The translations under genes were made by a program, and so were the position numbers. This document shows positions 1 through 64,000 of a stretch of DNA of 64,000 bases, one piece after another. The stretch comes from Sipunculus nudus (Eukaryota; Annelida; Sipuncula; Golfingiida; Sipunculidae): contig CM049313.1 in assembly GCA_026874595.1 (NCBI GenBank), positions 72,656,659 to 72,720,658 on the forward strand, in the 5' to 3' direction. Each line of letters opens with the position of its first letter. Positions within the stretch are counted from its first letter, which is position 1. Below the pieces are notes generated by a model. That model saw only the letters and a list, made by a program, of their open reading frames with translations. It did not search any database and was not told the DNA's origin.

Positions 1-380
1 CGCTTACACCTTGGCTGGCATGACAAAGACAAATTAATTAAGCGCTGAGCAGATTTAATATTTAGATTGTTGTGATCAACCTGGCATGCCCTGATGTCTC
101 CATGTCAAAAGGAACTAGGCAGTCACATGCAACTCTACCGGTCCTGTGCCAAGGAACTTTAATTGTTCCGTCTTTGGCTCCCCCCTGACAGGTGAGAGCC
201 CGCTGTTCGTTTTATGGGATTACCGCGGATGGCCCTACTGTGGGTACAAACAACCACTAATAAGGCATGCTCTGTGGTAATGCTACAATTAAATGACAGA
301 ACTAAATGACAATTAAAGATGATTGCCTGAGCCTGTCTGACAACTGCCGCATGTGCTCCTCCTTTTGGCCACCTGTTCAT
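1..380. promoter_or_regulatory. candidate conserved noncoding element in a basonuclin intron
   Basis: No convincing coding frame. The stretch is richer in GC than its surroundings and packed with words resembling homeodomain and TALE-factor sites (several TTAAT/ATTAA cores, AATGACAG, CTGTCTGACA, TGATCAA). It lies downstream, in gene orientation, of the basonuclin exon at 1909-1807, so it would be intronic. Conservation cannot be judged from one sequence; the regulatory reading is inference. Confidence 0.25.
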
Positions 381-1535
381 TCCTTAAACATTAAAAAAGG
401 CATTTTCCTTACATTTGACAAACTGTACTATAACACAGGACATTATTTTTTTTCAGTTTTCTAGGACAAAACAGTTGCCATGATTCAGACAGTTAAGGAA
501 TTTCAGTTAATAATTTATCGTTGTAGATGGTTACTCTTCTTTAACAACAAACATAATAGACGTGATTATTATATGATCCTATGTCAATATTAGACTTAAA
601 ACAATGGTTGTGTCAGTTTAAAAATATGTATGTTTTAATTTGAAAGAATGAAAATTCAGGAGTTGGTATAACTATTATACAAACATTTTTGATTAACTGA
701 ATTTTGACTAGATTTGTATTTTCAACTGTGGCCAAACCAGATTTCCAGTACCCTTTTACCAAATTCCTAAATACATGCTAAAAACCCTGTGCTTTTTCAG
801 TACTGGATTTTAAACCAGCCGCTTTCCTGGATTTTTCAGAAAATCATGGATGCTTACCAACCCTGAAACTATACATGAATAACTCAACTAGTTGCAGTAA
901 GTTGTGGGTTCTTAACAGATCTGAACCCCAAAGCTTTGTTAGACCTTCACAACTGTGTAAATTAACCTAAGTTTTGGTCTGATATTTTATAATATACATG
1001 CTGTATTCCTAGATAAATGTAGGATATGAAAATGAAGATCTATATAGAAAAGGATATAAATGTAAAAGTAAATGGTTGGCTTCAGAGTTCAAGAAATCAG
1101 ATTTTCAGATAAGGACTTTTTGAAGGAATAATTATATATGATTATAAAGTAATTGAAATGTTTCTTTTTACAAAAACTATAACAGCTTTAATGAAATTTT
1201 TAAAGAGTAATTTAAATTTATCCTGTTGTTACATGCTGTTTTACTCTTTAAAATTGTATGTTACAGCCAAAAATACTGGAGCTGAGTTATAATATAAAAC
1301 CACAGATGATACCATAGGGATTTCTACATGACCAAATTGGAGCATTTACCCGGCTGCTACTGAGAGCAAAGAAATGTTTCATTTTGTTCATGAATGTGTA
1401 AACCATATCAAGTACCTATACAAGTAAAATGACCTAATGGTCTGAATTGAATGTTATTTTGTGTGGATGTTGTGGTGTTGAGTCCAGGCTTGCTCAGTAG
1501 CACTTGCTGTTTGTCAATAAAGATCATACAGTTTA
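381..1535. other. AT-rich intronic sequence, no gene seen
   Basis: No exon with plausible splice sites and coding content was recognised on either strand. Probably intron of the minus-strand basonuclin gene, downstream of its Cys-rich exon. Confidence 0.4.
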
Positions 1536-1657
1536 ACAACCCATCCACATGCACACAGTATATGGGTTTTAAGGTGTCTCCTCTGCAGGTTATAGACAAC
1601 CCATCCACATGCACACAGTATATGGGTTTTAAGGTGTCTCCTCTGCAGGTTATAGAC
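1536..1657. repeat. exact 60-bp tandem duplication
   Basis: A 60-bp unit starting ACAACCCATCCACATGCACA occurs twice back to back (1536-1595 and 1596-1655), with identity running two bases further. No mismatch is visible, so the duplication is recent, an allelic variant, or an assembly artefact. The overlapping short frames are a by-product: 60 is divisible by three. Confidence 0.9.
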
Positions 1658-1806
1658 TTCTTAATTATGGGGCTTTTAAACTTTTAACATATCTTATGAT
1701 CTGAATATTCTTTCACCCATCTGGATTTCATGTTTTTGTGTGCACAGGAATAGAAACCCTGAGGATGTCCTAAAATGTGTTTGTCATTAAGAGTGGTTGA
1801 ACTCAC

Positions 1807-1909
1807 CATGTGCCACCCATCCATGCTTGCATGTGTCACAGATTCTGATGTATGTCCCGCCAGGGGTATAACAGTCACATCGGCAGTTAGGTAAAGTGCA
1901 GCGAATGGC
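1807..1909 (-). CDS. BNC2: basonuclin homologue, conserved Cys-rich exon (partial gene)
   Basis: Internal exon with a clean acceptor (TTACTTTCAG) and donor (GTGAGT) on the minus strand. It encodes 34 codons plus one base, beginning [14 protein letters not shown] and ending [12 protein letters not shown]. Vertebrate basonuclin 1/2 have the same segment near their N-terminus, with the same cysteine spacing; as I recall it, the BNC2 segment also has 34 residues from Ala to His. Basonuclins are nuclear C2H2 zinc-finger proteins acting in epithelial, germ-line and skeletal development. The split last codon starts with G, which fits the Ala that follows VAH in vertebrates. The next exon (expected to begin LDKL-like) and all C2H2 finger pairs are not in the window. 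The invertebrate gene could predate the BNC1/BNC2 split, so the symbol denotes the family. Exon identity is strong; overall gene structure is inferred. Confidence 0.85.
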
Positions 1910-3584
1910 CTGAAAGTAACATTGTACAAAACATTGAATAATGCTGCTATAATTACATCTGTTATAATATTATTATTATTACACATACACATCTTAGGGA
2001 GAAATACATATATCAAATCTATACCTTACCTTGCTTCACCACAAACAATCATGCATTTCAAGAAGTGATATTCCTGCTGTTATATATACAAATATTTAAC
2101 TGTTATCATAAATTTATTATACAAAATAATAATATCATTATATTATTAATATAAAAAAATAATTAAGGATTTTATTAAATTAATAATGATATTAATACTG
2201 ATTATTATAATTATTATTACTATAATTTTTAATAATAAATACAATACATTTTTTATATGTATTATTTTAAAATAAACCTATCTTATATAATACAAAAATT
2301 TATCAGAAAATCATGCAGCTTTATCCCAGTGAACAAAAAGAACCCCACTTTTGCTCTCCTTTGATTAAAACCGGACATTTTATGCTGAGTCACTTTTAAA
2401 TAAATATGACATATAAAGTGGAAGCTCCCCCATGGTGGTCTTTCAACTGTGACCACCTCTGCAGTTAGGGCACATTTAAAACAGGCCCATGAAAGAGCAG
2501 TCTTTGTAATATTATACATATGACCAAAATATCAGCAGATTATGAAAATTCCTGGCAGAAAAGGGTCAACCAGTGTTTAGCTTTACACAGACAAAAAGCC
2601 AGAGTAAAAACAAATCACTTTATAAACTTCAAGGGTACATATTATAGTCATGTACTGAGGTAAATGAGTTAGCAGTTATAGACTGAACATGCAGCTGGTC
2701 AGGAAAGGGTTAATTCTGAAAGGCCAGGACTGGAACAGTTGGGGGACTCTTCACTTTCTGTGTGGAGGGAACAGCAAACCGCACAGAGAGACAACAGGGG
2801 CTGTTTAGGTGGCGAGGTGCCAAGTCATTAGCACTGGGACCACAACTTGTCTTGCTCTCTACTGCCTGGTACAGCCATGAAACCAGCACACAGATAAAGC
2901 TGACAGTCCCTGGCCAAATATGTCCAGCCTGGACCCCTCATGTACTGACCAGTGCCCTCCAAATCAGCCCCATCCACATTCTGTCCTCCTGGTCACCTCA
3001 TCCAGAGGAAGTGATGACAGCTCCAGGAAATTTATGTTTCCTTTATCACTGACCCAGGTGACCTGGACTTCTAGGAACAGTGTCCCTGCTATTACCATCA
3101 TAGCCAAGTTAATGAAGAAAACATGAACAGCAGATATGCTGGTATCTTTCTTAGGTATCATGTCATTTTGTGAAACTATCAAACTTTTTCCTACTGTAAA
3201 TCCAAAATGTTCAGTTAGTTGAAGAAGCCATTTGACCATTAGTGCATTTCAGTACGACACAGCTTTTTTTTGTTAAAAAGCAAAGACTGACAATTATCTT
3301 GCCCCCATTTAAGTACCATATTCCTTGCATATTTTCTAAATTGTCATTACCATTTATTATAACTGCAGGAAGACCTATTTGAAATCAAGATAGTAATGAC
3401 AATTTTACACAAATGGAAATACAATATAAAAAATATATTGATAAAAATAATCAGTATATATGTATTGAGAGTGCACAAAACAGCTCTTAAAAAGTAACAG
3501 ATTTTCATGGATTGAAATGAGGTAATTCTGCAAAAGAGCCTATCATAATGTTTTTCAAAGAGGAAACAGGACTGATATCCTTGA
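1910..3584. other. intronic sequence upstream of the basonuclin exon
   Basis: Mostly AT-rich, with a very AT-rich block at about 2090-2280. A GC-richer island at about 2700-3070 has a 96-codon open frame on the plus strand, but no splice signal or family resemblance supports it. No gene recognised. Confidence 0.4.
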
Positions 3585-5222
3585 CTCACAATTGACTGCT
3601 TTGTGAACCTGGTGTCACAGCTGACTGCTCTGTGATCCAGGTGTCACAGATGACTGCTCTGTGATCCATGTGTCACAGTTGATTACCCTGTGATCCATGT
3701 GTCACAGTTGACTGCTCTGTGAACCTGGTGTCACAGTTGACTGCTCTGTGATCCATGTATCACAACTGACTCCTCTGTGATCCATGGGTCACAGCTGACT
3801 GCTCTGTGAACCTGGTGGCACAGTTGACTGCTCTGTGATCCATGTGTCACAACTGACTGCTCTGTGATCCATGTGTCACAGCTGACTTCTCTGTGAACCT
3901 GGTGGCACAGTTGACTGCTCTGTGATAAATGTATCACAATTGACTGCTCTGTGATCCATGTGTCACAGTTGACTGCTTTGTGATCCATGTGTCACGGTTG
4001 ACTCCTCTGTGATCCATGAGTCACAGCTGACTGCTTTGTGATCCATGAGTTATAGCTGACTGCTCTGTGATTCATGAGTCACAGTTGACTGCTCTGTGAA
4101 CCTGGATCACAGTTGACTGCTCTGTGATCCATGAGTCACAGTTGACTGCTCTGTGAACCTGGGATCACAGCTGACTGCTCTGTGACCCTAGATCACAGTT
4201 GACTGCTCTGTGAACCTGGAACACAGTTGACTGCTCTGTGAACCTGGATCACAGCTGACTGCTCTGTGAACCTAGATCACAGTTGACTGCTCTGTGAACC
4301 TGGGATCACAGCTGACTGCTCTGTGACCCTGGATCACAGTTGACTGCTCTGTGAACCTTGATCACAGTTGAATGCTCTGTGATCCATGTGTCACAACTGA
4401 CTGCTCTGTGATCCATATGTCACAGCTGACTTCTCTGTGAACCTGGTGGCACAGTTGACTGCTCTGTGATAAATGTATCACAATTGACTGCTCTGTGATC
4501 CATGTGTCACAGTTGACTGCTCTATGAACCTTGGATCAGTTGACTGCTCTGTGATCCATGAGTCATAGCTGACTGCTCTGTGATCCATGAGTCACAGTTG
4601 ACTGCTCTGTGAACCTGGATCACAGTTGACTGCTCTGTGATCCATGAGTCACAGTTGACTGCTCTGTGAACCTGTGATCACAGCTGACTGCTCTGTTACC
4701 CTAGATCACAGTTGACTGCTCTGTGAACCTGGAACACAGTTGACTGCTCTGTGAACCTGGATCACAGTTGACTGCTCTGTGAACCTGGATCACAGTTGAC
4801 TGCTCTGTGAACCTGGGATCACAGCTGACTGCTCTGTGAACCTGGATCACAGATGACTGCTCTGTGAACCTGGATCACAGTTGACTGCTCTGTGAACCTG
4901 GGATCACAGCTAACTGCTCTGTGACCCTGGATCACAGTTGACTGCTCTGTGAACCTGGATCACAGTTGACTGCTCTGTGAACCTGGATCACAGTTGACTT
5001 CTCTGTGATCCATGTATCACAGTTGACTGGTCTATGAACCTTGGATCAGTTGACTGCTCTGTGATCCATGAGTCATAGCTGACTGCTCTGTGAACCTGGA
5101 TCACAGTTGACTCCTCTGTGAACCTGGATCACAGTTGACTTCTCTGTGATCCATGTATCACAGTTGACTGCTCTATGAACCTTGGATCAGTTGACTGCAC
5201 TGTGATCCATGTTTCACAGTCT
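3585..5222. repeat. minisatellite, 28-29 bp unit, about 57 copies
   Basis: Tandem repeat of a unit like CACAGTTGACTGCTCTGTGA plus a variable tail (ACCTGGAT giving 28 bp, or TCCATGTGT/TCCATGAGT giving 29 bp). CTGTGA and TCACAG flank each tail, so units can fold back. Variants recur as larger blocks: the series from 3838 reappears from 4381, about 543 bp on, showing block duplication. The TCCATGAGT variant creates TGAGTCA, a consensus AP-1 site, at least seven times. The 85-codon minus-strand frame here is a repeat artefact. Confidence 0.95.
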
Positions 5223-8200
5223 CCTGGTCTGTTATCCATTTCTATCCCCTGTTTTGTGATCCCTTCAGTCTCTCAATTTGATTACTTCAAAACGTAATCA
5301 TGATAACAGCAACAAATACAAAACTTTATTTAAAAAAACATATTTTAACCTTGATTCAAACACATAAAAAAATCTTGTGCAAAACACTAAAAGAATAGTA
5401 AGCCTCTTCAAAATATAAAATTGATACAGTCAAGAGCCTACATGAAGGAAAGCTATTGCTCATATACTAACAAGGTGAAATGAGGTAACTGGCAGGTAAA
5501 TAACTGCTCTTTTGTGCAATATCAATTGCACAAGTAGGTAAAGCTAAGAGCTGTTATAGTGAGCACTTCACCATGGTCCTTAACAAAGTTATGATGACAA
5601 TACTAAACATGATAGTTGTTAAATCTAAAACACTGATTTTTCATCTCAAAATGCTGACACACATAATCCAGCTATATAGCTACCATCAGGAACATCTGCA
5701 TGCTTGGATGGCTGTCAGAAGTCACAAACGCTGAATGATTCACTCATAATGATGTTTAACATCTGCGGTAGACAGAATAGATAAGTTTTTAAGGAAGCAA
5801 TAACTGTAGTTGTTTTAGATTTGAAAAAAAAACAAAAGAAATCAATGCTTGTAATCATGTCTTATTATCATGATTATGATTATGTTTGGAGAGTAATCGT
5901 TTACAACTGCAATCACTTTGCTTTAATAAATAAATGTAACTGACTGCAATTAAAATTACTAAAAGAAATGTAATTGATTGTAATTGATAACGATGACTGA
6001 TTACAATTACATCACGTCTGTATTATACCCAACCCCCTGTCACTGTACCCTGTTCTGAGGTATTCTCAAATAGCACTATAACCAAAAACCTGTATTTTCC
6101 ACTATAAACAGAAAAAGCCATGACTAGCAATCATGAATAACAGTTTCAGGAGAAGACAATCAAAGTACAGGCAATGAAAACTTTCATTGCTTTGAGATGA
6201 AGGAGATTTTAATGTTAACATTCTTGTCAACGATGGTGTCAAGCCAAACAAAAAAAGTTGCAACAGAATATAATTCCTGAGAGTGACAGAGTAAAACAAT
6301 CAAATTATCTAAGCCTGCACAGGAAGAAATTGACATCTATCACAATATTCATTAGCAAAATCAGACATAGTGTCACCAAGACTGCGACCAAGTCAATATC
6401 TCAATTTCATATCAGACACAGAAACAGAAAAATATATACACCCAGGGGGTCCTGATCAAAAACACAACAGAGACAGAAAAAGACAAAAGTGCTACTGGAA
6501 TGACTTGCGACCAACCTGTATCCCTCACAAGAGAGGATGAAGCCTAGGGACACCAAACTTAATGACCAGGGCACCCAACTGAATATATCGTGCAGACTAA
6601 GTCATAATACTTCATTTCCGAGCAGAGATTGCCTGCACAGATAAAGACTGGTTTTGCTGTCTTTAGTTTCCCCTGTTCAGTCAAGATGTCTGTAAGGGAT
6701 GTCTTAAAGATGATGTACTTCGAATGATTGTGTGATACTTTAATAAACATGTGCAGTGTTCATGTATGATTATATGATTGCCCACACACACACACAACCA
6801 GGAATGGCCTGATGTGGCTTACCCCCTGTTACTGACTACCAAAGTATCCCTAAGTATATGTGTGTGTGGAGTGCTATGTGTATTTAAACTCAAGTTAATT
6901 GTTTTAGTATATCGGTTTGTGGTCATGGTGGCATGCCACAACAGAAATAAATATTTTTTTTTAGAAGTAAACACACAAACCATCAATTTTAACTTCCTTT
7001 TTTTCCCCATTAGGAGATAAATCAGAAAAGGAGCATTTTACGCCACATCAGGAATTTTGGCAAATTAGCCTCATATCAGGTCTGTGTTATCTTTAAAACA
7101 TATTTTAACACTGTCTTTGACCAAAATAAGTTATTATTTTAAAACTGTTTTCTTAAATACCACTGAATAATCAATACCAAATAAGTCACCTGTTAGTCAA
7201 AACCTGACATCAATGATTGAGTTCTTGGTTACAACTAAGCCTGTATTATAAATACTTTCCTATGTGAAGCAACATGCCCAGAATCATATAGGTCACAGTG
7301 GGTCTCCTTCATAACACCCCCCTCCCACCACACACACACACACACAAAATCAATGCTGGGTTCAACATCATTTTACAGATGGTCAGTCCTTTGCCCAAAA
7401 GCAATGTGACATTTGACAAATTAGGCAATGGATTATTTTGGCAATGATTATTATGCAGTCATTAAATACCATAATCAATTACAATAGTTAAAGAGCATAA
7501 CAAGTGTTAAATATAGCTTATTATTCAAATAATTCCAGTTTCCTATATCACTTTTAGTGTATATACAGGCTAACTTTGTTGCTGCCAAAGTCACAAACAA
7601 CATACCAAATGTTACTTCCATCTGTCCTGGCCCAAATACTTAACTTTTAACTGTTTAAAATACTATTTAAAACAAAATGAATACTCATTATTATAAGAAG
7701 CAATTATTATTATAACGTAAAATAAATTAGGGTAAGGCTTTCAGCAACCCGGGGTAAGCATCAAAATCTTTTCTGACACTCGGTTCTGGGTGTTAAAGAA
7801 TCAAATTGGAGCATGGATTTCTGCTGTAGGACAGAGAGCCTCACAGCTAGCTCTTGTATAGAAGTCACTGACCATTGTGGAAAATCCCAAACAAAACCAT
7901 CAAAACCTGTGCTGACCCCCGGACTCTTACATTTAACTATAATCAAGTTATCATAAAAGTTATTTGTCATAAAATATAACCATATAATGAAACAGATGCA
8001 ACATACTTAAAATAATTAAATTTTACATAACCTTTCGAAATGTGATAATTTTGACAAAATCCTCTCCTATCAGGATGCACTAAAATCTCGTATACGACTC
8101 TAGAAAATTTTGGGCAGTGCTTCCCAGACTTATCTTTTATCTTCAGTTTATCTTCCAACTGAATGTCCTGTTAAGGTAGTCTTAATATCAGCAAGGATTA

Positions 8201-8800
8201 AACAGTACGGTGGTTATGGCATTATTTTTTAAATTTTAGAATAAAGCCCCAAGAAACATCCTGTCAATTATATTGCTGGTTGCCTGTAGCTGGCTTACAG
8301 GTGAGCTGTATAGATTAGTTTGTACATAAAGTAATTGGGGTTATAAAAGTTGGTAGATTTTAATAAAAATCCAAGAATGGCTTAAGACACAAATAGATTT
8401 GGTTCTCATTCATGTGGTTATACAGTGCTCCTCTGCTGATGGCTAATGTACATGGGGTATAGTTGAGTGAGATAAAACAGGAAAAGAAACATTTTTGTGG
8501 GAGATCTGTATAAAGATTTTTTTAAATGTTTTCATGTAATTAGGGTAGTTCCAGATTCAACAGTTGTAACAATTTGATTGATGAAAGTCTATTACTACTG
8601 TCCTAACAGACCCATAGATCCCACTCACTATTTATCTAAAAATACTGTAAATACTGAAAAACACGTCACGTAGCTTTGACATACAACTGGTATAATACAA
8701 ATAGTACTTCTAAAACAAAGCATAAAAAGTATAGGAAATCATTGAAATTGAGTCACGCAGGTAAACTATACTATAGAGTCTTCCTGGAAATGCCTATAAA
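5223..8800. other. AT-rich intronic or intergenic sequence, no gene seen
   Basis: Short CA microsatellites at about 6782-6796 and 7328-7347. No frame over about 80 codons and no exon with supporting splice sites recognised. Confidence 0.4.
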
Positions 8801-9070
8801 AAAAAGAATTCCAGGAACATTTACTGTACAAACAGGCGTGTGTGTGCCCACGTGCCCTGAGAGGGTATGTCACTATGTTGAGTATATATAGCAAACCCGT
8901 CAGACTCTGGCCAGGTGAGTGTCATCAGTGATGTACTCAGCATCTTCACCCCTCTCTCAGAGACATTCAGTCCTGTCTCACCTGCATGTCATTAGGTATA
9001 CCTGTATACACATTATCATCCAGCTGAACACACAGCTCTGACGCAGGTTAAAAGCAAATGATGAACTGGA
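8801..9070. promoter_or_regulatory. GC-richer island of unknown function
   Basis: A balanced-composition patch in AT-rich sequence. On the plus strand a TATATATAG run (about 8885) precedes CCAG|GTGAGT at 8911-8918. On the minus strand CATGCAG|GTGAGA gives a possible donor after 8982 whose last complete codons would be Met-Gln in phase 0, compatible with the basonuclin exon. A promoter/first exon or an enhancer are both possible; neither is proven. Confidence 0.2.
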
Positions 9071-11270
9071 ATGATAAAACCATGGGATTTAAACCATGTG
9101 TCATCCCCCAATACATATTCACTGAGTCACAGATAATATGTTGTTTTATTTAAATTCATCTTCAATTAACTCATATCAAATTATTCACTCCTATCAAAAT
9201 TTTTATTAAAATTTAAATAACTTTATTAATTATTTGTAACATGTATTGCAATATAACATCATTATTGGATACAGCAAATTTTAAATATGTTTATATTTTA
9301 TATAATTTAATTTTTGTTAAAAAAGCTAAAACATTTATTAATTAGTTAAAGTTTTAAACAAATTTATCTAAAAATAAAGTAACAAAAGTGTGTGTATTAA
9401 CAAAAAATTTAAAAGTCTATGAACAATCAAAATACCATATCATTAATAAACTAAAAGTGGCAAAGATGATTAAATAATTTATAAATTAAAAATTTTTAAG
9501 CCTTTAAGTTCCTCATTTATAGTTGCATCCATAGCTGAAACTTCTTAATTTATAACCTCTCTCATATTTGTGGCCTAATCTGCTATCCATGCATTTAAAA
9601 TAAAAAAAAAGAAAATATTTAGGGAACCTGGTAATATCTATGCTCCAGCACTTGACTTTAACCAGGAGGTGTGAAAATAAAAATTTCCACATTTAGATAC
9701 AATAAATTTAAATAATGTAATACTATTTATAAAAAGTGCTTGATGAAAAATAATTATACACATAATTCTAGATTAAAAATGCAGTATTTACAGAATACAT
9801 GATGAAGTTCCGAGAAATATTCAGTTATCTCTTAGCTTAAATTTGTTTTAAAATATATGTAGAAAGTGAATGTTTTAATTTGTTGTTTCCTTAACAAATT
9901 AAATTATTGAATATCTATTTGACAATTTTCATGTGCTCACTTTGATTCATGTAATTTGTTGATGTAGTGTTTCACAAAGGCTATAGACATGGATGCAAAC
10001 AATACATATATATAGTGTTTTGGCAAAACATTGTGCACATGTGCAAAAAATCCTTATAAAAATATATTTTTTCTTAAAATGTAACAATTATGTCTTAAGC
10101 CTTGCCCTCTGTGCATGTGATAATTTCTACATTTTTGAGATAATTCATGTACTTCTATTTTTTTACTTTATTGTATCAAAGATTGGGTGAAATAGCTTCC
10201 AAAAATTCAAAATAGTATTACCTTAATCTCTTCAAAATTGTTTTCACAGAACTTGTTTGTAATTCTCTTTAACCTAATATGTTTTTAGCATGGAGGGCTA
10301 TACAAGTTGTTACACTTTATACCTGTGTACAAAAACATCTGACATGAATGGGGCTTATCTGGCATATGTACTCCAATATAGAGCACTCATGAATACTATA
10401 GCTGTGGGCTTTCATAATATACAACCAGGGGCCACTACCAGTAATTATAGTAACTAAATATTTATCATTAGCTCAGGGAATTTATATATATCAATAAAAT
10501 GGAACTGACATTGAATTTTCAGTTGAAATAAACTGTATTTTTTTTTGTCATGCATAATTATTGAGGGTTTATTTATTTAAAGTTTGAGTATTCAAAATAA
10601 ACAAAACTCTAAAATATAGGAGTTTACCTTATTAACTGTGATATCTAGGTTCAAATATTCCATGTTACTACTGTTAGCTTCCTAATGCTGAAAAGGTTCT
10701 TAACTTTCTCATTTTTCACTGTGCTGCTAAATTTGGAAGTAAAGTCTGGAAAAAGAGGTAACTTTTTTTGATAATATTCTGGAAAATATATCAAATTTCC
10801 ATTTTGTGGCTATATACAGTAAAGTAGATTATAAGAAAAATGTCAAAACTAGTGTCTGAAAAATGTGAGAAGGTGATAAAATGTGAAAAAAAGTTTTCAT
10901 TCGGCATATCATGGAACTTAATTTGTATAATTAAAATGAGCAAGGGAGCAAGTCTTATTAAGACTAAACTGGAGGGATACAATTAATGTAAATATGTAAC
11001 TCTCTCTTTTGTCTTAACTTTAAAACTGCAGACTATAGAAACTCTATCAAGTCTATCTTTCATTTTAGTATGTCTCAGGAATCCTACACATGTATAGTCA
11101 TTACAAATCAGAACTGAAGCCAGAAAAAAAGCAAATGAAGACACAGAACTATTCATGTGTGATCCCAAGAACTGTGTTTGACGTCATTTCAGAGACAATT
11201 CGTTCAGTTTATAGAGAGAGAAAGAAGTTATGAATGAAAACCAGATGAATATATAATGTTCCCTAAAGGT
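9071..11270. other. very AT-rich sequence, no gene seen
   Basis: Low-complexity AT-rich DNA, particularly 9120-9960, without recognisable coding, RNA or transposon structure. Confidence 0.4.
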
Positions 11271-11745
11271 CTAGCCCTCCTAGAGTGCTCATAAAGCCGG
11301 CCTAACCCATCTCTATGCCAACTAACTGTGCTCCGTCTAAATATAGTCAGCTGGCGCTGGTACCCTTCCACCACTGTGCTCCTCTTGTCAACATATTTCT
11401 GGGCTAGACTCTGTGATCAGCCATTGAGGTGCGGCCACTCAGGTAATACCAGAACAGGGAGTCCTCAAACTTCTCTACTTTCCCCTTTATACAGACACAC
11501 AAAACCCTTATCCAGTACTTGAGAAGTTTGGTCCTGTTGTCCAGGAGTTCATGGGAGACTCCACTGAGGTGGGTTTCAGCCTGTTAAGCCCAGTGCATAA
11601 AGAGGACATGTCTACTTTGTAACTTCCTGGGATTTCTAGGAACCTTTCCCAGACAGCCAGGAACAGGAGGGGTAGGACAGACAAAGACATGCTTGAATCA
11701 ATAGGAAAACTATGGGAAAAGTAAGAAAGAGATCACTAAGCTTAC

Positions 11746-12000
11746 CTCTAATGGTTTCATAGCCGACATGAGTCCAGACTGTGACTGTTGGGTGGACAGT
11801 GAGTTAATTAGAGGGAGCCGTATGCTGTGGGCCCTGCTATAGGGGGACCCCTCGCATGGTATGTAAGATTGTCTGCCCTGGCCTGGTCCTGTACAGTGGT
11901 GATGCTGACGCACATAGGGCCCAGTGAGCAGTACTGCCGCAGCACTGGCAGCTGCTCTCACCGACTGCCTTTGCCAGCTCAATAACTCACTTGGTACCAC
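11746..12000 (-). CDS. candidate alternative 5' exon of the basonuclin gene
   Basis: Minus-strand open frame of 85 codons ending GAG|GTAAGC, a good donor after a complete codon, so it can join the Cys-rich exon (which starts in phase 0) in frame. If it is a first exon, in-frame ATGs near the end (MSAMKPLE) would give a short N-terminus, comparable to the short one of vertebrate BNC1. The longer frame (for example RQHHHCTGPG, SRAHSIRLPL) is not recognised and has no in-frame ATG further upstream, so the 5' boundary is uncertain and most of it may be untranslated. Evidence is the donor, phase and strand only. Confidence 0.3.
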
Positions 12001-13379
12001 TGTCCCATCTGCTGCACATAGATTTTAAGGTAGCCCCCCATCACCATTCCTGGACATCATGTGTACCTGCCGTCAAAGCGTAGGGGTCACCGCTAGGTGA
12101 AGACAGTTCATGAAGCAACTTCTGGGAATGATGTACACCCTGTGCCAGCTGGGAGTTCCAGCTTATACCAGCACTGTTCTCTCAGGTGACACTATATCTT
12201 TCTGGTTTTGAATGACCAATTTGCAAATAACAGCATGAGTAATGCTCATCTACCCTCCTCTCAATGTGACAGTTTGAAAAGGTAACCATGTTGGTTTACC
12301 TTTTACATGTTTTACAAAAGTTATTCTTAACTTTCTTTAATAAGGGTTTATTTCAAATAATCATGTCATCTGAATACATATACAAACACAGCCCCTCCTG
12401 GCACTATATCAATATCAGAAGGGCCACAGTGTCTGTCACAAAATATTTCATGAGGTTTTAATTTTAATCACATTTGAAAATGAATGTAATAAATTCATTC
12501 TTGAAAATTTGATTTTACCAAATGAAACCATGACATATATACAAAATGCAATTTTTTTCAGTAAAAACTGGGAGTTCATCGTGATAAAATACTGTTTGTC
12601 TTACACTTTACAACAAATACAGTTATAATCATAACACCACATCCAAATTCTAAAGTCAAAATTAAACTTTTAAAATCCATTATTTTGAGTATTAAACCAA
12701 TAAACCTAAAGAAAATGTGAATTTTGACAAAAGAAAATAATTGTAATTATTGGAAATTGAGAGCACTCTTTGACCTAAGCTCTTGGTTTTTAGTTTTCCA
12801 TCTCTTCTCATATAACTTCTTGTCAATTTTTTTTGTATTTTATAAATACATTGCCAGAACAAATGGCCAAGTATTTTTTCACATAATATCATTTTTAGCC
12901 CTAAATGTTTAATATAACCCCTTACATATGTTTATGTCACACAGTCAAAAATACAATATCGCCTGATAAAATTAGAATGCCAAGAAATACTATGACAAGT
13001 CTTTTACTTTTAATTCTTGGACATAAGAATCATGAAAAATAATCATAATGATATAAAAGTTTAAATTAAAGTAAAATAACTATATTAAATATATTAGTAA
13101 TGATTAATTTAATTTCTATATTAATAACAATTAAAGTAATGATACTATATTAATGACATCGATCTTATCATTTTTTAGTATTATTAATGTGTGTGAACAT
13201 TTAAGACCATTGAACAATATACCGTAAACCAAATTAGCTATCTGTGCATGAAAATTTTGGGAAATTCTAGTATTAGATCTTAAAAAAAAATATCTTGTTA
13301 GCTTAAAGCCTTAAACTGTTATAAATAAACTGGATCCAATTAAATTGACCATGCTATACATTACAAAATCCTTAATAAT
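12001..13379. other. AT-rich sequence, no gene seen
   Basis: No exon or repeat structure recognised; GC-richer up to about 12190, then AT-rich. Confidence 0.35.
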
Positions 13380-13670
13380 GACCAGCATATGGCTCAAACA
13401 TCCCGTTATCTGATGGGTCCTCCAGGCGTGTACTGTCATGAGGGGTGCCGTGTGTAACCCTATCTGTATGGGCACACTTCTGCTACAGAGGGCAATGATT
13501 ACAGCAAAACCTCTGCAGCACATCTGGCAGCCTGCACCAGGGATGTTAGTACATACAGGGCTTGTTGACTGGGTCCCCTGAGGTCTGTCATCCTCAAGCA
13601 AGACTAGAGGCAATACCTGGTCTCTCCCCCCTCCCCTTCAATTGCTTCTTGTGTCTTATACTGCATGGTG
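13380..13670. promoter_or_regulatory. GC-richer island, possible noncoding exon or enhancer
   Basis: On the minus strand a possible donor CCT|GTATGT follows 13557 in phase 0 of an open frame, but this frame has a stop (TGA) upstream and no ATG, so it cannot be a first coding exon as it stands. Could be an untranslated exon or an enhancer. Confidence 0.15.
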
Positions 13671-15530
13671 CTAATGCTGCAATAGTTGTCACTTTAGGGA
13701 AGGAAAATTTATAATTTAACCACCCATCCACCCACACAGAGACTCCTTTTTCAAAGAAATATTCAGAAACTACAGATTTATGTCACTTTGTGTCACTTTC
13801 ACTCAAATTAAAAATCTTCAGTAATATTTTGAAGACATAACTTCAATTTACTCAAACAAATAATCTCATGATCAGGAAATTCAGAATCACTGTCAACAAT
13901 CCAAGAGTCAGGTATATCTGAATGGGATATACCATATACCAGACCTTGTTCCATTTATACTCATGGACAACTACTTTTGTGTCAATTTCCCCTCAGACAC
14001 AGAATCTGAAGATTTGTCAAATTTTTTTCAACCTGCATGAAAGTTTGAAATCCTCATGGTCCTCAGCTTCCCCATTAATGAGCAAATAATCATCTCTGAT
14101 CGGTGAAACCTGGTAACTGGTATTAATTTTACCCTCAACAAACACATCTACAGACTAATTTGGTGGATCATGGTGGTATAATAGTCAGGGGACTGCATGG
14201 ACTTGGGACTGCTAAGTTGTGGGCTCATGTTCCACCTCAACTGTCCCTTGCATTAAGACCCTTTGCCACAATCTTAACCACAAAGTTTAGTCCTCTCTGC
14301 CAAGAAGTGAACTGGTAAATGGTAATATATAGGCAGCAGGCAAATATGAAGTGAACAGCAATGTATTCTTTGTATTTATAGCTCCTTTTATGGCTGCTTT
14401 GGTTGTAAGCTAAAGAAATGAAGTCTCATGAAAGACCATGCAGAATGTGAAAAGTTAGATGACACTGAAACATCTCAAATCCAGTGTAATATGACATCAT
14501 GTGCATATACTAAAAGAGCTGCCTGGTACCTGTGGACATATTTTGCTAATGTAGCTGCATGGTTCTAAAGCTCTTTCTGTTGAAGCAGTATTTCAATATG
14601 ATATTAGTATAATATACAATATTCATTATCAATAATATACAACATACAACCTGCATCATTTGAATGGCTGGAGTCTGTATCCTAAACCTATTTTGATGGT
14701 ATCTGTATCCATTTTGTTAATTTCCATTTCTTTCAGTTATTACATATTTAATTAGAAAACTAAATTTGTTTCTTTTGGGTAAAACCCCCCTAAAATAAAT
14801 TCAACTGCACAGTTTAGATTATATACCGAGTGCAAATTCACTTCCCAAGTTCCCATCTGATTTGTAAAAATTCCCAGAACCAAACCAACAAAAGAAAATA
14901 CAAAGAAAAAACACTGTTTCAGTGCCAGTTCACATGCTCTGAACAAAAAAATAAATATACACAAAAGCTCTTTACTTTTCACTTATCTAACAGGTATGTA
15001 CTTTGTAAAGAGAACCACTTTAATAAATTTAACTTTATTAAAATGGAGAAATCCCTCTTCACAAATCTTTGAATGAAACTAGATGCTTGATGCACATGAT
15101 TTTAATACCTTTCTAAAAACAGATGGTATTCTTTGTTTGCTTTTGATTTTTTTTAATGATTTTGTTCAAATATATATATATATATCATCAGTGAACAGAA
15201 ATAAGATATTTTCACTTGAAGAATATTGTGTTTTAATGTACAGGCCCCACTGTAACTGACTTGCTTAAAGCATAATAGCATAAAATTTAAAAAGATGTTT
15301 AATTATTTACAATGTCTGAGTTCCATCATGATTGGGTTTTAGACACACAAGTTAAAAAAAAGTGAGCTTTCCATTTAAGGTTGACAGCTGATGACTATAG
15401 CATTATTGTGTATAATTAATTGGATGCATCTTGGAAATGTCAAAACACAGAGACATGAAAGGTGAGCTTTACCATTAAAGGTTGACATTTTAACAGTGCA
15501 GTAATGCTGATAATTAATGTGAGATGCTGT
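13671..15530. other. AT-rich sequence, no gene seen
   Basis: No recognisable exon; short TA run at 15170-15186. Confidence 0.35.
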
Positions 15531-16200
15531 CTTATGCACTGCTGCTGACCTGGGGTAATCTGAGAAGTCTGGCACACTCTGGAGCTGATAACAGCACATC
15601 AAAGACAACCATCTGGTCAGCATGCTGTCCCAGCCAGGCTCTGACAGCCTGACAGTCATCTACTCCTGCTGTTTGATGCTTTGTCCCCACTAGTAACCCT
15701 ACCCCCTGTCACCCTTCCTGAGCCACCCTTCCCCACCCTGAAGGGTCTCAGAACCAGAGCTTGTGTCATTATTACCCTTCCTGGCAGAGTAAATGTAATT
15801 AAAGTCCCATATGAGACCTGGGTACCAGAGGGATCTGAGACTAGGCCATGGCCCTTTGATGTTACAGAGCCAAACCCCTGCAATCACAAGACTTGTTGTG
15901 TTTGCCAGTACTTGTTACTTCCCCTGGGTACACTACAGTGACAGCTGTATCATCCCCCCAAGGCTGGCTCCATTTCACTTAAAGGAGATAAATGATAAAA
16001 AAAACTCCCTCAATTTAATATGGTTGCTGGGCCATTTCCTGGATCACAAATTCACTGTTGTCGCTTCCTTGTTGGAACATGACTTGTCATCCAAACACTG
16101 CCTGCATGATCCAGTGATCCTGTCTAAACCAGCCACACCCTATATATATATGCTACCCTCCCCCCTCTCCTTTGCCTCATGGAGTAAATTGTATTAGCTT
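15531..16200. promoter_or_regulatory. GC-richer island of unknown function
   Basis: Overlapping open frames on both strands (up to 128 codons) reflect a local rise in GC; no splice-site support or protein family was recognised. Contains clustered CTGTCA/TGACAG words (about 15637-15660 and 15940). Possibly a regulatory element of the basonuclin gene. Confidence 0.2.
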
Positions 16201-18560
16201 TAAAAGGTAAAATATAATATCTGAAGCATGCACATTTAATTCAATTGTTTTAATTAACTTTAAATCTAATTAATTAGTCTTCTTTTCATAAATTAACAAG
16301 ATAAACAGATTAACAGAAATAGGACTGAAGCTATAATAAAGAATAAAGATTTATCAATGTTGCATTTTTTCTCACCTTTAATCAATATAGGTGAATTATT
16401 ATAACAATATTTAGCTAAATAACTGTTTGTTTTATAAATGAGCATAGATGTGTCATATGTTAAGTATATGAGAACATTATGGCAATGTTATGTAAGACCA
16501 AGGTACAATGAAATCTAGGAACAGAGGGCACACCTCCGCTAGGCAAAAATAAATCTCACTATTACTCAGATCAATCACAAAAATTATGGGGGGGGGGATC
16601 TTTATTTGCTTATATCCCACCTTTTCACCAAATTTCAAGGGAAACCAGTTGATAGTCTTTGAACAGTCTTACTGACAAAAAAGGTTGAACACATAACCTC
16701 CATGCCAAGGGGAATGGAAAGGCCTGTCAACCCCATTAATATTTTAAAATAGATTGAAAAGGATGTAATTAAGTATTAATGACATGCAGATTAATTATGT
16801 GAACTCAAGAAAGAATACCAGAATGGTTTATAAAGTGACATCTCACAGTCAATTAATTAGACTATACATTACTGTATCTTTCACAATTATTCATTTTTAT
16901 TTTCTGCATATTTCCTCTTTTATTTTGTAATATTTCAATTTTTGGTGATGATTATGTTGTCTTGTAAATGTTGTCAGTTGGCATACTGTTCCTCTTCGAT
17001 GGTATTTAAGGAAAAAGGTTAGTAAATTTGTCACAAATTTTAATATACCATGATGTTAAAAGGACAAAAACAAAATTGCTTAAGAAAGCTAAACGGACAA
17101 AGATATAAGCAAACATATAGAATGATCTGTGTTCATAAAGAAGGAGGTCATGCATATCAAATATAAATACAAACTGCTAAAGACATAAAAGATATGATGA
17201 CACCAATTAAATTTATGGATTAACACCTTATCCCAGAGGAAAAGGACATTCATATCAACCTACAATGACCAGTGTCATGTCACAAAGGGAAAATGGGTTA
17301 ACAGAATAATGTGACCACAAAGTCCAAAGTTAATTTATTTATAAGTTTATATGGTCACTAAGTATTTAAATGTCATATCGTAATCACATTAAAATCTAAA
17401 ATATAAAGCATGAAATTGTTCACAAGATTAATACCTAAAATGAGAAGAACATGTATTTACTGAAATTTCAGAACTCAGTACCTGGACACATATAGCCCCA
17501 GAGCTAAAGGTCCAGTGTATTTCTGGTTCGCACTTACGCAGTTAAGTAAAGAGCTGTAAGTACATACATACATAGGCATTATGAGTAATACTCTGTGCGA
17601 AATAATGGATAAACTTTAAGGTTACAGTACTACATGCAAATAGAATTTTATATACAAAGCCCATTATATAATGATCAAATTTCATTAATTACTTAACATG
17701 TTAAGCTAGGAGTAGGCCTAATTATATTTGCATTAAAAATCAAGGACTTCATCACAAACCTATCAACAATTAACGTATATCTACATAGGTCTTTTGCTTA
17801 AACATTAATTTGTGAGTACAAATAAGCCTATTTTGAACTTGCTTAGGTCATGGTCAATTTGAAATCAAGTAGGGCTTAGTTTGCTACTGTCAAATTTTAT
17901 GAAAATTCTTTGGTAATTTTATGGATCTCTAGGTCTATGCATTTTCTCCCTGAAACTCCTACATAAATTGCTACAATTAAAATTTTAAAATTTTATATTT
18001 GTTACTAAATGCCAGAACAATAGCAAATGTTCTGATAGGTCTTTCAGTCAGGAATGGAGATACAGCTCCCATGCATAGATGTGTCGGGCAGTGTTGGTGC
18101 CCATGCCAATATAGGAAGTGCCAGAACTTTAGCCTGTATGATTGGTGTCCCGACCTGAAGCAACAGCCTATATTTGATTGTTCACAATGTAAAATAGACA
18201 GTGATAACAAAGTACCTGCTGTAATATGATAAAGTTAAAGAGACAATGCAAAGAAAATATAAGAAATAACAACTGATCACAATCTTAGACTTCTTAAATA
18301 AAAGTACACACCAAACTTCTATTCATAAAGTTAAATAGCAGTGCTATAAAATCATGTATGGAGTATATAATGTCTGCACAAGTTTATGGGAGTATGTGCA
18401 ATAAATTTAAAGGGACAGCAAGACATACGTACAAGGAGGGAGACATTTCCTGGAAGCTGAAGTACACAAAGGGCTTCCTGTGGAAACCTGACACCCTCAG
18501 CGTATACATATAGATTTGACTATATGTCCTTACTGTAAAAAATGAAGTACATGTACTCAC
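16201..18560. other. AT-rich sequence, no gene seen
   Basis: No exon, RNA gene or transposon structure recognised. Confidence 0.35.
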
Positions 18561-18689
18561 CATGTTCAGTTTACAGTGTCCTTGTATATCAATACTTCCA
18601 TTGGAGAGATCTTTACTTGTGATGGATGAAGTGGATGCTGGGGATGACAAGGACCGGGAGACCTTCAAGTCCAGAACTTCAGGCCCCAT
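18561..18689 (-). CDS. candidate first coding exon of the basonuclin gene
   Basis: Minus-strand ATG in a good initiation context (CCAGCCATGGGG) opens 43 codons, MGPEVLDLK to HCKLNM, ending exactly at a strong donor ATG|GTGAGTAC in phase 0. This is the phase needed to splice to the Cys-rich exon at 1909-1807. The peptide is Ser/Thr-rich and I do not recognise it; basonuclin N-termini vary between isoforms and paralogues, so lack of similarity is not decisive. It lies about 3 kb inside a CpG-rich patch that could be the promoter. A chance frame cannot be excluded. Confidence 0.4.
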
Positions 18690-19700
18690 GGCTGGTCTGT
18701 GTAGTGGTGACTGTGTGCTCTGTCCCATGTGAAGTTTGTACAGTAGAGAAGGGGGCTGGGCCCTCACAAGGGGGCAGGCCTGTCTGGCTTGCCTGCAATC
18801 TGATCCCTGAGTGGGGTACACTTCAAAGGGGCACCACGCCTGACCAATGCATAATCAATGTAGACTTGGGGTGACACAAATTGCCCTGATGAGCTTCTGA
18901 CACAATGACAGTACACACTGCATGCCTTCACTTGAGGAACTGGTCTGCCAATAAATCAATAGACAAGTCTGTAAACTGGAGACACACACAGGGATAGAGG
19001 GCAGCCCTTTGCTTTTAACCATATGCTGATCAAGCTGAAGAGGGCTGCAGCTCACAGGGACAGACTAGCAGTGCTAAACTAAGCAACTTGTCACCAGAAA
19101 AAGTCCTGTGATAAGTGCAAAATCAGCACAGCAACACCATCACAGTCCTGTCAATAGACGCCATGAAAAACTAGTGAATTGAATGTCCTCAGGAGAATCC
19201 TCTGGCAAACACTGTGCTGTCTGTGTCACTCCATGCAAAGTGCTACATCTCATTTCAATCAATTGCTGCCCATCTAAAATATATGCCTTGCCTCAGGTCA
19301 GTCACTTCATTGGCAGCTACTGTCACATGTCAGCTGTTTTATCGGTGATTTCCACGGCATTCAATAGGTATGTGCATGCCTCCGATATTGATCTCATGTG
19401 CACAGATGGTTCCCATGTGGTAGCGGTGATGTGTCCAATGATGTCTCTTGCTGCATCCCCAACTTGTCACTGCTGGCATGTCCTCAGAAGCGAGTCCTGT
19501 GATGATGATGATACAGACCTTTTGTCCTCCACAAGCAGGAAGCGTGCACTCCTATGTATGACAGAAAAAAACTTAGTCATTATTATCAAGTGCTGTGTTA
19601 GTCATGTAATTATACACATAAAGTGACACCATCCATGCAGCTTTAAACAATGACAATAAATGATGTATTGAAACCTATAATTTATCATATATGTATATCT
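18690..19700. other. GC-richer islands upstream of the candidate first exon
   Basis: Includes a 147-codon plus-strand frame (19183-19626) with a possible donor (AATAG|GTATGT near 19368). No family recognised on either strand; may include 5' untranslated sequence or regulatory DNA. Confidence 0.25.
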
Positions 19701-19703
19701 GAC

Positions 19704-19705
<2 letters not shown>

Positions 19706-19747
<42 letters not shown>

Positions 19748-19759
19748 TATATATATATA
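19706..19759. repeat. (TA)n microsatellite
   Basis: About 54 bp of alternating TA with one register slip at 19740/19741. Confidence 0.95.
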
Positions 19760-19929
19760 AACCCTTTCCTTAAACATATTACAGCTGCACAGTTGTATTA
19801 ATAATATGAACAGGAAAGTGCTTTACATTAAAACATACTCTGATTAAGCAAATTAAGTGTACTTCTCATCCAATATTAGCTTACAGGCATAACAATACAT
19901 AATTTATATCATAGTTATAATATATTACA

Positions 19930-19933
<4 letters not shown>

Positions 19934-19981
<48 letters not shown>
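19934..19981. repeat. (TA)n microsatellite
   Basis: About 48 bp of uninterrupted TA dinucleotides. Confidence 0.95.
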
Positions 19982-19983
<2 letters not shown>

Positions 19984-21430
19984 TTGCATTTTTAATCAGT
20001 TCAAAGTATAACCATGGCCAGGATTTGAAAATATATATTATTCATTTATGATACAAATACAAAAAAAAATGTAAAACTTTCACAGTAATATATACTGAAT
20101 AAATGGCAGAAAAAATACTGTCTTGGTTAAACAGAATCATCTGTTGTCTAAATAAGGCCTAAACACACACACAAACACTGGGAAACTATATTAAATGAAA
20201 CTGCACAGAGCGAGGCCATGAAATGTAACATAAAATGGCCAGACAGGTCTGTCAGCAAGCACCTGGGCAGATGTGACATGACATTACCATACACTTCACG
20301 ACATGCACCACACTATCTCCCAAGAAATCTGGTCATAGCATGTACAAGTTAACTGCACCTTCACACAGCTACAAAAAGGTTGTCCCCAAACTGCACATGC
20401 AAATTCAAAGCGATCATAACTTTAGTTGAGGAACATGGCCAGGTAATGCTTTGTGTTTGGGCTCTTTTTCATAGCTCTTTGTTCTTTGTGACAATATTGG
20501 TAGAACTGTTGCACACCTGTACAAGTCATTTATCTGTCCATAAACAGGAGCACAGGGACCAGTGTGCTGGATGACAAAAGTGTCTCTAAAGCAACCTATT
20601 CACCTGCCTTTTTCTGTAGACTTTTATTTTCAAACTTACTCTGATTATACATTAATACACTTTAGGTAATTAATGTTAAAAAAACGTTCTTATAAGAGCT
20701 TGGTGGTAGATGTATAGCGTTGTTTATCTATAATCTGTTTAGGTGGTAAAGAAGATGCATCAACCTATGTTGACAAACATGCAGAAAAAGCATGCAACCT
20801 TTAAATGGTGGTTAGTAGCATACATGTGCCAAAGTTGAAAGGTCACTTGTTGATTAATGCATTTTGTCAAACACAGGTTCATCTGACTTGCAGCCAAAGG
20901 TCTTTACTTGTTGAATGTGTCTGTACCCATTTTGGTGGGTGCCCCCATGTCTTAAATATGTGAATATAAAATAAATGAACCACCCAAGTGCTGTAGGATT
21001 TGGTGCTTTCTGGCCTAATTTCATAAAAGGTTCAGGGGATTATCTCAAGTTAACTGTCATCAGATATTGGAACAGGCCCCTTTAAAATCTTTCCATTTTG
21101 AATGAGAATGGGTAAGGGTTTCATACTTTTTGCAGAGGAGATATGGCTAAACATGAAGAATACCATCCAATGTCGTAATATTGATAATTAAAGTTGTTAC
21201 ATTTAGTAAAAGTTCAGCAATTATACTACATTTATGAGATAATGTATATAATGATAAATTGTATTATATTGATTAAATTGTATTGAATATTGTTCAATTA
21301 TAATATAAATACTTAAAATAGCAAGCCAAGGCCAAGCGGAGTTATTGTTTAGAAAAAAAAATCAATCTATGTAGAATTATAAATCTAACCACTACGTGAA
21401 CTAATTTCTCTCACTATTTGAATATGACAA
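19982..21430. other. noncoding sequence with one GC-richer island
   Basis: The 20200-20580 part is GC-richer and has E-box words (CACCTG, CAGATG at about 20260-20272), a plausible enhancer. Otherwise AT-rich with nothing recognised. Confidence 0.3.
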
Positions 21431-21439
21431 AAATGACTT

Positions 21440-22080
21440 GAGTGTTTTTTACGCGAAAGTATTTCGTCACACGTTAAGGAAGGGAAGTGCAGAAAGGTCA
21501 ATAGAGTGTTTCCATCCAGGAAATTTAGACGAGGCTCACGACAACTTCCTTCTCCCTGAAGTGCTGTATTTGGGAAGTGCGGGGTGTGATTTTGGCTTTG
21601 GTTTCATTTTGGCTGGTTCCCTTGCGACTGTTTTACACGAGTGGAGGTATTTATCGGGCTGACGAAGTGCTCTAATGACGTGGCGAGTGACAAATCATCG
21701 CTGGCGTCCGCAAGCAAACATCAGAGCAGACGATAGTTACAGCGCAGCAGACGACAGCGCAGGTCCGTACTCAAGCCAAAAGCCACAGCCACCGCCATCT
21801 CGCGTTGACACAAACCTGGGGTGACAGCTGTTGAGAACCCACACGAGCGGTCTGCTTTGCCAAATAGAGTGATGCTGTCGTGTGTTTGGATAATAAGTAA
21901 CACGTGTGCCATCCGTATCGAATTTCAACACAAGGCTGGTCGGCTGCAGCGCTACGCGTGTCGCCAACACCGGGCCATGTTCCTGTCGAGCAGATACACG
22001 TGCCAGGATGTCGCGTCTAAATAACAAGCGGTGTGCCCGTGTGCAAGTGGTGACGCCTAACGGAAGACAAAAACACCACT
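21440..22080 (-). promoter_or_regulatory. CpG-rich patch, candidate basonuclin promoter
   Basis: A stretch with many CpGs in a CpG-poor region. It contains a CRE-like TGACGTGG (about 21676) and, on the minus strand, CGAGATGGCGGTGG (about 21795-21808), which resembles a promoter-proximal YY1 element. Reading frames of up to 153 codons cross it on the minus strand but match nothing I know and probably reflect composition. Minus-strand direction is inferred from the downstream exons. Confidence 0.3.
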
Positions 22081-23379
22081 TATCTATATTATTTATTTTC
22101 TTCAAACGGATTTGAATGTATAAATTTTTATCATCACATTTTTGTCGTGAGATGGTGGGAAGGTGGAGGGAACTTTTACAGTCGGGTGTACATACCATAT
22201 TATCTCCACATATTTTGCAAATAAAAGAATGTAAATTCTAAAAAAAAAATAACTCCTTAAAATATTAGCTGTAAGTATAAACAATAATACTTGAGATATT
22301 GCGCCCCACAATTCCATGTAAGAGTCATAACGACGGTTCGTAATTTCCGTAAGTCGGTGTAAGTCGCCCAAAAGCATGTTACCTTGGTGTAAATTAGGCC
22401 TACTTTCATTATAAGTGTATGTTATATACTTTGTTACCTTCATCACGAAGTAATTAAAGAAGAAGAAAAAATCAGAAGTTGGATGGTTAATTGTTCCATG
22501 TATTTTGAATGTCGGAACTACATATATAACAGTATGTAGGCCTATTAGTGGTTACATATAGAAATCTTAAATTAAGGCTTTACAACCGTTGAAAAATTGC
22601 TGTTATAGATAAAATTGCTACATAATCTGTGTATTTCTCTTAGCTGATATAAAATATGAAATGTACTTAAATATGAAACAAGGCCGGATCCAGAGGTTTC
22701 AAATATTCATTATTTTTCTACCAACTGAGTAAATTGTATCAATTGCATTAATTTATATTATAAACTATGACTTCTGTTACTATTTGACATTTAACAAAAA
22801 ATCTTTCAAAATAAATGTTTTATTGGCATTTTCATGTATTCGCCTACCTCAACCCCCCCCCCGCCCCACACACCCACGCCCCCTTAGAAGAAACAAACCA
22901 TCTTATAGATTCATTCCTATAAAATGTAACGCAGTATAAGGCCTATATCATCCATGAAATTGAACAAAGGTTTTCATTTAATTACTGAAAATTATGTATA
23001 GGCCTACAAATTATAAAGGATCCTAAATATATTTTGTCATTTTTGCTCGAAAGATCTGATACAATAAGTATATAGACCGCTTTTTTAACGTTTATCTAAG
23101 GATGAATTCTTTTACACAAAATGTGCCAAAAAGTCCTAAACTATCAGTGTTCCTCAGTGTTTTAGAAATGATAAAAATTGCAGTGTACACATAAAAGTAT
23201 CCGTCCTCCCTTTTGTAAAGATTGTCCTCACCCATAAAAAACCCGTCCCTTGTCCTTTCCATTGAACTGAGTATATTATTTTAGAATACAAAGGTCTGAA
23301 AAGTATTGATATATTTCTTTACTAGGTTTCGAAACACTAAGATCCCCTCCATATAGAAATATCATCAACTAGTTATAGC
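22081..23379. other. intergenic sequence, no gene seen
   Basis: AT-rich; a C-rich tract at 22853-22881. No gene recognised between the putative basonuclin promoter and the repeats ahead of STOML2. Confidence 0.4.
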
Positions 23380-24160
23380 TGACTTAAAGTCATTTGAGCT
23401 AAAGCGATCACTCTTTGTCCGTCGTCCGTCCAACCGTCTGTTCGTTAACAAGGCACAAATCCTAACCATATAGAAACTTCTTACTGTATACATCCAGGGA
23501 GGTTCATTAAAAATCTCCTTGGAAACCTGAAATTAGGTCTTTGTTACCCGTATCCTCAGAACTATGGGACTCGTCAGTACCCCCAGAATAATAAAATATT
23601 TGATACAAAAGCTCCAGTATCTGAATAACAAATTTATTTAATGCTGTGATACTTTCCATGCGTATTGATCGTGGAGTGCATATCATCAGTTCCTGTAGCA
23701 TGGTGGCACCACCCGTATTATTTAAAATAATTTTTTTACGCATTTTTCCCATCTATTTTGATACCTTTAAATGAAGTGGTCTGGTTGTTTATAGGGCCTA
23801 ACCGTAACCGTTAGACATAGAAATTTCTAACCTTACATCAAGGGAGGTTATATTCCAATCTCCCTGGAAACATGAAATTAGGTCAGGGTTATCTTTATTT
23901 TGCGAATTACGGGCCGAAAACATGATTTGAGAGCACCCAGTGGGTTAGAAGGGGCACAAATTGTATCTTTTTGGCCAAGAAACGTCCTACATGACAGGGA
24001 GGTCCATAAAAAATCTCCTTGGATACCTGAAATAATGTAACTGTGACCTATTTTCTGCAAGCATTATGGCAGAACATGATTTTAAAACTCCATTAGACAG
24101 ATGGGCACAAATGGTAGCAGCTGGATGTAGAATAAGGTTCGCTCCCGAGGCAGCTGAAAT
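23380..24160 (+). repeat. hairpin/GTCCGTCC repeat, decayed copy with extra units
   Basis: Starts with CTTAAAGTCATTTGAGCTAA (remnant of a hairpin), then GCGATCACTCTTTGTCCGTC, GTTAACAAGGCACAAAT and a body including CTCCTTGGAAACCTGAAATT. A variant of the 12-bp palindrome (GGTGGCACCACC) lies near 23703. Further body-like units follow at about 23840 and 23990. Same family as the copies near 28.6, 30.9 and 56.7 kb and, reversed, the array at 47.9-50.2 kb. Confidence 0.75.
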
Positions 24161-24174
24161 CTTGCGCTTCTAAA

Positions 24175-24613
24175 GCCCCAGTCCTATATAAGCACGGATG
24201 AACACGGAAGTCCCGGAAAGTGCCGGATCCCGCCGGATCAAGATCCGGCATGATGCGTGCCCATTTAGGGGTTTTCGAGCATCGACGGTCGTCCAACAAC
24301 ACGGCAGCTACACGTACAACATTGGGCAAACACGGATGACAATCAAGGCAGAGCTACGGCTGTCCCCGGACCCTACACGGCGGCTACACGGACTACCCCG
24401 GGTGTCGCCATCTACCCGGACCGTCACGGACGAACAAGGCAGTTTTGAACTTCCCAACTGTCGTGCTGGACGACCGGAGCCCCAAGGACCTTCCCGGACG
24501 TTCCAGGACCAAGAGGGATCGCCGCGGACCATCACAGCGTCCACACGGTTCACACGCCGGATCATGTCGGATGCGCTCCGTGTTGATCCGGCGCACCTAT
24601 ATGGGACTGGGGC
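24175..24613. mobile_element. GC-rich miniature inverted-repeat element with TAAA flanks
   Basis: Ends are inverted: GCCCCAGTCCTATATAAGCA at the left, and the complement of the right end reads GCCCCAGTCCCATATAGGTG, with further match at GGATSAACACGG. TAAA directly flanks both sides (24171-24174 and 24614-24617). The 439-bp interior is much richer in GC than the window and full of ACACGG and CGGACC words. No transposase is encoded; the reading frames are compositional. Superfamily not assigned. Confidence 0.8.
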
Positions 24614-24926
24614 TAAAAGAAGCTACTGAATTTCCCGCTGCCTGGGTTGACAGTTAATGATACACTTAGACATCAGGTGGTGGGTCGTTGTCTGCTGAAA
24701 AACAGTGTGCGTATGATGCGACTAGCAGCCAACCAATGCCAGTTAACAAACATTTGACAGGCATCATGGCTCCTCCCATAGCTGCGCTTCAAGCGCTGCT
24801 TGATGACAGTTTTATGGTTACTCTTAGTAAAAAAATAGTCGAATTTTAATTGCTTCCTCTGCGTTCTCGCAACATCGACCGATTTGATTATGACATTACA
24901 ACTATGTTAGCCTAGCCATGTATCCG

Positions 24927-25181
24927 TTGCCAGCAAAACGGAAACCAGCTTGCGCGAGGTGTGCACGGAGCCAATGTTGTTACGTTTTTTTTTAATTACA
25001 GCTCACCGGTCGGGCCTCCTATGTGCACAAGGACCTGTGCAAACCACGTGTAGAGCTATTCTCTCTGAGCCTGTGGCCTTTTCAAACGGTTGCCGGGGCA
25101 TTGAGCTGTCACTCAAAATGAAATGTAACAACATTGGCTCCGTGAATTCCTCGCTTGGCTGGTAAACCGTTTTGCTGGCAA
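24927..25181. mobile_element. 255-bp element with long terminal inverted repeats
   Basis: The left end TTGCCAGCAAAACGG and right end CCGTTTTGCTGGCAA are exact complements. The inverted match continues inward for about 65 bp (ACGGAGCCAATGTTGTTAC is shared on both arms). No obvious target duplication and no coding capacity: a MITE of unassigned superfamily. Confidence 0.8.
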
Positions 25182-26523
25182 CACGTCTGGATAATTATGT
25201 AGATTCCTTGTCGCATCAGTGTCGCATATCGGGCATTGTTTACACGCAGTCAAGAGGACTACAAATATTTATGGAATCAATTTTTGGTCTAGCTCATACA
25301 CAATGGTCTCTTTACCCCCTAAAAAGATTTTGGCAAAAACCTTTATATTTACTATTTATTAATCATGTGACCATTTCAACCAATCATAGAGGTCGTGTCT
25401 TCCAGCACTGGGTCTCATCTGATTTGACCAAAATACAGTGCTCCCCTCTGGTGTAGCGACTCAGGATACGATTTCAAAACAAACAACGCTTACGATATAG
25501 GTAGTAGGCCTATAGGTAAAGCGTTGTGTAAAGAGCGTAGAATAAGGTCATTGTTACATGTATCTTAGGTCTATTGGCAAAGTGTCAAGATTTTGAGCAC
25601 TCTGGGAGTCATTTTACCCATTGTTCAAGGCTCCTTCAATTCAGCTGAACGCCATTGCCAATGGGCCACTTGTATAGCTACATAATTTGATCCTGGGGGC
25701 ACTCTGCACGTCTCCGAGGACACTGGTTCCTTTCAAGTCCTGAGACCTTTTTCAGCATCCCACGTATAGAGACTTTCCTAAAAGGCTCATGTCTGATATA
25801 AAATGAAAACACAAATTTTAATAAACCCATGATAAAGTTATTAAAGGTTAAACTTCTCGAGAAATTTGAGTTTCAAAAATGTGAATTGCTCATTGGTTTT
25901 GTTCAAATATGTAAAGAAATATCCATTGTACCACGTTAAACAATTTGTCTACTCGCACATTTTGCCTTCTTAAAAAATTAATCTGTTCAGTTAGATGCTC
26001 CCGATCGACCCCACTACCTTTTCGATCGTGCGTGGCACCGCTTGCCAACTTGATATCAGCATTTGAAAAATTGTTCACTTTAACTTCTGGAATGAACACA
26101 AGATGTCGCCACAACCTGGCAATATATATTACAGCTCCATGTTTTGAAACCCATTCCGTCCTTGCACTCATTTCTTCAATTTCTTACAAATATATACATA
26201 CATAGTTACATATATATATTTACATACAGACATACAGTCATACACATATACATACACAGCTCAGGAGGATGTTAAAAAATCATTCAATTCTGTAAAATAA
26301 GAGGCATTTTCCTTTCGCTCAGCAAATTGATCGTTTCTTTATTCTTTAATCTGATATTGAATATAATTCAGTAGAATTTTTGGTCCAAACAAACGCATAG
26401 TTTTTTAAACAGAAATATATAACAAAATATTATCGGGTTAAAAAATACCATTTTTAGATGTAAAACTCTCATGTAAGAAAGATGGAGAGAAATTATTAGA
26501 AAAATATAAAAATATTCATTATG

Positions 26524-26526
<3 letters not shown>
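25182..26526. other. intergenic sequence upstream of STOML2
   Basis: A 93-codon minus-strand ATG frame at 26171-25890 is oriented away from STOML2 but matches no family I know and lacks other support. No other candidate gene. Confidence 0.35.

Positions 26527-26572
<46 letters not shown>
26527..26572. repeat. (TA)n microsatellite
   Basis: About 46 bp of TA dinucleotides, roughly 310 bp upstream of the STOML2 start codon. Confidence 0.95.
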
Positions 26573-26577
<5 letters not shown>

Positions 26578-26658
26578 AATAGCCATGCTTGTTCATTGTT
26601 TTTATAGATGAAAGATGCCAGTGGGCAGTGAACCACTTTTCTGTGTATACCCTTTCCA

Positions 26659-26660
<2 letters not shown>

Positions 26661-26716
<56 letters not shown>
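26661..26716. repeat. (TA)n microsatellite
   Basis: About 56 bp of TA dinucleotides, ending about 165 bp upstream of the STOML2 start codon, so promoter-proximal. Confidence 0.95.
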
Positions 26717-26718
<2 letters not shown>

Positions 26719-26880
26719 GATTATGATATACAGATATTGATAGACCGGTTCCCTTAATTTTTACATCTCCCTAATGTTGAACTGTATAAACGACATGGAG
26801 ACCAGTCTAAATTTTTAGATAAGTTTCAGCCAATGATAAGGGCTGTTAGTGCGCCGGTCGGCGAGTGACAGAAGGGCAAC

Positions 26881-26919
26881 ATGAACAGACTAGCGAGTTC
26901 AGGAAGGCGACTTTTAAGG
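26881..26919 (+). CDS. STOML2: STOML2 exon 1 (import leader)
   Basis: Thirteen codons, [13 protein letters not shown], then GTAATT. The Arg/Ser/Leu mix without acidic residues suits a mitochondrial presequence, and it ends in phase 0 as exon 2 needs. It is the weakest exon because this leader is not conserved between species and the donor is only fair. Confidence 0.75.
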
Positions 26920-29900
26920 GTAATTGTCAAAACAAACGATACACAATCGTTCCCGTGTTATTCATCCACCTATCATTTCGTTTGATTTGTCTTTACAAGA
27001 AGCAGATTATGTTAAGTCAATTGTTTTTCTAGCTAACACGCACCAAGGTGAGCGATAATGTAGTAATATAGCGCCTTATGCAATCGGTCCGAACGATTAC
27101 ATGTATCCAACGGTGAACTTGAGTAATAGTCTAGGCCAGGTATGTCCCCACGGTTTTGTCCGCACGACATTCGTTCATCTACAATGTAATCTGTCACAGA
27201 ACATCCAAGTACAGTGGATTCAGATAAAATCGTCGGTTTCAAATTTCGTGATTTTCACCTGAAACACCATTCGTTGGGTTAAAAACTTAGTGGATCAAAC
27301 GTTCCTAGTAAGGCATTGTATCAAAATAAATATGTAAACATACCTGAAAAAAGCCAAAGGACAGTGTTTTATTGGCAGAACTATAGAAACCGGGCTTCAG
27401 CCTACGGCCGGTACAACGGGTGTCGCATAATAAATTGTTTCCTGGAAAAGGCCGATACATATCATTTTCCTCAGAATTCCCGTATTTAATTTTGCTCATA
27501 GATGGAGTTTATTATATAAGAGGAGGAGGGGTCCGGGGAACCTGGGTTCCCCGTCTGAACGGGGGTGTGGGGGCGGAGCCCCCACCTTAAGCTTAATTTT
27601 CCTGTTAAAATAGTAAATGGTTTCCCATTTTCGCGATAGATGCCTCTTCAATCACAGATATAAATGAACAAAACTTGCTCCTGCTGGTATCTCGTCTTCA
27701 CGGCTCATTTAGTAGCGTGTAGGGCTCCTAGTCTAGAGATCGTAGGATCGATTCCTGATTCAGGCGACTTCTGATGCTTAGTACTTGTTTATGTTAGAAG
27801 AGTTGAGTGTAGGGACATCTACAGGGAAAAGTAGGAGTTAAAATAGGGAATGAGAGGAGACAATTTTATTTATATGTTCCTCAATAGAAGCGAAGCCCGC
27901 GTTCTATAGTGGCTCCGTTTTATTTTAGTTTAAAAAAACATGCAGTTCTGGTACAAGTGATAGGCTCAATGACACAGATGACAAATATTTCGGCTGACTT
28001 TATCTAAAATTTTTAGGTTTAGAAAAGGAGTGTCTTCTTTGACATCAAAGACAGTCTGACAAGCTGTCCCTGGAATTTTATTGCTTGTTCGTACTGTTCC
28101 AGGGGTGATCAGCTATTGTACTCTGCTTCCCCGCTTATCGTGACATGGCATTAAGCCCCGCTAGGCAAAATGCCTGGTCAGATGTGGTCTGTACTTAAGA
28201 ACAAATCATCCGATATACTGACATACTGGCATGAATTATTAGAACTAATGGCAGTCAATATTAATATTCTGTGTATTCATTATCGAAAAAGAATTAAAAC
28301 TTCTTGGTATGTCGTTCACTAAGATGGAACCCCCAGTTGACTGACATGCTCGGGAACGAGGCCACAGTTAGACTTGTCTCCAGCTCATAATGTTACTCAG
28401 CTGACCGTGACTCATCATCAAGCAGGGGATAACTAGATTAAGTCTGCTGCTTATTTTATTTGAACAATACATTATTTTAAATAAACAAATAAGATTAGCA
28501 GGGCTAAATGATATCCACCTACGACTTTTAGCAAGATAATATGAGAAAGAGCGCAAGTCCTTGTATACTGAGGTATAGGAATGGCACTTTGTCCGTCAGT
28601 CGTCCATTAGCAGGGCACAAATAGTAACTGCTGGTCCTTGAAACATCTTACTCATCCAAGGAGGTCAATAAAAAATCTCCTTGGAAACCTGAAATTAGGT
28701 CACTGCTACCTACATCCTCCGAGCTAGATGGGGCTTGTAAGTACCCCGCCCCCCCGAATAATAAAAATTTTGATACAAAAACTCAAATATCTTGATACTT
28801 AATGCATGGATTGTCATAGGGGACTCTTAAATTCTATGCATGCCACACATACCAGAGGCCAAAGCGAGGCCAATGGGGAATAACAAAGACACATGCTCAC
28901 TTGTCACAGCAGTAACACATGTGCTGATACAGTTTAGCTCAGCAAGGCATGTTGTGTCACAGCCTATTCTGTTCCTTCATCCTACTCATTTACTAATTGG
29001 ACATCAGATTTGATTTTTCATTAGTTTTCATAAGTGATCCAGGTAGAAAGAAACAATGGAAATTACTAATTAATTCATACATCTGGACGAGGGACTCTTT
29101 GTGATTGTGTGTTCATATGTTCCTGGTTTGGTCTGCTGTTTGTTATATTTGTTCATAGAATTAAGTAAATGAACAACCATTTTAGAACAATGATTTTTAA
29201 TGATCTGTATCAATTTATAAAGACACATATCAAAATATCATTTTTACATGGTCCATGCCCTCATTTGTTTTGCCTTACCTTTATTATGTATGTGTCAAGA
29301 TATTTTAAAATACTGTGCTGTTTCACAAAATCTGTGTCCATACACATGCAATTAATTGTACTTTATTAAAATAAATAAATAACATAAATAAATAATGATA
29401 GAAGACTACCAACATATTTAACTTGATGGTGACATTTAGCAAAGATCTGCATATAGTTTTTACCAGCCAAGCATTGATCCCCTTACTGGTTTATAAATAA
29501 TAGATACATTGGTATGTCTCAATTGGTTGAAGGGGCTTACATTTTATATTACCAAAACTTAATGTCATCATTTTATCTCATTTTTACTTGAGGCCCTCTA
29601 AGATGGCATCTGTGGATAGCTTTAAGGCCCTTAAATTACATGATTGCGAAACAATTATAGATATATCCCCACATGACCAGCCTAGACCCACTGCAATTTA
29701 AAGAATATTTAACTCATGCAATTCTTGTGTCACCGTTTCCATTGTTTGTCAATGCAGTTTATGTCACACAGCTGTAGGACACGCCGTCAGTATATTTTAA
29801 CTCTTTATTCATAACAAATATGAAGTTTTAGTATATGACACATTACTTTCATATGCGATTTATAAAGAATTTTTGAAGGAACTAACCTGAGTTAAAAGGT

Positions 29901-32900
29901 GTGGAGCTGGTGAAGTGTTGACCATTAATTAAAATGAATATATTATTCCATAATTCATACCTTACATATTTTTATATTTTTTTCTCAAATTATGTAAAGT
30001 CTTGCGGGAAAAAGGTGTCATTTATAAAATTCTGTTTCTGCCCATGCACTAATATAATCCTTGCCATGCCCAGGAACTCACCATATCACTATCTAATGAG
30101 GAGAGATATATTTTTTTAAATGACCTGTGACATAGTGTTTCACTTGACAGCTATGTGTTGGTTATGTCACTAAAAATACAGTGTATTTTCTATTGGTGCC
30201 AGATACAGCATACCTACATCTATATTTTTAATAGGCTTGTGAATAGAAAACATTTCATAATTTCATTTCAGAACACTTTTAACAATCACAGAGGCAGACA
30301 TGTTTCATTTATGCTTTATTAGTCTTTATTAAGTTAATGACTTCATAATGGCAGTATAAGCAGCGTACTGCCGAAAGTGTTTTGGTGTGTGTGTCTCTCG
30401 GTGCCTACTGTACATGAAACAAGAAACTTAGTATTAATGTACACAATCACAGGAACCATGCACAGACCACCTCATTCTGTGCCGTCTGGAATGTGTATCA
30501 GTCAGCACCTGTGCCCGACACTTGTATATCTTGATATTTTAATTTACCTCGGGCAATTAATGGCATCCTGTGGTTTGATTCATAGCTAGCATAGACCGTA
30601 GAGCCAAGTAGATGTGAGCCCAAGGGTCTTTAACTTTATTATGTTAAGAGTCACTGGAAAGTACCTCCCTTACAAGTCGGGTTCACATTGTGCTCATAGC
30701 AGCAGATTCCTTTGGATTTATACTTCTTTCCTGATGCTTTTAACAAAATTTGTTTGTAAGCATTCACAAATTTGAAGTGGATAAAAGGAACAACTGACAG
30801 GTCTGTGTTGCTGTACATAGCCATGGTGAGTGAGCACGTGCTCCCTGTTATTCCCAGTAAGCCTCGCTTTCGCTAGCTGATTAATTATTCATGAGGAATA
30901 TTAAGAATCCCCTATGAAACTTGGTTTGAATATTTACCATGACTAGTTTTGTCAGTTCCTGAAAGTGGTGGTGCCACCTGTATTTTTTCATATTTTTATG
31001 ATTATTTTTCTATTTTTTTTACTATAAAATGACAACAATCATGTCAGTGTCTCAGCTGTGATTCCATCTAGTGTCCCAAAACCTGGTTTTAATATCTCCC
31101 AATCTACTTCTTCTGTTCCTCTCAAATGCCTATAACATGTCACAATATGAGTGGTTTCTGAGACCTTTGGAGTTGCTCATTAGTACTCAGTTAATGCTCA
31201 CATATGGGTCCTTGTGGTTTCTTATCCAGTCATGCATGCTATCACAGGTATTATGTTAGCTCACAACCCAAGCCATCAAAGACAAAACAGCTTGCTTTGA
31301 CTGCCTGCTTTGATGATTAGCAAAGCAGGAAGCATAAAAAACAATAGTTACATCATTAGTTTATACTACCCCCAATATGAGGGGTTTCTGAGACCTTGGA
31401 GTTGCTCAGTAGTACTCAGTTACTGCTCACATATATGGATCATTGTGGTTTCTTATGACATAATTACATCAAGGTTACAGTTGGATTGTTGATGAAAAAC
31501 AAAATCAGAAAACGGGTGTCTTTTGTTTCCTTGGCCTCCTCTCCCGCTTACTAAATGAATATATATGATATATCTCTGCAAAAACAAGCTAAAACAAAAA
31601 AAAATTAGAAATATGTGACTCAATTCCTGTAATCCCTTTAATTCCCAGTATTTCCCGGGAATTCCCACTGCCCTGGGAAATATGCTTATTTCCTGGGAAA
31701 TTAACAACCCTGACTATACATCATATTATTATATTAATACAGTCGTGCCTTGATAATCTGACACTAAATGTAATACCCTAATTTATGTCGGATTGCAAGG
31801 CTGTCGATTTGTCAAATCATTAAAGGTGACAGAGGGTCAAGATACAATCTGACCTAAATATTTGGAGGACTTGTTTTAATTCAGTAAGTATTTTGTTATA
31901 ATAAACTATGTATATGATATTTTTATGATTTATGTAAATTCGAAAATAAAACATCCGTCATGGAGAACCTTTTATATCTTATATACATGTCTATATATAC
32001 TACGTTCGTTAAGATTGACAACCTTTGCTTATTCTACCATTATGAGGCGTGCTTATATTTCTGAATAAACATTAACTGAATGTTATAATAAATAAACCAG
32101 CGGTTGATCTACTGAGTTCATGTATGTCTAAAGAATGCTAGCATATCTGTCTGGTATCTTGTTCTTTTATATTGATTTCACAGACTTTTCTAAGCAGTCC
32201 GTGGTTGGCATCAACATCCCCTGCAGTGAAGCCCTGCTTCTCCATAAACAGTAGCCCTGTTTCCATTCCTCCAATTGTGTTTCTTGGAGTTACTGGTTTA
32301 GAAGGACCATCTTCTCCCTCAGACTTGCTGTCACTGTCGCATCTGTCTTTTTTGACCATTGACACAATATCATCAGCTGTCAGCATTCTTCAGAGGGCTC
32401 CATGTTGTCCAATGTGAGGTATTCCTTCGTGGTCATGTGGTCAGCGCTGTTGAGTGCCTGGAAAAGGACCCCGACACAGTTCTCCACCTCCGCGTGTTCC
32501 ACACACCAAGTGGTCCATGTCTGCCACATATGGATCTAAACTGACTTAATTAGTGAGCCAAATTGATTCAATGATTGGCCCTAGTGTACAGTTAGAACAA
32601 TATGCATCACTGCATTTAACCCCTAATTGAGCAGGGTGCTGTGTGCATGAGCCCGACTACTGACATCAAAGTACAATATACCGGTTGGATTGACAAGTCA
32701 GATAATACGTCAGTATCCTTGTTTGTGTCAGGAAATGTCATGTCGGAGTGGGAATCCAAGGCTGTCTGTTTGTCAAGGCCAATTTCTATGGGTCCCGTCC
32801 GTTTATTGCAAAATACTGTCAGATTGCAAGGTTTTCTGATTGTTAAGGGTCGGAATGTCAAGACGCTACTATATTATCCCATTAAAAGGCATCTGTTTTC

Positions 32901-35900
32901 TTCTAAATATTTTGATAAAAAAATTTCTTATGAATACTAGTATGTCAGCTTGAAAAAAAAAGATTTTAGCCAATTCTTTCAGTATGTATAAACAGATTTT
33001 GCTACACTAAAAATTTTGTCTATATCTATAAATAGCTGGGCAGACTGACAACTTTTCAGATTTTGCAACAAGCCAAGTTTCAGTCTGCAACTATTTATAG
33101 CTTTGGCTCCTTTTGGACAGGGATGATGTGGTCAGGGCCTCTTGGCTTGCTGCCAATATTCACAAATTGTGGGTATAACAACTGCTGACCAATCAGAAAG
33201 AAACTGGTTATGTAAGATAAAAAGAAAGAAAAGGGGGGGGGGGGGAATCTTGGGCAAAGAACTGGACAAACATGGGTAATATAGGAGCAAAGCCTGGGTA
33301 AAACACTTCCCCCACATATCTTCACTCAAATTAGGGGAGGGGGGGATGAGGGGCATAGTTGAGGGGAGACATGTATTTAATCTGTTCTGGTGAATTATGC
33401 ATTGACAAAATGACAAGTCGGTGTGCTATATTTATAATACTTTCTTATCATTATAGCAAGCACCTTTTCTGATCAGAGAACAGACCCGCCAGAAATCCTC
33501 ATTACCGTTCAACACAGTCATTTTGTTTGTACCTCAGCAGGAAGCCTGGGTGGTAGAGAGGTTTGGTAAATTCAACAAGGTGCTTGAACCGGTAAGACAA
33601 TTTAAGCAAGTTGTTTTCAGTATTTAAATTTGCCAGGTTCCAATGCTTGTATCCTTTATTAACATACATTAGAGATCCTTTCTAAAATGTTTTGAATTTA
33701 AATTGATTTCATTGAAATGTCATTTAAATATTTTCCATTTATATTAAACTATTGGAGGGAGAATCTGAATATATAAAAAAAGATATCCAGTATAATATCA
33801 ACCCATGTTTGAATATTTGTATGTCATAGCCATAATAAAGATTTGGATCTTGGATGGACAAGTTCCAAATGATCAGGATTCTGTCTGGTTGATGTGTCAA
33901 TCAGGAAGTTTTACAGGAAAAATTCTTATTTAGAAATTGTAAGGAGAACCCTGATCTATAGCCGGACCAGGCAGGACTCAGGAACTAATGATAAGACATG
34001 AATGGACCAAACTAGACCTGACTCAGTCAAACCTAAATCCCAGTTACATTTGTCTAGATTTGGATCTTGGTCAGACCTTGACATTTATTATTTGATATAT
34101 TATATTAGTTTGAAAGCAGGAACTGTAAATTATCAATTTTTTTCTGTTTTTTAGGGTCTGAATATATTAGCTCCAGTTATAGACTCTGTGAAGTATGTTC
34201 AGAGTTTGAAGGAAATAGCTATAGATATTCCACAACAATCTGCAATCACAAGTGGTGAGTTCCTGAAAGCCAAAAAAAAATAAATAAATAAAAAAGTAAA
34301 GGTTGAGATTTTGATAAAATGAATATTATTGAAAGTTGTTAATACACTGAATTCTTCAAAGTTTGGTTTTAAGAGTTGATTTTTATTAATAACACGGGCA
34401 AGAAAAATAACAGGTTTAGTAAACATATATTAATTTAATATTATGTATTTTATTCAAATTTAATAAAATAATGCAGGTTAAAAAGGACCAAGTCATTCAA
34501 AATGGCATGTTTATGTCACTGTTGCTGAAATGTAACAAAGAAAGATAGTGTATTATGATAAAGCTTACTTCTCTCTGTGACATTTTCAGTAAAGAAACAT
34601 CAGCTGCTTGCATTTATGTGAAGTATTCATAAAAAAGGCAAAGTTTTCCTAGGTTTAGAACTCCGTTCTTGCAATTAAATTGAAATATGCAGTGTGCTTA
34701 AGTATCTTGCCTTGAGTGACTTGCATATTTACACATTCAGGCAGTAATGCAGATATATGTATATTTTTTCAGATAATGTTACACTGACCATTGATGGAGT
34801 GTTATACCTTAGAGTAATTAATCCATATAAGGTAAGAACTATTACATTTTGTCAAATTTTGAATTTTTGGTTAACTGATGTTCAATCATTGTTAATCAAA
34901 GTTTATGTCTGTATGTGTCTGCCTAATAATGTATATGTCTTCTTCTCTGATTATGAGCTTAAGCAACTGAATATCCACTAAATTAGTTGGAATAGTTATT
35001 ATAATCATTACTGTTATTATCATTTTTGTAATGTATATTAAGTTCTGTATTATTTTTTTATCTGAAAATATGATAATAATCCTACAGTGTCTTAAATAAA
35101 ACTTAAGGAAGATGGGACCAAGTTTGGTCTATATGCCAGATTTTAAAATAGGATTTAAATAAGTTAGACTTTAAAAAAATTAAAACAGTAGCCATACTAT
35201 AAATAGGACCTGGTAAACCATTCCATGTTACCAGTAGATGGAATATATTCAAGAAAAGTTCCCATAGATACAGTCATCCATGAACTCATTGCTTTGCATA
35301 TGGAAAAAGTGTATTGTACTCAAGTTTTCAGTTAACAGTGAAGTTGTTTCAATATTGTTCTATATATACATTGATAGGCAAGTTATGGTGTTGAGGATGC
35401 AGAGTATGCCATCACCCAGCTGGCACAGACCACCATGAGGTCAGAACTTGGTAAAATCAGCCTCGACAAAGTCTTTAGGGAGAGAGAATCCCTCAACTTG
35501 GCCATAGTTGGTGAGTTTACCTGAAATATGATGAAAACTTGTCACATACAAGGCTTTGAGATAATTCCAGGATATGTGTCTATGAAATGCTCTATTCAAC
35601 ATGGGATACTTTTAAAATATGTCAGCTGTTACTTTTGTAATACCTCCATAATATTAAAATAAATGCAATTTTTTGTGGTGCTCTTATTTAACATATGATC
35701 ATTTGATTTGTGGATTATGCTATGTGTTTTCTGTTTATTGAATAGAGGCCATTAATCTAGCAGCAGATGCATGGGGTGTGGACTGTAAAAGATATGAAAT
35801 TCGTAAGTACCATGAACTTTCTTCATGTTTTAAAAATACCAAATGTTACATAGCTTTCTAGTTATTTTGTCTCTTAACGTAACATCAGAACTGAGAATGA

Positions 35901-38900
35901 AACATTAACACATTTATGAGCAGCCTCTCTCATGCCTTACATGCTGGCATGCTGCATCCGATAGTGGAATTTTCCTTTTGTCTCTTAAAAAAGTGTACAG
36001 TATTTATGAAAAAAAGTTTGTAAAACATAGTAAGGGAAAGTGTACCTGTTTTACCTGAAATAATTCTCAAATGTTGCAAATAATAGGAAGTTCATAAATA
36101 ATAGAAATTTCCATGATTTATATAAGCTTGTATGGGAAAGTTGGCTTAGGTGCTTAAGGGTTCTTAAATGAAATGTTGACAATTCATGCTGGTTAATCAT
36201 GAATTCTGCTTAAGGAGAAAGCTAAAAATGGGATTCCCCATACATAATTTCCTCGTTTCAAAGCATATTCAATGTAATAGTTCTTGTGAATAATATATTG
36301 GATAAAATGACATCTTTTCCTTTCAACTGGTACTTTCTTTCATATAATTTGATAACCCTTTAATTTGTCACACCAGAAAAAAAAGAGTATAAATAAGATT
36401 TTGAATAGCATTTGCTGGAAATAACTTGTTACATTTTTTGGATTTCTGTATATATTTGATGATGGCTTAATCATTCATACTTCAATTTTGTAACCAATCA
36501 TATAAAAACTTGATTTTGATTCGTTTTTCACATTTTATAGAGAGAAAATCAAATGTAGGCAGTCTGTAGGCTTAAATTAAGAAAAATGCAGGCTCAGATT
36601 TCAATTTGCTTGTCTTTTACAGGTGATATAAGGTTACCTGGAAGAGTACAGGAGGCCATGCAGATGCAGGTGGAGGCTGAGAGGAAGAAAAGAGCTGCAG
36701 TCTTAGAATCTGAAGGTAGATCAAATGATGTGCAAGCCCTTGTCAGTTGTTGTAGTATTTGTTTTCATTTATAATATCAGCAACCATGCATTCAGTCTTG
36801 CTTGGATAACTGGAACTAGTCTGTGATATAGGGCTGTTAGATGGTGTTTCATTGACACCACTTTTGACAACCTGAACTAGTCCACATGTAAGGGTGTACA
36901 TGGTATGGTAAGTACCTCACCATATCACTATAATATGTTTTCATCATAACTAGCAGTGCTTTTATGTCTTTAATGATTTATCGATGTTCTTTTTAAGGGA
37001 TATCTCCTTCAGATGCAGACATTCATGCTAATATCTCAGGACTCCTAAGACATATCTGCCTGAAATTTTGCAGTGTACATATCTTACATAGCTCTACAGC
37101 ATATACAAATTTGATGGCCAAAATTACAACCATTTTGGTATGGTGTCCATCTGTTCATCTGCCAAGGGTAAAAATTACTCATATCTCAGCAGTGGTTTGG
37201 CTTATCCACCTGAAATTTTGCATATGTAAACATTTTAGATAGCTTTCTCTTTCATTACAGTTGGCGCCACCTTTAATCATGTTTACGTAGCAGACATCCA
37301 TGCTAATATGCAACACATCTCACTTAATATCCCTCTATATGCCGCTCAATCCATGCCTCTCTTCACCTGTCCCACTCTGATATAGGCAGATACACGTAGT
37401 CGCTTGTGAACTACAAGTACAGTCTAACCTGTCTGAACGACCACCTGTGAAATGCCGGCACCTGGCTATTACAACCACTAGATATCAGTCCCTTTAGAAA
37501 TACTGTTATATCATCTATAGATAAAACCTGTGAAATTTGACCACCTGGCTATTACGGATTACCGGCAGTTTTTCCTAACCAAAGTGACATATTACTTATT
37601 AATTGACTTGCCTAATGCGGGCACTTTGTGCTACTCACTGACCAGCGCTGATCAGTCGGTTGATAGACCATGCGTGAAGTTGCGGTCACTTACACCGCTC
37701 TCTGTTTGTTTTACCAGTGTGCATGTGTATGGAGCACAGACTGGTTATTATTCGGACTCTGGGCCTACCCTGGGCCTGGAACCCCAGGCTAGCAACGTGA
37801 CTGGCTCACACGACCTATTAATCCACAGGAATGGAGGTCCCCCAAAAGTTAATCTTTGATCTGTGACCCTGTGAACTGCTCTATTAAGTGCATTATATGA
37901 AAGGCTTTATTACAAAGAATGGATAACCTATGATGTTCCTAACAAGGAAGTGATGTTAGTAAAACAATTTTGAGTTGTTCATATGAGCACATTCATTGTG
38001 TCAGAAGAACCTCTAACCTCTGTAAATATGAGTACGTAGATTACCTCCTAATCAACTGTGTGCAAATTCATTCTGTATATCAACACTTCAAATTACACAT
38101 ATAAGTACATGTACATTTGTGTGCAATTACAAAATACATGTATCACCAAGATCGTTCCCTTCTGCAAATATGTTTTTATTTATAGTCATAAAGTTGTTCT
38201 AATATGTATATGTCATTTACATGTCATCTAGATTTGTGCAGTTCCTTAATGTTCAGAACCTGTCAATTACGACCACCTGTAAATTACGACCACTTGTGCC
38301 AAGTCCCTTGGGTGGTCGCATTAGACAGGTTCGACTGTATTCTAGTTTATAAATATTATACAATGGAAAATACAAAGGAAAAAGTAAGAAAGTTTTAATA
38401 GACCAAAGTAAGCTGTCAGTTTCATTATACACATAAAGAAAATAGAATAGAGGAAAAATACTTTTGATGGATTGCTTGGTAGGAACAAAGCTGATAAAAT
38501 ATTGCTCATGATATTTTTCAGGTGTTAGGGAAGCAGAAATTAATGTGGCAGAGGGAAAGAAGAGGTCTCGTATCCTGAACTCTGAGGCTTTCAAGGCGGA
38601 GCAGGTCAACCAAGCCACCGGTGAAGCTGAGGCATTATTAGCAAAAGCTGCAGCCAAAGCTAAAGCCATAGAGATGGTAGCTGAGGCATTAGGGAAACAG
38701 GTAAGTCAGGCGCAGCAGAATACTCACATTTCATTTAAAGTGGAATCACTGCAAATAAACCCTTCATTTTAATAAACCAAAAATTCATTTAAAACTTACT
38801 TTATACTTATAAATTATGTATATCATTAAAGCCTTGTGCAGTGCCCTTTCTGATAGTTTTGTTTCTGTGAAATTCAATCATTTTCATGTGATATTTTAAT

Positions 38901-41900
38901 ATTTTTGAAATGTTAATTTTTCAAAAAAGAACACAATTTAATAACCCATATATTGCAAACCCTTGCTAACCACCACTATAGCAAAATGAAGTTTGTGATT
39001 GGTGCACCAGCTTCTGTGGCTCAGGGTTAGAGCACAGGGCATAAAGCCGAGAGAGTGTGAGTTTGAATCTCAGGACCCTGAGTGAGGACCCTGCACGCTT
39101 AATAGGGAGATTGTACCCTACAGTTGTGTTCCACCCCCAAATGAGTGCGCCTTTTGAGGGTTTCTCAGACGACCCAGCAATGGGTATGACACACACTAAG
39201 GACTTGCAGGAGTGATACACCAAGCCTGGTTGACACCAGATTTGTCACATGTAAGCCACTGTTACATAGTCGGAATGGAATGCTACAGTTGTGCGTACTT
39301 AGTTAAGCAGGCATTACAAATGGAGGTGTTTACCTCAGCAAAAAAAAAAGTCTAAATTAAAAAAAAAGGAAAACTTGTGATTGGAGCAGGTGTCCTCCCA
39401 TCTGTAGGCCTGTATACATTAGTTGCTTATTAAGCTTAACATAATTCTTGTTTGTAAGTAAATAATGCTCAGTTGGATATTTGTGTGCACAAAATTCTGA
39501 TATTACATTAACGTATGGCCAGCTTGCTTGCTAGTCAGATTCATTGTCAGATAGAAAGCATACGTTTCTTATTGTGTGTATCAGCTGTTTCATGTTCTGG
39601 TATTCAGACTAATGATGTATTGAAGATAAGTGTGTGCTAAAGGGCTGTAGCAAGAGATCTGAATTGTCATTCCGAAGTGAAAGTTTTCATCATGATAAAG
39701 ACATAGATTTTGATATTTTTTTGCAGTAATTTCTTGTGTTCTAATTAATCCTGTATCAGAAGGCAAATATCACATTTATTTAGCTAAGCTATGCTATCAT
39801 TTGGTCTATCATGCATGGTATCATGTGCTGCCATCTACCATTTTTTTAAGAACTAAAACAGCAGGTGCTGCCCAGAAGTAATCCGGACAAGTAATGTAAC
39901 GTATGTAATGTTTAATCTATCATAAAAGTGTCAATTATCACCTTACACTGCAGAGCAAGAATATTAATTGACAAACTCTGCTATGGGATTTTCTGTATTA
40001 CCTGTCTTATGTCAGCAACCAGTTTTGATGGCTTGCTGCTTACTACATGAATTCTCATGCTTGTTTGAACGTGTATCATCTTTAATGTTTCCCTGACCAG
40101 ATAAAAAATATCATAATGGACTTCTTTCAGAACTTTGATTTTACAGTCTCAAAATAAACAAATGATTTTTATATTTCAAAGATAAAAACCTTAAAAATCA
40201 TTACATTGTCAATTGTTATAATTGAATAATAGATTTGTGAAAGGTTAATATGAAGCAATATCATACATAAACACATGGCGTTTAAATTTTCTTTTTAAAT
40301 AACAAATCATTCTCACAGACATCTGTACATAAAATGTCATATCATGATGGTCAAATGAAATTGAAAATAGTTTATAGATTCTTAAAATATTTTTGTTTTC
40401 AGTTTATTGAGCTCAGCCCATTTTTAGCTCAGCTGACTATAAGTCATCTGAGCTATAGTTGTGGTCCTTTGTCCGTTGGCTGTCTGTCCGTCCGTCTGTC
40501 CGTCCGTCCGTTAAACTGGCACGTTTTGAAACCGTTAGACCTACGAATCTAAAATTCAGCACACCTGTTGATGTCCCCAAAATCTCCTACCATACCGAAA
40601 ATTGGGTCACTAGGACTTCTGTTTCTTCGAATTATTAAGGAAAAACCTCCGTTTTCCATTTAAAACCCATTGTTACACTTCAAGACTGCCTAATATCAAA
40701 ACCACTGACCTGATATTGACCATTTTTAATATATTTATTCCTCTGTATATTTCCTATGTACATACCAGAAATTACTTCAATATTTTTTTAAATTCTTGAA
40801 GTAATGGGCCCAAACAATGCACTTTTAAAAAAATTCAGGAAATATATTTACTCCCTTAAGTTAAGAATTGCTGAAACTAGACACTTTCTTTCAGATGTAT
40901 AACTATAATTAATCAAGATTCAATTGTATACCCAAAATTAGATCTGAATTTTTAAAATTTTATGAATTATTAGCATAAATATAAAATCAGTAACTTAAAT
41001 TTTGCCCAGATTTGACCATGGCACATTTTTTTCCTGTAACTGCTGTGGATTTAATTTTCACTGCATGCTACCATGAGCATTTCATCTCTAAACATCTGAA
41101 ATTTGAAACCAGTTGATCAAAATCTGTAGATTTTATTCAAGTTTTCAAGCACCATGTAAATTATTGTTTAGACCAAGCAAATGTTATGCAGTTTGCTAGA
41201 GCTCAGCTCCCCAGCTTCCCAGGCCAGCTCTCAGCTCCCAAAATTTGGCATACAATTAGATGTACCCGAAACCCCCCTACCATTCCAAAAGTTTTGTCAC
41301 TAGAACTTTATTCCTTCTAGATATTAAAGTCCGTTTCATCCCCTCATGTCCACCTGTTTTTTTGCTATGAAAATTTTTATTAGTTACAACTAAGGGAAAC
41401 AATTATAGTGTAGAGCAGAGGATTAAAGAACCTAATTTTCAACAAGATAAACAAATACCTACCATACACCTTATTTAAGAAACAGAATTATTTTAAAATA
41501 TGAGAAATCAGTCTACATTTTACAACATATCAGACCCATTTATGGCGGTCAAGGTCATTGGTCACATGCAAAAACAGCCTCAACTGACAGCTGTTGATTG
41601 GATGATCTCATGTAAACACTCTAAAAAATATAACCAGCTAAAACAAAGATGGCTACTTATGGATGGACACTTCATATCTGCCAGATCATGGTGAAGAGAC
41701 TAAAATGTTGTAAAACATAAACGGCAGATTTATTGTAAAATTCTTAATTGCCATATTAGGTTGTCACTTCCATATGTTAGTTTATTGGAAATTAATGAAA
41801 AATATAAACATTTAAGAAAATCATCAACAAAAAACAGGTGGACAGCATGTGGTGAAACCGACTATAAGAAAAATAATTTTCAATTAAAAACCCATTGTTA

Positions 41901-44900
41901 CACTTCAAGACTGCCTTATATCAAAACCACTGATCTGACTTTGATCATATAAAATATACATATACTTCTGTTTACACTCTATGCACATGTCAGAAATGAT
42001 GCAAGTATTGTGAAAATGTTTTAAGTTATGGGCCCGAACATAATGCACTTTGTAAACAAGAAATATGTTTACTTTCTTAACATGAAAATTGCTGAAGCCA
42101 GAGATCTTTTTTTGTCAGGGATATAACATTATTTAATCAAGATTCAATTGTGTACCCAAAATTAGTTTTGAATTCAAATTTTATAAGTTATTAGTATAAA
42201 TATAAAATCAATACCTTAAATTTTGCCTAATTTTGATCATGGCATGTTTGTTTCTTGTAAGCACTGTTGATATAATTTTCATATCATGCAGAAATAAGGA
42301 TTTCAGCTTGTAAGTTTTGAAAGTTGAAAGAAGTAGGCCTAAAACTGTAGCTTTTATTAAAGTTTTTATGACACCATGTCAGATCAAGGCTCTACCCAGG
42401 CCCTATTCAGTCACCTGTGTGTCCTCTACTTGACCTTTCCTGCAAATTATGCACGCATCATGCGGGGCATATACTTGCAGCTGGGCAGCTTATTGCTCCC
42501 CACAGCTGATCAAGGTGTCCAATCCAGCTCATCTATTAGTTGTTTAGACCAACAGCATAACAATAAACAATGAATAAATAAATTTTTATAAATCTAAAAT
42601 AACAACTTTAAAAATAATCAGTAGAAAAGGAATTTGACAGTTGATGAGTAACAGGGAATTACCTTGCAGTTACTGATGTTTTATGGATTTTGTATGGATG
42701 GATGAAAATGTATTCCAAGTAACACCATTGAGTCACGTATGGTATTTTTCTTTTCAGTTTTAATAATGAAAAAAAAAAATAATTAAAATATATTGTTATG
42801 TACTATTAGGGATTATATTAAGGAAATTAATGATTTACAAAGATGCAGTTTATAATATAAATCTAAATTCCCAGGTCTTTTCCAAGTGTTTCAGCTTGTT
42901 AATTTATATTTATTTCAAAATTAAAAAAAAAAGTAAAAATGTCAAAATTTTTAAATTTTACTCAGACAAGTACTGCTTTAAGATGTCAATATGTTTCACT
43001 TATGAAATTCAGACACTTGGCTGTAACAGCTGTCACAGACTATGTAAATAATCAAAATTCATATTTCTTGTTTCATATATTTCAGTTAATAAAATTAAAC
43101 TTGCCAATCTCTAGTTTTCTCCTTGTATAATTTATAGGGTGTTCTTATCCTTGGGTTATTTTTTACACAAATAATGGTTTCATAGCTGAGATACTTCAAT
43201 TTTTTTTCTGATACATTTTTTTTTAATTAAAAAATTTGAATATGATAAAAAATCAGATCTTAGACAAGTTCTCATTATGATTTCTGTAATGTTAATAATT
43301 GTCATAAGACTCTTGCTATGTCTAGTGTGTAGATTGATGTGAAGGTAATCCAAAGTGAATATTATAGTTTTATTTTTTTTAATATAAATAAAATTCATAA
43401 AACCAGGTACTTATGATCATTATTTAAATTTGTGATATTTGTTTATTCTGGATTCTCAAGAACTCTGTTTGGCTGAAACTGAATAAATACTAGTCATGGT
43501 GCAGAACTTTGCAAATGTATTTGAATGCAAATATGAATATGAACTCCATAATTGCATGTGTAAGGATAGGAATACAGGTAAAAATGTAAGTATTTGAATA
43601 CAAATGCTTTCATGAAAATATTCTGTAATATTATTTTAATAATTATTTATTTCGACAATATCATTAAACAATTTTTGATGAAAAAAACAGGTGATAGTGT
43701 TATCATTTTAAATTTAAATTATACTTGACACAATACTTGTTATTAATTTTTAATAAATAGTTTAACTTTTCAAATAATTCTGCTGCAATGTAGGTAAAGT
43801 TTTGTGGCCAGGTCAAAACTTGCAGTATAAAACTAAGTCTTTTGATATCAAGTCCATTCTAGTTGGTTAGAGCACCAAAATACATTGATCTAACTGGGTG
43901 CAGAAATTCAGTTGATCAAGCAGGTAATAGAAGATTTAAAAATCCAAGAAGAGGATATCTCATTCCTGATTGAATATATAATAACATTTAATCATTAAAT
44001 GTGTAACACTTAATAACATGTGTCTTTGAAGGATGGACACAATGCTGTGTCTGTTAACATGGCTGAAAAATACATAGATGCCTTTGGTAATCTTGCTAAA
44101 CAAGGGAACACGATATTGCTTCCGACCAACACAGGAGATGTCTCAAGCATGGTATCTCAGGTAGGTCAAGGTCAGGTATAAGGTTAAGGGGACTGCAAGA
44201 TTTACTTTAGTGATAAAACAGTTTGTTGCACTTAAATTCTGTATAAAGCATGTGCCCTGGACTTTTTTTACAGATGATCCCTTTAATATGACTTTTTCCC
44301 TTTGTACAACATATATATTCATGCCCCTGTATATTGATTGGCTCATGGAAATTTTGAATAGCTAGTGGGATACACCATGGATGCTCCAGCTGTGCATCTT
44401 TTGAGAAAGTCCTCATTTAGTATTATTTCTTTATGAATGATTCAGAATGTACACACTGTATACCTCTGTAATTTAAAAATGTTAAACTACCATGTTTGAG
44501 TGGTCATGTAATCACCTTTTTAATATATATCCAGGGTCATTAGCTCCACTGGCTTAGCAAGAATCTATTTTAAGGCCACAAGGTTTATAATGTTAATCAA
44601 GAACAAGGCTGTGGTGAGAGAGTGTGGAACAGTGCAAACAGTGCCCTCTATCAACTACCTGTGTACTACAGTCAGTTTAGCAAAGTATGGTACATAGCTT
44701 TATGTATGATAATCCTTCTGTGCAATAGGCAAGGATTGGCATTTCATGCAAACAAGGGGCGACATACTAAACCATGTATAATACATTATTTCAAGGTTTA
44801 GCCCTTGTTTTATAAGACAAGCTCGGTACAGGAGCTATTACCTTAGATTATAATTGAAATCTACCAACTATGATATAATTGTGTGCTTTCGTATGTTTAT

Positions 44901-45431
44901 TTAAGGGCAAACAACATTTTTATGTCCTTTGTATAACCATCATATCTTGTTTGTCAGAGTAACTACTGTGTATTTAATATATTCATCTGATGTCCATTGT
45001 TGAGGGGGTTAACAAGAGAATTTGCCATTTCATTTAGCACAGTTACAGGACATAGTAATGTGTAAATATCAGGGATTTATGTTCTTTATTGGATGAGACA
45101 TTGTGGAACAGGCTCACTGGCTCTTAGTCATTTAAATGCTCAGTGTGTAATTATAATTGATTCTAATTTTTCTCTAACTACAGAGAGTACTACATATTCT
45201 GTATTGGTCATTAATATGAAGAGAGTACACTTTTTTAAAATATTTTCATGATTCAGTTCATATTATTTTCAGGCGATGACAATATACAAATCACTAAGTG
45301 ATCAAAAGCCAATTGTCCAAGGAGGAGAATGGCACCAAGAAGAACAACATATATCAGACTCTGTCAACCAAGATTATTACAATGACGATGAACTCAAGAA
45401 CCCGAGTAGATCGCCAAGCAAGGAGCGGTGA
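26881..45431 (+). CDS. STOML2: stomatin-like protein 2, mitochondrial (ten exons, complete)
   Basis: Coding exons: 26881-26919, 33457-33591, 34155-34254, 34773-34831, 35378-35510, 35746-35802, 36623-36715, 38522-38700, 44032-44160, 45273-45431. All introns are GT-AG and phases agree; the total is 1083 bases, 360 codons plus TGA (the human protein has about 356). SLP-2 is an SPFH/prohibitin-family scaffold of the inner mitochondrial membrane that binds cardiolipin and prohibitins and organises respiratory complexes and the protease YME1L. Visible: an Arg-rich import leader (about 1-30), the SPFH segment from [13 protein letters not shown] through TTMRSELGK and VFRERESLN (about 33-190), an Ala/Glu/Lys-rich helix (about 190-265), then a conserved [17 protein letters not shown]-like region and a polar tail. 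No frameshift or stop is seen. Introns 1, 7 and 8 are large and hold mobile elements; intron 1 alone is 6.5 kb. Exon 1 is assigned by position, phase and composition. Confidence 0.95.
27535..27585. repeat. pair of perfect GC hairpins in STOML2 intron 1
   Basis: GGGGAACCTGGGTTCCCC (27535-27552) and GTGGGGGCGGAGCCCCCAC (27567-27585) are each self-complementary stems separated by 14 bases in AT-rich intron DNA. Probably part of a repeat family; function unknown. Confidence 0.7.
27701..27755 (+). repeat. tRNA-like sequence, probable SINE head or tRNA pseudogene
   Basis: CGGCTCATTTAGTAGCG resembles a polymerase III A box, and GGATCGATTCC 27 bp further on is one mismatch from the B-box consensus GGTTCGANTCC. 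The T stem is weak and a proper acceptor stem is not seen, so a working tRNA is unlikely. Confidence 0.5.
28565..28816 (+). repeat. hairpin-family repeat, 5' half split by an insertion
   Basis: Carries CTGAGGTATAGGAATGGCAC, TTTGTCCGTC, AGCAGGGCACAAATAG and CTCCTTGGAAACCTGAAATT, closely matching the copy at 56650-57010. It breaks off at the left end of the 2.1-kb element, and its 3' half resumes at 30915. Confidence 0.8.
28819..30912. mobile_element. 2.1-kb DNA transposon with TA duplication in STOML2 intron 1
   Basis: TA flanks both ends (28817-28818 and 30913-30914). Left end GGGGACTCTTAA and the complement of the right end GGGGATTCTTAA match; the arms also share AAAGCGAGGC, GGGAATAACA and TGCTCACT over about 90 bp. 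Excising the element restores a continuous copy of the hairpin repeat, as seen uninterrupted near 56.9 kb. No transposase frame is seen, so it is non-autonomous. Superfamily uncertain. Confidence 0.8.
30915..31095 (+). repeat. hairpin-family repeat, 3' half
   Basis: TTTACCATGACTAGTTTTGT, GGTGGTGCCACC (near 30968) and ATGACAACAATCATGTCAGT match 56960-57125 in order. Confidence 0.75.
31143..31453. repeat. local 80-bp duplication, copies 228 bp apart
   Basis: The segment AATATGAGTGGTTTCTGAGA through CTTGTGGTTTCTTAT (31143-31222) recurs with about ten differences at 31371-31453. Confidence 0.75.
31740..32871 (-). mobile_element. pogo/Tigger-like element remnant in STOML2 intron 1
   Basis: The ends are imperfect inverted repeats (CAGTCGTGCCTTGATAATCT against TAGTAGCGTCTTGACATTCC) next to TA. 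On the minus strand around 32386-32180 a frame reads [47 protein letters not shown], which resembles the C-terminus of Tigger/jerky-like DDE transposases. The upstream catalytic region is deleted or scrambled by frameshifts. Identity of family is moderate confidence. Confidence 0.5.
33457..33591 (+). CDS. STOML2: STOML2 exon 2
   Basis: Forty-five codons, including [16 protein letters not shown] and [13 protein letters not shown]: the start of the SPFH domain. Acceptor TTATAG, donor GTAAGA. Confidence 0.97.
34155..34254 (+). CDS. STOML2: STOML2 exon 3
   Basis: Encodes [20 protein letters not shown] and [13 protein letters not shown], core SPFH strands. Acceptor TTTTAG, donor GTGAGT; ends in phase 1. 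Confidence 0.97.
34773..34831 (+). CDS. STOML2: STOML2 exon 4
   Basis: Encodes [20 protein letters not shown], nearly invariant in SLP-2 proteins. Acceptor TTTCAG, donor GTAAGA. Confidence 0.97.
35378..35510 (+). CDS. STOML2: STOML2 exon 5
   Basis: Encodes [20 protein letters not shown] and [20 protein letters not shown], the most conserved SPFH stretch. Acceptor TGATAG, donor GTGAGT; ends in phase 1. Confidence 0.97.
35746..35802 (+). CDS. STOML2: STOML2 exon 6
   Basis: Encodes [19 protein letters not shown]. Acceptor AAATAG-like (AATAG), donor GTAAGT; ends in phase 1. Confidence 0.96.
36623..36715 (+). CDS. STOML2: STOML2 exon 7
   Basis: Encodes [20 protein letters not shown] and [11 protein letters not shown], end of SPFH and start of the long helix. 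Acceptor TTACAG, donor GTAGAT; ends in phase 1. Confidence 0.97.
36985..37315 (+). repeat. CATATCTC...TGGCGCCACC repeat in STOML2 intron 7
   Basis: Words such as CATATCTGCCTGAAATTTTG, GTCCATCTGTTCATCTGCC, CATATCTCAGCAGTGGTTTG and TTGGCGCCACC occur in the same order as in the family at 62880-64000. Confidence 0.7.
37420..38337. mobile_element. 918-bp TA-flanked element, pogo-like ends, STOML2 intron 7
   Basis: TA flanks both ends. The left end CAGTCTAACCTGTCTGAACG and complement of the right end CAGTCGAACCTGTCTAATGC match, each followed by GACCACC and further CGACCACYTG repeats inside both ends. No transposase frame seen: non-autonomous. The CAGTC start and TA target suggest the pogo/Tc1-mariner group. 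Confidence 0.75.
38522..38700 (+). CDS. STOML2: STOML2 exon 8
   Basis: Encodes [20 protein letters not shown] onward through [20 protein letters not shown] to EALGKQ, the Ala/Glu/Lys-rich helical region. Acceptor TTTCAG, donor GTAAGT; ends in phase 0. Confidence 0.97.
39003..39374 (+). mobile_element. tRNA-derived SINE with target-site duplication, STOML2 intron 8
   Basis: Flanked by the direct repeat TTGTGATTGG (38993-39002 and 39375-39384). The head has an A-box-like TGGCTCAGGGTTAGAGC (39017-39033) and a B-box-like AGTTTGAATCT (39060-39070), spaced as in a tRNA. An unrelated middle part follows, then an A-rich tail (39339-39374). Classical SINE structure; the parent tRNA was not determined. 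Confidence 0.8.
40424..42545 (+). repeat. hairpin-headed repeat with tandemly duplicated body, STOML2 intron 8
   Basis: Begins TTTTTAGCTCAGCTGACTAT AAGTCATCTGAGCTA (hairpin), then GTCCGTCCGTCTGTCC. Two diverged body units follow, about 40545-41240 and 41241-42545; both contain AACCCATTGTTACACTTCAA GACTGCC and ATCAAAACCACTGA. The second unit is interrupted by the MITE at 41331-41860. Confidence 0.75.
41331..41860. mobile_element. 530-bp MITE, GTCCACCTG ends
   Basis: Inverted ends of about 34 bp (CCGTTTCATCCCCTCATGTC and, complemented from the right, CGGTTTCACCACATGCTGTC, both followed by CACCTGTTTTTT). It sits inside the second unit of a duplicated repeat, so it inserted after that duplication or into one copy only. 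A relative lies at 46104-46627. No coding capacity. Confidence 0.7.
44032..44160 (+). CDS. STOML2: STOML2 exon 9
   Basis: Forty-three codons: [43 protein letters not shown]. Matches the conserved C-terminal SLP-2 block. Acceptor TTGAAG, donor GTAGGT. Confidence 0.96.
45273..45431 (+). CDS. STOML2: STOML2 exon 10 (C-terminus)
   Basis: Begins AMTIYKSL after TTTCAG and runs 52 codons to TGA at 45429-45431. The tail (for example [20 protein letters not shown]) is polar and less conserved, as in other species. Confidence 0.95.
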   Translation, partial: AMTIYKSLSDQKPIVQGGEWHQEEQHISDSVNQDYYNDDELKNPSRSPSKER

Positions 45432-46103
45432 AAGAATAATTTAGGACAATTTATTACCATGTATAAACTTATAAGCAGTGATCCCTACTTTTGTACAAGT
45501 CATATGCCATTCTTGTGAAAGTCATCAAGTCATTTGAACTTGACTTTGAGCCTTGTTATGACCTTGTTATATGTCCATATCACCTTTTAAACAAAGTAGT
45601 TTGTTGCTTTGGTGATACATTGGAGCAAGTTCACTGCTTTGCTTGATGTCTTTTAGGTAGATCTTATGTTTATCTATTATATATAAATAATAAAGAGATG
45701 CAGTAAGAACATATATTTATGAATGAGGGAAGCATATACCAATGACTCAGTGTTTTTCTTGAATTTGAAACTGTGAGTTAAATTAAAAACAGTTAATAAT
45801 TCTATGCTTCCAAGAGTAATCCTTTCATGACACGCATGGTGGAGACCACATTTTTTTGGATTGTAATACATTTTATTTAAAATCAGTATAGAGTTATCCA
45901 GGACCCTTGTCCCTTATTTGATAAAAATTATTAACAGATAGAAGGAAACTTGTAAAATATTGAGTGCTCCTGCAATTTAGTTGATAAAACGCGTTATAAC
46001 AGACAGAAACCAAATTTACAAATGCAACAGTTATGTTAATCTATGTGGTTTGAGAGCTTTTTTTCTCTGAGATATTGGTACAATATAAAAAAAATATACT
46101 CTG
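45432..46103 (+). other. STOML2 3' untranslated region and downstream sequence
   Basis: The transcript probably ends shortly after 45694. Nothing else recognised up to the MITE at 46104. Confidence 0.5.
45689..45694 (+). terminator. STOML2: STOML2 polyadenylation signal AATAAA
   Basis: Canonical AATAAA about 258 bp after the STOML2 stop codon. A second AATAAA at 46728-46733, followed by nine A at 46741, could be an alternative site or the tail of an old retroposed sequence. Confidence 0.6.
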
Positions 46104-46627
46104 TTGCAACACCCTGTCCACCTAATTTTTTGCAATATTTCTTTCAAATATATTTTGTTTGCCACTATAAATTAGCTTTTATCAAAGGAAATAATATGGT
46201 GATTTATTATGATTAAGATAAGCATGAACTAGATATATTTACATTGCGACAGCATCTAGAAAGAGCTGAAAACATGGTGGTATTAGTTCAAAGTGGCATA
46301 TGTATGTTTTTCCATGAAATGTGGATGGGACGTATTTGTGACATAACAAACATGATAACAAATACCACTAATGTCATTGTTAGGAATCATCAAGTGGATG
46401 TAATTTTAGTCCATCATCTTAGGTTGTCACTAATATGTCGCAAGAACGTACATATGTTTAGTCACATTTCTTTCTGAATTAATCATATGTAATCCGTACT
46501 TGTGAGAGTAATATTTTGCTGTTAGATAATTGCCATATTTGTCTAATTTGCCTCTGGGTAAATGAAGGTAAGCTTTGGTGCATTGTATAAAATTTATCAC
46601 AAAAAATCAGGTGGACAGGGATGTCGG
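46104..46627. mobile_element. MITE, second copy of the GTCCACCTG family
   Basis: Inverted ends ACCCTGTCCACCTAATTTTT and ATCCCTGTCCACCTGATTTT (right end complemented), with the same overall size as the copy at 41331-41860 and the shared internal word TAATTGCCATATT near the right end. Confidence 0.7.
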
Positions 46628-47096
46628 AATGGAATATAGTTTGAAATGGACCATTGAATGCCTTGATACATGTGTTTCATGAGGTATTGTTTCTGTAGAT
46701 AGCACTTGGTCCATGAGATATAATATGAATAAAGATTATTAAAAAAAAAGAGATAATTTTAATTTATCCAGCCTTGACAATTAAAAACCATGTCATGTTA
46801 GCGGGATGCACCAAATTTGCTAAAAATGGCTTCATCAGAAGAACGTTGTGAGGCATGCTATTACGACTACTCAGCTTTGTTGGGCCTTTTTCCTTTGTCT
46901 TTTTTTCAAACAATAAAATGATCTCTAGCTTTAAAGCTGACCATTTAGCTACCTTTTCTTTACAGTTAATGTGATTTATTACTTTCTCTGCATAAGTATT
47001 TATAAACACTAGGTAATTCCTGTTAAGAAAAATTCATATATCACCTCAATGATGAATGTACATTTAAAGATTATTTATCTACAAATTATTTATAAA
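46628..47096. other. intergenic, no gene seen
   Basis: An 81-codon minus-strand frame (47009-46764) is not recognised and has no support. AATAAA plus A-run at 46728-46750. Confidence 0.4.
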
Positions 47097-47245
47097 CAGT
47101 GGCGTCAATTTATGTTTAAGGGTGGGGGGGGGGGATGATTGATGACTGAGAGGCGGAATAGAGAATTTGTATTTTGACGCAACCTTTTTTTATAAATTTC
47201 CAAATATTGAAATACCACATTTTCCCAGTATATAAATAAACGCGC

Positions 47246-47256
47246 ATATATATATA

Positions 47257-47311
<55 letters not shown>
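47246..47311. repeat. (TA)n microsatellite
   Basis: About 66 bp of TA with minor interruptions, inside the hAT-like interval. Confidence 0.9.
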
Positions 47312-47313
<2 letters not shown>

Positions 47314-47859
47314 AAGAGAGAGATAGATAAATATAGAATAGGCCATCAATGATTCATGTAGTCAAGACTAAACTGTTCATAACAATGGAAAGGAATGAAT
47401 AAGTCCCATTTTAATATATTTGTGATATTTCTAATATGTGTATGAAGTTATAAGACAAACATTTCAGTACAATGCTTTAATCAAAACATATATAGCATTT
47501 TTATAAAACCTGGAAATAGCTGGTGACATCAATGTCACTTAAGGAGGGTTGTGGGAGAAGATGACTTGTCAAAGAAAAATAAATTTGATGCCAAAAGGCA
47601 GCATTATGAGATGTCATTTTATTAATGCATTTCTGTTCCTGAACGCTACCCAAAATGATGATTTCCCTGTCTTCTACACATATAAAAACAAGCCTCCTTA
47701 TAAAACAAGTGGCCTATGGGCCATGACGCCCAGCTGAATTAGGGATGAGCAAAATGACTGCCAGAGTGCAAACAAATCATGAATTTTGTGAAAAGTCCTT
47801 AGAAATTGGTTTCAGTTGGCTTTTGGACAGATGACAACTTCATTCGAAGGTCTCATAAA

Positions 47860-50224
47860 TAGAAAAAAAAAATGCGTAAAAATTTGAAAAAAATACAGGG
47901 AGTGCCACCAGTGTACAGGAACTGATGAAACACTCCATGATCAATAAATATCCAAAAAATTATGGCTATCAAGGCATTAGTTATTCCGATACTGGAGCTT
48001 TTGTTTGTATCAAATTTTTAATTATTCTTGGGGGTATTTATGAGCCCTATAGCTCAGAGAATATGGGTAACAGAAACCTAATTTCAAGTTTCCAAGGAGA
48101 TTTTTCATTAAGTCTCCCTGGATATCAAGTAAGAAGATTCTAGGTACAGCAGTTACAGTTTGTGGCACGTTAACGGATGACCACTTCATTTGAAGGTCTC
48201 ATAAATAGAAAAAAAATGCCTAAAAAATTGGAAAAAAATACAGGTGGCGCCACCAGTTTGCAGGAACTGATGGAACACTCCATGATCAATATGCCTGCAA
48301 AGAATCATGGAGTTCAATGCATTGGTTATTCAGATACTGGAGTTTTGTATCAAATTTTTAATTATTCTGAGGGATACTTACTACAAAGGATTTAGGTAAC
48401 AGAGACCTAATTTCATGTTTTCACAGAGACTTTTCATGAACCTCCCTTGATGTCAAGTTAGAAGAATCTAGGTCCAGCGGTTACAATTTGTGCCCTGTTA
48501 ACAGATGACAGCTTCTTTGAAGGTCTCAAAAATAAAGAAAAAATTTCGTAAAAATTGAAAAAAAAATACAGATGGCGCCACCAGTTTGCAGGAACTGATG
48601 GAACATCCCATGATCAATATTCATGCAAAGAATCAAGGTGATCAATGCAGTAGTTATTCAGAGACTTGAGCTTTTGTATCAAATTTTGCATTATTCTGGG
48701 GGGAACATCGGAGCCCCATAGCTCCAAGGATATGGGTAACAGAGACCTAATTTCAGGTTTTCAAGGAGATTTTCCATGGACCTCCCTGGATATTAAGTTT
48801 GAAGATTCCAGGTCCAGTGGTTACGACTTGTGCCCTGTTAACAGATTACAGTTTCATTGAGGTTTGAAAAAAAAGAGAACAAAATTTGAAAAAAATACAG
48901 GTGGCGCCACCAGTCTGCAGGAAGTGATGGAACATCCCATGATCAATATTCATGCAAAGAATCTTGGTGATCAATGCAGTGGTTATTCAGATACTTGAGC
49001 TTTTGTATCAAATTTTGCATTATTCTGGGGGATACTTCAGAGCCCCATAGCTCTGAGGTTTTGGGTAACAGAGACCTAATTCCAGGTTTCCAAGGAGACT
49101 TTTCATGGGCCTCCCCGCATGTCAAGATAGAAAATTCTAGGTCCAGCCGTTTTGATTTGTGCCCTGTTATCAGATGACCGCATCTTTTAAGGTATCAAAA
49201 ATAGAGAAAGAAAATTGTAAAATATAGAAAAAATACAGGTGGCGCCACCAGTCTGCATAAACCGATGAAACAGTCCATGATCAATATCCATGCAAAGAAT
49301 CATGGTGATCAATGCATTAGTTGTTCAGATATTTGAGTTTTTGTATCAAATTTTTATTATTCTGGGGGGGTACTTCAGAGCCCCATAGCTCGAAGGATAT
49401 GGGTAACAGAGACCACATTCCGGTTTCCATGGAGACTTTTCATAGGTCTCTCAGAATATCAAGAATGAAGATTCTAGGTCCAGTCTTTACGATTTGTGCC
49501 CTGTTAACAGATGTTCACATTTTTAAAGGTCTCAAAAATAGAGAAAAAAATTCGTAAAAAATAAAAAAATATAGGTGGTGCCACCAGTCTGCAGAAACTG
49601 ATGAAACATCTCATGATTAATATGTATGCCAAAAATCATGACCATCAGTATTGTAGTTACTGAGATATTGAAGTTTTTGTATGGAATTTTTCACTATTCT
49701 GAGGGGTACTTTGGGGCCCCATATCTCGAAGGACATGGGCAATAGAGACCTAATTTCTGGTTTCCATGGAGTCTTTTTATAGGTCTCTCAGAATATTAAG
49801 AATGAAGATTCTAGGTCCAGTCTTTACGATTTGTGCCCTGTTAACAGATGTTCACATTTTTAAAGGTCTCAAACATAGAGAAAAAATTCGTAAAAAATAG
49901 AAAAATACAGGTGGCGCCACCAGTCTGCAGGAACTGATGGAACATCTCATGATCAATATGTATGCCAAAAATCATGACCATCAGTGATGTAGTTAATGAG
50001 ATATTGGAGTTTTTGTATGAAATTTTTGACTGTTCTCGAAGGATATGGGTAACAGAGACCTAATTCCAGGTTTCCAAGGAGATTTTTCATGGACCTCTCT
50101 GGATGTAAAGTAAGAAGATTCCAGGTCCAGTGGTTACGATTTGTGCCTTGTTAACGGACGGACGGACGACGGACAAAGAGTGATCGCTATAGCTCAGATG
50201 ACTTACAGTCAGCTGAGCTAAAAA
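47860..50224 (-). repeat. seven-unit tandem array, about 330-bp period, with terminal hairpin
   Basis: Units are marked by GGTGGCGCCACCAGTCTGCA or a variant near 47900, 48243, 48571, 48900, 49238, 49574 and 49910 (spacing about 328-344 bp). Each unit has AACTGATGGAACA, a GAGCCCCATAGCTC-like word, GGGTAACAGAGACCTAATT, and CAAGGAGA. The right end has GTTAACGGACGGACGACGGA, CAAAGAGTGATCGCTATAGC, then the hairpin AGCTCAGATGACTTACAGTC AGCTGAGCT. It is thus the reverse-strand, amplified form of the repeat at 23.4, 28.6 and 56.6 kb. Confidence 0.9.
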
Positions 50225-50585
50225 ACAATAATTGCATCAAATACAGAAATAAAAAAGTATGTGATTTTCAATGGTGGACCCAGGCAAAAAATTACAGGTA
50301 ATGAATGGGTGGATTAATCTTCCCCAATTAGAAGCAAGCTTTGGTACCCAATAAATCATCTCTTAGCACAGCTTTATAGGAAATTTAAAAAAATGAATTA
50401 TCGAAAACAAAGATTAAATATCTTCTATAAATGGGTTGCTTATACCTAAAATTATAATGCATATGTAAATTGTATGTATTACAATGTCTCAGAAAATGTC
50501 TTTTCTGTTATATAGGCTATGCAATTAAAACTAAAACATCAAAGTCTGTCTGAAAACATTCTTATACATGCGCTCTTCTCTGTTA

Positions 50586-52930
50586 TCACTGGAAATTTCC
50601 AAAGATGTTGCGTCTTGTTGTTGACTGATTTGCGAATTCTCCGTCAAGTTCGTTGATATTAGTTGTGTCCAACAGTTCTTTGTGTACATTACATATGCAT
50701 ACACTGTTCAACCTCACCTGGCCCATTGTGCTGCGGAGCCAGGTTTTTAATCTTCGAAGAGTCGAGAATGTACGTTCGTTTTCGCAAGAAGTCACGGGAT
50801 AAACAAGAAGAAGCTTCATCAGAATGAATAACTGTGAAAACAAGGCCCTTACTTCTGAAGTCATCTTACGGTAGGCAGTCTTGGCTTCTTGGGGGGTTTC
50901 TGCTTTTGTTGTGCCTTTGAACATTTTCAGCTGTATGGAAAGCTGTGATATGTCTAACTCTGGATATGATTATGCCGTAACCTTGACATCCCCTGTGGTG
51001 ATCATACGTTCTAATTCCTTGTACGTAGACAGGCCAGATTGGTTTTCCTCACATCTAGATTTCAAAGCAGTGATCAGAAAATCTAGGAACTGGACATACT
51101 GCACTCTGTAATATTCTTCACCACTCGCAGGTTGGTAATGTGCTGCCGGTCCAGAATAACGTTTTGGGGGTTGTCGTCTTCTTGGTACTGTAATATCTCT
51201 CAGCTCATAATCCTTACATTTCTCAGTTGCCTCTTTGAATATATCAGCAAACTTTTCTTCCGTACGCAAGCTCTGAATTTCTGCAATAGTCACATGAACA
51301 GCAGACATCATTTCTGAAACATTAGCAGACTGTGCCTGCAGGGCACTGTTTAGCTGTTCCAGAATCGCTATAGGCTTCAGTGCCATCATCAATCCAAGTA
51401 GCGTTTCTCCTTTTAGAAATGTGTCAAGCAGACCATTGGCTTTGGTTGCCACCTCAGCAATGGTAGATTGTGATATTTCTTGTAGACAATGAATGATGGC
51501 CTGGTAGTGTATAAGGGCAGCATTAATTGGCCCAAAACGACAAAGCCATCTTGTTGGACAAAGTGGGCGAATACAGCCTGCTTTAGATGGGATGTCAGTG
51601 TCGCTATTACCTGCAGATATTTCCTCAAACCATGCCTTATGCTTTCCAGATCTTTTCAGCATAACCCCAAGCTCATGAACCCACTGAACTGAATCCCGGA
51701 TAAGCGGACATACATTGATTGATTGTTCCATAACTAAGTATACAATATGTGAGCTGCAATGTAGAAATAGTGCCAAGGGTTGTCTCTCCTTTATTTTGGC
51801 CTGGCAGCCTGAGTATTTTCCACTCATATTTGCGGCTCCATCGTAGGTTTGAGCCCGGAGATCATCAAGAGACAGATTTAATCTAGTGATCATATCAAGA
51901 ATCATATTGGCAATGGTCTCTCCAGTTGTTTCTGGTACCTGTTACAAGCCAAAGAAATCTTCATGAATGTTGAGTTCCTGGTCAACATGACGGAAGCAGA
52001 TTGTTTCCTGCTCTTTTCCCGTTATATCTTGTGTGCCGTCAACCATGATTCCATAAATGCCATGTTTCTTAACGGTAGCAGCTAAGTCTCTGATGATGTT
52101 ATGACTAAATGGATCTATCATATCTGTTTGAGCTAATCAAGAAGTAAAAGCAGTTGTTCTTTTGAGATAAGAACTCAGAATGGGATCATCATCAGCCCGC
52201 AATTTTAGTAGTTGCATGAAATTGCCTTCACCCTCGAGATGCCCACGAAAGGCTAATCCCTGACGTAACAAATATCTAACAGAGGTGAATAATTTCAACA
52301 AACAAGCTCTTGCTTCCTCTTGTCTCCTCTTGTGTGATTCATCGAGTAGGGCAGTAACAGATGGTTTCTTTATGGCACTGAACTGATATACTGCATTTTG
52401 GTGTGTCTTAGAGTTCTGATGAGCTTGGAAACGTTCTGGCTTTTTCCAGTTGTCAAAGCCAGCTGACAGAAATGCAGGTTCTTGCGCTTTTGCTAGTCTC
52501 AGCAGTCCCAAAGATTTTGCCTTTGAACATTGGAAACACAAAACCCTCTTTATTTCAGGTACATAATGTAGCCATGGGTATTGTGAGAACCATTTTTGCT
52601 GGAAAAATATTTTCTGAGACTCTGTTTGTTTGTACGGAATGCTTGATTCATGGGGCTGATAAGGTTCTTGATACTGTATCATTGGTGCCTCCTCACTTCC
52701 ACCGATGTTTGGTGCAGCTTGATCCTTTTTAGAGCTTGTGCATGGCATTGGTGCATTCTGTCCCTCTTCTGACTTTTCTGTTTCGGCTTAGATTTGCATG
52801 ATGTGTCCTCTCGCATAGAGCAGCTCCCCTGATCTTGATCGGAGTCTTTGCTAAAACTTTGAAGAAATGTTTTATGCTGGTGATCTTGGCTCTTTTTACC
52901 TTGGAGGATTCGCCACGTTCAGCAATTCTA
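50586..52930 (-). pseudogene. hAT transposase, ZMYM1/DUF4371 type, inactivated
   Basis: One minus-strand frame runs from ATG at 52748 to a stop at 50586 (721 codons) with three internal stops: TGA at 52139-52137 (codon 204), TAA at 51944-51942 (codon 269) and TAA at 50972-50970 (codon 593). Domain order: TTF-type zinc finger (for example QYPWLHYVPEIKRVLCFQCS, then HQNSKTHQNA), DUF4371 and RNase-H-like core (GIMVDGTQDI, QTYDGAANMSGKYSGC, LCPTRWL), and the C-terminal hAT dimerisation motif (CENERTFSTLRRLKTWLRS). Upstream, in shifted frames, KRAKITSIKHFFK and SFSKDSDQDQGS look like the usual N-terminus, so at least two frameshifts lie at 52750-52930. hAT transposases cut and paste DNA with an 8-bp target duplication. 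Few lesions in over 2 kb imply a fairly recent death. Confidence 0.9.
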
Positions 52931-53806
52931 TGTGTTAAAACGTCTTTACAAATGCACTCATTTCTCGCACAAACACAGGGTCTGTAGCCGTGAATTTTAG
53001 TATTTGCTGTTTATCGTCCTTTATGTGCTTTATTTTACTCCTCAAAACAAGTAATTTAATGGTCTTCATTCACACCCAGGTTAAGGTTTTTATCGGTTCG
53101 GTATATTCAGAAATATTGTTTCTCGTGGCCCTCGTGAAATATCCACACAATATTTAAACTGCTTTGAGTTATTTAAAGTTCCACAGTTCTGAATGCACAT
53201 TGCTTAAATATATGTGTTGTAATATTTGACCAATGCTTAGGATACACATTCTCCTTTTATGAAAATAAATAAAATCAGTCAAAATAGGCTTCACTCACCT
53301 CTGACAATCAGATGGACTTCATAAACTAAACCAAACAAAACTAATGCCAGGTACTTAACTGTAAGTAACTGCCCTGTAAATCCAAGGAAAAGGAACCAGG
53401 TGTTGTCAGATTGTCTGATTAATCGCAGATCAAAAAGTGTTGGTCGAGAACAGCTTGGCAATAAGGTACAAGATATGAGTATGGGCACACATTACACATC
53501 TCTCTGTTATAATGAATATTCTCTTCAAATAGTTATATTGATGTAATATTAATAAAATTGGCATACTCCTGGAAACTATCCCAAATCACAAATTCTAGTT
53601 TGACATAAGGAGGTATATTTGTGCATAAATTGCAATAGTCTTGCTAGTAAATACATGTAATAATTAATTTCCAGTGTGTAAACCTCATGCTCTGAAACCT
53701 GGGGGGGGGGGGGGGGTGATGATTACCTTGATCATCCCCCCCCCCGGCTGAAAATTGGGGGGATATATACCCCCATCCCCCCTGTATTGACGCCCCTGAT
53801 TGTAAA

Positions 53807-54045
53807 CACAGCAATGTTGGCAAACAGAAAAAACTATGTTACCTTCCTGGTTGCTTGCATTTGTGCTGAAATATAAGGATCAGTAGTTGCAAAACATCTT
53901 TTTAAAACTCGGGTTCATCAGACTTCCTGAAAGATGTCCTTGTTGAAAGTGTTTGGTTTATTTTGGCAGGCCCCCACATGTTATAAACATGTGGATTAAA
54001 ACAAACAGCTTTCGTGCGGTTTGATTGGTGTTTTCTGGGCTAATT
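53807..54045. other. no feature recognised
   Basis: Short spacer between the hAT right end and the first 1.39-kb repeat. Confidence 0.4.
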
Positions 54046-55437
54046 TAAGCGAATCTGTGAGCTTATGCGATGGTGCGGCGAAGTCCGTCGTGCGTCAGTG
54101 CGTAATGCGTCTTCTGTACGTTAACCCATATTATCTCGAAAACGGCAGGAGCTTGCATTACCAAACTTTATGCAAAAAATCAGTCATCTAAGAAACTCTA
54201 TCGGATTTAGGTTTTTTTTTTGGCTGTCTGCATTTACTTAGATTTTATAGGGAATAGCTTAAAAACCTTTAAAAATATTCTTCTCCTAAATCGTCCAACC
54301 AAATTGTCCAATATTTCATAGAAATAATCCCAGAAAACAATCTCTCTCAAGTGAGTTTGTTCAAATGCTTCCAGTTCGGTGATTTTTGGCCGAGTTATGG
54401 GAAGTTGAACTTCGTCATCATACCAAAAAAGCATACTTAAATTACAATCTCAGAAACGGCTGGAGCTATCATCACCAATTTTATGCCAATGTTGGTCACA
54501 TGAGTCGTATCTGAAATTGAGGTAAAGGTGGCGCCACCTGCATCGACCTTTAATGTAGGGGGGTCATCAGTGCCCGTATCATACTTACGGCTACAAAAAA
54601 CTTCTTCTCTGAAACCATATGTGAAAAAATTGTTTAATATCGCACAGAAATGATCCTAGGGTAGTGCTTTCTGAAGTTTGTTCAAATTGTCTCAGTTCAG
54701 TGACTTTTAGCTGAGTTATGGGAAGCTGAATTTAGTCATATGCTGTAACATCCCCATTTTAGCTCAGTGGCTGCAAAGATCTTTTCAAAAACCACTGGGC
54801 TAGATTCTTAAATCTCACACATTAATTATCCTTAGATGTTGATAATTCAAGTTTGTTCAAATGGTTTTGGTTCAGTGATTTTTGGCTGAGTTATGGGAAG
54901 CTTAACTTAGCCATTTTGCTGTATTTTCCCATATGAGATATAAACCTGTAAAACGTTTTTTGAATGATGCCACTGAGGCCAATTTGTTTAATATTTTACA
55001 AGAATAATCCTCTGAATAATTTTTATAATAATTGTTTTTTATGGTTCCAAAGAATGAATTTTGGCTGAATTATAAAGATTGAATTGAGTCATTTTACCAT
55101 ATATGTTAGCTGTGTGAAGCACATACATCTAGCCTGGCACCAGTTTATCAGCATCCGTTGCATCATGCCTCTATAGACATTTAGATTTCAGGTTATCTAT
55201 TGTTAATATTGACAAGAATGTTTTTAAAAAGCTTTTAAAAAATATAGATTTATGATTTTAGATATTCCTCATGCCAGGCAATTTTTACAATTACAGGTAT
55301 ACAGCTTTCTGTGGGTATATAAAGACGGCATGGATTATAAATAATTGGTTTCCATACTCAACTTAATTCAAGATTTTGCCATCAGTGAGATGTATCTGTA
55401 TTATAATTTTGCTTTCAATATGCATCTGTAGTAATTT
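54046..55437 (+). repeat. 1.39-kb repeat, copy A
   Basis: Begins AGCGAATCTGTGAGCTTATG CGATGGTGCGGCG with GTCCGTCGT words, contains GGTGGCGCCACC at 54527-54538 and ends near TATGCATCTGTAGTAATTT. It aligns along its length with 60937-62326. Not recognised as a known transposon superfamily; no protein coding. Confidence 0.85.
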
Positions 55438-56245
55438 ATAGCGAACCTGTGAGCTAATGCGATGATGTGGCAGTGTTCGTCGTCCGTACGTTAACCCATA
55501 CTATTTTGAAAACATAATCTTTTATACCAACTCTCTCAAGTTTGTTCGAATGGTTCAAGTTCGGTGAATTGTGGCCGAGTTACAGGAAGTTGAACTTAGT
55601 CATCTATCAAAAAAAAGCACACTAAAATGACAGTCTCGGCAAGAGCTATCATCACCAAATGTTATGCCAGTGTTGGACACATGAGTCATATATGAAATTC
55701 AGGTATTGGTGGTGCCACCTGCATTGGCCATTTTTTGTACGGGGGTCATTGGTCATCTGTACATTAACCCATAATTTCTCAGGAATAGCAGGAGCTACCA
55801 TCCCCAGATTTTATGCAATAATCTGTCACATATCAGATTTTGTGGGATTCAGCTTATTTTTTGCTATCTGCATCAACTTAGATTTTATAGGGTAAAAGCT
55901 GAAAATCTTTTAAGTCTTCTTCTTGTAAACGGTCCAGCCAAATTATTCAATATTTTACAGAAATAATCCCAGAGGCAAGCCCTCCCAAGTTTTTTCAAAT
56001 GGTTTGCATTTGATGAATTTTAGTGGGATTACATGAATCTGAACAGTCATTTCGCCAAGTAAGCATACTGACAAAGTAATCTCAGAAATGACAGAAGCTA
56101 GCATTACCAAGGATTGTGCAAATGTTGGTGACATGACTCATATTTGAAGTTGCAGATTTTGTGGTGCCACTTACATTGACCTGTTGTGTATGGGCAAAAC
56201 CTCACAATTTTAGTCTCTTTCAGCTTAAAATGTTTATGACGAAAC
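55438..56245 (+). repeat. 1.39-kb repeat family, partial copy C
   Basis: Starts AGCGAACCTGTGAGCTAATG immediately after copy A and follows its order (GTTAACCCATA, CTCTCTCAAGTTTGTTCGAA, GGTGGTGCCACCTGCAT) before diverging. Confidence 0.75.
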
Positions 56246-56640
56246 TGTCAAGTTGAATCGTTCAATTTTTCAAAAGAATTATCCAAGGACATGGTTCTAT
56301 CAATCATATCAGAAACGCTTAAGTTGGTTTTATGGCCATTATTATGTCTATTTCAAACTGAGGACTGCAAAACTGTTCTTCTACAAAATTATTGTTTCAA
56401 TTATAACTTCTGTATTTCTACAGAGGAATTTTATATATCAGCCTGAAATTGGGCAAGTATATACTTATCGAATAGCTTTGTCGTATACAAGACTGTTGGT
56501 GCCACCTACAATAATTTTTGCACAGTGTGTGTCCCTGCTTATTTTCAGGAGGGGTTTGATATATTATTCTGAAATTGGGCATATGTATATATCTCTGATA
56601 GCTTTGTTGTATACAAGACTGGTGGTGCCAGCTACAATCA
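56246..56640 (+). repeat. repeat units with GGTGCCACC punctuation
   Basis: Two units of about 120 bp with GAAATTGGGCATATGTATAT and ATAGCTTTGTTGTATACAAG ACTGGTGGTGCCA words, matching parts of 62990-63220. Confidence 0.65.
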
Positions 56641-57130
56641 TTTTTAGCTCAGCTGACTGTAAGTCAACTGAGGTATAGGAATGGCGCTTTGTCCGTCGTC
56701 CGTCCGGCCGTCCGGTTGTCCGGCCGTCCGTTAGCAGGGCACAGATCGTAACTGCTGGACCTAGAAACTTTTAAGTGTATATCCAGAGAGGTCAATAAAA
56801 AATCTTCTGTGAAACCTGAAATTAGGTCACTGCGACCTATATCCTCCGAGCTATGGGGCTTGAAAGTACCCCCCCCCCCCCCCAGAATAATCAAAAATAT
56901 TATACAAAACCTCCAATATCTTGATAATTGATGCGTATTATCATGAATCTTGCCTTGAATATTGACCATGGCTAGTTTTGTAAGTTCCCGAAAAGTGGTG
57001 GCGCCACCTAAATTTTTTTGTTATTTTAGCGAATATTTTTTTATTTTTTATTTTTTACAATAAAATGACAACAATCATGTCAGTTTCTAAGCGGTAATTA
57101 CATTTAGTGTCCTAAAACCTGGTGTGTTTA
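56641..57130 (+). repeat. hairpin-family repeat, uninterrupted copy
   Basis: TTTTTAGCTCAGCTGACTGT AAGTCAACTGAGGTA, then GTCCGTCGTCCGTCCGGCC, GTTAGCAGGGCACAGATCGT, GGTGGCGCCACC at 56997-57008 and ATGACAACAATCATGTCAGT. Serves as the uninterrupted reference for the split copy in STOML2 intron 1. Confidence 0.85.
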
Positions 57131-58080
57131 TTGATCACAAGTGGATGCCATATAGTTATCACTCTGTCTGTCTGTATGTCTGTCTCACTGTCTGTCTGTC
57201 CATCCGTCCATCCACACAAATTTGTTTCCAGATGATAACTCCAGGTTGTATTGACACATGGATTTCAAACTTGACTTACATATGGCCCACCACTAAAGCA
57301 AGAACCTATATGATTTTGGGGTCATAAGGTCACTTCATAAATAAATAAAAAAAAAAAACACACACAATGTCCATGTGTATAGAACATTTTGTTTCGTGTA
57401 ACTTCAAATACAAATGTTTGTTTTCCAGTTTGTTTGAAAAAGGTGACCGTGCGAAAATTTGAGTGTGTTAGGAACAACCTTATAATGTTACATTTCTCTG
57501 TGTTTGTTCCACTGGAAGAAATTGCAAAATAAAATGTCGATGACTCCTTTATTTTCGAGTAGAAAATAATTTAAGGTAAAGATATTAGGATCTATCACAG
57601 TAGGGTAAGATAGGTCCTGGTAAATTTCCTTATACGACTTTGAAAGAATAAAAAGTGCTTATACAAAAGAAATTTTTTCTTAAAATATTATTATAGTCGA
57701 GGAGGTTGGACCATAATTAGTAATAAGATTTTGAAAAATAATTTAATACTAGGTGATGAAATTCGGGAGAACATCTCATTTGAAATTAACGTGTTCACCA
57801 ATAATGCTAACAATTTCAATCGTTATTTAAGCTGAAAAAGAAACTTTCCGACTATAAGGCCGTCAAGTGTGACAATCCTGTGTTTACAGAGCTTTTAGCC
57901 CCGCACTTGGCCCATTGTGGACGGCAAAGGAGGAGGATGCAAGCTATGCAGGGCGAAGTTCTGGGCTGGCAGAAAAAAAAATTCCTTATAACAATGGATA
58001 TCAGTGGAATGGGTTGCCCAGAAAGTGACAATTTGTGTTCAAAGAGAGAAATAGGCAATTAAGAGATAGGCAAGAATCAA
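57131..58080. other. no confirmed gene; CTGT-rich microsatellite
   Basis: Degenerate TCTGTCTG/CCATCCGT run at 57163-57218. A 60-codon plus-strand frame at 57880-58062, which follows a TGTTTACAG acceptor-like site, was not recognised. Confidence 0.35.
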
Positions 58081-58527
58081 AGGACGCGGTCACAACACGC
58101 TGCGGTCACCGCAAACCATAGAGTACCGTGCGGTTTTGGGGACCGCAGGAATACTTACGCCTCGGTCGCAACCCGCTGCGGTCACCGCACACCGTAGATC
58201 ACTGTTCGGTTTTTGAAACCACAGGAATACTTATGCGGCCGACGTGCGGGAACGGCACGGTGTCTTCCTCATTCTTACGGCCATCGCACGGTAAAGTAAG
58301 CTAACCCTGCGGACGCCGTAAGCTAACCTTGCGGAAGTCGAAAAAATCCCCTTACGACAGCCGCAGGTACACCGTACTTCTCTCGGGTAGCCGAGTAGGC
58401 GTTAAAAATCGCACGTGCATCCTACGACATCCATACGTCTACTGTACGGTGCCCGTACAGAGCCCGTAGGTGGCTGCCTGACGCACGGCCGCCGCATCAA
58501 CTTAAGCGCTTGCGCTAATGTCAGTTA

Positions 58528-59965
58528 AGGCGGTTTCACACCGGATGCGTACGAACGAATTTTACGTCCGAACGAAAATTTGCTGTACGAACGAAAAAAT
58601 AAAACACTTTATTTTATGTTGGTGCATACACACCTAATCCGAACGATGCTATCCGAACGAAAAATTAGAACATGTTCTATTTTTTGTCGTTCGCATCGGA
58701 CAAGAAAGACTTCTTTTCACCTTCAACACAAAAGAGCTGGAATATTTTTAACCAGATTGGTTCATTTATACGTTACCTTTTTGATATATATGTAATACTG
58801 TACAACATAGAAGTGTTGTTTCCTTGTTCACTATTTTAAAATTATGGGATGAAAATATAAATACAGGGATTATTTTTATTTAAATCAAATTTATTTGATT
58901 TAAACAGATATTTAAGACATTTTTTTAGCTCAAGGTTTTTTCACTTAAACCAGACTTCTTTTCTATATAATCTGTAAATTTCCTGGGGGGGGGGGGGGGA
59001 GGGAATATATTTTTATCAAAAGGGATTTCAATTGCCGCTAGGCCACTTATTTTAATTTACAATCGGGGATAGAACAGACTTTTAAACCAGGTTTAGATGT
59101 AACTTTTTCATGGTAAATTCTAATACTTAATATATTATTTGCAATATATTAAAGTTATTCTCTGAAAGCGGGGAGGGATGATTACATTGCTCATCCCCCC
59201 TAGCCCCCCCCCCCCTATATTGACGCCCCTGAATATAAGTCAACTGTGTAAGCGATATGAACACAAATTTGCGACATTATCCAGGACAGGCTGTTCATTA
59301 CCAATAAAAAATCAGCGGTAAATATAGAGAAAAAAAATCATGGAACAATAACTTTTTTCATTTGTGTTTTGTATCATTATCATAGTATTATTTTTAGTTC
59401 AACGTTTTGCATTTAAACAGAAGTTTCATAGCTGTGCGCAGACTGTTCAAAATCATATTGGCAGATTTGAAAATGAAATATAAATCAAACTTAACTAGTG
59501 ATTCAAACTTTAATTTAACTTGAAATGCTGCAGTTACAGTGGCATCCGTTCTCTTGAAACAAGAGGTTGCGCAATTATTTTTAAATTCATGTTGAAATAG
59601 GAATTTTGGTCGAGTGAGTGGTAAATATTATTTTCAATTATACAGTCAGTACACTCAGAGATAAAAACTTTATTATTAATAATTATTAATTAAAAATTAA
59701 TGAGAAAATCAATTTACACGTTCAGAAATATTCGACATTTTTATATAGGTCTATATATAAAGCCTATATTTTAAGTGCATCTGATATATTGCTCATATAT
59801 CTGTCCATTATGAATTTCGGAGACGAAAATTCCTCGGTCGGAAACCAAAAATATCGTTCGGATTTGGTGTGAATGAAATTTCGGATGCGACAGGATTTTA
59901 GTCGGAACGACAGAAATATTCGTTCGTGTCATATTCGTTCGGACGCATCCGGTGTGAAACGGCCT
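58528..59965. mobile_element. TTA-flanked element, PIF/Harbinger-like target, nested
   Basis: Left end AGGCGGTTTCACACCGGATG and complemented right end AGGCCGTTTCACACCGGATG differ at one base in twenty, then both continue CGT.CGAACGAAT. TTA flanks both ends (58525-58527 and 59966-59968). A 3-bp TWA duplication is typical of PIF/Harbinger elements. Interior is AT-rich with no transposase; it also holds a hAT-type end at 59231. Confidence 0.8.
58983..59231. mobile_element. hAT-type terminal fragment inside the TTA-flanked element
   Basis: TATTGACGCCCCTG ends at 59231, preceded by GGGATGATTACATTGCTCAT and C-runs, the same layout as the hAT right end at 53700-53798. A G-run at 58985-59000 may mark the other side, but no complete left terminus is seen. 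Confidence 0.55.
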
Positions 59966-60047
59966 TTACGGTCGTTGCGGAGCCCCTGCGGCCTTTGAAA
60001 AACGCACGGTTGCCGTATGGCGACCGTATCCCGGTTGTGACCGAGGC

Positions 60048-60514
60048 TTTAGAGGGACCACCTTTACAGCACAAAGCACGCTGCAAGACATGTGTTGTGT
60101 TGAAAGGTCTTAAACTTTGTTATTGTAATTTACCGGCTGTGGAATTTTATACCGGGCTTTAGACAAGGTCATATGTTACCGTATTATGGATTAACTTATT
60201 AAGCTGTATTTCTCAATTACCCTGGAGTGAACCATGTTTATGTCTGATTTGCAAGTTAAACATAACGCCTATTATCTTTCAGTATCATCCTCTAGCCCTG
60301 CGATAGAACAAACATGAGTGATCCATTTTGTATATTGGGTTCCTTTAAGTTCTGTTCGTCTCCCATCTCATTGCCACCAAAAGCGAGTCTTTGCAGATGT
60401 ACTAGGACACCTGCAAATTCGAAACACATGGTTTTACCTTATTTATAATAAATGTTAGTGAACAACCGAGAGTAATCATCTGCCTGGGTATCTTCTTGTT
60501 ATGACATCCATGGT
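60048..60514. other. no feature recognised
   Basis: No coding or repeat structure seen between the GC-rich element and the ubiquitin pseudogene. Confidence 0.4.
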
Positions 60515-60932
60515 CAGATGGAATAATCAATTGAAGAATTGGATCATTGTTGAAGTCATTAATTGTAAGGCCATCTTTCATTGCCGTTCCATCCAGGACA
60601 AAATGCTGCTGATATACTGGAACGCACTCCTTCTCCTTGATCTTGGCCTTAAGATTCTTATTTGTATCAGAAGGTTCAACCTCCAAGGTGATGATCCTGT
60701 CATCAAACAAGATAAGTATGTGTCTGCCGCCGTATAAAACGCAGAATCATATTGGTAGTAGATTCATTCTAAACATTGTCGTGGATACGAGTACGACTTT
60801 CTCCTAAATGTTTCCCAGCAAAGTCGAGACGCTGCTTCCTGGCAGGATACTTGCTTTTTGTTGAATCACTCGCTTGGCATTCTGTATGGTGTATGGCTCA
60901 ACTTCAATGATGACTGTCTTGCCAGTCAGATT
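60515..60932 (-). pseudogene. polyubiquitin pseudogene, two decayed units
   Basis: Minus strand. Unit 1 (about 60932-60721) reads LTGKTVIIEVEPYTIQNAKR, then in a shifted frame RKQRLDFAGKHLGESRTRIH, a stop, and NESTTNMILRF. Unit 2 (about 60717-60520) reads [39 protein letters not shown] and NDPILQLII. These follow ubiquitin ([20 protein letters not shown] to ESTLHLVL) through two head-to-tail copies, but with many replacements, at least two frameshifts and a stop, and no RLRGG end. Functional polyubiquitin is nearly invariant, so this is a dead copy. It has no introns, compatible with retroposition. The upstream side abuts a 1.39-kb repeat at 60937, which may have truncated it. Confidence 0.85.
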
Positions 60933-60936
60933 TTTA

Positions 60937-62326
60937 GCGAACCTGTGAGCTTATGCGATGGTGCGTCGTCGTCCGTCGTACCCCGTGTGTCGTGCGTCGT
61001 ACGTCGTCTGTACGATAACAATAGCTATCTCAAAAACGGCAGGAGCTAGCATCACCAAAATTTTTGCAAATAATCAGTCATCCAAAAAACTATATCGGAT
61101 TTTGTTTTTTTTTTCTTACTGCATTTTCTTAGATTTTATCGGGAAAAAGCTAAAAAATGTTCAAATATCTTCTTCTCCGAAACTGTACAGCCAAATTGTC
61201 CTTATTTCACAGAAATGATCCCTGGAACAATCTCTCTCAAGTTTGTTCGAATGGTTCTAGTTCGGAGATTTTGGGCCGAGTTACAGGAGGTTGAACTTTG
61301 TCATCTGTCCAAAAAAGCATATTAAAATTTAAATCTCAGAAACGGCTGGACCTATCATCACCAAATTTTATGCCACATAGGTCACATAGGTCATATCTGA
61401 AATTGAGGTATTGGTGGCGCCACCTGCATCGGCTTTTTTTGTACGGGGTCATCAGTGCCTGTATCACACTGAGGGCTACAAAAAACTTCTTCTCTGAAAC
61501 CATATGGCCAAAATGTTTAATATCGCACAGAAATGATCCTAGGGAAGTGCTTTCTGAAATTTGTTCAAATGGTCTCGGTTCAGTGACTTTTGGCTAAGTT
61601 ATGGGAAGCCGAATTTAGTCATATGCCATAACAACCCATTTTCGTTCAGTGGCTACAAAGATCTTCTTCTCAAAAACCACTGGGCCAATTTCTTAAATCT
61701 CACAGGTTAATTATCCTCAGATGTTGTTAATTCAAGTTTGTTTAAGTTGTTTTGGTTCAGTGCTTTTTGGTTGAGTTACGGGAAGCTGAACTTAGCCAGT
61801 TTGCTGTATCTTCCTATATGAGTTATAAACCTGCATAACGTTTTTTGACTGTTGCCACTGAAGCCAGTTTGTTAAATATTTTACAAGAATAATCCCTACA
61901 ACAATTCTTATAATAATTGTCATTAATGGTTCCACATGAATGATTTTTTGGCTGAATTATGGAGATTGAATTGAGTCATTTTACCAGATATGTTAGCTGT
62001 GTGATGCTGTTACATCTAGTCTGGCACAAGTTTATCAGCATCTATTACATCATCCCACTAGTTATTTAGATTACAGGTTATCTTTGGTTAATATTGACAA
62101 GAAAATTTTTTTAAAAGCTTTTAAAAAATTATATTTATGATTTAAGTTATTCATCATACCAGGCAATGGGATATTCATGGAGTTTCAGCTCTCTGTGGCT
62201 ATATAAATACAACTGTAGATGGATTATAAATTATTGGTATCCCTACCTAACTTATTTCAAGAATTTGCCATCAATGAGATATATCTGTATTTTAATTTTG
62301 CATTCAGTATGCATCTGTAATAATTT
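60937..62326 (+). repeat. 1.39-kb repeat, copy B
   Basis: Begins AGCGAACCTGTGAGCTTATG CGATGGTGCG with CGTCGTCCGTCG words, holds GGTGGCGCCACC at 61413-61424 and ends near TATGCATCTGTAATAATTT. Colinear with 54046-55437 at an offset of about 6886 bp. Confidence 0.85.
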
Positions 62327-62880
62327 TACATGTATTCCTGATTTCCTTTTTTAAAAAAGTCAGCTGTGAAGCATTTTGTATTGGGAAAATTAATTTCAAA
62401 GTTATTTCAAGTAGGGACCACTTTTGTGTACAGATGCCATCACTTGGTTTACCGTTGGCAGATTGCCAGTGCCTTGATGTTGGCCATTAGCCAAGATGAT
62501 GTCAGCTCTATAAATAGTTTTGGCACAGTGCCTGGATTGGAAGAAGTGCAGCACGGTATAGGTCAAGAGTTCACTCAGTGCAGTAGTTGCATTTTATTTA
62601 TAGCTTTGACAGACTGCTCACTGCATCAGATTTGGCACCAAATTTCAGCCTGGATCTATTTATAGCTTTGGCAGATTGCCAACTGTGTCAGATTATGCAA
62701 CAGGTCAAGAGTTTTCTCAGTGCAGCCAAATCAGGTCAAAAGTTCACTCAGTCTAGCCAGGTGCAGGTCAAGAGTTCACTCAGTGCAGTAGCTTGAGGCA
62801 GCATTTTGTCACAGTTCACTCGTAGGCAACTGCCTTACTCACCTATGCCTCATCAGCCCAGTGCATCAAACTCTGGGGAA
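62327..62880 (+). repeat. short interspersed direct repeats
   Basis: CAAGAGTTCACTCAGTGCAG or near variants occur at about 62559, 62708, 62741 and 62773; TATTTATAGCTTTGRCAGA occurs twice (about 62598 and 62659). The latter words also appear in inverted form at about 33025-33105 in STOML2 intron 1. No gene. Confidence 0.6.
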
Positions 62881-64000
62881 GTTTGATGTATTGGCCTGAT
62901 ATTTTGACCTGTCTATGCGTCTTTGATGGTATTCTCATTAACAAGACAGGTGGTGCCACCTACATTGACTTTTGCAGTGTATGCGCCTGCTTATTTCTAC
63001 AGAGGAATTTGATACATCAGCGTAAAATTGGGCATGTTTATACATATCGGGTAGTTTTATAGTGTACAAGACTTGTGGCGCCACCTACAATAATTTTTGC
63101 ACAGTGAATGGCCCTGCTTATTTCACAGGAGGGTTTGACATATCAGTATGACATTGGGCATATGTATATATCTCTTCGTTGTATACAAGACTGGTGGTGC
63201 CAGCTACAATCATTGTATCCGCCAAAACAGAGTTTTGTTGATACTATGTTTTCAGTTAGACGCCGCTGCCGCTGCGACCGCCACTGCCGCATAGGTTTCC
63301 CGAGAACTCCTCCGCAACCACTGGGCAGAATTTTTTTTTTAAATTTCGGAATTATGATCGGGTCACATGTGAACTGCTGCGCCCTCATTTTTGGTTGACC
63401 TCTGACCTTTCCTCTCTACCCAGTGTCCCTTTGTTCGTCTGCTTCCAAACATAAACCCACATATCTGGGGAACCGTTTGACCGATCAGGCTAAAAAATTT
63501 GTACAAATGTACCCCTTGGATAGCTTTATAACATACACTTAAAATGGTGACGCCACCTGCAACCATTTTTGTACAGGGTCCATCTGTTCATCTGCCTTGG
63601 GATAAAATCACTCATATATCTCTGCTTTGGTTGGACTTATCTACCTGGAATTTTGAATGTGTACCCTTCCTTGACAGCTTTCTTGATTTTATGACAGGTG
63701 GCGCCACTTACATTCACATTTACGCTGCAGATATCCAAGCTCATATCTCGGGAACCATTTGACCGTTTCGGCCAAAATGTTGCTGGTTTATAGATCTCAC
63801 ATAGCTCTTTATCATACGCAAAACTGGTGGGGCCACCTGCAACCATGTTTCCACAGCGTCCGTCTGTTTGTTTGCCGTGGGATAAAATCACATATCTCGG
63901 CAGTGGTTTGACATATCTGCCTAAAAATTTGCAGGTTTATACATCTTGGATAGCTTTCTGGATTTTGTTGCAGGTGGCGCCACCTACATTTATCTATACG
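62881..64000 (+). repeat. CATATCTCGG...GGTGGCGCCACC repeat array to window end
   Basis: Successive diverged units of roughly 120-150 bp, each ending in GGTGG(C/T)GCCACCT or a variant (near 62950, 63075, 63202, 63545, 63698, 63828 and 63973) and containing CATATCTCGG, TTTGACATATCTGCCT and GGATAGCTTT words. Continues beyond the window. Frames across it are not genes. Confidence 0.8.

What the first reader, a model, noticed from the sequence alone, without database searches (positions are those of the whole stretch)
47860..64000. One 12-bp palindrome punctuates several unrelated repeat families
GGTGGCGCCACC occurs exactly at 48243, 48900, 49238, 49910, 54527, 56997, 61413 and 63973, with one- or two-base variants at over a dozen other sites (23.7, 30.97, 37.26, 55.7, 62.95, 63.08, 63.2, 63.55 and 63.7 kb among them). 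Less than one chance copy is expected in 64 kb of AT-rich DNA. It sits at unit boundaries in three families whose other sequence does not look alike: the hairpin family, the 1.39-kb family and the CATATCTCGG family. Either the families are ancient branches of one modular repeat, or the palindrome is kept or spread as a recombination, protein-binding or replication site.
Basis: partly seen in the sequence, partly recalled or inferred. Interest (0 to 1): 0.75.

Follow-up and report, generated by a model that had tools for sequence, protein, structure and literature searches.

The report
Shared palindrome of rolling-circle transposon repeats
A 12-letter DNA palindrome occurs over a hundred thousand times in this animal-like genome because it is an old, fairly well kept part of a repeat unit carried by several families of non-coding rolling-circle transposons; what, if anything, keeps it is not shown.

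Summary
In detail: 8 exact and 15 near copies of GGTGGCGCCACC in the window, 0.33 expected. Genome-wide there are 111,729 exact copies against 14 for the reversed control.

The families are not unrelated. Their flanks align around the 12-mer, directly or through intermediates, as branches of one old repeat unit. The unit fills the core of at least two sets of elements with different ends. Both have the layout of HINEs (non-autonomous Helentrons): subterminal inverted repeat plus its complement, microsatellite, core repeats, 3' palindrome, insertion at T runs.

The 12-mer is kept somewhat better than its flanks (non-CpG identity 0.84-0.90 against 0.72-0.79; clear in three of four models). It is one of a few conserved boxes, and not indispensable: an amplified subfamily carries a broken version, and the 1.39-kb family model goes against conservation.

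Tests for recombination, inverted joins and hairpin folding at it were negative. Verdict: an inherited box spread by transposition and array growth; protein binding, for example CTCF-like, is possible but untested.

The parts
47703..50224 (-). H-family HINE-like element (5' end at 50,224, 3' end near 47,703), core of about 329-336-bp repeats; 6 palindromes within 2 mismatches, 4 exact
   Evidence: 5' subTIR AGCTCAGCTGACT plus complementary IR, then GTCC-rich stretch; 3' TCAGCTGGGC, TGGCCCATAGGCCA and CTTGTTT
48243..49921 (.). palindromes of the H array: exact 48243, 48900, 49238, 49910; variants 48571, 49574
50186..50224 (-). H 5' hairpin (subTIR and IR) behind a T run
   Evidence: DNA fold -10.6 kcal/mol, z -4.62
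54044..55437 (+). 1.39-kb (E) family copy with exact palindrome 54527
   Evidence: 83.7% identical to 60932-62326
55437..56640 (+). diverged E-type copy ending in C-type monomers; palindromes 55708, 56495, 56621 (1-2 mismatches)
56640..57123 (+). H-family copy, 5' end at about 56,641 and one core unit, exact palindrome 56997
60932..63212 (+). E-type copy followed by C-type monomers; palindromes 61413 (exact), 62949, 63074, 63193
63213..64000 (+). S-family HINE-like element, 5' part (runs off the window): hairpin, CCG-rich stretch, then B/A monomers with palindromes 63546, 63697, 63826 (1 mismatch each) and 63973 (exact)
   Evidence: 5' fold -5 kcal/mol, z -4.54
37000..37420 (+). S-family 3' part: A/B monomers, palindrome variant 37260, decayed 3' subTIR and hairpin
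   Evidence: its 3' fold is not better than shuffles
23377..24070 (+). old H-family copy, palindrome variant 23702
30914..31087 (+). H-family core fragment, palindrome variant 30967
   Evidence: 82% identical to 56943-57123
28568..28818 (+). H-family fragment without palindrome
   Evidence: 81% identical to 56716-56944
40423..40520 (+). H-type 5' end (subTIR, IR, GTCC-rich stretch)

Best explanation
GGTGGCGCCACC is a conserved box of one old satellite-like repeat unit. The unit now exists as alternating monomers of about 130 and 149 bp (A/B, a 280-bp dimer), as a 336-bp unit (H) and as older relatives (C, G, K, and E of the 1.39-kb family). These units fill the core of non-coding elements with the layout of HINEs (non-autonomous Helentrons, rolling-circle transposons). 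The copy number comes from copying of the elements and tandem growth of their cores, not from movement of the 12-mer itself. Shown: the counts, the homology, the two sets of ends, insertion at T runs, and modestly slower divergence of the 12-mer in most models. Inferred: rolling-circle copying, by analogy and by the presence of Helitron-type Rep genes. Also inferred, and about as likely as no constraint at all: that the slower divergence reflects weak constraint on active copies, most simply recognition of the duplex by a protein.
For: 111,729 exact copies against 14 for the control. Array spacings of about 128-132 and 147-151 bp, and 331-338 bp. Ungapped left-arm matches over 50 bp: H-B 26 (0 of 2000 shuffles reach it), B-G 30 (0), A-C 37 (0), A-B 36 at a shift of 2. 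E against B: best left z 4.7, best right z 6.2 and 7.2, 0 of 200 shuffles each. Complete elements in held DNA: 6 with H ends (4 of 6 carry palindromes) and 5 with S ends (5 of 5) (one L062 pairing dropped as spurious). An S element inside an H arm with H resuming behind it in L066. Models blind to the 12-mer: non-CpG identity in random stretches plus window 0.885/0.89/0.838/0.90 (H/A/B/C) against arms 0.784/0.755/0.788/0.718; 95% intervals exclude zero for H, A and C. Left arms alone predict 44 places in random plus window DNA, 34 with the 12-mer within 2 mismatches. At least 143 Helitron_like_N matches (150 of 195 candidates scored), seven in frames over 2,000 aa.
Against: The E model gives the 12-mer 0.671 against arms 0.828 (20 usable hits); 8 of these 20 have at most 1 mismatch and 8 have 6 or more, probably other internal repeats of E. 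Of six E-B left comparisons only two reach z 3; of six right comparisons two exceed 6, one is 2.5 and three are below zero. H against A, C and E is not significant at register zero. In family B with exact flanks only 9 of the first 100 places are exact, 32 if CpG decay is allowed, and 53 belong to a T3A/C subfamily (31 are GGAGGGGCCACC); the next 12 bp does as well (21 of 71 exact, identity 0.903 against 0.914 for the 12-mer's non-CpG sites). Two of six complete H-ended elements carry no palindrome. No autonomous partner with H or S ends was found; only three loci of about 3.5 kb were looked at.
Confidence: 0.8

Rival explanations
1. The palindrome is a recombination or junction site: arrays grow, end or are exchanged at it, as reported for the 12-bp palindrome of phBglII400 satellite DNA in a clam.
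For: PMC5139131 (passages and section 12 read): 13 of 16 junctions lie at a 12-bp palindrome. Here 3' ends of homology blocks often lie 11-31 bp behind the palindrome start: 15 of 30 for H, 11 of 24 for A/B.
Against: Arms on the two sides are co-inherited: correlation of pairwise distances across the palindrome is higher than within arms for A and C and not different for B and H. 0 of 124 predicted places are inverted joins. In 8 of 140 copies the 5' end of another element begins 9-30 bp behind the palindrome; of two such looked at further, L066 shows the H arm resuming behind the insert and L068 does not evidently. Other block ends cluster at +49 to +55 and +66 to +73.
Confidence: 0.12
2. The palindrome is a binding site of a host architectural protein, for example a CTCF-like zinc-finger protein, spread through the genome by the elements.
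For: Among 112 sites with up to one mismatch in held DNA (many from loci chosen for the 12-mer), 106 have T then A/G on at least one side, giving YAGGTGGCGCC on one strand (by composition about 30% expected, my estimate). PMC5739101 (one passage) prints a CTCF site ATGCAGCTAGATGGCGCTC, which shares TAGnTGGCGC. The CTCF and Drosophila CTCF consensus is otherwise recalled. In the cross-family C model the non-CpG bases are kept while the CpG decays.
Against: No binding, chromatin or methylation data. The upstream part of the recalled vertebrate motif is absent. Common flank variation could follow from shared descent alone. A subfamily with GGAGGGGCCACC has amplified. The listings of the paper searches showed no mollusc motif; four of the listed papers were opened for passages.
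Confidence: 0.12
3. The palindrome acts as a single-strand hairpin in rolling-circle replication, like the 3' palindromes of these elements.
For: It is a perfect palindrome inside presumed rolling-circle elements.
Against: Folds of two examples are no better than shuffles (-3.4 kcal/mol, z -0.76 and -1.12), whereas the 5' hairpins give z -4.62 and -4.54. CpG decay is rarely compensated: 1 TA form among 32 CG/TG/CA/TA forms in the family B sample.
Confidence: 0.05
4. Purely passive inheritance: the 12-mer is only the visible remnant of a unit that expanded, with no constraint. This differs from the best explanation only in the last, inferred step.
For: No clear advantage over the adjacent slot in family B; amplified subfamilies with broken palindromes; E model against.
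Against: Near-top window in three of four blind models (ranks 4, 5, 32 and 4 of 111 for H, A, B, C in the unselected set); in H 44 of 100 exact against 26 of 100 for the adjacent slot, though the two samples are anchored differently.
Confidence: 0.45

Closest known systems
Cg_HINE elements of Crassostrea gigas (PMC7492417; passages and section 6 read)
   Same: 5' subTIR, complementary IR, microsatellite, satellite-like core repeats, 3' subTIR and palindrome; cores sharing boxed conserved segments between otherwise dissimilar monomers
   Different: Other sequences in another genome; the one monomer length seen in the text read is about 168 bp. The full-text search for GGTGGCGCCACC listed only one unrelated paper, so it is not in the main text of this one
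DINE-1 / HINE families of Drosophila and mites (PMC4067079; passages read)
   Same: subTIR, IR (DINE-1), 3' stem-loop, T-rich or TT insertion, central repeats
   Different: Core repeats with a shared palindrome across families were not described in the passages read
phBglII400 satellite and DTC84 element of clams (described in PMC5139131; passages and section 12 read)
   Same: Monomers with a 12-bp palindrome (phBglII400) or a conserved palindrome near the repeat junction (DTC84)
   Different: The palindromes' letters are not in the main text; junction clustering at the palindrome was not supported by the linkage test here
BIV160 / Cg170 bivalve satellites
   Same: Old satellite shared with mobile-element cores, two conserved boxes (as described in PMC5139131)
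   Different: BIV160 primers printed in PMC5139131 match the window no better than three shuffled windows for one primer (17 of 25 against 17-18) and barely better for the other (16 of 21 against 15)

Membership tests
HINE (non-autonomous Helentron) | subterminal inverted repeats of about 11-15 bp at both ends | tested here: met
   H: GCTCAGCTGA (10 bp, 11 in some copies) at 5' and its complement at 3'; S: GTATCCGCCAAAA (13 bp) and its complement
HINE (non-autonomous Helentron) | inverted repeat next to the 5' subTIR | tested here: met
   5' hairpins, z -4.62 (H) and -4.54 (S) in the window copies
[quoted passage not shown]
   H GACCCATGGGTC and S GTAGTCG-cttgt-CGACTAC by reading. Folds are better than shuffles in one of four copies: L063 H z -3.22; window H z -0.54, L065 S z -1.83, decayed window S z -1.01
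HINE (non-autonomous Helentron) | insertion into T-rich or TT sites | tested here: met
   6 of 6 H-ended elements preceded by TTTTT; 5 of 5 S-ended preceded by TT and followed by TT; one nested insertion with the interrupted arm resuming. Empty sites were not compared
HINE (non-autonomous Helentron) | microsatellite and tandem core repeats | tested here: met
   GTCC-rich and CCG-rich stretches, arrays of 280 and 336 bp
HINE (non-autonomous Helentron) | autonomous Helentron partner with the same ends | tested here: inconclusive
   143 Helitron_like_N matches; no H or S ends in three short loci
BIV160 satellite | match to BIV160 monomer | tested here: not met
   Primer sequences only, best 17 of 25 and 16 of 21 in the window; shuffles 17-18 and 15. 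Full monomer not available
phBglII400 satellite | same monomer and palindrome letters | not testable with these tools
   Sequence is not in the text held
CTCF binding site | bound by CTCF | not testable with these tools
   Motif resemblance only

The most novel reading that the evidence does not exclude
Rolling-circle elements have seeded more than a hundred thousand copies of a two-sided recognition site for a host chromatin protein (CTCF-like core YAGGTGGCGCC back to back), and source copies keep it because binding helps the elements spread.
Probability: 0.1. Interest if true: 0.85.

Novelty: new member of a known kind. Interest (0 to 1): 0.42.

Why it matters
It turns an odd punctuation mark into a concrete object: a marker of one old satellite-like unit shared by element families with different ends. 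Satellite cores carry conserved boxes whose role is open. With this many copies, plus natural subfamilies that have lost the palindrome, the question of what such boxes do can be tested by binding, methylation and rate measurements.

Tried and rejected
Viral contigs: 34 stretches with GGTGGCGCCACCTRCA, none aligning to the window by blastn at E 1e-3; they look like chance matches. Papers: the 12-mer itself gave one unrelated paper. Rfam: nothing at gathering threshold.

A first attempt with ungapped position matrices drifted to other parts of the H unit in models E and D and was dropped. In the gapped models, hits not covering both sides were dropped: usable of all hits H 38 of 57, A 50 of 66, B 44 of 55, C 68 of 76, E 20 of 42. 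Copies can appear in more than one model. Loci L035-L042 and L063-L070 were chosen because they hold exact 12-mers, so the unselected comparison uses only L043-L062 and the window. In the random stretches alone the H difference is positive but its interval includes zero (-0.005 to 0.189), and A, B and C have too few copies (3, 2, 5).

Inverted joins, linkage breaks and hairpin folding at the palindrome were tested and not found. The L062 H pairing was rejected because it starts from the wrong side of the hairpin. The slot samples are the first 100 listed places of one contig; 29 of 100 were dropped because they lie in a satellite block. The one-mismatch count for CTGCAGACATCC (36,587 exact) and the A-family slot test could not be completed because the server was busy.
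Full report
What was checked. The 8 exact positions are correct. There are 23 sites within 2 mismatches against 0.33 expected. Genome-wide the count is 111,729 exact against 14 for the reversed pattern, and 218,178 with up to one mismatch against 575. The CpG-tolerant pattern gives 158,045, so 46,316 copies differ from the 12-mer only at the central CpG.

Where it sits. In 20 10-kb stretches at round coordinates there were 6 exact, 10 one-mismatch and 10 two-mismatch sites and none for the control. Of 135 sites (up to 2 mismatches, full flanks) in all held DNA, 87 were assigned to a family at 60% arm identity; of the other 48 most show, by eye, shifted or reversed arms of the same kind, and a few (among them window 24,401) show none. 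Arrays show spacings of about 128-132 and 147-151 bp (A and B monomers alternating) and of 331-338 bp (H).

One family, not several. Left arms of 50 bp align without gaps around the 12-mer: H-B 26 of 50 (0 of 2000 shuffles), B-G 30 (0), B-K 25 (1 in 2000), A-C 37 (0), A-B 36 at a shift of two bases. H against A, C and E is not significant at register zero, so part of the link is through intermediates. E, the 1.39-kb family, joins B in its best comparisons (left z 4.7; right z 6.2 and 7.2), but most single E comparisons are weak.

What carries it. H elements begin behind a T run with AGCTCAGCTGACT, a short loop and its near-complement, then a GTCC-rich stretch; they end with TCAGCTGAGC, the palindrome GACCCATGGGTC and CTTGTTT. 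S elements begin with GTATCCGCCAAAAC, a loop and GTTTTGCGGATAC, then a CCG-rich stretch; they end with the complement of the start, the hairpin GTAGTCG-cttgt-CGACTAC and ATTCTAG. Single copies vary from these forms. The 5' hairpins fold significantly in two of two window copies; the 3' ones in one of four copies tried. This is the layout of HINEs in PMC4067079 (passages) and PMC7492417 (passages and section 6). Of six complete H-ended elements four carry palindromes, of five S-ended all five (the L066 H element includes a nested S). In L066 an S element sits inside the T run of an H right arm, and the H arm resumes behind it. Helitron-type Rep domains occur at least 143 times, but no partner with these ends was identified in the three loci looked at.

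Is it kept? Models with the 12-mer masked were searched on 313 kb. In the unselected part (random stretches plus window) non-CpG identity was 0.885, 0.89, 0.838 and 0.90 for H, A, B and C against 0.784, 0.755, 0.788 and 0.718 for the arms; 95% intervals exclude zero for H, A and C, not for B (20, 10, 8 and 14 copies, some shared between models). It ranks 4th, 5th, 32nd and 4th of 111 windows, so it is one of several conserved boxes. Flank-anchored samples from the genome point the same way in H but hardly in B. In H, 44 of the first 100 of 3,297 places are exact, non-CpG identity 0.948, against 26 of 100 and 0.912 for the neighbouring slot (first 100 of 11,230); the anchors differ, so this is a rough comparison. 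In B only 9 of the first 100 of 2,753 are exact (32 allowing CpG decay), and 53 belong to a T3A/C subfamily, 31 of them exactly GGAGGGGCCACC; non-CpG identity is 0.914. The next slot has 21 of 71 exact and identity 0.903 (71 of the first 100 of 6,984; 29 in a satellite block dropped). These samples are the first listed places of one contig. In the E model the 12-mer scores 0.671 against 0.828 for the arms; 8 of 20 hits have at most one mismatch and 8 have six or more, probably other internal repeats.

What it does. Recombination: arms are co-inherited across the site and none of 124 places is an inverted join. Homology blocks do often stop shortly after it (15 of 30 for H and 11 of 24 for A/B within +11 to +31); in 8 of 140 copies another element begins there. 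Hairpin: two examples not better than shuffles. Protein binding: possible; 106 of 112 sites with up to one mismatch carry T and a purine on at least one side, giving YAGGTGGCGCC, which resembles the CTCF site printed in PMC5739101 (one passage). The general CTCF consensus is recalled. No binding data exist here.

Verdict. The palindrome is an inherited box of an old satellite-like unit, spread by HINE-type elements and array growth. Modest constraint is plausible in some branches and not seen in others. Scale and sharing between element families are notable; the kind of thing is known.

Noticed in passing
window 50586-52748 (-): Pieces of a hAT transposase: Dimer_Tnp_hAT (E 2.6e-6) and a DUF4371 match below its curated cut-off (E 1.2e-5).
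   Followed up: partly
window 60402-60710 (-): Open frame with a ubiquitin-family match (E 1.4e-10).
   Followed up: no
window 58524-59969: Inverted ends of about 60 bp (84%) 1.4 kb apart, looks like a terminal-inverted-repeat element.
   Followed up: no
window 3586-5239: Array of 29-bp units in an 85-bp higher order, TCACAGTTGACTGCTCTGTGA.
   Followed up: no
window 40652-42379: 512-bp direct repeat at 77% identity behind an H-type 5' end.
   Followed up: no
G000:C1 about 10.738-10.783 Mb: Block of B-type monomers with a 5,287-bp spacing seen three times in the capped list: the element core may also exist as a long satellite array.
   Followed up: no
G000:C1, first 100 places: Amplified subfamilies with broken palindromes, GGAGGGGCCACC (31 of 100) and GGTGGCACTACC (9 of 100): natural controls.
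   Followed up: partly
L049 5362-2755, L056 4177-6023: H-ended elements without any palindrome within 2 mismatches, so similar ends can carry another core.
   Followed up: no
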